From: a virus
Reading direction: 5' to 3' (one strand)
Virus record (IMG/VR): IMGVR_UViG_3300033145_002061
Span: 1 to 35,168 of that record
DNA length: 35,168 nt
In this document: positions 1 through 35,168 of the stretch, piece by piece
Layout: the number at the start of each line of letters is the position of its first letter
Numbering within the stretch: the first letter of the stretch is position 1
Notes under the pieces: generated by a model
Database searches by the model: none
Told to the model about the DNA's origin: nothing
Seen by the model: only the letters and a program-made list of their open reading frames with translations
Position numbers and translations under genes: made by a program

Positions 1-131
1 CCATTGTCGAAGTCGAAGACGTAGGCGTGAGGAAAACTACAAGCGAACGTAGTTTTTCCGGTTCCAGATTTACCATATGGGAGAATATTTAGCTTCAATT
101 TATCTAACGTCAAATCTTTAGCGTTGGCCAT
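1..131 (-). CDS. Sak4/RecA-like P-loop ATPase, 5' end only
   Basis: Only the first 43 codons are inside the window; the gene runs off the left edge. They contain a Walker A motif (GKSGTGKTT, residues 20-28), followed by a strand ending FDFDN near residue 43. This order (PYGKSGTGKTTFA, then a short gap, then a D-rich strand) is typical of phage AAA/RecA-like ATPases of the Sak4 type, which help single-strand annealing and recombination. The ATG at 131 follows a strong AAAGGAGGTG ribosome site and overlaps the end of the upstream gene. It lies downstream of the Fe-S nuclease gene, which suits a recombination role. Other RecA-core ATPases cannot be excluded from the N-terminus alone. Confidence 0.7.
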   Translation of the reverse strand, partial: MANAKDLTLDKLKLNILPYGKSGTGKTTFACSFPHAYVFDFDN

Positions 132-306
132 CTACTTTCACCTCCTTTATTGTTACCTCTAATTCGGTGGGTTTATTGTTAAATGCCCACTTTTGTACAT
201 ACAACACCCCTATTACCGGCGGCTGACCTTCAGCAACCTCCTTAAACCTATGACAGTTCTTCGTATCCTTCTCATACTTAAACTTCAGCACTCCCTCTGT
301 CTTCAC
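118..306 (-). CDS. small conserved-looking phage protein (62 aa)
   Basis: A 62-residue protein with a basic/aromatic N-terminus and a PPVIGVLYVQKWAF segment. I have seen similar short proteins next to phage ATPase/nuclease genes, but their function is unknown to me. The start is GTG at 306, in a 4-base GTGA overlap with the stop of the preceding gene, behind a GGGAGGGGTG ribosome site. The end overlaps the ATPase start by 14 bases and contains its ribosome site, so the two genes are probably translationally coupled. Confidence 0.7.
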   Translation of the reverse strand: MKTEGVLKFKYEKDTKNCHRFKEVAEGQPPVIGVLYVQKWAFNNKPTELEVTIKEVKVDGQR

Positions 307-539
307 TTTACATCACCCCTCCCTAATTCTCGTCTCGTCCCTGTAGCGTTAGCCATCATCTCTACCATTATAGTTACCAGTAATAATATCGCAGCCACAG
401 ACATACCTTTACTTTTCTCTATAGCTACATCCTGCGTCTCAGGAGATACGGTAGTTAATAGTACAATAACCTCTACTATCTCCTCTTTAGTAGTACGAGC
501 CATCAGTCCCCTTAATCCTATCTCACTCTTCTCGTCCAT
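303..539 (-). CDS. small protein with one hydrophobic segment (78 aa)
   Basis: The N-terminal half is charged and the C-terminal half has a hydrophobic run (MSVAAILLLVTIMV, about residues 46-59), so it may be membrane-associated. The ATG at 539 has only a weak GAGAGTGAGA ribosome site. An internal ATG at 503 is preceded by AAGGGGACTG and would give a 66-residue protein; this may be the true start. The stop overlaps the next GTG start. Function not recognised. Confidence 0.55.
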   Translation of the reverse strand: MDEKSEIGLRGLMARTTKEEIVEVIVLLTTVSPETQDVAIEKSKGMSVAAILLLVTIMVEMMANATGTRRELGRGDVK

Positions 540-548
540 TTCTCACTC

Positions 549-680
549 TCATATCTTATCATTAATACTCTTCCTCAACAACACCAACTCCTCCTTCGTT
601 ATATTCACAGTAGTCATACTTCTATCCGTCGCTATCTCCAACTCATACCTATCCCCATCCTTATGACTTATTACCGTCAT
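549..680 (-). CDS. small hypothetical protein (43 aa)
   Basis: A 43-codon frame fills the gap between the nuclease gene and the next gene. It begins with ATG at 680, inside the last 20 bases of the nuclease gene, and stops with TGA at 549-551. The peptide has an acidic/polar start and an amphipathic C-terminal helix (ITKEELVLLRKSI), similar in style to other phage accessory proteins. A GGGAGGTGG lies about 20 bases upstream, farther than usual, so translation may rely on coupling. Function unknown. Confidence 0.5.
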   Translation of the reverse strand: MTVISHKDGDRYELEIATDRSMTTVNITKEELVLLRKSINDKI

Positions 681-1497
681 CACTCTTATCGTCACTTTCC
701 ACCTCCCTCACTTTAAACTTCGCATCCACCAATCTCTGGTCATCACCATAAACGCATAAGGCCCAGTACTTACACCTCTTAAACCACTTATAACAATAAC
801 TCGTATTCATAGGCCACACCTCAGTCTTCAAGTAAACCTCAATTATATCTGTCCAATCAGTAAAGACTGTCCTCCAATTATCCATCTCCCTATCAGTCCT
901 TGATGATGTGTACCTCTGAAACCTATCCTTTGGGTTTTTGGCTTTACTAACCCCATTTATAATTGCTCCAGCACAACTACCACACACCTCTCTACACGCA
1001 AAACAATACCCATCAATCTGCGGGTTGGGACGGAACCCCTCAAAGAATGAGAGACCGAGAGATTTGGTAGTCTTGTGGTCAACTATGTATGTGAAACCAT
1101 TCCACTCCGCAATCTCATCAACAGTCCCTGCATACAACCTCTCACCAATCTCCACTATAAACTGCTTCTCCAAGTAAAGGACTTTGTATGGCTCTACTTT
1201 ATACTTCATGACGTATTTCTTAAATATCGCCTCCCCAAACTCTCGAGTGTGAAAGTCATCTTGAATGTTAGAAGGTATATCCTTAAATAACTTAATAGCC
1301 TCATCTTGACTATTGGTTTTGTACCAACACTTAAGCACCTCGTGAAATACACTCCCAAACACGAGAGGTGGACTTTCCTCCTTCTCCTCCAAGTTCCTAA
1401 CCCAATTATAATAAAAGAGGCGAGGACATCCCATCACATCTGATATACTGGAGGAACTGTACATCCTCTTCTTAAAATCAACATTCTCTCTACCCAT
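661..1497 (-). CDS. PD-(D/E)XK nuclease, Cas4/RecB-like, with probable Fe-S cluster
   Basis: A 278-residue protein with the order of the RecB/Cas4 nuclease family: FGSVFHEVL (His52), GTVDEI (Asp127), VDHKTTK (Asp140, Lys142) and QIDGY (Gln160 onward). One cysteine near the N-terminus (Cys24, in CPRLFYYN) and three near the C-terminus (Cys235, Cys242, Cys248) match the split four-cysteine pattern that holds a 4Fe-4S cluster in Cas4/AddB-type nucleases. The expected role is DNA end resection in phage recombination or replication, upstream of the Sak4-like ATPase gene. The start ATG at 1497 follows CAGGGAGGTAG. There is no adjacent CRISPR system, so this is not a CRISPR Cas4 by context. Confidence 0.85.
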   Translation of the reverse strand: MGRENVDFKKRMYSSSSISDVMGCPRLFYYNWVRNLEEKEESPPLVFGSVFHEVLKCWYKTNSQDEAIKLFKDIPSNIQDDFHTREFGEAIFKKYVMKYKVEPYKVLYLEKQFIVEIGERLYAGTVDEIAEWNGFTYIVDHKTTKSLGLSFFEGFRPNPQIDGYCFACREVCGSCAGAIINGVSKAKNPKDRFQRYTSSRTDREMDNWRTVFTDWTDIIEVYLKTEVWPMNTSYCYKWFKRCKYWALCVYGDDQRLVDAKFKVREVESDDKSDDGNKS

Positions 1498-1499
1498 TT

Positions 1500-1667
1500 C
1501 TACCTCCCTGAATACTTACGGTATGCTTTCACTATGTCGGGGTATTCATTCTCCAACTTAGTCAAATTCTCTTGGTCTGCCATCTCTATCGTTTTCATTA
1601 GAGAGGTCTGAAAACTTCCTGCATAAGCGTATTCCAAATCCCACTTCTCTTGCAACATCTTAGTCAT
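1500..1667 (-). CDS. small conserved-looking phage protein (55 aa)
   Basis: A 55-residue acidic, helical protein (EKWDLEYAYAGSFQTSLMK, later EYPDIVKAYRKYSG) with an ATG at 1667 behind a GGAGGTAAGAC ribosome site. It ends just before the ribosome site of the nuclease. Small proteins of this sort (a Y-A-Y-A-G-S-F-Q-T stretch plus a C-terminal Y-R-K/R-Y) look familiar from other phage early regions. I know of no assigned function. Confidence 0.75.
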   Translation of the reverse strand: MTKMLQEKWDLEYAYAGSFQTSLMKTIEMADQENLTKLENEYPDIVKAYRKYSGR

Positions 1668-1670
1668 GTC

Positions 1671-1835
1671 TTACCTCCAGTGATAGTCATAAACCTCCAC
1701 CCTCAACCATATTAACGCTACATCCTTAAACTTAATCCCCTCAGGCTTCAACTTCTCCACAAGGTCAGCCAAACTCTCCCCTTCCACTATCAACACATCC
1801 CCACTCTTCAATATGACGTGGTAACTTTTCCTCAT
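1671..1835 (-). CDS. small hypothetical protein (54 aa)
   Basis: A 54-residue frame starting at ATG 1835, overlapping the upstream gene's stop by 4 bases (ATGA), and ending with TAA just before the next ribosome site. The sequence is beta-rich at the start (SYHVILKSGDVLIVEGESL) and ends with an aromatic YDYHWR. The tight packing and GAAGGTGAAGAT leader support it as a gene. Not recognised. Confidence 0.65.
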   Translation of the reverse strand: MRKSYHVILKSGDVLIVEGESLADLVEKLKPEGIKFKDVALIWLRVEVYDYHWR

Positions 1836-1981
1836 ATCTTCACCTTCAACAGTTTAACCCACTTGCCTGAGGGTCCTCCCAAAACGCGTTTAGGACCGTT
1901 TCCGAAGGCTCCCCTCGTAAGGTTTGTCTTGCTTCTCCTCTTCTCTTGCATACCTTCCCACCAACTTTCCCAGTATTTCAT
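1832..1981 (-). CDS. small basic protein (49 aa)
   Basis: Begins with ATG at 1981 after AAGGGTGGAGAG. The N-terminus is tryptophan-rich (MKYWESWWEGMQEK). The remainder is basic and glycine-rich and ends KWVKLLKVKI. Stop TGA overlaps the following ATG. It could bind nucleic acid or protein partners, but no family is recognised. Confidence 0.6.
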   Translation of the reverse strand: MKYWESWWEGMQEKRRSKTNLTRGAFGNGPKRVLGGPSGKWVKLLKVKI

Positions 1982-1994
1982 CTCTCCACCCTTC

Positions 1995-2171
1995 TCACTT
2001 AACCACATTAACAGGAAACTCTCTAACTATCGCCGCCGCTATCCCTTCTACATCACCATTACATATTATCAACCTCTCCACCTCATCCTTATCCAGCTCA
2101 AGTTTAACCCTCCCCAATTGCCAAGCACTCATCCCCGCAAACCCTCTCACAATATCTCTAACTCTTTTCAT
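1995..2171 (-). CDS. small hypothetical protein (58 aa)
   Basis: A 58-residue frame with start ATG at 2171 sharing one base with the upstream stop (TGATG), behind GGAGGATAAG. It has a basic N-terminus (MKRVRDIVRGF), a WQLGRVKLELDKDEVERL helix and a hydrophobic C-terminal helix. Likely a soluble small early protein. No assignment. Confidence 0.65.
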   Translation of the reverse strand: MKRVRDIVRGFAGMSAWQLGRVKLELDKDEVERLIICNGDVEGIAAAIVREFPVNVVK

Positions 2172-2347
2172 CACTTATCCTCCTTCCACTCACTATCGAA
2201 GAACTTCTTCCATGCTATACTTACTTGCTCTTCAAACTCTGGTTTCCACTTAACAAACTCTCTACACAGAGCCCCTGCACATGATTTACAGCAGCTATCA
2301 GCTTCAACCAAAATCTCTGCTACTTTTAACGCTTCCTCTTTAGTCAT
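2171..2347 (-). CDS. small cysteine-containing protein (58 aa)
   Basis: A 58-residue acidic protein with four clustered cysteines (Cys19, Cys20, Cys23, Cys28 in SCCKSCAGALC), which could bind a metal or form a compact knuckle. The rest is an amphipathic helix rich in W, F, K and E. ATG at 2347 follows GGAGGAAGGA and overlaps the preceding stop. Function unknown. Confidence 0.65.
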   Translation of the reverse strand: MTKEEALKVAEILVEADSCCKSCAGALCREFVKWKPEFEEQVSIAWKKFFDSEWKEDK

Positions 2348-2604
2348 TCCTTCCTCCTCTCCCTTATCATCTCCTCCACCTCTCTAACCGCTCCCATTAA
2401 GCTCATCTTAACACTTAACAAATTCTCGGGGGAAAGGGAGATGGCGTACTTCTTAACATCCTTAGTCATATCCTTGATAGACTTGCGATAAGCGTGGAGG
2501 GAAGATAGTTGTTGAGTAGGGTTCGTAATTTCAATTTTTGAACTTACGACATTCTCTACTTCCTTCTTAACACCACTCGGCGTTCGCTTCTTTCTCTGAG
2601 TCAT
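2344..2604 (-). CDS. small helical protein with an operator-like box inside its coding region (86 aa)
   Basis: The start chosen is ATG 2604, directly behind GGAGGAGGAGAG; a longer frame opens upstream but lacks this spacing. The protein is basic at the N-terminus (TQRKKRTPSG) and otherwise helical, ending EMIRERRKE. The 23-bp palindromic box at 2525-2547 falls in frame and encodes VSSKIEIT, so the box is carried within the gene. The stop overlaps the next gene by ATGA. No family recognised. Confidence 0.7.
   Translation of the reverse strand: MTQRKKRTPSGVKKEVENVVSSKIEITNPTQQLSSLHAYRKSIKDMTKDVKKYAISLSPENLLSVKMSLMGAVREVEEMIRERRKE
2525..2547. promoter_or_regulatory. palindromic box inside a coding region
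   Basis: GTAATTTCAA and TTGAACTTAC half-sites with TTT between them, in the same orientation as the other boxes. It lies within the 86-residue early gene and encodes VSSKIEIT on the minus strand. Confidence 0.6.
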
Positions 2605-2755
2605 CTCTCCTCCTCCTTTCCTTCTGCACACCCTCCACCCTCTTAGTCCTCGCTTGCTTCATCCTCTTCCTACCCACTCCACTCCTCTCCTGCCTTATCC
2701 TCAATAGTTCCAACCTCAGTTCCTCCTCATTCATATCCTTCGCATCCTTAACCAT
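2567..2755 (-). CDS. small basic protein (62 aa)
   Basis: A 62-residue highly charged protein: an acidic start (KDAKDMNEEELRLELL), then RIRQERSGVGRKR and a long Arg/Lys-rich tail. It overlaps the next gene by 38 bases in another frame. The N-terminal helix plus RIRxERSGxGRKR resembles small proteins frequently seen in phage early operons. A nucleic-acid-binding role is possible from charge only. Confidence 0.65.
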   Translation of the reverse strand: MVKDAKDMNEEELRLELLRIRQERSGVGRKRMKQARTKRVEGVQKERRRRDDSEKEANAEWC

Positions 2756-2770
2756 TACCTTTACACCTCC

Positions 2771-3007
2771 TTATCTTGCTCCCCACAACCCTTCCACCAC
2801 AAGTCTCCTATATTGCTTCAACAACCTCTCCTTCTTAACCCCACCCTTCTCCTTAAGAATTAGGTGCTCAGTCCCTTCAATACCTGTCACTCTAAAGCAC
2901 TTCCTCATCCATTCGTCAGAGCCATCGGTTGCACCCTCCTCCTTCTTAGCATTCTTAGCATCCTTCCACCAATCCGCCGCATGCACATCATCATTGTCGC
3001 TCATCAT
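2771..3007 (-). CDS. small hypothetical protein (78 aa)
   Basis: A 78-residue protein beginning at ATG 3007 (or the adjacent ATG at 3004, which has better spacing from GAGGGG). It is acidic at the N-terminus with a DWWKDAKNAKKEEG helix and a basic C-terminal half (KKERLLKQYRRLVVEGLW). It sits between two packed genes and shares their codon style. Function not recognised. Confidence 0.65.
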   Translation of the reverse strand: MMSDNDDVHAADWWKDAKNAKKEEGATDGSDEWMRKCFRVTGIEGTEHLILKEKGGVKKERLLKQYRRLVVEGLWGAR

Positions 3008-3014
3008 TCACCCC

Positions 3015-3221
3015 TCACTTAACACTCACTATAACTCCACTCTTCAACTCCACAGTCGCATACCACCTATGAGCCTCTGGGTAGTGAGGACCCTCTACAC
3101 AACCCCTCCCCTCTTGTTGACAAGGAAACATACCACCAGGTTGATAAACACTAATCTTCTCTCCACTCTTAACCGCTTCCTTCAACTTCTTCTTAGTCTG
3201 GAAGTTAAATACCGTATACAT
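3015..3221 (-). CDS. small conserved-looking phage protein (68 aa)
   Basis: A 68-residue protein beginning MYTVFNFQTKKKLKEAV, followed by YQPGG, two cysteines, and EGPHYPEAHRWYATVELK. The mix of a short lysine-rich helix, YQPG and EGPHYPEPHxWYA looks familiar from small proteins in many phage genomes. I know of no established activity. Its ATG lies immediately before the upstream gene's stop. Confidence 0.75.
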   Translation of the reverse strand: MYTVFNFQTKKKLKEAVKSGEKISVYQPGGMFPCQQEGRGCVEGPHYPEAHRWYATVELKSGVIVSVK

Positions 3222-3470
3222 TTATACCCCCTTCTTCCGCCACTTCTTTGTCCTCTCTACCTTCCTCTTATACCTCGCCGTATGATATTCTCTCCAACTA
3301 CAAACCGCTCTCTTAACATATTGATTGAAACCCCTCTTACAATACGCAGTCTGTGGCTTTCTATGCTTACACCTCTTACACACATCACTAATCTCCATGA
3401 TAGGTACCATCTCATAGACACCTTTACAGTTGGGACATATGAATACGCGATTGAAACCTTTTTTCTTCAT
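3222..3470 (-). CDS. zinc-ribbon-like small protein (82 aa)
   Basis: Contains Cys12-x2-Cys15 and Cys31-x2-Cys34, a four-cysteine arrangement typical of a zinc ribbon, followed by a very basic C-terminal tail (RYKRKVERTKKWRKKG). It probably binds nucleic acid. ATG 3470 is chosen because it overlaps the stop of the upstream 32-codon gene as ATGA. A TTG six codons earlier would lengthen it but has no ribosome site. Confidence 0.7.
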   Translation of the reverse strand: MKKKGFNRVFICPNCKGVYEMVPIMEISDVCKRCKHRKPQTAYCKRGFNQYVKRAVCSWREYHTARYKRKVERTKKWRKKGV

Positions 3471-3565
3471 TTTATCAGCCCCAACCAAAGGTTAAGTAAC
3501 GCCGCTTTACCCCACTTCCTTAAACTGAATTGCCAAACTACACCATCATGTATCCAAGTACTCAT
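3467..3565 (-). CDS. very small protein (32 aa)
   Basis: A 32-codon frame starting at ATG 3565 behind the strong GGAGGAGGGTGAG. Both ends overlap neighbours by ATGA, a pattern that rarely arises by chance. The peptide is tryptophan-rich with an amphipathic C-terminal helix (KAALLNLWLGLIK), suggesting membrane contact. Too short for family assignment. Confidence 0.55.
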   Translation of the reverse strand: MSTWIHDGVVWQFSLRKWGKAALLNLWLGLIK

Positions 3566-4086
3566 CTCACCCTCCTCCACTTTAACTTAACATCAATCCT
3601 CTTCATAATATATTCCATAGTCGCACACGACACTTTACAAGCAGGATTTAAGTAAAACTCTCTATCATCCTGCCTAAACTTAACCGCATCCCTCAACCTC
3701 AACAATCCCTTATCATCAATTAAACCAAGTAACCAATCAATCTCGGGTGCCCAGCTTACAGTAACCTCTTCCTTATAACTATCACAGGTAAGTGCATAAT
3801 CACTACAACAAACCTCTCCCGCAATATCACACACACTACTTTCTGAGTGTGAACAAGTGTGACAACACCTCTCCCTCTTACATGAAGGAGGAGGAGAAAG
3901 CGGCGGCCCGTCCTGAGCTCCATTCTCAGGCTTACCTCCATCAGCCACACTCTCTAACTTTGGTTGAGTGTGCGAGGTTTCATCAGCAACTTCTCCTACC
4001 CTATGTACATCTTGGGAAGGAGCTGCCACGGGACGCTTATCATTTAGGTCTCTAACTTCACTCTCCATCTCAAACTCTTCACTCAT
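3562..4086 (-). CDS. cysteine-rich hypothetical protein (174 aa)
   Basis: Three parts: an acidic, probably disordered N-terminus (1-65, rich in E, D, P, S); a cysteine-rich middle (Cys69, 74, 75, 78, 86, 93, 94, 101); and a C-terminal helical part with Cys150 and Cys154. Ten cysteines in all suggest metal binding. It is the second-largest gene in the early cluster after the nuclease. Starts at ATG 4086 sharing a base with the upstream stop (TAATG). No family recognised. Confidence 0.7.
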   Translation of the reverse strand: MSEEFEMESEVRDLNDKRPVAAPSQDVHRVGEVADETSHTQPKLESVADGGKPENGAQDGPPLSPPPSCKRERCCHTCSHSESSVCDIAGEVCCSDYALTCDSYKEEVTVSWAPEIDWLLGLIDDKGLLRLRDAVKFRQDDREFYLNPACKVSCATMEYIMKRIDVKLKWRRVR

Positions 4087-4268
4087 TATCCAATCCCTCT
4101 AACTCTATAATATATTGCAAGTAATTGTTCCTTCCCCATCTTCTTAAACTTCTTCTTATCCTCAGGATACTTCTCTCCCAACCACTCCACCAGTTGCCAC
4201 TTATACATCGGCACCCACATTTTACTGCAGAATAATGAGTTCTTATCTCCCACTCTTTCCTGCCCCAT
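4086..4268 (-). CDS. small hypothetical protein (60 aa)
   Basis: The core (MYKWQLVEWLGEKYPEDKKKFKKMGKEQLLAIYYR) is a basic two-helix design that looks familiar from small phage proteins. The ribosome site is weak (GAGATTGATAAGTG). ATG 4268 is taken, though GTG 4271 or internal ATGs near residue 18 are alternatives. Stop TAA overlaps the next ATG. Confidence 0.65.
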   Translation of the reverse strand: MGQERVGDKNSLFCSKMWVPMYKWQLVEWLGEKYPEDKKKFKKMGKEQLLAIYYRVRGIG

Positions 4269-4292
4269 CACTTATCAATCTCTAATAAAAAA

Positions 4293-4535
4293 TCAGCGTA
4301 TCTTGAGAGAGACATCAAGAATGATAGAGTGTTGTGTGAAGTAATTGATGACACCCCCTTGCATATGTTTCTCATCATTCTTCCCACCTTTATTCAAAGA
4401 TATCAATATGAATTCATCACTTTTCCTTAATCTCTTAAGAGCTATCTTTTTCTGCTCGCTTGCGTATGAAAATCCAAACTCACTATTCGCAGATGTCACT
4501 GCCTTATTTGACCTCATCCTTCTATCACTTTCCAT
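4293..4535 (-). CDS. small hypothetical protein (80 aa)
   Basis: The start is placed at ATG 4535 because it is preceded by AAAAGGGGAGGTGAAGAG; the longer open frame to 4613 overlaps a different small gene and has no ribosome site. The protein is basic, with a K-K-I-A-L-K-R-L-R-K helix in the middle and a hydrophobic end (SIILDVSLKIR). Function unknown. Confidence 0.6.
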   Translation of the reverse strand: MESDRRMRSNKAVTSANSEFGFSYASEQKKIALKRLRKSDEFILISLNKGGKNDEKHMQGGVINYFTQHSIILDVSLKIR

Positions 4536-4552
4536 TCTCTTCACCTCCCCTT

Positions 4553-4642
4553 TTAACAAGGTAACATCAACAATATTATTAAAATCAGTACGAAGAATAT
4601 ACATGCAAACCACTCATCCATCTTCGCTTTCCTCTCCTTCAT
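4553..4642 (-). CDS. 29-residue single-pass membrane peptide
   Basis: A 29-codon frame: a charged start (MKERKAKMDEW) followed by an unbroken hydrophobic run (FACIFFVLILIILLMLP) long enough to span a membrane, ending in Cys. Start ATG 4642 overlaps the preceding stop as TAATG and follows GCGGAGGGTATATA. It could modulate lysis or the membrane, but length prevents assignment. Confidence 0.6.
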   Translation of the reverse strand: MKERKAKMDEWFACIFFVLILIILLMLPC

Positions 4643-4962
4643 TATATACCCTCCGCTTTGGCTATGGCTTGTTCTACTTGTTCAAAGGACTTCTCGTATC
4701 TTTCCATAATTTCTACACATTCATCTGTTTTGTTGTGATGAGAAGAAAGTAGTAATTCTGGGGTTGTATCTGCTATTCTTTTTGCTTCAATTAGTTCCCT
4801 ACACGCCTCCAACAACTCAGGAGCACTAGCTATGAGTTGGGCGTTGGCTTCGGTTGGCTGAGGGAATAAGTAACAAAAACATATGTAATTACCATCAGAC
4901 CCTCTGACTTCGACCTCACCCTCTCTTTGTACAACTTTCCACGGTCCTGGCGTATGCTTCAT
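4642..4962 (-). CDS. HTPGPW-type conserved phage protein (106 aa)
   Basis: Begins MKHTPGPWKVVQ, then contains EANAQLIASAPELLEACREL. The N-terminal HTPGPW block combined with the N-A-x-L-I-A-x-A-P-E-L-L-E-A helix marks a very widespread family of uncharacterised proteins in phages and prophages. Start ATG 4962 overlaps the upstream stop. No biochemical role has been established as far as I know. Confidence 0.85.
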   Translation of the reverse strand: MKHTPGPWKVVQREGEVEVRGSDGNYICFCYLFPQPTEANAQLIASAPELLEACRELIEAKRIADTTPELLLSSHHNKTDECVEIMERYEKSFEQVEQAIAKAEGI

Positions 4963-5141
4963 AACACCTTCTCAATACTAAACTGAGACCTACCTCCCCC
5001 ATCGTTAAACTTCGACTCCTCAGCTTTTATATGTATTATCACAGTAGTACTTAATCCATTGAAACTGTCCTCCCTCTTCTCTAAGAGCTCACTTTCTAAC
5101 TTTATTATCCTCTTTAAACTCAACACCATATATCCCTTCAT
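4959..5141 (-). CDS. small hypothetical protein (60 aa)
   Basis: ATG 5141 is chosen because GGGGAGGTG lies at the best distance; an in-frame GTG at 5147 is too close. Sequence features: a helical N-terminus (KRIIKLESELLEKRED) and a beta-like STTVIIHIKAEE segment. Stop overlaps the following ATG. Not recognised. Confidence 0.6.
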   Translation of the reverse strand: MKGYMVLSLKRIIKLESELLEKREDSFNGLSTTVIIHIKAEESKFNDGGGRSQFSIEKVL

Positions 5142-5163
5142 ATCCACACCTCCCCAACCTTAA

Positions 5164-5415
5164 TTATATCCACACCGCCATCTTTGGTACAACACTCGCC
5201 CTTCTCTTCGCATATTCCGATACTTCTCCACTCCTAACCTTCTTCGCCCTCTCCACCTTGGGCGGCTCACCCTTAAAGAACCTCAACTTCAACACCTGCC
5301 CCTCATTCAACTTCCTCTTATGCTTCTCTAAATTATGAAGGGTAAACTGAGCATTCGTCAGGGCACGAGTAGCTCCCTCAAACACCTTCCCACAAGTCAT
5401 GCACATAGCTTTCAT
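5164..5415 (-). CDS. C2H2-type zinc-finger-like protein (83 aa)
   Basis: The first 35 residues contain Cys5-x2-Cys8 and His27-x4-His32, the spacing of a C2H2-like zinc finger, within CMTCGKVFEGATRALTNA and LHNLEKHKR. The rest is basic. This suggests a DNA- or RNA-binding protein, possibly a regulator of phage or host genes. ATG 5415 overlaps the previous stop (ATGA). Confidence 0.7.
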   Translation of the reverse strand: MKAMCMTCGKVFEGATRALTNAQFTLHNLEKHKRKLNEGQVLKLRFFKGEPPKVERAKKVRSGEVSEYAKRRASVVPKMAVWI

Positions 5416-5561
5416 ATCTCAATCCTCCCACATTTAACCCATACTTCTTTCACTCTCTTTACCCTCTTTGAGTGTAGTTTATCTACCAAATCATTCATAC
5501 TACACGCATCTATCTCCAACACCTTCCTCGTTCCCTTAAGTAGAACCTTATACTCAGCCAT
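5412..5561 (-). CDS. small hypothetical protein (49 aa)
   Basis: A 49-codon frame from ATG 5561 to TGA 5412-5414, packed between overlapping neighbours. It begins AEYKVLLKGTRKVLEID and ends KEVWVKCGRIEI, with one cysteine in each half. No recognised family; support comes from position, overlaps and codon style. Confidence 0.6.
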   Translation of the reverse strand: MAEYKVLLKGTRKVLEIDACSMNDLVDKLHSKRVKRVKEVWVKCGRIEI

Positions 5562-5769
5562 TATCTACCTCACCTTCGTCCTCATCGCTTTGAGGAGCGA
5601 GTGCCTTCTCAATCCCTACCTTATTGATGATGGAGGCTATACTATTCCCTACCTCTTCATCAACCCTATCAAACCCTTCCTCATTCGCTTGACAAGCAAT
5701 ATGCTTAGCATTCTCAAAGGTTATCTCACACTTCCCCTTCAACATCAACATCACATCTTGAGCAGTCAC
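5554..5769 (-). CDS. small acidic protein (71 aa)
   Basis: Starts at GTG 5769, within a GTGA overlap with the preceding stop. Helical, with MLMLKGKCEITFENAKHIACQ, then an acidic tail (QSDEDEGEVDNG). The end overlaps the next gene by eight bases. Function unknown. Confidence 0.6.
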   Translation of the reverse strand: MTAQDVMLMLKGKCEITFENAKHIACQANEEGFDRVDEEVGNSIASIINKVGIEKALAPQSDEDEGEVDNG

Positions 5770-5942
5770 GACGCCACCTCAACACCTAATTCCGTAGATA
5801 ACATCCCTGCCATCTCCACCTTATCCTGTGGAGTTAGCTTCCTAACCTCTTCCGCAAACTGCATCAAAGTCTGACCTTCCTTCTGTCCGAAGAACTTCTT
5901 ACACGCAACTGAAATGCTCATCTTATACGTATTCTGTTCCAT
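5766..5942 (-). CDS. small hypothetical protein (58 aa)
   Basis: A 58-codon frame beginning ATG 5942 behind GGAGGTGAAGTG. It carries a mid-region QTLMQFAEEVRKLTPQDKVEMAGML: the L-T-P-x-D-K-x-E helix is a common element in phage small proteins. It overlaps both neighbours by four or fewer bases. No function assigned. Confidence 0.65.
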   Translation of the reverse strand: MEQNTYKMSISVACKKFFGQKEGQTLMQFAEEVRKLTPQDKVEMAGMLSTELGVEVAS

Positions 5943-6112
5943 CACTTCACCTCCACATTTAACTTACTAACCAAGTGCCTAATCACATCATGCGCCAACT
6001 TCACCGCATCTTCAACACTTGGTGCCTCTTCAACACATCTTGTCATAATATGCTCCGCCGCCGTAATTGATATACTATTCAAAACCTCTTTTCTATCTGT
6101 TAGTATTGTCAT
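5942..6112 (-). CDS. small hypothetical protein (56 aa)
   Basis: Start ATG 6112 lies directly behind GGAGGTAACT. The open frame continues upstream to 6184, but that part reads through the palindromic box and the end of the zinc-finger gene, so it is not used. The box at 6126-6148 therefore sits just upstream of this ribosome site. The protein is helical (AAEHIMTRCVEEAPSVEDAV) and unassigned. Confidence 0.65.
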   Translation of the reverse strand: MTILTDRKEVLNSISITAAEHIMTRCVEEAPSVEDAVKLAHDVIRHLVSKLNVEVK

Positions 6113-6125
6113 AGTTACCTCCGTC

Positions 6126-6148
6126 GTAATTTCAATAATTGAACTTAC
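6126..6148. promoter_or_regulatory. 23-bp palindromic box between early genes
   Basis: Half-sites GTAATTTCAA and TTGAACTTAC with three bases between; the dyad is perfect except for one position in each arm and the centre. It lies between the stop of the zinc-finger gene and the ribosome site of the next gene. Same sequence and orientation as the boxes at 18875 and (one centre base different) 29303 and 34810. Confidence 0.7.
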
Positions 6149-6300
6149 TAATTCACCACAACCCCAATATGGCATCTTGGGCACTCACGACAATCCTCGG
6201 TATATATCTGTGGTGTACTCACCATCTTCTCCCCACAACGAGCGCATGTTAAGACTACTCTCTTTTGCTCTTTCTTCGTTACCGTTGAACTATCCTTCAT
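6148..6300 (-). CDS. zinc-finger-like protein, first gene of the leftward operon (50 aa)
   Basis: A 50-codon frame from ATG 6300, behind GGGAGGTGATACTG, to TAG at 6148-6150. It carries Cys19-x2-Cys22 and Cys37-x2-Cys40-x2-Cys43 in a basic background, as in small zinc ribbons. It is the first gene after the leftward promoter and the leader hairpin, a position often used for early regulators. Whether it is one is inference. Confidence 0.65.
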   Translation of the reverse strand: MKDSSTVTKKEQKRVVLTCARCGEKMVSTPQIYTEDCRECPRCHIGVVVN

Positions 6301-6344
6301 CAGTATCACCTCCCATCTTTAAAGTTATCGTTCGATGCAATAAA

Positions 6345-6376
6345 AATACCACCTTGAAGGGTATCAAGATGGTATT
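6345..6376 (-). terminator. intrinsic terminator/attenuator in the leftward leader
   Basis: Read on the minus strand: AATACCA, T, CTTG, an 8-base loop, CAAG, G, TGGTATT, then TTTTATT. This gives a stem of about 12 pairs followed by a U tract, the form of a rho-independent terminator. It lies between the leftward promoter (6475-6503) and the first gene (start 6300), so most early transcripts would stop unless the terminator is overcome. On the plus strand no U tract follows, so it acts leftward. Confidence 0.7.
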
Positions 6377-6382
6377 CATAAA

Positions 6383-6452
6383 TTCAAACCTTGAAATTAT
6401 AACCTTGCCTGTTGGCATTTGTTCGACCTTTGAAATTATAGGTTGCCTGTTT
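6383..6452 (-). repeat. two direct repeats in the leftward leader carrying palindromic-box variants
   Basis: On the minus strand two blocks begin AACAGGCAA and continue into TATAATTTCAA plus GGT and a partial TTGAA. They lie at about 6383-6415 and 6421-6452. Each contains a variant of the dispersed box (plus-strand form TTCAAnCyTTGAAATTATAA). They are transcribed from the leftward promoter before the leader terminator, so they could act as DNA operators or as RNA sites for anti-termination. Confidence 0.55.
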
Positions 6453-6474
6453 AGGTATATCAGTTTACAGAATG

Positions 6475-6503
6475 AGTATATCATATCGCGATTGAATTGT
6501 CAA
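6475..6503 (-). promoter_or_regulatory. leftward early promoter
   Basis: Minus-strand TTGACA (6503-6498), 17 bp spacer, TATACT (6480-6475), with TG one base before the -10 (extended -10). It points at the early operon. Both hexamers and the spacing are identical to those of the three rightward promoters. TTGAA half-boxes overlap the -35 region (6491-6511). Confidence 0.8.
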
Positions 6504-6512
6504 GGTTGAATT

Positions 6513-6525
6513 GAGACGAAGTCTC
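6513..6525. promoter_or_regulatory. small dyad between divergent promoters
   Basis: A perfect inverted repeat, GAGAC-GAA-GTCTC, in the space between the leftward (-35 at 6498-6503) and rightward (-35 at 6581-6586) promoters. It could be an operator half or chance. A TATAATTTCAAT half-box follows at 6538-6549. Confidence 0.35.
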
Positions 6526-6580
6526 CGACGCTGGCGATATAATTTCAATGTTTATTTTTGATAAAATGTTAATATTTAGC

Positions 6581-6609
6581 TTGACAAAGTACTTTCAATG
6601 TGATATACT
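6581..6609 (+). promoter_or_regulatory. rightward promoter 1
   Basis: TTGACA (6581-6586), 17 bp, TATACT (6604-6609), with TGA before the -10 giving an extended -10. The HNH/zinc-finger gene starts 22 bases downstream of the -10, with AAAGGAGG between. Confidence 0.8.
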
Positions 6610-6631
6610 TGTTTATAGAAAGGAGGACAAC

Positions 6632-6961
6632 ATGAAAGAGATTAATTTAATAGAAAAACAATGTAAGATATGTGATAGTATGTTTACTACAAAGGACAAC
6701 CGTCGGAAATTTTGTAGTGATAAATGTACTATCGAAAGTCGTAATAAATACCTGAGGGAACACTTTAGAACAACGCGACACGTCAAGAATAAGATAGTAA
6801 AGGGTAGTTGTCAAGTATGCGGTTTTACTGAAATAGTTGATGTACATAGAGAAGGATATAAACTATATCATCTATGTCCAAATCATCATAGGTTAGTAAC
6901 GAGGGGTAAACGGACGGTAGATAGTTATGGAATTGAACCGCTTGGTACTTTCACGTCGTAA
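6632..6961 (+). CDS. HNH-type nuclease/zinc-finger protein (109 aa)
   Basis: Start ATG 6632, seven bases after AAAGGAGG; the longer open frame to 6548 runs through the promoter. The N-terminal part has Cys11-x2-Cys14 and Cys28-x3-Cys32, a zinc knuckle (CKICDSMFTTKD, KFCSDKC). The C-terminal part has Cys60-x2-Cys63, VDVH (His72) and LCPNHH (Cys82, Asn84, His85, His86), the signature of a compact HNH/beta-beta-alpha-metal fold. It is the only gene directly behind rightward promoter 1. It could be a homing-type endonuclease, or a DNA-binding protein using the HNH fold. Catalysis is not proven, because small phage HNH proteins vary. Confidence 0.75.
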   Translation: MKEINLIEKQCKICDSMFTTKDNRRKFCSDKCTIESRNKYLREHFRTTRHVKNKIVKGSCQVCGFTEIVDVHREGYKLYHLCPNHHRLVTRGKRTVDSYGIEPLGTFTS

Positions 6962-6969
6962 GTTATGGG

Positions 6970-6987
6970 ATTATGGAAGTCCATAAT
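6970..6987. repeat. TTATGGA/TCCATAA inverted repeat
   Basis: ATTATGGA and TCCATAAT, two bases apart, form a perfect 8-bp dyad. It belongs to a set of nine TTATGGA/TCCATAA copies between 6970 and 7259. Confidence 0.7.
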
Positions 6988-7229
6988 TTGTGATATGTTA
7001 TAATCTGTTGATATGGTAGGGGTTATGTAAATTATGGAATTATGGAGTTTTTTCGACCATTTTTTGGGGTGTGTTGTAGTGTATATAGTATAATATATAT
7101 ACTATATATATTATATAACATATATAAAAGAATAAAGAAAGAGGAACCCTTCAGCGAGTGTCAGTACCCTCCATAATCCATAATTTCCATAATCATATCG
7201 CTTAACTTGTGTAATTGTAAAGGGTTATC

Positions 7230-7268
7230 GTAATTTCAATCGTTATGGAGTGTCCATAATTGAACTTA
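7230..7268. promoter_or_regulatory. split palindromic box with a second palindrome nested in it
   Basis: The half-sites GTAATTTCAAT (7230-7240) and AATTGAACTTA (7258-7268) match the dispersed box but are separated by an extra 17 bp. The insert creates a perfect TTATGGA-GTG-TCCATAA dyad (7243-7259), the repeat found elsewhere in this region. It lies about 45 bp upstream of rightward promoter 2. Confidence 0.6.
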
Positions 7269-7277
7269 TGACTTTTA

Positions 7278-7310
7278 ATACTCTCAAGAGAGTATATTTA
7301 TTTTAAAATA
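7278..7310. promoter_or_regulatory. two perfect palindromes upstream of promoter 2
   Basis: ATACTCTC-AA-GAGAGTAT (7278-7295) and TATTTTAAAATA (7299-7310) lie immediately upstream of the -35 at 7315. Their placement suits an operator controlling this promoter. Confidence 0.45.
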
Positions 7311-7314
7311 ATAC

Positions 7315-7343
7315 TTGACAAACACTATTTTATCATGTATACT
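7315..7343 (+). promoter_or_regulatory. rightward promoter 2
   Basis: TTGACA (7315-7320), 17 bp, TATACT (7338-7343). It drives the 76-codon gene starting at 7401. Hexamers and spacing are the same as the other three promoters. Confidence 0.8.
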
Positions 7344-7400
7344 TATATTGTAATAGTGATAATGTAGTATAACAGAATGAGAGGGGAGGTGAAAATAATC

Positions 7401-7631
7401 ATGGCGAAAAAGGTAATCGTTGCTAAATTGACGCACGACGGCAAGGAGTACATCGGTAAACGTGAAGTAAAGTTATACGACGGTACTGATGAACTATCTG
7501 CTGACGCAAATGTTGGTATGACCTTACGAGTACAGCGACAGATACGCGACGCTCTCAAGGTAAAGTATGGTATTAAGGTACTTACTTCAGGCGGTGTTGC
7601 GAAAGACCTCTCGGAAGTTGAGAGCGTCTAG
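7401..7631 (+). CDS. small hypothetical protein behind promoter 2 (76 aa)
   Basis: ATG 7401 is chosen, following GGGGAGGTGAAAATAATC; a frame from 7377 lacks a site. The protein starts with AKKVIVAKLTHDGKEYIG, has an acidic middle (LYDGTDELSADANVG) and a basic helix (RVQRQIRDALKVKYG). It forms its own transcription unit: a strong promoter upstream and a strong hairpin just downstream (7650-7680). A single highly expressed small gene in a control region could be a regulator or a host-takeover protein. No family recognised. Confidence 0.7.
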   Translation: MAKKVIVAKLTHDGKEYIGKREVKLYDGTDELSADANVGMTLRVQRQIRDALKVKYGIKVLTSGGVAKDLSEVESV

Positions 7632-7649
7632 TTTGTCGTAATTAGATAC

Positions 7650-7680
7650 TTGGGCGAAGTGTAACACTTACTTCGCCCAA
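7650..7680 (+). terminator. hairpin terminator after the 76-aa gene
   Basis: An 11-bp perfect GC-rich stem, TTGGGCGAAGT / ACTTCGCCCAA, with a 9-base loop, 18 bases after the TAG stop. The following TGTATTTATA is only moderately U-rich, so it may be a weaker terminator or a mRNA-stabilising end. Confidence 0.6.
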
Positions 7681-7739
7681 TGTATTTATACCCCTATCAC
7701 ACTATCAATTCACTACTTCAATACTTCCATCGCATCTAT

Positions 7740-7784
7740 CACACTTACCACACTTACCATAAGTACCATACTTACCATCGATAC
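7740..7784. repeat. 9-bp tandem repeats
   Basis: Units CACACTTAC, CACACTTAC, CATAAGTAC and CATACTTAC, followed by the looser CATCGATAC, run head to tail with exact 9-bp spacing. They resemble short iterons or a protein-binding array. Confidence 0.6.
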
Positions 7785-7892
7785 AGTATATGGATACTAT
7801 TATAATACTAATGAGGAAGTGTCGTGCCACCCCCCACCCTACCCCTGTAATACTATAAGGTGCTATATTATAACGCCAACCAAAAAATGAAA

Positions 7893-7914
7893 GTTCAATC
7901 CTTGAAATTATAAC
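7893..7914. promoter_or_regulatory. palindromic-box variant
   Basis: GTTCAATCCTTGAAATTATA followed by AC, the reverse orientation of the box (TTCAAnCyTTGAAATTATAA form). It is flanked by AAGTT/AACTT, which widens the dyad. Confidence 0.55.
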
Positions 7915-8087
7915 TTTTTGGGGATAGTGAAACTGACACTCTATATATAGGTAAGGCTTCGCCTTTGAAGATACCACACGATTGCACACTTGACCGCCTT
8001 GCTCGTTTAGGCTCGCAATCGACCATTTCCCTATGGCGACCTTACACACCCCTTAAATCGCCTTAAACACCCCTCTTTTCCAATAAC

Positions 8088-8107
8088 TTCAACCTTTGAA
8101 ATTATAA
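8088..8107. promoter_or_regulatory. palindromic-box variant upstream of promoter 3
   Basis: TTCAACCTTTGAAATTATAA, ending 22 bases before the -35 of promoter 3. Together with the copies at 6383-6402, 6421-6440 and 7893-7914 it defines a 20-bp variant confined to the control region. Confidence 0.55.
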
Positions 8108-8129
8108 AAAATTTATTTTCAAAACACCC

Positions 8130-8158
8130 TTGACAAACGACTAAAATTATGATATACT
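8130..8158 (+). promoter_or_regulatory. rightward promoter 3, candidate late promoter
   Basis: TTGACA (8130-8135), 17 bp, TATACT (8153-8158), with TGA before the -10. It is the last promoter seen before the virion module. Its transcript covers a 57-codon gene and then meets an intrinsic terminator at 8464-8516. Confidence 0.8.
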
Positions 8159-8268
8159 CATATTAGAGAAATACGACCATTCACCAATTTAAGATTATAA
8201 CTTGAATGATTAAACTTATAACTTTTAAAATTGAATGGTTGTAACCCAAGTGTTTAAGGAGTACTGGT

Positions 8269-8442
8269 GTGTCAATTGATTGGTTACCTGAGTTTGGGAA
8301 GAAGTTTGAAGGTAACGCTATGATAGCTAACCTGAAAAAGGAAGGCTTCCATGGTAAAGTTATTGTTAATTTCTGTAACGGCAGTCCCAACACCACTCAC
8401 CTCGAATGGTGTGTGAAGCCGTATATGGAATGTGGTAAGTAA
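8269..8442 (+). CDS. small protein in the late leader (57 aa)
   Basis: A 57-codon frame starting at GTG 8269, seven bases after AAGGAG, ending TAA 8440-8442. It begins with SIDWLPEFGKKFEG and has an HGKVIVNFCNGSP strand and three cysteines in all. It lies between promoter 3 and the leader terminator, so it is the only protein made from the short transcript. By position it could be the late regulator or an accessory. No family recognised. Confidence 0.6.
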   Translation: MSIDWLPEFGKKFEGNAMIANLKKEGFHGKVIVNFCNGSPNTTHLEWCVKPYMECGK

Positions 8443-8463
8443 GTAGGACAATACTAAAAAGGT

Positions 8464-8516
8464 AAGCCTACTCAGACGACATCTTTATGTTGGAGGTGTT
8501 GTTGGGTAGGCTTTTT
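8464..8516 (+). terminator. intrinsic terminator before terminase
   Basis: AAGCCTAC pairs with GTAGGCTT, with further pairing inside the long loop (GACGACAT with GTGTTGTT, including wobbles). TTTTT follows directly. It ends 18 bases before the small-terminase start, so transcription of the virion genes from promoter 3 must pass it. Confidence 0.75.
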
Positions 8517-8534
8517 AATTGTGGGGAGTGAGAG

Positions 8535-9050
8535 ATGGAACATTCAGAGTGTACTAAAGAACAATATCCCGATAAGATTAACCTCCGACACCGAGCACTT
8601 ATGCGTCGACTTGTGGCTGGTATGACACTAACACAGGCGTGTGAGGACATAGGATATAGTTTGCAAAGAGCGTCGGTTATCGTTAACAGCCCCCTATTCA
8701 TAGCGGAGAAGGATAAGATGGCTAATGATGTGGAGAAGGGATTTGTGGATGCTGAAGCTGGTAGGTTAACGAGTGACCCCACTCGTGCGGCGTTAGATAA
8801 GGCGAAGGAGAAGGCGGTTAAGACTCTACATGGAGCGTTGGATGACAATAGTGGGAATGTTAGGGTGAGTGCGGCGAAAGACATTCTTGATAGAACGGGT
8901 TATGCGAAGGAAGATAAGGTTAATGCTAATGTGTTGTTGGAGCCGAGTCAAGGTTTACTGGATATGTTAACTAGGGTGATGGGAGGTAAGAAGAATGGAA
9001 GCAGTGGGAACCCCTCAAATACAGAGGGTAAGGACAGTCCTATTAAGTAG
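8535..9050 (+). CDS. terS: terminase small subunit
   Basis: A 171-residue protein directly upstream of and overlapping the large terminase. Residues 18-60 form a helix-turn-helix-like region (RHRALMRRLVAGMTLTQACE, then SLQRASVIVNSPLF), as in DNA-recognition domains of small terminases. Later the ...NVRVSAAKDILDRTGYAKED segment matches the oligomerisation/C-terminal pattern of this family. It recognises the packaging start and regulates the large subunit. Start ATG 8535 follows GGGGAGTGAGAG. The call rests on synteny plus HTH. Confidence 0.8.
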   Translation: MEHSECTKEQYPDKINLRHRALMRRLVAGMTLTQACEDIGYSLQRASVIVNSPLFIAEKDKMANDVEKGFVDAEAGRLTSDPTRAALDKAKEKAVKTLHGALDDNSGNVRVSAAKDILDRTGYAKEDKVNANVLLEPSQGLLDMLTRVMGGKKNGSSGNPSNTEGKDSPIK

Positions 9051-10506
9051 GTTCAGGAATTTCTGTCAGACTTTCACAGAACCTGAATACTATGACGATA
9101 CATTTCACGGTCCCCTTTGTGACTTCCTTCAAGATGCTGGACCCAACAAGATGATTATACTTCCTCGTACCTTTCTTAAAACTACTATAGTAGGATTGTA
9201 CTTGTTGTGGAGGAGTGTTAAAGATACGACAATTAGAGAGTTGATTTCCTCCAACACCACTCCCAACGCTCAGAAGACAGTTCGTACTCTTCGTGGTATT
9301 ATAGAGAATAATACTGACTTTCAACTGTTTTTTCCAGAAACAATCCCCAATTTTTCTAAGGTTAGATGGTCGGACTCATGTGCTTGTTTACAGAGGAAGG
9401 TAGACCATCCTGAAGGTACATTTGAGAGTGCTGGTGTAGGAGCTAACATCATTCGACGCCATTTTAACTTGATATGGGAAGATGATACCGTCGCGCCGAA
9501 GAAGGATGAGTTGAGTGGGGATGAGTTGATGCCAAGTAAAGATGACATAGAGAAGGCGGTTGGGTTCCATAAGTTAACAGTACCTCTGTTGATAAATGAG
9601 GAAGATGAGAGGATTATAACTGCAACTAGGTGGGCATCCTATGACTTAGTCAGTTATGTGTTGGAGAATGAGAAGAACTTTGCTGTGTTTAACCAAAAAG
9701 CATATAAGGATGAAGCACATACAGAGGGAAGATATAAGAGGTTTAGTATAAATAGATTGAATAACATAAGGATTGCTATGGGTACTTACCTCTTTACTAT
9801 GCTATACCTCAATCAACCTCTGGCTAAGGAGTTCATGGCATTTAATCCTGATTGGTTTCGATATTACGAGGATGGAGATGAAAATATGCCCGACGAGGGA
9901 GAGGTAGTTGTAACCTTAGACCCTGCAGACCCACCCACGGGGAAGAAAACTCAAGATTATTCAGCCATCCTATCCTGTAAACACACTAAGAAAGGTATGT
10001 TTGTCAGGCGTTATCGCAGGAAGAGGTTGAGTGATAAGAAGATGATTGATGAAACTTTCGATGTATGTGAGATGGATGGGGCGGTGAAAATTAGGATTGA
10101 AACTAATCGTTACGCACACCTTGAGGCTGCTTTCCGTGAGGAGATGAAGAAGAGGGATAAGTACTATATAATAGAGACGGTTAAAGGTAAAAGTAATAAA
10201 GAGGGGCGTATTAAGAACCGTTTGTCGCCGTTGTTTGAGAACGGTGTGATATGGTTTAAGAGGAATATGGCAGAACTAGAGTCGGAGTTAACCACTTTCC
10301 CTTATGGGAAACATGACGACCTTATAGATGCATTAGCGTGGCAGGTGAGTGGGAGGACAACTACCGAGTATACTAAGGTAGAGGTTAGGAAGCCAATGCC
10401 CAAGCGTATGACCTTCACACTCGACCAAATTAGGGAGAGTTGTAGACATAAGAGTAAGGCACCCTATCCTTTCCAAGTGCAAATGGAAGATGTGATAGCG
10501 GGATAG
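8995..10506 (+). CDS. terL: terminase large subunit
   Basis: A 503-residue packaging motor. The N-terminal ATPase has the deviant Walker A LPRTFLKTTI (56-65), Walker B FNLIWEDD (157-164) and the coupling motif ATRW (210-213). The C-terminal RNase H-like nuclease has Asp309 (VVVTLDPADP) and the Asp441/Asp442 pair in GKHDDLIDALA. The ATG at 8995 follows GGGAGGTAAGAAG and overlaps the small subunit by 56 bases. It acts at the portal to fill the head with DNA. All key motifs are present, so it should be active. Confidence 0.93.
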   Translation: MEAVGTPQIQRVRTVLLSRFRNFCQTFTEPEYYDDTFHGPLCDFLQDAGPNKMIILPRTFLKTTIVGLYLLWRSVKDTTIRELISSNTTPNAQKTVRTLRGIIENNTDFQLFFPETIPNFSKVRWSDSCACLQRKVDHPEGTFESAGVGANIIRRHFNLIWEDDTVAPKKDELSGDELMPSKDDIEKAVGFHKLTVPLLINEEDERIITATRWASYDLVSYVLENEKNFAVFNQKAYKDEAHTEGRYKRFSINRLNNIRIAMGTYLFTMLYLNQPLAKEFMAFNPDWFRYYEDGDENMPDEGEVVVTLDPADPPTGKKTQDYSAILSCKHTKKGMFVRRYRRKRLSDKKMIDETFDVCEMDGAVKIRIETNRYAHLEAAFREEMKKRDKYYIIETVKGKSNKEGRIKNRLSPLFENGVIWFKRNMAELESELTTFPYGKHDDLIDALAWQVSGRTTTEYTKVEVRKPMPKRMTFTLDQIRESCRHKSKAPYPFQVQMEDVIAG

Positions 10507-10510
10507 TTTA

Positions 10511-10533
10511 GTAAGTTCAATAATTGAACATAC
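10511..10533. promoter_or_regulatory. palindromic box after terminase
   Basis: GTAAGTTCAA and TTGAACATAC with TAA between, in the 46-bp gap between terL and the next gene. This is the only full box with a G at position 5 of the left arm, so its left arm is the more symmetrical form. Confidence 0.65.
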
Positions 10534-10552
10534 AAGGTGGGAGGAGCGAAAT

Positions 10553-10903
10553 ATGAAGAATGTTAGTATTAGAGAATACAATATAGCAAGAAACATCGAT
10601 GTAGACCAGACAGGGGACTTACTGATAACGGGGAAGAAAATACTGTTTGGTTACTACATAAGCAACCAGAACGCAGCGGTTATATATGTTAAGTTCTACA
10701 ACAAGGCAACTGCTGCAACTGTGGGGACGGACACCCCCGTGTTAACTTTAGCTATCCCCGCGGCGAGCGCGGCTAATCAAGAGTTTTTGGGTGGTATTCC
10801 TTTCAGTCTGGGTATAGGGATTGGAGCAACGACCGGTCCGACGGATGCGGATACAGGTGCTCCAGGTGCTAATGAGGTAATTGTTAATGCACTTTACAAA
10901 TAG
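10553..10903 (+). CDS. conserved-looking phage structural protein, beta-rich (116 aa)
   Basis: A 116-residue protein with GDLLITGKKILFGYYISN, then AAVIYVKFYNKATAATVGTD, then TPVLTLAIPAA and ANEVIVNALYK. Proteins of this pattern (FYNKATAPTVGTDTPVLTIPIPAG) look familiar from short-tailed and other phages near head genes. They are thought to be virion components with a beta-sandwich fold; the exact role is not known to me. Start ATG 10553 behind GGGAGGAGCGAAAT. Confidence 0.75.
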   Translation: MKNVSIREYNIARNIDVDQTGDLLITGKKILFGYYISNQNAAVIYVKFYNKATAATVGTDTPVLTLAIPAASAANQEFLGGIPFSLGIGIGATTGPTDADTGAPGANEVIVNALYK

Positions 10904-10911
10904 GGGGATGT

Positions 10912-11841
10912 ATGGGTGGTAAGTTAGGGTTGGGACACATCGGGTATGGGTATGGTAACGATGGTCAAGTTACTGCTGAAGAAGCCTTTCAATCTATAGA
11001 GAGGGTTAGGAAGAACCTACTTAAGACGGATAAGAAGAAGGTGTTTAAAGTTGGTGATGTAAAGAATGGGAAGAAGAAGTTTGAAACCTGTTTAATTACT
11101 TCCTTCGTCGGTAAGGAGTACTGTTTCGACAACTATTTAAAGGGTATATCACACCTCCCAACCAAAGATATGTGTGCGGTTATATATGATAACTCCAATT
11201 CGAAGAGGTTTGGGAAGAAGCTTATAAGAGAGATGGGTAAACACTTTAAAAGGTACGTTTACGTGGTGGATGAGAACGCTCATTACACGGTTGAAAATAC
11301 TAAGGAGTACTTCCTAATTGCGGAAAGAGCATTCAACATCTACAACACCATCTGTAACCACTTCCTCATCAGTGCTAAATACACCATGATTATCGAGGAT
11401 GATGTAGAGGTGAAGAAGGGGACATACGAAAAGTTTATTAAGCTGATGGACCTCTACCCCAACATAGGAACTGTAGTGGGTAACCAACACGACCGTCACC
11501 CAGCAGAGAACAATATTGGTGATGGTCACCCTCATCCAGTGGTATGGCACATGATGGAGGAGAGAGATGTGGTTAGCGGTGAGATGGGTGTTAAGATGAA
11601 GATGTATGATAGAAGTAAAAAGTTTGGGTTGGAGGCTGTGGCATCAGCACATACGGGGTGTTGGTTTACTCGTACCCCTTTATTGAAGAGTGTTAAATTA
11701 GTATTCAATTATCGAGACTTAGGGGGTTGGGACCAAGTTTGGGGATATCGTTTAAACAAGATGGGTAGGTCGTTAGTGGTGGATTGGTCCTCTCCCGTTA
11801 AACATTATTATAAGTTAAATGGGAAGAAGGGGTATCTATAA
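10912..11841 (+). CDS. glycosyltransferase, GT-A fold (family 2-like)
   Basis: A 309-residue protein with an N-terminal Rossmann-like start (TCLITSFVGKEYCFDNYLKG) and the sugar-nucleotide/metal motif in YTMIIEDDVEVKKGTYEK (EDD near residues 162-164). Later come AHTGCWFTRTPLLK and GGWDQVWGYRLNKMG. These match GT-A glycosyltransferases. The substrate is unknown: it could modify the virion, phage DNA bases or host surface sugars. It lies between a structural gene and portal, an unusual site, and it is on the late strand, so it is probably made with virion proteins. Confidence 0.75.
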   Translation: MGGKLGLGHIGYGYGNDGQVTAEEAFQSIERVRKNLLKTDKKKVFKVGDVKNGKKKFETCLITSFVGKEYCFDNYLKGISHLPTKDMCAVIYDNSNSKRFGKKLIREMGKHFKRYVYVVDENAHYTVENTKEYFLIAERAFNIYNTICNHFLISAKYTMIIEDDVEVKKGTYEKFIKLMDLYPNIGTVVGNQHDRHPAENNIGDGHPHPVVWHMMEERDVVSGEMGVKMKMYDRSKKFGLEAVASAHTGCWFTRTPLLKSVKLVFNYRDLGGWDQVWGYRLNKMGRSLVVDWSSPVKHYYKLNGKKGYL

Positions 11842-12005
11842 TGCCATACGACTATCCGAAATATGGTCATCCTCGTACGGAGGCACAAAGGAGGAGGAGA
11901 CATAAGAGGTTACACGGTAAGGATGCGAAGGTGCCGAGGAGAGGGACAGGTAAGGGAAAGTATACAGCGCAAGCTATGGAAGCAATGAGTAAGAGGAGTA
12001 AATAA
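11841..12005 (+). CDS. small very basic protein before portal (54 aa)
   Basis: A 54-codon frame: ATG 11841 overlaps the glycosyltransferase stop and TAA 12003-12005 overlaps the portal ATG. Highly basic (EAQRRRRHKRLHGKD) with an AQAMEAMSKRSK tail. Could bind nucleic acid inside the head or be an assembly accessory. Not recognised. Confidence 0.65.
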   Translation: MPYDYPKYGHPRTEAQRRRRHKRLHGKDAKVPRRGTGKGKYTAQAMEAMSKRSK

Positions 12006-13756
12006 TGCCAGCTAAAACCTTAATTGAGGATTGGAGAGACCTAATAGAACAAGGTCAAAGGTATAAAGAGACCTATGGTAACTCCAAGAGATGGCCTACC
12101 TATAGAGACTATGGAAGAGGGAAGTTTACTGGGTACAACAATACAACCGGTGGTATCCTCCCCTACAATATTACATACGCTATGGAGAAGGCTACCGTTC
12201 CTAATGTTTACTTTAGAAATCCTTATGTCACCGTAACCCCTAGATATCAACCTGGCTATCAAATGCATGCTAAAGTTATTGAGAGTATTGATAATTGGTT
12301 GCTTCAAGAATTAGGTATTAAGCAAGCTATGAAGACTGCGGTGAGGGATGCTTACTACACTAATAGAGGAATTATTAAGACTGGTTATGACACATTAGCT
12401 GGTGGTACACAAGCGGCGGAGAAGGGGATAAATGAGAAGATTAGCGAGATAATGAATACTCCCATTACTCAGTTGGGTAAGAAGGGAGGGGAGAGGGTAG
12501 AGTATAACACTAACGTGAAACCAGGAATGCCTTGGGGAGTTAGAGTTCTACCTGATTATTTCATAGTCCCCTTTGGTGTGCGCACCCTCGATGATTGTCC
12601 TTGGGTTGACCATGTTATTATAAAGGAATTGGGTGATGTAAAGAATAGTCCGGTATATAAGAATACTAAAGAGTTAGAAGGAACGCATATGGAAATGTTA
12701 ACTAAAAATACGAACGCGTCCTTCTATCAAGAGATGTCGAAGTACACTAATCTAGTGGAGATACATGAGATTAGGGACTTTAAAAGGAGGGAGATTAAAG
12801 CACTTGTACCTGGTTATGATAAGTGGATACGTCCGCCTGAAGAGGATACAATGCAGGTGGAGGGACTTCCCTTCGTCGATTTCACTTTCAATGAGGATAC
12901 GGAGTATTATTGGGGTGTTTCTGACGTTCAGATTATAGAACCTCAACAACTAGAGGTTAATGAAGCTAGAACCCAAGCGATGTACCACCGAAGGGTTGCT
13001 CTCATTAAATTTCTATATGAAGAGGGAGCTATAGAAGATAGTGAGATGGATAAGTTACTATCGGAGAATGTGGGACCTGGTATTAAGTGTAAGGGGAAAG
13101 TTAGGGAAGCAGTATCTATACTCCAACCCCACATCCCACAAGACTTAGTTCAATGGACTGACGTCATACGTTCAGATGTGAGGGAACTGTTGGGACATAG
13201 CAGGCAAAGTATGGGGGAAGCACCTCCTGGACGAAGGACTAAATTCGAGATGCAGGGTGTGTTTGCAGGTAAAGAACTGAGGATGGACGAGAGAAGGGAT
13301 ATAGTTGGAGACGCTCTATCCAAACTTGTTCGCAAAATCAACCAAATCGTATTCACGAAGTGGGATACCGAAAAGGTGGCGCAAGTGGTGGGATATGACG
13401 GGGCTAGGTATTGGGTGGCATATAACGCGAAGGCGATTAGAGGGGAATATACCTTGAGAGTGGATATAGAGAGTATGACTCCTCAAACGAAGGCGATGAA
13501 GAAACAGGAGATACTTCAGATAATCCAAGCCCTCGCTAAAAATCCCCGTGCCAACATCGACTATCTAATGAAGATGTTACTTAGAGAGTATGAGTGGATG
13601 GACGCTATGCAAATCCTGCCAGAGGCAGAAGAGACGAGGGAGAAGCCTATGGGGTTCAATCAGTTCCAGGACTTCCAAAACAAGATGGCTGAGAATAAAC
13701 CGATGTTGCAGGAGAGAGCTCAGAATAACGCGGAGATGGTTGGGAGGTTCATATAA
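12005..13756 (+). CDS. portal protein
   Basis: A 583-residue protein in the expected place after terminase and before scaffold. The N-terminal part contains RDYGRGKFTGY, ILPYNITYAMEKATVPNVYF and RNPYVTVTP, then a WLLQELGIKQAMKTAVRDAY helix and IIKTGYD. This looks like the portal type of short-tailed phages. It forms the dodecameric DNA gate, docks the terminase and starts head assembly. Start ATG 12005 in TAATG overlap. Confidence 0.85.
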   Translation: MPAKTLIEDWRDLIEQGQRYKETYGNSKRWPTYRDYGRGKFTGYNNTTGGILPYNITYAMEKATVPNVYFRNPYVTVTPRYQPGYQMHAKVIESIDNWLLQELGIKQAMKTAVRDAYYTNRGIIKTGYDTLAGGTQAAEKGINEKISEIMNTPITQLGKKGGERVEYNTNVKPGMPWGVRVLPDYFIVPFGVRTLDDCPWVDHVIIKELGDVKNSPVYKNTKELEGTHMEMLTKNTNASFYQEMSKYTNLVEIHEIRDFKRREIKALVPGYDKWIRPPEEDTMQVEGLPFVDFTFNEDTEYYWGVSDVQIIEPQQLEVNEARTQAMYHRRVALIKFLYEEGAIEDSEMDKLLSENVGPGIKCKGKVREAVSILQPHIPQDLVQWTDVIRSDVRELLGHSRQSMGEAPPGRRTKFEMQGVFAGKELRMDERRDIVGDALSKLVRKINQIVFTKWDTEKVAQVVGYDGARYWVAYNAKAIRGEYTLRVDIESMTPQTKAMKKQEILQIIQALAKNPRANIDYLMKMLLREYEWMDAMQILPEAEETREKPMGFNQFQDFQNKMAENKPMLQERAQNNAEMVGRFI

Positions 13757-13968
13757 TGGCTAACCCTACTAATGGTGAGAATAAGTGTGAGAAGTGTGGT
13801 AGGTGGACACCATTGTGTAAGTGTGATGGAAATAAGGGTCCTGGAATGTTTACATTTAAACCTATGATTTACACCGACATCTGTGAGACTCCTCTTCTGA
13901 TTGAGAGTAAGAGACAGTTAAAGCGTGAATGTGATAAACATGGAGTTAAAGCGTGCAGGTTAATGTAG
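13756..13968 (+). CDS. small zinc-knuckle protein in head module (70 aa)
   Basis: A 70-residue protein with Cys11-x2-Cys14 and Cys21-x-Cys23 (CEKCGRWTPLCKC) near the N-terminus and a basic C-terminus (SKRQLKRECDKHGVKACRL). The combination of a knuckle and an S-K-x-x-L-K-x-x-C-x-K-H-G-V tail looks familiar from small proteins encoded next to portal genes. Function unknown. Starts in overlap with the portal stop. Confidence 0.7.
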   Translation: MANPTNGENKCEKCGRWTPLCKCDGNKGPGMFTFKPMIYTDICETPLLIESKRQLKRECDKHGVKACRLM

Positions 13969-13983
13969 AAAGAGGTGATGCAA

Positions 13984-14340
13984 ATGGGTAGCGCGAAGGC
14001 TAAGGAAGTGGTTAGGGGTAATCCAGTAAAAGAGGAAGGGTTAATACTACCTCCTCCAACCATCCCTAAGAAGGTGTTGGAGAGTAATAGACCTCTTCTC
14101 CCTTCTACCGAAGTTGAGGAGAAGGCTCCAGCAAGTAGTGAGTTACTAGATAGAAAGATTGAGGTAGATAAGAGTGAAGGACCTATAGGGGAGATTACAC
14201 TCTACATTTATAGGAATAGACCTTATGAAGCTAAGTTTACAGGGAAAATAGCAGGTTTTGAAATGGGTATTGCTATAAGAGCAATGCGTAAACAGTACAA
14301 GTTGTGGAAACTCGACTTGTTAAAACAAGGAGGTAAGTAA
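13984..14340 (+). CDS. hypothetical head-module protein (118 aa)
   Basis: ATG 13984 is chosen because AAAGAGGTG sits at a good distance; GTG 13975 overlaps the ribosome site. The first half is proline-rich and probably flexible (LILPPPTIPKKVLESN); the second half is a compact mixed fold (GEITLYIYRNRPYEAKFTGK, then a basic helix). Not recognised. Confidence 0.65.
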   Translation: MGSAKAKEVVRGNPVKEEGLILPPPTIPKKVLESNRPLLPSTEVEEKAPASSELLDRKIEVDKSEGPIGEITLYIYRNRPYEAKFTGKIAGFEMGIAIRAMRKQYKLWKLDLLKQGGK

Positions 14341-14495
14341 TGGCAGGTGGAGATGGAACAGGACCTCCAGGTGGGGTTGGTAGAGGTATGGGACCAGGAG
14401 GTGGAAGAAGAGATGGTAGTGGTAGAGGTAAAGGTACAAGTAGACCCCGCGGTCGTGGGGGAAAAGGGTTAAGAGCAAGAAACAGAGGGAGGTAA
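14340..14495 (+). CDS. Gly/Arg-rich protein (51 aa)
   Basis: A 51-codon frame overlapping the upstream stop (TAATG) and ending before the scaffold ribosome site. About half of the residues are Gly and most others are Arg, Pro or Lys (GGRRDGSGRGKG, RPRGRGGKGLRARNRGR), like RGG-type disordered nucleic-acid-binding tails. The frame is supported by its overlap and GGAGGTAAGTA spacing. It may bind DNA or RNA in the head. Confidence 0.6.
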   Translation: MAGGDGTGPPGGVGRGMGPGGGRRDGSGRGKGTSRPRGRGGKGLRARNRGR

Positions 14496-14498
14496 GTA

Positions 14499-15248
14499 AT
14501 GCCAGGCGAAGATGGTAATGGTAACGGAGGCGAAGGTAACAAAGGCGGGGGCGAAGTCCAGCAACAGCTAGCAGACGCTCAGAAAGAATTGGGAGCGGCG
14601 CAAGCTGAAACTAAATCATTAAAGGAAGCGAAGGGTGACCTTGAACGCAAGCTCGATGATGCAGATAAGGAACTTCTTAGCGATGACTACCTTAACTTCA
14701 AAGAAGGCAAAGGGAAGGCAGGTGCTGGAGGTGGAGGTAAAGGTAGTGAAGGTTCTGCAAATGCTAAAGGTGATGAGAACTTCGACATTGACAATGCTAC
14801 CAACGCTGAATTAGCGGCACATATTGGTAAGCAGAGTAAAGGTAGCCTAGACGTGGCAGTAAAGGAATTGTCAAGCCGACTGGAAAAGTCGGACGAACGT
14901 GTGGGGTTAGCGCTCGCCCAAGTAGACATATCCTTGACTGGTATGCGTCACCCCGACGGTAACGGATTAGGTTTTAGTGAGAACTTTGACGCCATTAAGA
15001 AGGTAGCCAAAGCTAATCCTAACTGGTCGGCAGAGAAGTGTTACCAACAATTCAAGATGGAGAAGTCACATATCGATAAAGAGAAGGCAGATGCAGACGA
15101 GAAGAAAGCTGAGGAGGAGAGGAAGGACATCACCGAGAAAGGCGAAGGAGTGGCTGGAGGCGCGACACAGGGGAAGCAGTTAACACCAGAGGAAGCTGCT
15201 GAACTGGCGTACCAAAAGTCATTCGGAAATCAGAAAACCGAGGAGTAA
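14499..15248 (+). CDS. scaffolding protein
   Basis: A 249-residue acidic, Gly-rich and largely helical protein directly upstream of the coat gene. It has a coiled-coil stretch (about residues 20-60: QLADAQKELGAAQAETKSLK and following), flexible Gly/Ser linkers and a charged C-terminus. Position and composition match phage scaffolding proteins, which guide procapsid assembly and are then removed. Identity is by context and composition, not by motif. Confidence 0.7.
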   Translation: MPGEDGNGNGGEGNKGGGEVQQQLADAQKELGAAQAETKSLKEAKGDLERKLDDADKELLSDDYLNFKEGKGKAGAGGGGKGSEGSANAKGDENFDIDNATNAELAAHIGKQSKGSLDVAVKELSSRLEKSDERVGLALAQVDISLTGMRHPDGNGLGFSENFDAIKKVAKANPNWSAEKCYQQFKMEKSHIDKEKADADEKKAEEERKDITEKGEGVAGGATQGKQLTPEEAAELAYQKSFGNQKTEE

Positions 15249-15251
15249 AAA

Positions 15252-16238
15252 GTGGCAGCACCTACAATGACAGAGACTCTAAATACGATGTATACCACCA
15301 CTTGGTACCTTCGCAGGAAAGAGATTATTGACCAGGTGTTTTTGGCTACTCCTTTCTGGTATCTTCTAAGTAAGAAGGGCAAGAGGAAGACCCAGACGGG
15401 TGGTAGGAGTATAGAAATACCTTTACAATATGCGAAGAATGAGACCGTAACTTTCATAGGGAAAGGTGGAACTGTTGAGATAGCTGCAACAGACCCTCTA
15501 ACGGTCGTGCATTGGAAGTGGAAATATCTAACAGGTCACATCGTTAGGTACTTTACTGAGATGCAGATGAATAGAGGGAAGGCGCAGATTATCAATAAGG
15601 TTAATGCCGATATTGATAACTTGCAGTCCAGCTTAATTGACCAGTTGGAGACAAGCTTGTTTAGTGATGGTACTGGTGATGCTAACTTAGCTATTGATGG
15701 GTTAGCGAATATCATTAAGGAAGCACCAGCAACTGGAACAATTGGTGACCTGAATGCAGCGACGTATTCTTGGTGGAGGAATAACTATAAAGATATGTCA
15801 GGTGAAGCAGCATCCATATACCTGCGCAAGAGGATGAACACCATGTTCAACGATTGCGGAAAGTATGGTGAAGGTGTTAGGAGGTTCCCTGACATAGTGG
15901 TCTGTGCTCAGGATGTACATGAAATGTATGAGAGTGAAGCGCTTGAAATCTCCAGAATTAACATTGGGGATAGGAAGTTAGCAGACTTAGGTTTCGGAGA
16001 TATAGCTTATAAAGGCAGACCGATAACTTGGTCACCCAGCTGTCCAGACGGTTCAATGTACTTCTTGAACACGAGTGTGATGGAATGGGTTGCTGACCCA
16101 ATCGAGAACTTTACTCTTGGGGAGTGGTTGCCCATAATTAATCAGCCGCGAGATGTGATTGCACACACCATGACCGTTGGAAACTTGGTGACAAGTAACC
16201 GAAGACGTCTTGGTGTTATTTTTGATATAGCCGAATAG
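15252..16238 (+). CDS. major capsid protein, HK97-fold
   Basis: A 328-residue protein starting at GTG 15252, behind GAGGAGTAAAAA. It begins TTTWYLRRKEIIDQVFLATP and contains GGRSIEIPLQYAKNETV, a WKWKYLTGHIVRY strand, INKVNADIDNLQSSLID and GDANLAIDGL. This looks like the coat protein type that I know from short-tailed and some siphophage genomes. It builds the icosahedral shell. A hairpin straddles its TAG stop, and another lies just downstream. Confidence 0.85.
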   Translation: MAAPTMTETLNTMYTTTWYLRRKEIIDQVFLATPFWYLLSKKGKRKTQTGGRSIEIPLQYAKNETVTFIGKGGTVEIAATDPLTVVHWKWKYLTGHIVRYFTEMQMNRGKAQIINKVNADIDNLQSSLIDQLETSLFSDGTGDANLAIDGLANIIKEAPATGTIGDLNAATYSWWRNNYKDMSGEAASIYLRKRMNTMFNDCGKYGEGVRRFPDIVVCAQDVHEMYESEALEISRINIGDRKLADLGFGDIAYKGRPITWSPSCPDGSMYFLNTSVMEWVADPIENFTLGEWLPIINQPRDVIAHTMTVGNLVTSNRRRLGVIFDIAE

Positions 16239-16304
16239 TTCGGCGCCTCGACTTAACCGAGATGGAACGGTAAAACAAAGTAGGTAGTTAAGTTACCTAC
16301 TTTG
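16230..16304 (+). other. hairpins at and after the coat-gene stop
   Basis: GCCGAA-TAG-TTCGGC (16230-16244) forms a perfect stem whose loop is the stop codon. A second perfect 11-bp stem, CAAAGTAGGTA / TACCTACTTTG, occupies 16276-16304 with a 7-base loop. Neither is followed by a U tract, so they probably end or stabilise the coat mRNA rather than terminate fully. Confidence 0.55.
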
Positions 16305-16347
16305 CCCTCACTCGTTAAATGGGTGTGGTAAAAAAGGAGAAACGAAA

Positions 16348-17133
16348 ATGGCTAAGATGTTAGGTAGTGATAGAGGTATAACGGTTGTAGCACAGGACCT
16401 TCTCGAACTAAGTACCACTCAGAAACATAAGTTAGGTGAGAGGTTGGTTAGAGATGAGAGGGTGTATAGGTATGCGTATAACCAGACGGAGCAACTTGTT
16501 AATTTAGCTGCTTCAGTTATATACCCTAAGGAAGATGGTGTTGCTGGTGCAACGACTGTGCATGATGCTGGTAACTACGAAGTTACTATGGGTTCAGTCG
16601 ACACAGCGACTAGTGTTGCAGCTGACTACTTCGCTGGTGGATACCTGTGTTATAGGTCTACAAGACTATACACCCATAAGATTAAGTCACATCCTGCGGC
16701 AGATAATGCTGCAGAACTTGTGCTTACTCTTGAGACACCTATAGTAGGTCACACCATAACGGACGCTACCACTACACTGCATGTGTATCGTAGTATATGG
16801 AATACGAGAGGTACATTAGCTGGTGATGGTGCTGGTTTTGGTGAGCATTGTTGCTTCCTGGGACAGGCTGCAGGGGGACAAGTTGTTCCTGCTAGTAGGT
16901 ATTATTGGTTGCAAACGTGGGGACCTATAATCAGTTCACAGGTTGATTTCTACGGTGCCGCGGCTGGTGGAACACGAGAGGTAACCGCTATTTCATCTGG
17001 TGCTCTTCAGATGGGTGCTTCCAACGGAAACCAGAGGGTTGGTTTCTTACTACCCGATACCTATACCTTAGGTACGGCTGGTGCCGCTCTTGGTGATGCG
17101 GACCACTTGGTAATGCTTCAGATTTGTCCGTAA
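16348..17133 (+). CDS. structural protein after coat, probable decoration or minor head protein (261 aa)
   Basis: A 261-residue beta-rich protein: KLGERLVRDERVYRYAYN at the start, repeated GxxYLCYRS and YTHKIKSHPAADNAAELVLT segments in the middle, and ASRYYWLQTWGP later. Proteins with the R-V-F-R-Y-A, Y-K-I-K-x-H-P-A and Y-F-W-L-Q-T-W-G-P motifs look familiar downstream of coat genes in other phages. Decoration or head-completion is a guess by position. Separated from the coat gene by hairpins and a new GGAG ribosome site. Confidence 0.7.
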   Translation: MAKMLGSDRGITVVAQDLLELSTTQKHKLGERLVRDERVYRYAYNQTEQLVNLAASVIYPKEDGVAGATTVHDAGNYEVTMGSVDTATSVAADYFAGGYLCYRSTRLYTHKIKSHPAADNAAELVLTLETPIVGHTITDATTTLHVYRSIWNTRGTLAGDGAGFGEHCCFLGQAAGGQVVPASRYYWLQTWGPIISSQVDFYGAAAGGTREVTAISSGALQMGASNGNQRVGFLLPDTYTLGTAGAALGDADHLVMLQICP

Positions 17134-17153
17134 CCATAAAGAAAGGGATTGGA

Positions 17154-17176
17154 GAGGGGGACATTTCGTCTCCCTC
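17154..17176 (+). other. intergenic hairpin
   Basis: GAGGGGGAC pairs with GTCTCCCTC around a 5-base loop with one wobble, in the gap after the 261-residue gene. No U tract follows, so it is probably a processing or stability element. Confidence 0.4.
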
Positions 17177-17209
17177 CCCACTTTAACGATAAAGAAGAAG
17201 GAGGAAGAG

Positions 17210-17455
17210 ATGAGTGCGAGACAAGTGTTAATTGACACTTTATTTCAAGGGAATAAGGACCCTTTATCCAATATCATAGTGGGGGAAGCGGAGGATGCTA
17301 CTCCTGAAGCAGGAATAACAGCACCAATAGGAACGTTTTTCCTTGTTGTCTACCCAGGCAATGCGGTTGATTATGATGTCTACATCAACGATGACGGGGC
17401 GACTAGTTGGGAGTTGATATATGATGCGTCAACATTAGGACATCCTGGAGCATAA
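17210..17455 (+). CDS. small hypothetical virion-module protein (81 aa)
   Basis: An 81-residue acidic protein with a beta-sheet-like second half (GTFFLVVYPGNAVDYDVYIN). ATG 17210 follows GAAGGAGGAAGAG, one of the stronger sites in the module. No family recognised; expression among structural genes suggests a virion or assembly role. Confidence 0.6.
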   Translation: MSARQVLIDTLFQGNKDPLSNIIVGEAEDATPEAGITAPIGTFFLVVYPGNAVDYDVYINDDGATSWELIYDASTLGHPGA

Positions 17456-17470
17456 AGATAGGGAGGGGTT

Positions 17471-17689
17471 ATGTATAGGAAAGTAACAATTAAAGATTTG
17501 GAGGGTAAGGAGATAGAGTTAGAAGTGCATGTTAATAGTGAAAGTAATGAGGAACTTATTAAGACACAAGTTCATACTCTACACCTAACATTCGGTGCTA
17601 CTAAAGCTCTAACTTCCTTCTTATCCGCGGTTAGGAACCTAATGGATAAGAATACTATAAACAAGATTAAGATTGAGGAGATTACTTAA
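17471..17689 (+). CDS. small hypothetical protein (72 aa)
   Basis: A 72-residue protein starting YRKVTIKDLEGKEIELEVHV, a beta-hairpin-like N-terminus, then a helix (ALTSFLSAVRNLMDKNTI). Its stop overlaps the start of the hydrolase gene. Function unknown. Confidence 0.6.
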   Translation: MYRKVTIKDLEGKEIELEVHVNSESNEELIKTQVHTLHLTFGATKALTSFLSAVRNLMDKNTINKIKIEEIT

Positions 17690-18186
17690 TGAATGGACAG
17701 CAAGGTAAGAAGGAGCAACAACCCTTTATAGCGGAGGCTATGGACCCACTCGGTGCGGACTCTAACTTGTTGGCAAAGATGATGTTTGCCGAGAACGCTC
17801 CAGGGGGACCTGAGGCTTGGGCAAACATGGGGAATGTAGCGCTTAATAGGTTGAAGAGTGGTAAGTATGGAAAGACATTAAAGAGTGTGATAATGGGGAT
17901 GTCGAGTGCGATTAAGACTAAGTCGAAACAGTGGGAGAAGGCGAATAAGGCTGAATTTAATGATTATGAGCAGCGAGCATTTAATAAGATGGCTGAGGTT
18001 GCTGATAAATTGGTTGGGGGACAGATAGAGGATACGGTGAAGGGAGCCACTCACTTCGAGAACCTCAACCGCTATCCCCTTCCTTATTGGGCTAAAGATA
18101 TGGACGCAGTCCACAGAGATAGGGGAGACCCTAGGTGGAGTCAGACTTACTTTAAACCTAGGTCTGGTGTAGAGGAGATGAAGTAA
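17689..18186 (+). CDS. SleB-like cell-wall hydrolase (165 aa)
   Basis: Matches the Hydrolase_2/SleB pattern: LLAKMMFAENAPGGPEAWAN with probable catalytic Glu35, then NVALNRLKSGKYGKTLKSVI and GATHFENLNRYPLPYW. Such enzymes cleave the glycan strands of peptidoglycan. Placed among head and tail genes, it may be carried in the virion to open the cell wall during entry, or be the lysin. No signal peptide or export signal is seen, so release would need a holin or virion packaging. Confidence 0.75.
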   Translation: MNGQQGKKEQQPFIAEAMDPLGADSNLLAKMMFAENAPGGPEAWANMGNVALNRLKSGKYGKTLKSVIMGMSSAIKTKSKQWEKANKAEFNDYEQRAFNKMAEVADKLVGGQIEDTVKGATHFENLNRYPLPYWAKDMDAVHRDRGDPRWSQTYFKPRSGVEEMK

Positions 18187-18878
18187 TGGCAATGGATAGA
18201 GAGGACATGAGAGATGAAGTAAGGGAGAACATTAAAAGGACGGTTGACGGGGTTAGTAACGCTCGTATTAATAGATGGTTAAATTGGGGGCAGGGTTACT
18301 TAGCCGACCTCCATACATATGAGGAGATGCACTCCAACGACACCTCTAAAGCATGTACGGAGAGTAGTGTAGTGGTGACTTGGCCTACTCGGATGAAGGA
18401 TTTGTATAGTGTTACCGTCCAGGATGGGGCTAGGTCTCGCAAGCTTATATATGTTCCTGCTAGAAGCTTTGATAAGGTGGTACCTCGTCCAGCTACCTAT
18501 ACGGAAGGTTTGCCTAATTGGTATGTTGACTATGGTTCTACCTTTGAAGTGTTTAATATACCTGACGACGATTACCCTTTAGTGATTAGGTGTAGTGTAT
18601 TCCCTATCGATTTCGCTGATGATGACGCGGAGTCAACCCTTCTTAGGAAGGACGCCCTTATGTGTGGGATGGCGACGGTATTTGGATTTTACACACTAAG
18701 GGAGTTGGAGGATGCAACCTATTGGGGGCAGCAAGTAGTCCCTCCCTTATATGAGGCTAGTTTAACAAGTGACCATAGTGCTGAGGATTGGGTTCCTATT
18801 GCTAGAGGTTTCCAATCACAACCGACAGCATTGATGGGACAGTGGTGGACTTCACCCTTTACGGGTAGGAGTGTGTAA
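18186..18878 (+). CDS. putative head-tail adaptor protein (230 aa)
   Basis: A 230-residue protein with a helical N-terminus (EDMRDEVRENIKRTVDGVSN, RINRWLNWGQGYLADL) followed by beta-rich parts (SSVVVTWPTRMKDLYSVTV, TFEVFNIPDDDYPLVI). The N-terminal W-x-N/W-G-Q-x-Y-L-A pattern is typical of adaptor/connector proteins of short-tailed phages, which bind under the portal. Its stop codon lies inside a palindromic box. Assignment is by pattern and position. Confidence 0.6.
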   Translation: MAMDREDMRDEVRENIKRTVDGVSNARINRWLNWGQGYLADLHTYEEMHSNDTSKACTESSVVVTWPTRMKDLYSVTVQDGARSRKLIYVPARSFDKVVPRPATYTEGLPNWYVDYGSTFEVFNIPDDDYPLVIRCSVFPIDFADDDAESTLLRKDALMCGMATVFGFYTLRELEDATYWGQQVVPPLYEASLTSDHSAEDWVPIARGFQSQPTALMGQWWTSPFTGRSV

Positions 18879-18897
18879 TTTCAATAATTGAACTTAC
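18875..18897. promoter_or_regulatory. palindromic box in virion module
   Basis: GTAATTTCAA and TTGAACTTAC with TAA between. Its first bases include the stop codon of the adaptor gene. The following CTAAA is also kept at 29303 and 34810. Confidence 0.7.
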
Positions 18898-18922
18898 TAA
18901 ACAAAAGTAAAGGAGAAGCGCG

Positions 18923-19312
18923 ATGGCTCTCACGAAACGGTCGATGATAGGTGGGGCATACTATAAAGGATATAAGTTAACAGTAAATGCTGGCGCTGGA
19001 GATTATGTATTAGATATGACTCTCGCAGCTAAGGCGTGTGCAGCTAACGGAATATCGGTTACGCCCGACATGTATGGTGCTGGTGATTACTTTAAGTTGG
19101 AACATTTAGACGCGGATGGAAATGTACTAGCAAGACTTGCCGAGACGATTTTCAACGCAGGTAAGAATGTAACCCTAATCTTTGACTTCCCCTCTCTCGA
19201 ACTTCTCGACGCAGGGCATAAGATGAGATTAACATACACGAATGTTGCTGGGACAGCGATGAGTGTATATACCATATTAGAGAGACTAACCACAAAAAGT
19301 GGAGGTGCATAA
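18923..19312 (+). CDS. beta-rich virion-module protein (129 aa)
   Basis: A 129-residue protein with GYKLTVNAGAGDYVLDMTLA, YFKLEHLDADGNVLARL, VTLIFDFPSLELLDAG and MRLTYTNVAGTAMSVYTIL, alternating in a way that suggests a small beta-sandwich. Probably a virion component. It starts behind TAAAGGAGAAGCGCG just after a palindromic box. Not recognised. Confidence 0.6.
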   Translation: MALTKRSMIGGAYYKGYKLTVNAGAGDYVLDMTLAAKACAANGISVTPDMYGAGDYFKLEHLDADGNVLARLAETIFNAGKNVTLIFDFPSLELLDAGHKMRLTYTNVAGTAMSVYTILERLTTKSGGA

Positions 19313-19815
19313 TGGGACAGGGTGCGAGTGGTGGTGGAGGGAGTGAAACTATGGAGGTACTTAAAGAGGGTAAGATTTCCTCTTTAGTGGTACATGATGT
19401 CACAGTTATTAAGAAGGAGATAAGGGTTGAGGTACCGAAGTTTGTGGAGAAGATTGTGGAGGTACCTAAGTTTATAGATAGAGCGGTGGAGGTTACTGAT
19501 GTAAGGGTTAATGAAGTCGTTAGAGAAGTTCAGGTACCTAAATTTGTAGAGAAGAAAATAGAGGTTGAGGTACCTGACTATAAGAAAGTGGAAGTTAAGG
19601 ACGTAACCATCAAAAGGGTGGAAGTACCGGTTGAGGTACAACATGTGATTGAGAAGACTAAAATTGTGGAGAAGGTGTTTGAGGTTAAGGTACCGAAACT
19701 TGTGGAGGAGATAATTAAGGTACCCCGCATCCAATACGTCCCTACCGAGGTGGAGAGAGTGGTTTGGAAGGACGTACCAAGAGAGAGGTGTAGTAAGTGT
19801 GGGAAGGAGACTTAA
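19312..19815 (+). CDS. EVPKFVEK-repeat protein (167 aa)
   Basis: After a Gly-rich start, residues 38-155 are built from short repeats with Val-Pro at regular places: VEVPKFVEKI and VEVPKFIDRA in exact 10-residue tandem (39-58), then VQVPKFVEKK, VEVPDYKKV, VEVPVEVQ, VKVPKLVEE, IKVPRI and YVPTE. The end carries Cys160-x2-Cys163. The repeats resemble the Val-Pro-rich motifs of alveolins/articulins (cytoskeletal proteins of protists), but relationship is not claimed; it may be convergence. Probably forms an extended fibrous rod in the virion. GGTACC recurs in the DNA at the VP codons. Confidence 0.7.
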   Translation: MGQGASGGGGSETMEVLKEGKISSLVVHDVTVIKKEIRVEVPKFVEKIVEVPKFIDRAVEVTDVRVNEVVREVQVPKFVEKKIEVEVPDYKKVEVKDVTIKRVEVPVEVQHVIEKTKIVEKVFEVKVPKLVEEIIKVPRIQYVPTEVERVVWKDVPRERCSKCGKET

Positions 19816-20082
19816 ATGCCTATTAGGATAGAACACGCTCCAGGTATAACGGTAGCTAATGCGAAGAAGTACCAAACATCTACACCCGCAACCGATGGGG
19901 CGACCACAGTATTCACCACACCTGACACATATGAAGCAGGTACACTTGAGGTGTTCAGAGACCAAGCCGCCCTTCAAGAGGGGATTGGGAAGGATTTTAC
20001 GGAGACATCTTCAACAACATTCACACTAGCATCAGCTCCAGATGCAGATGAGGATTTATGGGTACATTACGTAAAGGCTTAA
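19816..20082 (+). CDS. small tail/fibre-associated protein (88 aa)
   Basis: An 88-residue protein: GATTVFTTPDTYEAGTLEVFRD, then GKDFTETSSTTFTLASAPDADEDLWVHYV. This domain (T-L-E-V-x-x-N/D, D-F-T-E-T, T-F-T-L, A-P, L-W-V-x-Y) is common in phage tail-fibre and baseplate-type proteins as a beta-sandwich. It overlaps the next gene by 25 bases. Confidence 0.65.
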   Translation: MPIRIEHAPGITVANAKKYQTSTPATDGATTVFTTPDTYEAGTLEVFRDQAALQEGIGKDFTETSSTTFTLASAPDADEDLWVHYVKA

Positions 20083-21788
20083 GTTTACTACTATCTCTCA
20101 TGTTAGTTTGTAGCGTGGCATGGGGGGCGGACACTAAGGCTAAGAGAGTTCGTACTAATACCGGCAGTTTCGATGGTCATTTAGGAGTGGGAGATACCAC
20201 CGTTCAAAAATCACTCGACACCTTAGATGACATAGTAGCAGGTGGTGATGATGTATCTATTGATGGAGCGGGAGTGACAAACCCCGACTTCGTCTCCACA
20301 GGGGATGTAGACTTCACGGATACAGCAAACACAATTACAGGTGATATAAATGTGATTGGAGGTAATACTTTAATTGTAAGTGCTAATTCTATCTATACCA
20401 CTATCGGTTTAGCTATGGGTTCTGCAGCAGCAGGGGATACTATATTGGTTGTGGAAGGTGTTTATGATGAAGCGGTTGTCTTCTCTCAAAACCTTCTTAC
20501 TCTAAAAGCTTTCGGCTCCATTAAGAATACTTCAATTACCCAAGCGACAGGGACGGTAGTAAGTTTTGGCACGAAGGCAGGTTGTGTATTAGATGGATTT
20601 AGTGTAAATCTATCGGCTGCTGATAATGCAGATGATTTGGCAATTTACTCTAATAACGAAGATGCCACTGTTTATAACTACGTTAAAAATTGTAACATCA
20701 CAGCCGACACCGCGGGAGGTGCTATCGCTTTAATGGCGGTTGAGGTAGATGACGGCAATTTCAGGATGGAGAATACCGACGTAAATATAGAGCAGAGTAA
20801 CGACCATGCTTGTTATGCCTTTGATATTAGGGGGGCGCATACACATATATTCGATAACGTTCGGCTTACAATGGTACATAATCCTGGTGCGGCGAAGGGT
20901 GGGCGAGGACTTCATTCGGATGGAACTATTGCTTATTTTAGGAACTGTACCGTTAACATTACTGGTAACTGGACACTTGCAGGTGCAGTTTATGCGATAT
21001 ATGGGGCTGCAGGGACTACTTATGAGGAAAATAATACGGTCAGTATAGTCTCATCATCCACAGGCACAGCCACTGCTCTTTATACTAACGACACAACGAG
21101 TTATGTTACGGGAAATACCGTCCACGCTCATGTAGTTGGCGACGACGCCGTATGGGGTGCCTTTGCTGGCGGGACGGATGCTTATGTTGCAGGGAATAAT
21201 GTGTCGGGTGATGGGGTGTTGGTAGATGGTGTAACAAATCTTTATAGAGGAGGTAATGTTGTAAATGGAACTTTAAATGCAGATACTATTACCGAAGGTG
21301 GTAATGCGGTCTATAGCTCTGGTGAGACCCCTAGCGGTGAGTTAGGCGGTACTTACGCTAACATTACAGTTGACTCAGGTATCCATGATGACGAGTATGT
21401 GGAATTGGAAGACCCTCATTTATCAGCAGCTACAATAATCGACCCCGATGTCGTTCAAGCTGTGATAGACGCTGTTACCATACTCCCCATAGAAGCGGAG
21501 ATGTATCCTAATGGTATTACTATTACTGATTGTGGGATTAAGACTGCTGAGTCAACAACCTTCTCTGTGGTGTTTGAAGAATGGACAGCCCCAGGAACGC
21601 ATGCCCACGATTTAGAGACGGTGGCTACAGCAAACACGCTTGAAGCAGAAGATGATGCAACAATAGGCGATGGCTCTGGCGGAAGTGCAGGGGATTGTGA
21701 TGTAGGGAGTATTATCAAGGTTGACCTCCCAGAAACCGATACAGATGAGTTGAGTGTGTGGATAGTTTATACGATAAATCAAAGTTGA
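20058..21788 (+). CDS. signal-peptide-bearing beta-helix fibre or spike-like protein (576 aa)
   Basis: The N-terminus (KGLSLLLSLMLVCSVAWGA) is a standard Sec signal peptide: basic start, hydrophobic core and small residues before a cut near residue 24. The central part repeats short strands with N-x-T-V/N-I-T-G and asparagine ladders (NNTVSIVSS, GNTVHAHVV, GNNVSGDG), the look of a right-handed parallel beta-helix such as in tail spikes or pectate lyases. Placed with fibre genes. A secretion signal on a virion protein is unusual. ATG 20058 follows GATGAGGATTT. Confidence 0.65.
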   Translation: MGTLRKGLSLLLSLMLVCSVAWGADTKAKRVRTNTGSFDGHLGVGDTTVQKSLDTLDDIVAGGDDVSIDGAGVTNPDFVSTGDVDFTDTANTITGDINVIGGNTLIVSANSIYTTIGLAMGSAAAGDTILVVEGVYDEAVVFSQNLLTLKAFGSIKNTSITQATGTVVSFGTKAGCVLDGFSVNLSAADNADDLAIYSNNEDATVYNYVKNCNITADTAGGAIALMAVEVDDGNFRMENTDVNIEQSNDHACYAFDIRGAHTHIFDNVRLTMVHNPGAAKGGRGLHSDGTIAYFRNCTVNITGNWTLAGAVYAIYGAAGTTYEENNTVSIVSSSTGTATALYTNDTTSYVTGNTVHAHVVGDDAVWGAFAGGTDAYVAGNNVSGDGVLVDGVTNLYRGGNVVNGTLNADTITEGGNAVYSSGETPSGELGGTYANITVDSGIHDDEYVELEDPHLSAATIIDPDVVQAVIDAVTILPIEAEMYPNGITITDCGIKTAESTTFSVVFEEWTAPGTHAHDLETVATANTLEAEDDATIGDGSGGSAGDCDVGSIIKVDLPETDTDELSVWIVYTINQS

Positions 21789-21794
21789 GGATTT

Positions 21795-22181
21795 ATGAAC
21801 CGATTGCTTAGTAGTGTATTACTGGTTTTGGTGATGGTTACGAGTTGTTATGGTGAGAAGTGCTATGTCTTTATTGATAAGAATAGTTCTGAAACGGCAA
21901 AAGAGGTAGGGCAGAATGAACGTGGAGATATTGTTACTATCTTATCAGCTACACCACAACATAAGCCCACAAGAACGGAACTACAAACATACAAAATAGT
22001 TGTGGTAGATTTAACGCTGGAAGAGCAAGAAAGTTTACTTGAACCAGATGGGAAATATGCGTGTGTAAGGGAAAGAAAGCGAAAGATAGACGTAGGTAAC
22101 CTAGTCGCAAAACAAGAGGAAGAAATTGATAAAGCTACCCTTTTTAATACTGTTATTGATAAATCTGTTCTTAGCCCCTAG
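21795..22181 (+). CDS. secreted or lipoprotein-like protein (128 aa)
   Basis: Starts MNRLLSSVLLVLVMVTSCYG. The hydrophobic run followed by VTSC fits either a lipobox (cut before Cys18) or a normal signal peptide. The rest contains NERGDIVTILSATPQHKPTR, YKIVVVDLTLEEQESLL and a charged C-terminus. Small G-D-I-V-x-I-L proteins of this sort occur near phage fibre genes. The function is unknown; if a lipoprotein, superinfection exclusion is one possibility, but not shown. Confidence 0.6.
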   Translation: MNRLLSSVLLVLVMVTSCYGEKCYVFIDKNSSETAKEVGQNERGDIVTILSATPQHKPTRTELQTYKIVVVDLTLEEQESLLEPDGKYACVRERKRKIDVGNLVAKQEEEIDKATLFNTVIDKSVLSP

Positions 22182-23382
22182 TTTCGCCGCAACAGAATTT
22201 GTATCTAATATAAATGGCGGAGCGGTGGAGGATTATAATAGTCTTTCAGCATGGGAAGCCGCTATGGATAATATGGGGAATTTAACAGACGGCACAGTTG
22301 CTACTGGTAACTGGGATGCACAGTCAGGTGTAATAGCTGATAACGCAAATGTAACATGGAACGCTGGGGCTGATGATGGAAAACTTATCCATATGACAGA
22401 CGCAGGAGCTACAGGAACATATCTAGTAATGGGAGACGACGCAGGAGATATTACCAATCTTGCCGACGATGATATTATAAGCGATGGCACAAATACCATA
22501 ACGGTAAACGGAACACCTGATAGTGCTATTGTAGTAGCCGAGTGTTATGATGACGATGGGGCATTAGATGAAGGTAGTTTTGGGATAAACATAGCTACGA
22601 CAAGTGCAACCAATTATGTGATTATACGAGCCGCTGTTGGAGAAAGACATGATGGAACGCTACCTGATGGAACAGCAGGAGATGGATTTGTTTGGATACG
22701 AGATGGTAATGATTACTTTGTTCTTCAAAATAATTTTACAGTTTGGGAGTGGATTGCTATTAATCTTTCTAGTTCAGAGGGTGGCAACAACTTAGGCTGT
22801 GGTGCTGATAGTTTAATAATAAGAAATAACATAATTATGGAAACGACAGATAATGGGGCAGACTATGGAATGCGTTTTGGTGCTCAAGCATCCTCCCCAC
22901 TTAATTTTTGTCTAAACAATATTGTTATAGGTGCATTTGATGTAGCTTGTATAAGTTGGCTTGCTCAAATAGAGGTTTACAATTGTACGACTTATGGAGG
23001 GGCGATTGGTTTTAAAAGAGAGGGTTGGCTTACAGTTGTAAAAAATTGTGTTGCTGTTGGGAATGGAACGGATTTTTCTATAACTCATGGAGAAACCACT
23101 GAAGATTATAACTGTTCTGAAGATGCTACCGCCGCAGGAGCTAATTCAATTACAACAGGCTCCGACACCGACTTTGTTAATGCTGGTACAGATATGCATC
23201 TTGCCGCTGGAGCAGTCCAAATAGATGATGGTTTAGATTTGGTTACAACACCGAGTGGCGTAGAAATAGACATAGATGGTAGGGACAGGGACGCAGAAGG
23301 TGACACTTGGGATATGGGGGCAGATGAATATGTAGCTGCTGTTCCAACAGGTGCTCCTCAAGTAATACTAATAAGCGGTTAG
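22126..23382 (+). CDS. secreted beta-helix protein with anchor-Q-like C-terminus (418 aa)
   Basis: Starts at TTG 22126 behind AGAGGAAGAAA, overlapping the previous gene by 56 bases. The N-terminus (LPFLILLLINLFLAPSFAA) is a clear signal peptide with an AFA-type end. The body has Asn-rich beta-helix turns (LIIRNNIIMETTDNG, FCLNNIVIGAFD). The end carries DFVNAGTDMHLAAGAVQIDD, DIDGRDRDAEGDTWDMGADEY, the pattern seen at the C-terminal end of many secreted bacterial beta-helix proteins. May come from a bacterial secreted protein. Its role in the phage is unknown. Confidence 0.65.
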   Translation: MIKLPFLILLLINLFLAPSFAATEFVSNINGGAVEDYNSLSAWEAAMDNMGNLTDGTVATGNWDAQSGVIADNANVTWNAGADDGKLIHMTDAGATGTYLVMGDDAGDITNLADDDIISDGTNTITVNGTPDSAIVVAECYDDDGALDEGSFGINIATTSATNYVIIRAAVGERHDGTLPDGTAGDGFVWIRDGNDYFVLQNNFTVWEWIAINLSSSEGGNNLGCGADSLIIRNNIIMETTDNGADYGMRFGAQASSPLNFCLNNIVIGAFDVACISWLAQIEVYNCTTYGGAIGFKREGWLTVVKNCVAVGNGTDFSITHGETTEDYNCSEDATAAGANSITTGSDTDFVNAGTDMHLAAGAVQIDDGLDLVTTPSGVEIDIDGRDRDAEGDTWDMGADEYVAAVPTGAPQVILISG

Positions 23383-23391
23383 GAGGCAACC

Positions 23392-23487
23392 ATGGACACC
23401 TTCAAAGACGTAGAAGAAAGACTACGAGAGTTTGATGAGACGGAGGAAGCGAAGAAACAAGATGAATGGGAGGTACTAAATGTTTGA
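23392..23487 (+). CDS. very small acidic protein (31 aa)
   Basis: A 31-codon frame, ATG 23392 behind GGAGGCAACC, rich in Glu/Asp and Lys (DVEERLREFDETEEAKKQ), predicted helical. It overlaps the holin-like gene. Too short to assign. Confidence 0.55.
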   Translation: MDTFKDVEERLREFDETEEAKKQDEWEVLNV

Positions 23488-23701
23488 CCCTAATGTACTT
23501 TGGGAAATAGTAACACAGAATGCTCACCACCTTCAGGTTATGAATAGAGAGATGGGAGAGTTAGCTTCCTCTATTGTGTGGCTCAAGCAAATTATAAGCT
23601 GGCAATTCTGGTGTTTAGGACTTATCCTTGCAGGTGTAACAGCAAACATCATATTTGTTATAATAAACCTTGTGTTGACTAAGAGGAATGGTAAGAGATA
23701 G
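23480..23701 (+). CDS. holin-like membrane protein (73 aa)
   Basis: Residues 43-66 (FWCLGLILAGVTANIIFVII and onward) form one membrane span, flanked by a helical N-terminus and a basic C-terminal tail (KRNGKR). Size, single span and charged tail match small phage holins or associated membrane proteins. It sits beside other small late genes. Location with respect to the SleB-like hydrolase is distant (5 kb). Confidence 0.55.
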   Translation: MFDPNVLWEIVTQNAHHLQVMNREMGELASSIVWLKQIISWQFWCLGLILAGVTANIIFVIINLVLTKRNGKR

Positions 23702-23703
23702 CA

Positions 23704-23889
23704 ATGGAAAACAATAACAATGAGAGGCAAATAGATAAGGACTTACAGGAGATAACTCACCTCGCTAATGCTTTGAAGAGTTTGGCTAATGTGATAGGTA
23801 TTAGAGTGGATGATATAATAGTTAGGCAGTCTAAAAGGAAGCGTAACGGTGATGGTGATGAAGAAAAGAAGGAAGAAGGTAAGGAGTAG
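23704..23889 (+). CDS. small charged protein (61 aa)
   Basis: A 61-residue protein: a polar start (ENNNNERQ), a helix (LANALKSLANVIGIRVDD) and a strongly charged tail ending EEKKEEGKE. It overlaps the next gene by 41 bases in another frame. Not recognised; could be a lysis accessory by position. Confidence 0.55.
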   Translation: MENNNNERQIDKDLQEITHLANALKSLANVIGIRVDDIIVRQSKRKRNGDGDEEKKEEGKE

Positions 23890-24115
23890 TTTAGGAGACT
23901 TCATAGTCTCCAACATTAAGACGAAGGAGATAATTAAGTCTATTAAGAGACAGAATGGCTCCCTATTAGGTAGAGATGTAGGAAAGGCTATTGATAGAGT
24001 GTTAGATGCTGAACTTGGCAACAAGAAGTCATATCAAGTCGAGAGATACATTGTACCATTCATCGTGGACTTTTGTGATGGAATTACAGAGGAGTTAATG
24101 AAGTATGAAGATTAA
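23849..24115 (+). CDS. small basic protein (88 aa)
   Basis: A basic N-terminus (KKRRKKVRSS) followed by IKTKEIIKSIKRQNGSLLG and a helix-rich C-terminus (VERYIVPFIVDFCDGITEEL). Starts at GTG 23849 or ATG 23852/23858; AGGAAG lies 7 bases before the GTG. Overlaps both neighbours. Function unknown. Confidence 0.55.
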   Translation: MMVMKKRRKKVRSSLGDFIVSNIKTKEIIKSIKRQNGSLLGRDVGKAIDRVLDAELGNKKSYQVERYIVPFIVDFCDGITEELMKYED

Positions 24116-24626
24116 ACTCGGTTTTAGCTCCAAACGCGCATTCGACCCTTATTACCAAAAGAGGAAGGATGCCATTAAAGAGATGATGGAGAGAGCTAAT
24201 TTAAGGGGGGAGAAGGTAGAAGAGGTAGGGATGAAACTCCTCGAAATCCCTGACCTCGAACACCTCCTCGACGGTAAGAGAGCAGTGTTAAAGACACCCT
24301 ACAAGTTTAGGATGGAGACGGGGGAGATAATTACCGTCCCTGTAGGTTTCATCACGGATGGAGCTAGTATTCCCAAGTTTGTTTGGAGCATAACTGGAGG
24401 ACCTTGGGGCGAGTATTTATATGCTGCAATTCCTCACGATTATCTCTATTACACGAAGAAGATGACGAGGAAGGGTGCTGATAAAGTATTCTTAAAGATA
24501 ATGGTATACCTTGGAGTGAGTGAGTGGAAGTATAGAATAATGCATAGGGCGGTAAGAGATTGGGGTTGGATACCTTGGAATAAAAAGGGAGGTAATGATA
24601 ATGGCTGTACCAACAGTAGCTCATAA
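24105..24626 (+). CDS. DUF1353 protein (173 aa)
   Basis: The C-terminal half has the DUF1353 signature: VPVGFITDGASIPKFVWSI, then YAAIPHDYLYYT, ADKVFLKIMVYLGV and WKYRIMHRAVRDWG. The DGAS, HDYLY and AVRxWG blocks are all intact. This family is frequent in phages near lysis genes; a peptidoglycan-related activity has been suggested but not proven. The N-terminal 70 residues are extra and charged. Confidence 0.8.
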   Translation: MKIKLGFSSKRAFDPYYQKRKDAIKEMMERANLRGEKVEEVGMKLLEIPDLEHLLDGKRAVLKTPYKFRMETGEIITVPVGFITDGASIPKFVWSITGGPWGEYLYAAIPHDYLYYTKKMTRKGADKVFLKIMVYLGVSEWKYRIMHRAVRDWGWIPWNKKGGNDNGCTNSSS

Positions 24627-25428
24627 TGAAGCGACACCAGCAGGGACAGATTATATAAGAGAGGGCGATGATAGAATAAGGGAGTTTAAGACTCAAGTTA
24701 GAGAGGTGATTGCGGTTGACCACAAGATGGATAGTGCAGGGAGTGGCGCGACTTGGGGGATGCACAAGTGGATTACCTTCATTGAGGCGGCTGATATAGG
24801 GAGTGGAACGGCAGGGTTGCCTATACTTGGCGCACAAACAATAGGCGGATTACCGGAGTTGTTGTTTAAGAGTGAGACTGACGAGAGTGTGCAGCTAACA
24901 CAGGATGGACACTCAATAGCGACCGAGACCCCTGATGACACGGCGCCTACGGAAGATGAAGGGATTGCGAATAAGAAATATGTGGATGGTCATGGGATGG
25001 TGCAAGTTGTTAACACTTTGTATGTGACAAAGTCTGTTCATACCACTCAGATACCTGACGACGATACTATTCCTCAAATAACTGAAGGCGAAGAGGTTAT
25101 GACTCGTGCTATCACACCAACGAGTGCAACCAATAAATTGCTTATTAGAGTTGTTGTCCATTGTGCTAGTGGACAACAAGTAGGTCTTGCACTTTTTCAA
25201 GATGCTACAGCCGGTGCTTTAGCCGCGACATTCAGTTATTGGATAACTTATGGAACACAAATAGTTTTAGATTATTATATGGATGCGGGAACAGTAGTTG
25301 AAACTACATTTAGAGTGAGAATAGGAATGATGGGTGCGGGTACAGTAACAGTTAATGGTGAGGGAGCTAATAGAGTATTCGGGGGTGTTGTACCTTGTAG
25401 CATAACAATAACGGAGATAAAGGTATAA
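24601..25428 (+). CDS. tail-fibre-like protein (275 aa)
   Basis: ATG 24601, behind GGGAGGTAATGATA, is preferred over 24595. The N-terminus (EATPAGTDYIREGDDRIREF) and the mid-section (TETPDDTAPTEDEGIANKKYVD) match the modular joints of tail fibres, where A-x-K-K-Y-V-D blocks recur. The C-terminal 110 residues are beta-rich and end in SITITEIKV, like receptor-binding heads. Likely part of the host-recognition apparatus. Confidence 0.65.
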   Translation: MAVPTVAHNEATPAGTDYIREGDDRIREFKTQVREVIAVDHKMDSAGSGATWGMHKWITFIEAADIGSGTAGLPILGAQTIGGLPELLFKSETDESVQLTQDGHSIATETPDDTAPTEDEGIANKKYVDGHGMVQVVNTLYVTKSVHTTQIPDDDTIPQITEGEEVMTRAITPTSATNKLLIRVVVHCASGQQVGLALFQDATAGALAATFSYWITYGTQIVLDYYMDAGTVVETTFRVRIGMMGAGTVTVNGEGANRVFGGVVPCSITITEIKV

Positions 25429-28067
25429 TGGCTAAGACTATAAAAATACCTAAGCAAAGAAGGAAGTACTACCCACTCTACGGTCTTGATAAAGGTTTAG
25501 ACTATAGTATGGGCTCCACCATGATTGGTGATACTTTTACACCGAAATGTCATGAGGTAGACTTTCGTAACAGCGAGATATCGAAGACAAAGGGGACGAA
25601 GTACTTCGCAGGCACAGATACCGTCCCCATCCTCGACACTGTTATGAGTATGTATCACTACTACCTAATGTCGGGTACTGAGAAGTTGGTGGTGCATACA
25701 ACTACAAATGTATATGGGTACAATGCCACCACTAAGCTGTTGGAGAATATAACTAGAGGGGAGATAGTGGAGAACTGCGAGGATAGATGGAGTCCTTGGG
25801 ATGTGAATACATCTATGTTGTTGTATGCACCAGATAACGCATTAGAGGAATATCCATGGATTGATACTGCAACTGGAACGGGAGTGGCTACTAGAGAAGC
25901 TGATACTGATTGTCTTAATGGGTATAGATTAACTCTTTCAAGTTCTTCCATCGCAGCTACTGATAGTATACATTTTGAGCATGCAGCTGTGGGTACGCCA
26001 TGGGAAGATAGTGTGAGTAGTGCAAATGGGTATGTTATAAAGTTTAGGATGAAAGTTGTGAGTAGTGGAACTAGTTGGTGTCATGCTATAAGATTTAGAG
26101 ATGGAGGGTATACATGCATTCTTGTTATCGCTAATGATAAGATAGAAGTTGGCTCCACTTACATCTCTGAAGCTACACAATCATATGCAATGGATACTAC
26201 AGATGCATACCATGTTTATGAGATAGTAGTTAAGACAACTTCACTTAAGGTTTACGTAGATGGAACTCTACGCGTGGAGGGAACACTTGATGCTGTTGAT
26301 GCTAACAAGGACTTGAGGTGGGGCGATATATCAGAGGTAGCAAATACAGGTGGAGTAGCACACTGGGATTACATCACTTACGCTATCACGGATGATACGC
26401 GTTACCAAACGCTGACGAATATAGATGCAACAACACCGAGGAAGGGGACGTATTCTTCTAAGGTAACGATAGAGGCAGCTTTCACAACTGGGGTAGCTGC
26501 TTATGAAGACTTTGCTTCAGACGACTTTACCGCCGCAACACATCTACATTTTTTCATTAAGAGTGATATAGCTACAGACGCGAATGACTTGCAAATCATT
26601 CTTGGAGATACAACAGCTGGAGGTACTCCAGTTGGGGGAAGTGATGGTGGACGCTTTAACGTCCCTGCTTTAACTGCAGAGGTGTGGAAGGAAGTTAGTA
26701 TTAAGATGACAACTCCTGGAGATTTAACTACTGTTGAGTCTGTGGCGTTATATGTGAAAGTAGACAATGGAGCTCAAGTGGTGCATATAGATGATGTGAT
26801 GGTCACCATTGAAACTACGGGAGATGAAGATGATATAATTACTTCCGAAGTGATGAATGACCTTTATGTGTATAGTAACAACATAGTTCCCCTCATGTTC
26901 TGGGATATGTCGACCGCAACTACAGCCATCCTATATGCTGGTTGTACACTGGCAGCGAAGTGTATAAGGAGGTTTGGGGAACGACTGTGTTTGTATGGAG
27001 TTACTAGTACCTATCCACAGAGGGTACAGTGGACAGAGGTAGGAGGGATTACAGCGGTTACACCTGTAGCGGAAGATTGGACAGACCCGGGTTCGGGGAA
27101 CACCGACCTTGAGTCAACAATGGGTACCGACCACATTCAGACGGCAGAGAAACTAGGGAATTATATGGTTATCTACGGTGAGCGTACGATTGTTCTCCAA
27201 GATTATGTTGGAGTGGTTGATGACCCCTTCGCCTTCTACACTAGAGTAAGTGGTATAGGGTTGGCAGCGGAACGCGCTATTGTTAACTTAGGAAATAGAC
27301 ATATCTTCCTTGGATGGGATGATGTTTATGAATATAAAGGTGGGAAGGAAGCAATCCCTATTGGATGGAATATAAAGAAGGAACTGTTCAGCATCATTGA
27401 CGCTCAATACATAGGTCGTTCCTTTATGGTGTATAATGGAGTGAAGGACGAGTTACGGTTATACGTCCCCACCTCTGGTAACACCTTACCCAACATCTAC
27501 TTCTCCCTTAATTTAAAGACAAAAAGTTGGTCGAGAGGGACTAGAGCACATACAAGTTCTGGTCACTACACAAGAGCGAGTGCGGATACTTGGGCATCTA
27601 TAGGGAGTGGCGCGACCGACACTTGGAATAACCAGAGTATAAGGTGGGATAGTTTAATACTTCAAGCTCTCGCACCCATCGACTTATATGGTGGAGCTAG
27701 TGGAGTGGTTACATATGGGGATGAGACGGAGTTAAACTTGGCGGGAAGTGCAATTGATGGATATTTTGAAACTAAAGACTTCGTGACGGGTGATGGGTAT
27801 AGGAGGACGACCACCAATTGGATGGAGCTCACCTTTGAGGCTAAAGGGGATAAGTTGTACATCAGGTATAGTTTAGACTTAGGGGTAAGTTGGTCTGAAG
27901 CTAAGATATTTACTTTAACAGATGAGTGGAAAAAGTACAACTATGACTTTGAAGCAACCTCGCCTCAAATACGCTTCAAAATACGTAATGGCAATGTGAG
28001 TGAAGAGTTTAGTGCTAGACAGTTAGAGATAGGATACATAGAAGCGAGTGATAGAGGGGTGAAGTAA
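25428..28067 (+). CDS. beta-propeller nozzle-like tail protein with inserted jelly rolls (879 aa)
   Basis: Residues 15-120 and 475-750 have beta-propeller-like blades: NDLYVYSNNIVPLMFWD, RRFGERLCLYGV, TYPQRVQWTEVGG, KLGNYMVIYGER and RHIFLGWDDVYEYKGG. This is the pattern of nozzle proteins (T7 gp12-like) that extend the tail tube of short-tailed phages. Between them lie about 350 residues resembling two beta-sandwich domains: a LamG-like one (about 150-320) and a carbohydrate-module-like one (about 330-465). These may bind surface sugars. A final beta-sandwich follows the propeller. Confidence 0.7.
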   Translation: MAKTIKIPKQRRKYYPLYGLDKGLDYSMGSTMIGDTFTPKCHEVDFRNSEISKTKGTKYFAGTDTVPILDTVMSMYHYYLMSGTEKLVVHTTTNVYGYNATTKLLENITRGEIVENCEDRWSPWDVNTSMLLYAPDNALEEYPWIDTATGTGVATREADTDCLNGYRLTLSSSSIAATDSIHFEHAAVGTPWEDSVSSANGYVIKFRMKVVSSGTSWCHAIRFRDGGYTCILVIANDKIEVGSTYISEATQSYAMDTTDAYHVYEIVVKTTSLKVYVDGTLRVEGTLDAVDANKDLRWGDISEVANTGGVAHWDYITYAITDDTRYQTLTNIDATTPRKGTYSSKVTIEAAFTTGVAAYEDFASDDFTAATHLHFFIKSDIATDANDLQIILGDTTAGGTPVGGSDGGRFNVPALTAEVWKEVSIKMTTPGDLTTVESVALYVKVDNGAQVVHIDDVMVTIETTGDEDDIITSEVMNDLYVYSNNIVPLMFWDMSTATTAILYAGCTLAAKCIRRFGERLCLYGVTSTYPQRVQWTEVGGITAVTPVAEDWTDPGSGNTDLESTMGTDHIQTAEKLGNYMVIYGERTIVLQDYVGVVDDPFAFYTRVSGIGLAAERAIVNLGNRHIFLGWDDVYEYKGGKEAIPIGWNIKKELFSIIDAQYIGRSFMVYNGVKDELRLYVPTSGNTLPNIYFSLNLKTKSWSRGTRAHTSSGHYTRASADTWASIGSGATDTWNNQSIRWDSLILQALAPIDLYGGASGVVTYGDETELNLAGSAIDGYFETKDFVTGDGYRRTTTNWMELTFEAKGDKLYIRYSLDLGVSWSEAKIFTLTDEWKKYNYDFEATSPQIRFKIRNGNVSEEFSARQLEIGYIEASDRGVK

Positions 28068-28570
28068 TGGAAGCTTTTAATGTTGACCTCCCACCTGTTC
28101 CAGAACTTGTGGGATTGAGTGAAGAAGACTTAAGGATTGAGTTGGAGGACTATCAAAGGAGGTTAAACATCTCGTTGGAAGAGATGTTTACAAGGGTGTA
28201 TAAGCGTGCTGGTACTGACTTCGGCTTTCATGATAGGGGTGATGGAGCTGCATATGATTATGATGTAGGTGATTTGACTACTAACGGTGCTTGGCATGAT
28301 TTAGATTTATCCTCCATCGTGGAAGTGGGAGCTAAAGCGGTCTTTATTCTTGGTCACCTTAATGGTGGTGGAGTTGACTGGGCAATAAAGTTTAGGGAGA
28401 ATGGTAATACTAACGAAGTAAATCATGGAGGGATGGAGACGATTAGAGCTAATGTTACTAGACATCGCTCTTCAATCGTTAAGTTAGATGGTAGTCGTGT
28501 AATAGAATACAACGCGGATGACGAAGCATGGACAACACTCAGTTTATACATTAGAGGTTGGTGGTTGTAA
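28067..28570 (+). CDS. small tail protein (167 aa)
   Basis: A helical N-terminus (LSEEDLRIELEDYQRRLNIS) and a beta-sandwich-like C-terminal part (AVFILGHLNGGGVDWAIKF, ending LYIRGWWL). The end resembles small host-contact or fibre-tip domains. It starts in overlap with the nozzle-like gene and lies before the internal virion genes, so a tail role is likely. Confidence 0.6.
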   Translation: MEAFNVDLPPVPELVGLSEEDLRIELEDYQRRLNISLEEMFTRVYKRAGTDFGFHDRGDGAAYDYDVGDLTTNGAWHDLDLSSIVEVGAKAVFILGHLNGGGVDWAIKFRENGNTNEVNHGGMETIRANVTRHRSSIVKLDGSRVIEYNADDEAWTTLSLYIRGWWL

Positions 28571-28586
28571 ATAAGGAGGTGTAAAA

Positions 28587-29294
28587 ATGGCATGGTGGAA
28601 TTGGCCTTTACCAGATGAGTGGTTTGAGGAGAAAGAGGGAGAGATAAAGACAGGTCCCACAATGAGTCCACAACAACAAGCTGTTATGGGAGATATGGGT
28701 TCCTTTATTCAATCCCGTATAGGAGAGGGACTACCAGCTTGGGAAGGTGATTGGACCGCCCCTATGGGAGAAGGTGAGGAATGGGGGATTGGGAAGTATA
28801 GAGAAGCTGTGGAAGGAATGGACCCTAAGGCGGTACATGATTGGTATATGAAGTATATGGCGCCACAGGAGAAGAGGTATATGAGGCAAGAGGTGATACC
28901 AGAGATAAGGGAGGCAGGAGTTCCTGGAGGTACACTAAGAGGGACGGGGACTGAAGGTAGAGTGAGTGGTGCATGGGAACAGTTTGGGGCTGGTCAACTA
29001 GGTAGGATTGGAGAAGCGGTAATGGGTGAGAGACAAGCTGCCAGACAAGCATTACCTGGTTATATGCAAGCTGCTTCACTACCCAGGTTGATTGAGCAGC
29101 AAGACCTAAATGCACAAATTCAGGAATTCGTTAGAACAACTCCCGAACTTAACCCCATCTTAAACTTGGCTATGCAGTATTTAGGTGAACAAACTCAGAT
29201 GGGTTACTATCAGCCAGGACAGCCAAGTCCGTTCTTTCAATTTATGGATGTGGGAGCGAAAGCTGCGGGAGCAGCGATTGGGGCTGCGGTGTAG
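28587..29294 (+). CDS. internal virion/ejection protein candidate (235 aa)
   Basis: Begins with WPLPDEWFEEKEG, then MSPQQQAVMGDMGSFIQSRI, GEGLPAWEGDWTAP, a P-x-x-REAGVPGGTLRGTGTEGR stretch and an Ala/Gly-rich end (AKAAGAAIGAAV). The S-P-x-Q-Q and T-A-P-x-x-E pattern and Ala/Gly tail look familiar from proteins released into the host envelope by short-tailed phages. First of three genes of this kind in a row. Confidence 0.6.
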   Translation: MAWWNWPLPDEWFEEKEGEIKTGPTMSPQQQAVMGDMGSFIQSRIGEGLPAWEGDWTAPMGEGEEWGIGKYREAVEGMDPKAVHDWYMKYMAPQEKRYMRQEVIPEIREAGVPGGTLRGTGTEGRVSGAWEQFGAGQLGRIGEAVMGERQAARQALPGYMQAASLPRLIEQQDLNAQIQEFVRTTPELNPILNLAMQYLGEQTQMGYYQPGQPSPFFQFMDVGAKAAGAAIGAAV

Positions 29295-29302
29295 TTTGAT
29301 TG

Positions 29303-29325
29303 GTAATTTCAATTATTGAACTTAC
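29303..29325. promoter_or_regulatory. palindromic box in virion module
   Basis: GTAATTTCAA and TTGAACTTAC with TTA between, directly followed by CTAAAAAGGAGG, the ribosome site of the next gene. Identical to the box at 34810. Confidence 0.7.
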
Positions 29326-29343
29326 TAAAAAGGAGGTGTAACA

Positions 29344-29988
29344 ATGCCTGGTATGCAGTGGTTAGGTAGTATGCCAAGAGACGATAATAACATATCATCG
29401 TTAGGGAGAGCTATGGAGAAGGGGACAGAAGGCTTTACTGCTGGAATGGCGGGAGCTGAGAAGAGAAGGGTTACAAGAGGAGTTGAGGCTAGGGAAGAGA
29501 AGCGTATAGGGATACAGGAGCAACAACTTAAGAAGCAGCTTGAAACCATAGACTACGAGAAGAAGAGGGATGCAGCGAACATGGTTATATCAGTCGCTAA
29601 AACTCTAAGACCTGAGGCAGCTGAGGAATTCATTAACAAGGGAGAGATAAAGGCGTTGTTTGAAGACCTTAAATGGCCTCTCCCCACCGGTTTACATGGA
29701 GAGGTAGACTTTAAGGAAGCCGCTCAAGAAGCTGTAATGAAAGGGGAACCTCTACCTGGTTTGACTATGGAAGAGACGAAGAAGAAGGCTAGTGTTTATA
29801 TTAAGCCTGATAAACCTCCTAAGATAACTGCAGCAGATGTTAAGGGAACACCTTGGAGTATGGCGGATATAGTACCTTGGCGTGAGAGCGAGAAGGAGAA
29901 GATGGAGAGGTTGAGGAAGGAACAGTTTAGGGGTGCCACATTCCGAGGGATGGAGAGTGACCCACTCAACGCTAGAGGGAGAAGATAA
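29344..29988 (+). CDS. internal virion protein candidate (214 aa)
   Basis: Starts with a Gly/Met-rich segment, then a long charged helical or coiled-coil stretch (about 45-75, including EQQLKKQLETIDYEKKRD). Later part is Pro/Lys-rich. It lies between two probable ejection proteins and overlaps the large one by a base. No family recognised; assignment by context. Confidence 0.5.
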   Translation: MPGMQWLGSMPRDDNNISSLGRAMEKGTEGFTAGMAGAEKRRVTRGVEAREEKRIGIQEQQLKKQLETIDYEKKRDAANMVISVAKTLRPEAAEEFINKGEIKALFEDLKWPLPTGLHGEVDFKEAAQEAVMKGEPLPGLTMEETKKKASVYIKPDKPPKITAADVKGTPWSMADIVPWRESEKEKMERLRKEQFRGATFRGMESDPLNARGRR

Positions 29989-32900
29989 TGGCTGAAGAGT
30001 CTTATATTGAGAAGTATAAACCAAAGGATGCCGGACGATATGTCAGTAAGTTCGACCCCCGTCGTGTCCTTCCTCAATACACTTATCGTCAAGAAGTGGA
30101 GACTCAATCCGACGTAGGAAGAGCGGGAGCTGACTATTACTACAGGACTAATCTAGATGAGAGTGAAGCTAGAGAGAAGGTTAATATAGTGAGTGACCCC
30201 CATCCGGTTGTTAGAAATTTGAGGAAGAAGTTCGATATGTACGACGACATGGATGATGAAGCATTCATGGATGCAGTCACAATTAAATATCCAGAATACA
30301 ATGACGTCTTAAGTGATGTGAAGAAGAGGAAGCAAAGACTCTACCATAAAATAGACTTAATTGAGTTTAAGAAGAGTATTGGGGTAGGGTTAAATGCGGA
30401 TGAAGCCTTCATCAACCTAGTGGGTATACCAGAGGATAAAGGGAGGATTGGACAACAAGCGGTGTTAGGTTATGGTAATATGGCGTCGTTTGGTGCTCAG
30501 AACTTCATCCTTAATAAGTTAGGTTTCGACCAAACACGACCTACCTCTGGAGCGGAAGCAGTGGCTGCTGGAGCAGGTACCCTTGCTGGCTTCATCCAAT
30601 CCCCTATTGAGGTAAGCAAGAAGATACTCACTAACTTCCCTGGTCTTAATGCTATATTCGCTCCAATCAATGCATCCAGTCGTGCTCAGAAATTACTTAA
30701 ACCCCTCCTTCGCTCAGGCGCTGTCTTAGGTACGGCTGACTTATTGATGATACCTGAAGATGCATACAAGGAAGGGATGGTACAACCTGGTGAGAGGGTG
30801 AAGTCGTTTGGTGGAGGGTTTATGTTTGGCGCTGGATTGGGTAGTCTTGGTTACATACCTAATCGAGTTGCACGAATGGTTTCCTCATCCATCTTCTACG
30901 GCTTGCCATCTACCTTGCAAGAGGCAACCCTTGAAGAACAAGTGTTTCAATATGGGTTTGGTGCATACTCTGGCATTCATGGAACAAGGGAGATGATTAA
31001 GAGTGAGGACGCTATAAGGAAGACGATTGAGAAGGGGATTACTAATAAAGTAGGACAAGAACAACTACTCAAACAAGGGGAAGGTCTACTTAATGAACTA
31101 GAGACGATGATGAGGCAAGAGGGAGAACCTTACGCGTCGGTTGTGGATGCAGGGAAGAAGCAGTACACCCCTGTGTGGAAGGGGTGGAAGAAGGCAACCC
31201 TCAAGAATGTTAGTACTAGGTTAAAAGAGATAAGGAAGGACCCTAACTTCCCTCTCCGCAATGATAAGATAAGTAACTTAATGGAAGAACTTAAAGGGAA
31301 GAGGATAGCTGACCTCACAGATGCTCAACTCTATAATTTAAATGAGCATATCAAGCCGGAGAATACACCTCTCCCTCCCTCCCGTCAGTTCATCACCCGT
31401 CCCCCTTCACGTCCTGGAAGCGTTCAAGGTAAGCATTTAAGTATGTGGCACAACTTCTTCAGATTAGGGTATCAGTCGATGGAACATATGGGCTTTGGAG
31501 GGATGTTTGATGAAGGACTTACAAGCAACGTATTCAAGGGGGATGTTAAGTATAACGTGATGATGCTTAAGCAACGACAATTAACTAACACATGGAAGAA
31601 GCTGGTGGGGATGAACCCTGAAACTGCTCGTATGATGTTTCTCGCTAGGGATGGGAAACTTGATTTATCAACGATGGCTAAAAACCATCCTGAGTATACT
31701 AAACACCTGAAGGCGTCGAAGCAGATAGGGAGGTATACAGACATCATGTTGGAGTTGCAAAATAGGCATAGAGCGAAGTATGGGTTGGAGCCGATTAAAC
31801 CTGTGAAGGGAAATTACATAACCCACATCTTCGACCAGCTTCGTAACGCTACTAATAAAGAGAAGTATCCCTTTCCTGACTACTTAGCCGACATCATGGA
31901 GTTCATACCACCTAAACAAGCAAACCAACCATTCCTCAAGGCTAGGAGAGGTGCAAAGGGTTATCGAGAGAATATATGGGCAGCACTCGACGCATATGGT
32001 TACCGTGCAGCTGACTATGTAAGTGATGACTCCTTACGTCATGCCAACAGGATTACAAAGTGGTTAACGAAGGAGATGAATGTTAATTATAAACAAGGTA
32101 AGCAAAGTCCTATCGACTTGAAGGGTATTAAACAGAATGTGAGAGGTTGGGCTGATAGGTATTCGGGGAGACCAGGTAAGATTGATGGTTTCATCAAGGA
32201 TAGTGTTAAAAACCTTCCCTCCCCTCTAAATGCTTACCTTGGTAATTTGGAGAGGGTAAGTGGGATATGGAGAACTCTCTCATATACGGGAGCTATGGGA
32301 TGGAGACCTAAACTAGCCCTTCGTAACTTGGGACAGCACTCTCTCATCCTTGGAGAGGTAGGTACTAAACCCCTCTGGAAGGCAGTCACTACCCGAAACA
32401 GTGCGGAAGCTAGAGCCCTCCTTCAACACTCGGATGTGTTGAAGACGAGGGAGTTGGGGTTTGCACCTGAAGTCCCTTACGGTCTCACAAGTGATACGTT
32501 AGAGACACTAAGGAATAACGCATTCTTCATGTTCCGTAAAGCGGATAGGATAAATGTAGAGGATGCCTTCCTTGCAGGTTTCTATGAAGTGACGGGTGGA
32601 AAGGTGGTTAAGTCAGGTACTAACTTGTTTAAGAATGCGGTAAAAAGGGGTGATAGTGTAGCAGCTTTAACGCAGTACATGTACACCAAAGGTAATAGAG
32701 GACCGATATCGAATTTGTGGGGAATGTCAGCAAGTGCAGGGAAGTGGGCATCGATGTTCACTACCTGGCCCATCAATAAGGTGGAGTTAGATATAGCATG
32801 GTCACGAGAGGGACATAGACATAAGATGGTTAGGTACTTAGGTGTGGTAGGATTAGGTACGTTAGCTAGTGTTGCTAGTGGCGGGAAGTTTAGGTCTACA

Positions 32901-33095
32901 GCATACACAGGGTTTGGAGCGGAAACTGGAGTGGCAAGGAAGATACAAGATGGACTGTTAAGTTTAAGGTCTCTACCTCTAATCCCTCAACTTCTAGCTG
33001 GGAATGATGTTAGGAGAGCATTAGAAGATGATGAACTATGGAAGGTTATACTCTACGATGTCAGACAGAACGCGCCTATGTGGGAGAAGTTTTAA
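29988..33095 (+). CDS. large internal virion (ejection) protein, 1035 aa
   Basis: The largest gene of the window. Mostly charged helices with Gly/Ala-rich hydrophobic parts (FGGGFMFGAGLGSLGYIP in the first third; LGVVGLGTLASVASGG near the end), as in the large ejection proteins of short-tailed phages that form a channel through the host envelope. No lysozyme or transglycosylase motif was seen. Gene order (after nozzle and small ejection genes, last of the virion genes) supports this role. Confidence 0.6.
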   Translation: MAEESYIEKYKPKDAGRYVSKFDPRRVLPQYTYRQEVETQSDVGRAGADYYYRTNLDESEAREKVNIVSDPHPVVRNLRKKFDMYDDMDDEAFMDAVTIKYPEYNDVLSDVKKRKQRLYHKIDLIEFKKSIGVGLNADEAFINLVGIPEDKGRIGQQAVLGYGNMASFGAQNFILNKLGFDQTRPTSGAEAVAAGAGTLAGFIQSPIEVSKKILTNFPGLNAIFAPINASSRAQKLLKPLLRSGAVLGTADLLMIPEDAYKEGMVQPGERVKSFGGGFMFGAGLGSLGYIPNRVARMVSSSIFYGLPSTLQEATLEEQVFQYGFGAYSGIHGTREMIKSEDAIRKTIEKGITNKVGQEQLLKQGEGLLNELETMMRQEGEPYASVVDAGKKQYTPVWKGWKKATLKNVSTRLKEIRKDPNFPLRNDKISNLMEELKGKRIADLTDAQLYNLNEHIKPENTPLPPSRQFITRPPSRPGSVQGKHLSMWHNFFRLGYQSMEHMGFGGMFDEGLTSNVFKGDVKYNVMMLKQRQLTNTWKKLVGMNPETARMMFLARDGKLDLSTMAKNHPEYTKHLKASKQIGRYTDIMLELQNRHRAKYGLEPIKPVKGNYITHIFDQLRNATNKEKYPFPDYLADIMEFIPPKQANQPFLKARRGAKGYRENIWAALDAYGYRAADYVSDDSLRHANRITKWLTKEMNVNYKQGKQSPIDLKGIKQNVRGWADRYSGRPGKIDGFIKDSVKNLPSPLNAYLGNLERVSGIWRTLSYTGAMGWRPKLALRNLGQHSLILGEVGTKPLWKAVTTRNSAEARALLQHSDVLKTRELGFAPEVPYGLTSDTLETLRNNAFFMFRKADRINVEDAFLAGFYEVTGGKVVKSGTNLFKNAVKRGDSVAALTQYMYTKGNRGPISNLWGMSASAGKWASMFTTWPINKVELDIAWSREGHRHKMVRYLGVVGLGTLASVASGGKFRSTAYTGFGAETGVARKIQDGLLSLRSLPLIPQLLAGNDVRRALEDDELWKVILYDVRQNAPMWEKF

Positions 33096-34207
33096 TGAAG
33101 ATACTATTTATATCAAAACTAGGTAACTCCCTCCCCCTCGCTCAAAGAGTGCAAGAGGAAGGTCACTCCACCTTCTTCTTCATCGTAGATGAAAAGGCGA
33201 GAAGAGTTGGGAATGGTGTAGTTGACAAACCTAACCTCAACCTTCCAATAATCAACAAAGGTGGTCACCCAGTCCAAACCAACCTCAATCAACTTCTCTC
33301 CAAAGTATCCCCCGACTTCGTCATCTTCGACTCCACAGGATTAGGGAGGGTGGCAGATACCATAAGGAGTAACGGCACTCCCATTCTAGGTGGGTGTAGA
33401 TGGGCTGATGTGGCAGAGTTAGATAGAGACTATGGAAGGAAGTTGATGAAACAGGTTGGTATACTACCTCTCCCTTCTCCCCAACTTAAGAGTGAGGGTG
33501 TGGAAGTGGGATGTGAGATGTGGTGGAATGGACTTCACTCCACCATACACAGTGTGAGTTTCACCGACGCACGCTTCATGAACGACAGTATAGGACCGAA
33601 TGTGGGATGTGCAGGTACTGTAGTTAAGATGATACCCTACAAGTCGAAGTTGGTGAAGGAGGGAGTGGGAAGGATGGAGAGACTCCTTAAGAAGACTACC
33701 TACAGAGGTCCTATCAGTTTGGATATGTTTGTGACGGAAGGGAAGTTGTATGGGTTAAAGTTTACGGTTGGGTTTAACTACGACAACATTCAAGCGTTGT
33801 TGGTGATACATAAGGGTTCTATAACCGAACTATTGCATAGTGTGGTGAATAGTGGGAAGGATGATGGGGAGTTCACATCCGACTACGCCATCTCTGTTCG
33901 TTTAAGTATCCCTCCTTACCCTCACACCGACTTAGTTGAGGGAGTTAAAGTGAGTGGCGTTAACAGCAGTAATGAGAAACACGTGTGGTGGAGTGACATC
34001 ATGAGGGAGGGCGGGGAATTGGTGAGTGCAGGTGCATCTGGGGTTCCTCTTGTTGTAACGGCTAGAGGGAGAGATGTAGTGGAGTGTAGGAGACGCGTGT
34101 ATCGCACTGTTAACAACATAATTGTTAAGGATGTTCAGTACCGTACTGACATCGGAGACCGTGTGGTGAAGGATGAGAAGAAGTTGAAGTCATGGGGTTA
34201 CCTATAA
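33095..34207 (+). CDS. degenerate PurD-like (ATP-grasp family) protein (370 aa)
   Basis: ATG 33095 follows GGGAGAAGTTTTA and overlaps the previous stop. Residues 1-120 match the N-domain of phosphoribosylamine-glycine ligase: MKILFISKLGNSLPLAQRV, PDFVIFDSTGLGRVADTIRS, PILGGCRWADVAELDRDYG. Later SIGPNVGCAGTVV (165-177) and the end (VTARGRDVVECRRRVY, VQYRTDIGDR) match GPNTGGMG and the C-domain. Between residues 125 and 140 the ATP-binding lobe (usual KADGLAAGKG part) is missing. The usual E-Y-N-x-R-F-G-D-P-E-x-Q reads LKFTVGFNYDNIQ, so the metal ligands are gone. It is probably not an active ligase; a binding or structural role is possible. Confidence 0.7.
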   Translation: MKILFISKLGNSLPLAQRVQEEGHSTFFFIVDEKARRVGNGVVDKPNLNLPIINKGGHPVQTNLNQLLSKVSPDFVIFDSTGLGRVADTIRSNGTPILGGCRWADVAELDRDYGRKLMKQVGILPLPSPQLKSEGVEVGCEMWWNGLHSTIHSVSFTDARFMNDSIGPNVGCAGTVVKMIPYKSKLVKEGVGRMERLLKKTTYRGPISLDMFVTEGKLYGLKFTVGFNYDNIQALLVIHKGSITELLHSVVNSGKDDGEFTSDYAISVRLSIPPYPHTDLVEGVKVSGVNSSNEKHVWWSDIMREGGELVSAGASGVPLVVTARGRDVVECRRRVYRTVNNIIVKDVQYRTDIGDRVVKDEKKLKSWGYL

Positions 34208-34211
34208 CCTT

Positions 34212-34472
34212 TCATTCCGTACTCCTCAACTTACCTTGGTTATATGCTTCCTTAACATCATGATTGTAGTGGGATAATAATTCTTCTATCTCCTCTTTAG
34301 CCTTCAAGAGGTCGGCTTGGAGTTTGTTTCTTTCGTGTATAATAGACGCAAGACGAAGGTCTATATCCGAAGGCGGTTCACAATTAGATTCTGCTTCCAT
34401 AATGCGAGATATTAACTGCTTACAAAGAGCTGAATAGAGAGGATTCTCTTGTGTTTTCTTCAACCTCTCCAC
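34212..34472 (-). CDS. coiled-coil early protein, downstream part of an interrupted frame
   Basis: From GTG 34472 the frame gives 86 residues: ERLKKTQENPLYSALCKQ, LASIIHERNKLQADLLK and KAKEEIEELLSHYNHD, largely coiled coil. There is no ribosome site before this GTG. The same frame continues upstream through QVSDLQAEVERL to an amber codon at 34536-34538 and beyond to a well-placed ATG at 34577. So this is probably the main part of a longer gene with a stop near its start. Ends 5 bp from the convergent PurD-like gene. Confidence 0.6.
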   Translation of the reverse strand: MERLKKTQENPLYSALCKQLISRIMEAESNCEPPSDIDLRLASIIHERNKLQADLLKAKEEIEELLSHYNHDVKEAYNQGKLRSTE

Positions 34473-34577
34473 CTCTGCTTGGAGGTCTGATACCTGGTCT
34501 ATACGATAGTTAAATGCTTTTTGAAGGCTCTCTATCTATGCGTGCGTGTTATGATACTCCCTGTGGCTCTTATCCAT
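34473..34577 (-). pseudogene. upstream part of the interrupted gene, with in-frame amber
   Basis: ATG 34577 follows GGGGAGGTAGTT, a strong site that also contains the previous gene's stop. Thirteen codons (MDKSHREYHNTHA) are followed by TAG (34536-34538), then 21 more sense codons (IESLQKAFNYRIDQVSDLQA and onward) join the coiled-coil frame. TAG is a common stop elsewhere in this window, so recoding of the whole genome is unlikely. Confidence 0.55.
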
Positions 34578-34579
34578 AA

Positions 34580-34729
34580 CTACCTCCCCAACACATTATC
34601 TATTAAGTTAATCACCTTTACCAATCCTTCTCGGTCTTCAACTCCTAATGCTGTCTCCTCTTGCATCTGCCAGAGTTCATCATATATTGTATTCATTCTT
34701 TCTTCAAATGATTGGTCGCTCTTATCCAT
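34580..34729 (-). CDS. small early protein with duplicated 5' end (49 aa)
   Basis: 49 codons from ATG 34729 to TAG 34580-34582: DKSDQSFEERMNTIYDELW and following, acidic and helical, ending INLIDNVLGR. Its first 16 codons are an exact copy of the frame immediately upstream, part of a 50-bp tandem repeat. The start is in TAATG overlap with that copy's stop. Function unknown. Confidence 0.65.
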   Translation of the reverse strand: MDKSDQSFEERMNTIYDELWQMQEETALGVEDREGLVKVINLIDNVLGR

Positions 34730-34781
34730 TAATATATTGTATTCATTCTTTCTTCAAATGATTGGTCGCTCTTATCCATTA
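34682..34781. repeat. 50-bp perfect tandem duplication
   Basis: 34682-34731 and 34732-34781 are identical over 50 bases. It is the only long exact tandem repeat noticed in the window and it covers the start of a small minus-strand gene. Confidence 0.85.
34729..34779 (-). pseudogene. truncated 16-codon copy of the 5' end of the next gene
   Basis: ATG 34779, behind GGAGGCTACATA, begins 16 codons identical to the 49-residue gene, then TAA (34729-34731). It is the leftover half of a 50-bp duplication. It keeps the ribosome site, so the intact gene is now translated by reinitiation or its own weak site. Confidence 0.6.
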
Positions 34782-34809
34782 TGTAGCCTCCTTCCCCTAC
34801 AATTAGTTG

Positions 34810-34832
34810 GTAATTTCAATTATTGAACTTAC
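34810..34832. promoter_or_regulatory. palindromic box at the right end
   Basis: GTAATTTCAA and TTGAACTTAC with TTA between, identical to 29303-29325 though here the genes run on the minus strand. It contains the stop codon and last codons of the membrane-protein gene. Confidence 0.7.
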
Positions 34833-34950
34833 TAAATATACTCATAACCACTCCAACTACAACCATCCCCACCACACCAACAACCAAAATCCAAGCAAAC
34901 ATTACGGGTATACTTAAAATATACACCACTGTCTCACTTATGAAGTTCAT
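34816..34950 (-). CDS. small membrane protein (44 aa)
   Basis: 44 codons from ATG 34950, behind GGAGGTACAAG, to TGA 34816-34818. Residues 8-38 are hydrophobic (VVYILSIPVMFAWILVVGVV and onward), enough for one long or two short membrane spans. The last codons (SKFNN and stop) are supplied by the palindromic box. It overlaps the upstream gene's end by 17 bases. Possible membrane effector; not recognised. Confidence 0.65.
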   Translation of the reverse strand: MNFISETVVYILSIPVMFAWILVVGVVGMVVVGVVMSIFSKFNN

Positions 34951-35164
34951 CTTGTACCTCCTTCACATACGCTCTCCCCATCTTTCTCGTAGACTCAGAC
35001 ACTAAGTCACATCCGTACATAATAAATATATCACCATGTCTAGCATTCCACAACTCATCAGTCTCAGACATATTCTTACTTCCATAACCTTCGCCAAGAG
35101 CCCACCTCAAACATGCGTCAGTATCTTTAACACCTACCAAAAGCAGTTCCTCCCTTATCTTCAT
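34934..35164 (-). CDS. hypothetical early protein at the window edge (76 aa or longer)
   Basis: Reads KDTDACLRWALGEGYGSKN, ETDELWNARHGDIFIMYG, then a basic helix ending EVQDELHK. The ATG at 35164 is only four bases from the window end, so its ribosome site cannot be seen and the true start may lie outside. Not recognised. Confidence 0.6.
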   Translation of the reverse strand: MKIREELLLVGVKDTDACLRWALGEGYGSKNMSETDELWNARHGDIFIMYGCDLVSESTRKMGRAYVKEVQDELHK

Positions 35165-35168
35165 CGGG

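Follow-up and report, generated by a model that had tools for sequence, protein, structure and literature searches.

Why would three consecutive genes in the late structural block of a tailed phage each begin with a signal for export? Tailed-phage assembly is taught as cytoplasmic, and to our knowledge tailspikes and tail fibres have no signal peptide (SP) and are assembled in the cytoplasm. The genes lie in IMG/VR virus record IMGVR_UViG_3300033145_002061, a 35,168-base stretch with 115 open reading frames (ORFs) that was analysed whole and is referred to here as the window. The phage is predicted to be short-tailed from its genes for the terminase large subunit (8995..10506, positive strand, as are all features below; phrog_38, E 9e-63), the major capsid protein (15252..16238; phrog_9953, E 1e-49), an SU10-type podovirus adaptor (18186..18878; PF24175 SU10_adaptor, E 2e-10) and an 879-residue, nozzle-like virion structural protein without an SP (25428..28067; phrog_3287, E 8e-37). 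The capsid protein is a distant match to those of Mx8, BUCT555 and other cultured phages. The three-gene module is located between the adaptor and phrog_3287 genes and is flanked on the same strand by these and the capsid gene, which together form the late structural block. A protein of 88 residues without an SP is encoded 5′ of gene 1 (19816..20082); it resembles virion proteins through a weak match (phrog_25416 virion structural protein, E 0.006) and has relatives in environmental loci L092, L067 and L102. No integrase or resolvase gene was found in the window.

SPs were scored with a home-made scorer of n-, h- and c-regions, not SignalP, using a cut-off of 5. Genes 1, 2 and 3 scored 6.7, 6.5 and 6.9, the three highest values among the 115 ORFs (next best 4.4), and all three lie at the coordinates first given, which confirms the initial annotation of three consecutive ORFs with Sec signals. 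On 37 genes of an annotated 49-kb stretch of E. coli K-12, the scorer found six of six exported proteins (5.6–8.4) and also scored one non-secreted membrane protein at 6.6; used alone, it does not fully separate SPs from N-terminal membrane helices. The mature parts of the window proteins have no membrane-helix-like segment, with a maximum 19-residue hydropathy of 0.2–1.7. The SP starts are backed by ribosome-binding sites, TGAGGATTT-ATG at genes 1 and 2 and AGAGGAAGAAA-TTG at gene 3, and mis-annotation of the starts was rejected because no alternative start near the mature N-termini of the three genes has such a site. Export of the three products, as first proposed, is very likely given these scores and supported starts, both export and cleavage being predicted from signals in the sequence. 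The overlaps described initially hold for genes 2 and 3, which share 56 bases, whereas genes 1 and 2 are separated by a 6-base gap; gene 1 also shares 25 bases with its upstream neighbour without an SP.

Gene 1 (20058..21788) encodes a 576-residue product consisting of an SP and a fibre-like protein. The predicted SP, MGTLRKGLSLLLSLMLVCSVAWGA|D (20058..20129), follows the ribosome-binding site TGAGGATTTATG; the scorer placed the cut at A21 instead. By sequence match, the first ~86 mature residues (20130..20387) contain the fibre motif FDGxLxxxDxTVQxxLxTLD. Residues 24–110 match a phage protein without an SP (L003, E 1e-10) as well as SP-plus fibres of L090 and L067, and a related motif stands directly behind the SP in L051, L067 and L090. 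The C-terminal third matches L003 and the SP-plus L002.

Gene 2 (21795..22181) encodes 128 residues, an SP followed by a small domain, S, which belongs to a viral family whose members come both with and without an SP. The window copy is a divergent member, with a weak profile match (E 7e-6), and groups on the S tree with the clearly paired L008. Its predicted SP is MNRLLSSVLLVLVMVTSCYG|E (21795..21854), which the SP score and family alignment place with type I signals rather than lipoproteins. The initial annotation had read a VTSC lipobox here; this was rejected, as the lipobox is absent at the corresponding position in L008, L004, L024, L036, L002 and L006, and the SPs of relatives end in type I sites (VFA|D, CFA|D, SFA|Q and ALA|Q) without sharing the cysteine. 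Because the relatives do not share the putative lipobox, cleavage more probably takes place at an ordinary type I site, CYG|E. No convincing structural match was found for the ~100-residue S domain (model pLDDT 79), a result that does not in itself show a new fold.

Gene 3 (22126..23382, TTG start) encodes 418 residues comprising an SP and a predicted right-handed beta-helix, B. The structure model (pLDDT 78) supports the beta-helix suggested earlier, with Z scores of about 17–21 to polysaccharide lyases and phage tailspikes, the tailspikes at about 17. The choice-of-anchor Q model NF041518 did not match window gene 3 and was passed by the L002 homologue only (29.2 against a 25-bit cut-off). 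Score and start analysis define the SP as MIKLPFLILLLINLFLAPSFA|A (22126..22188), and 56 of its 63 bases are overprinted on the 3′ end of gene 2 (22126..22181), so the codon of the first mature residue lies 8 bases past the end of the gene 2 stop codon, approximately where an SP-minus start would be. In SP-minus phages the B start is nearly always only a few bases away from the S stop codon, mostly with an overlap of at most 1 base, whereas the SP-plus phages have B starts that reach 4, 4, 23, 23, 38 or 56 bases back into S (p 2e-4). This geometry suggests that the signal of gene 3 was gained by backward extension of the frame over the preceding gene, as it appears to have been.

Family libraries and INPHARED phages yielded no matches for genes 1 and 3, and INPHARED had no homologues of S or of one L002 protein. 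Relatives in IMG/VR, in contrast, repeat the arrangement of an SP-bearing fibre-like gene, an SP-bearing small domain and an SP-bearing beta-helix. The beta-helix profile identified 80 loci and the small-domain profile 29, partly on the same contigs, and S and B form a recurrent phage pair, adjacent or fused, in the window, 45 adjacent or near-adjacent pairs and 9 fusions. The common form, seen in ~40 environmental phages, has cytoplasmic starts (M-AELL... for S, M-ATEVV... for B). The other form, found in 19 records of which the window is one, has these N-termini directly behind an SP with a type I site: S reads SFG|AELLI... or YP|AELLV... against M-AELLV..., and B reads SFA|ATEFV... or SYS|ATEF... 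against M-ATEVV....

Where S and B are separate and adjacent, both carry SPs in 5 cases and neither does in 39. Only L008 seems to depart from this, and its S has a clear SP at the start (MRYILLTTTLLLISTKLVFA|DK), which scores 4.6 where the cut-off is 5. The 9 fusions are all SP-plus, with one SP per fusion. Of the large upstream genes, 13 of 15 have an SP in the SP-plus cases, compared with 4 of 23 in the SP-minus ones (p 4e-5). Runs of at least two SP-bearing genes occur at 19 of 19 SP-plus loci and at 11 of 86 SP-minus loci, so the signals are far from chance. The predicted switch is all-or-none for S and B, and the upstream fibre genes mostly agree. Agreement in SP state throughout the module means that the genes behave as a unit, as had been supposed; the concordance could also result from modules simply moving as units.

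SP-plus phages do not share a core. Their terminases are dissimilar, that of the window matching 4 of 20 SP-plus records, two of which are near-identical contigs, and the records also differ in tail type. A single phage lineage was rejected, as the cores proved mixed in searches for terminase, adaptor, nozzle, tape-measure and sheath. Parsimony on the S tree gives at least 8 changes of SP state, on a tree of low support whose starred branches force only one; the clearest switch separates the close pair L092 (SP-plus) and L062 (SP-minus), with support of 93. Among 84,980 bacterial and archaeal genomes the S family had a single match, a protein without an SP on a metagenome-assembled (MAG) contig that starts identically to S proteins of viral contigs, against more than 50 distinct viral members. 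This distribution of S makes capture from a bacterial secretion locus unlikely, and the three are read as phage genes.

A second case is found in cultured phages. Applied to Mx8, the scorer found an SP on p64, followed by TRNSVGTYTLPGGNPVV, and Mx9 p14, annotated as a "putative tail fiber protein", has the same SP and N-terminus; in both, the SP precedes the fibre N-terminus RNSVGTYTLPGGNPVV. BUCT555 has the same N-terminus behind a plain start, MPRNGSGTYLLP. The motif was readable in 65 of 80 environmental relatives. Apart from Mx8, which is among the 65, every one of these begins M[PSA]RN and lacks an SP. The predicted SP graft in this fibre family is rare and exact. A comparison for selection on the SPs, made between Mx8 and Mx9 and between L089 and L090, had few differences between sequences to draw on. 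Like the window genes, p64 and p14 carry an SP immediately ahead of a fibre N-terminal domain whose readable relatives all begin with M, and the Mx8 capsid protein is distantly related to that of the window; unlike the window, they belong to a different fibre family, and no S–B pair was recognised there. Both proteins are annotated, and no literature on them as exported proteins was found.

The signals, their precise graft site, the module-wide concordance and the phage origin can be read from the sequences themselves, and the best explanation for them, to which we give a little under an even chance, is that the fibres are exported by Sec, mature in the periplasm and attach to virions at lysis. 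Genes 1–3 would constitute a distal fibre module of a fibre-like protein, its small partner S and the tailspike-like beta-helix B, each an otherwise ordinary phage protein with a Sec SP grafted at its original start position. Late in infection, the host Sec machinery would move the fibre proteins into the periplasm, where cleavage by signal peptidase I would restore the normal fibre N-terminus and folding and trimerisation would proceed apart from the heads and tails forming in the cytoplasm. Lysis would then remove the inner membrane, bringing fibres and virions together so that the fibre N-termini could attach.

The simplest interpretation of a block whose cleavable signals come and go together is export. 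Tail fibres usually bind the virion by their N-terminal end (PMC10386132), and the mature window proteins keep the N-termini of phage homologues without SPs; the dichotomy between virion fibre and exported protein may therefore be a false one. Conservation of the N-terminus behind the SP argues that attachment still matters, and exported fibres that still meet virions would best explain why the block keeps it, a meeting that could occur only once lysis has removed the inner membrane. Attachment at that moment is hinted at by these N-termini, and only tentatively. No precedent for Sec export of trimeric fibres was found. Adaptation through disulfides was also considered and rejected: cysteines are not enriched in SP-plus relative to SP-minus proteins (medians 6 and 8 for B, 1 and 1 for S), and nothing therefore suggests that the SP-plus forms have adapted to folding under oxidative conditions.

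Action at the cell surface would be just as open to a protein that never leaves the periplasm, and the surface display, capsule binding and superinfection exclusion proposed at first are possible roles. The exported fibres may be secreted decoys or blockers that never join virions but bind the phage receptor, on the infected cell or on its remains, and so prevent superinfection or stop progeny from re-adsorbing to dead envelopes. Such proteins would be expected to be exported and to have folds of the receptor-binding type, and export of the whole fibre block would be explained; however, a pure decoy has no need of the normally virion-binding N-terminus that is conserved behind the SP in several families, and in the SP-plus loci read, no second S–B pair lacking SPs was seen beside the exported one. 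Lysogenic use is also unlikely, with no integrase or resolvase in the window or in 18 of the 19 SP-plus environmental records searched, a weak observation given that the records are fragments. Overall, we consider decoys unlikely, though they and a secreted depolymerase are the chief rivals of attachment at lysis.

It is improbable that the module serves as a secreted depolymerase, in which the exported beta-helix enzyme would degrade host capsule or exopolysaccharide from within and aid the exit of progeny from the cell or biofilm. The matches of the gene 3 model, at Z scores of about 17–21 to polysaccharide lyases and to depolymerase tailspikes of phages, are consistent with this role, but a beta-helix fold does not prove an enzyme, and export of fibre-like gene 1 and the small domain would be left unexplained. 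There is a slim chance that the hydrophobic N-termini are never cleaved and are kept as membrane anchors or virion-attachment peptides, as the scorer accepts some N-terminal membrane helices too; against this, unrelated genes repeatedly have small residues at −3 and −1 of a site at 18–28 residues, and the fusion point is the start of the form without an SP. Recent capture from a bacterial secreted-protein locus, suggested initially, is very improbable, because S occurs in that single genome of the 84,980, without an SP and with a viral-like start, and viral versions of the same genes without SPs are commoner, even though the L002 homologue matches a bacterial choice-of-anchor Q domain, the beta-helix model resembles Rhombotarget A and beta-helix proteins are common in bacterial secretomes.

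Sec export with attachment at lysis can be joined to the history of the signals in a wider proposal, namely that a class of tailed phages joins periplasm-matured, Sec-exported fibres to heads and tails only at lysis, and that whole modules have repeatedly gained or lost SPs, in part through overprinting of the upstream gene. We put this combined reading forward tentatively, at distinctly less than an even chance. Coordinated export signals on fibres imply either periplasmic fibre assembly or a secreted counterpart of the adsorption machinery, and either outcome would alter how phage receptor-binding proteins are recognised. Phage DGR proteins have been described as lacking SPs, the absence of an SP being taken in annotation work as a sign of phage origin (PMC6199706), and most cellular targets have SPs or membrane domains (PMC8144416); SP-bearing fibre genes could thus be filed as bacterial. 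The trait spans phages with different capsid and packaging genes as well as two cultured Myxococcus phages, and Mx8 offers a laboratory host in which to test the question.

Among known systems, the tailspikes and fibres of tailed phages, such as those of cyanophage Pam1, CBA120 TSP2 and Fri1 gp49, share with the window the right-handed beta-helix, the location in a late structural module, and a conserved N-terminus for attachment with variable distal parts; they lack SPs, whereas the whole block of the window carries Sec signals. The filamentous phage coat proteins pIII and pVIII are anchored in the inner membrane and assembled there. They resemble the window proteins as virion-type proteins with Sec signals, but the window belongs to a tailed dsDNA phage whose mature proteins have no membrane segment, the low maximum hydropathy leaving no place for a filamentous-type anchor. 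A cleavable SP on an exported, lysis-related protein of a tailed phage is described for T4 antiholin RI (PMC8385771); RI is a lysis regulator, whereas the window holds a fibre module. No description of SP-bearing fibre modules was found in a literature search that left subscription journals mostly outside its reach, and the export-signalled module is apparently an undescribed version of the fibre/tailspike module of tailed phages.

Upstream of the fibre block, three related phage records encode additional products bearing a signal peptide (SP), located at 7730-8494 in L002, 4614-5057 in L086 and 3459-3950 in L092. By eye these candidates resemble small virion proteins, and the SP trait may therefore not be confined to fibres; PHROG comparison of those tested from this set returned weak matches or none. 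Within the SP-bearing fibre block of L002, a multi-spanning protein of 388 amino acids (6567-7733) has the look, by eye, of a putative O-antigen ligase/polymerase, and it is conceivable that this protein could alter the host surface. In L004 and L007, almost identical phage contigs each from a separate metagenome, the fusion of small domain and beta-helix is followed by a 972-amino-acid protein with an SP and fibronectin type III sequence (10909-13827 and 6665-9583, respectively). The 527-kb phage L005 encodes a collagen-like protein of 1357 amino acids with GPTGATG repeats (5798-9871) adjoining beta-helix genes that lack SPs.

In the window, the 167-amino-acid product of 19312-19815 is made up of imperfect, V/E/K-rich repeats (KFVEKxVEVPK) and had no family matches above the cut-off. 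Within the phage structural block, a family search identified a Pgp3 domain (PF05475, E 3e-6), known from a Chlamydia plasmid protein, at the C-terminal part of the 277-amino-acid product of 24595-25428.

In the cultured Myxococcus phage Mx8, two proteins adjoin the SP-bearing putative tail fibre protein p64: p66 (38169-38822) was rated signal-bearing by the SP scorer, and p67 (38819-39367) scored weakly (4.1) and contains a GDSIMFG stretch that, by eye, recalls SGNH hydrolases.
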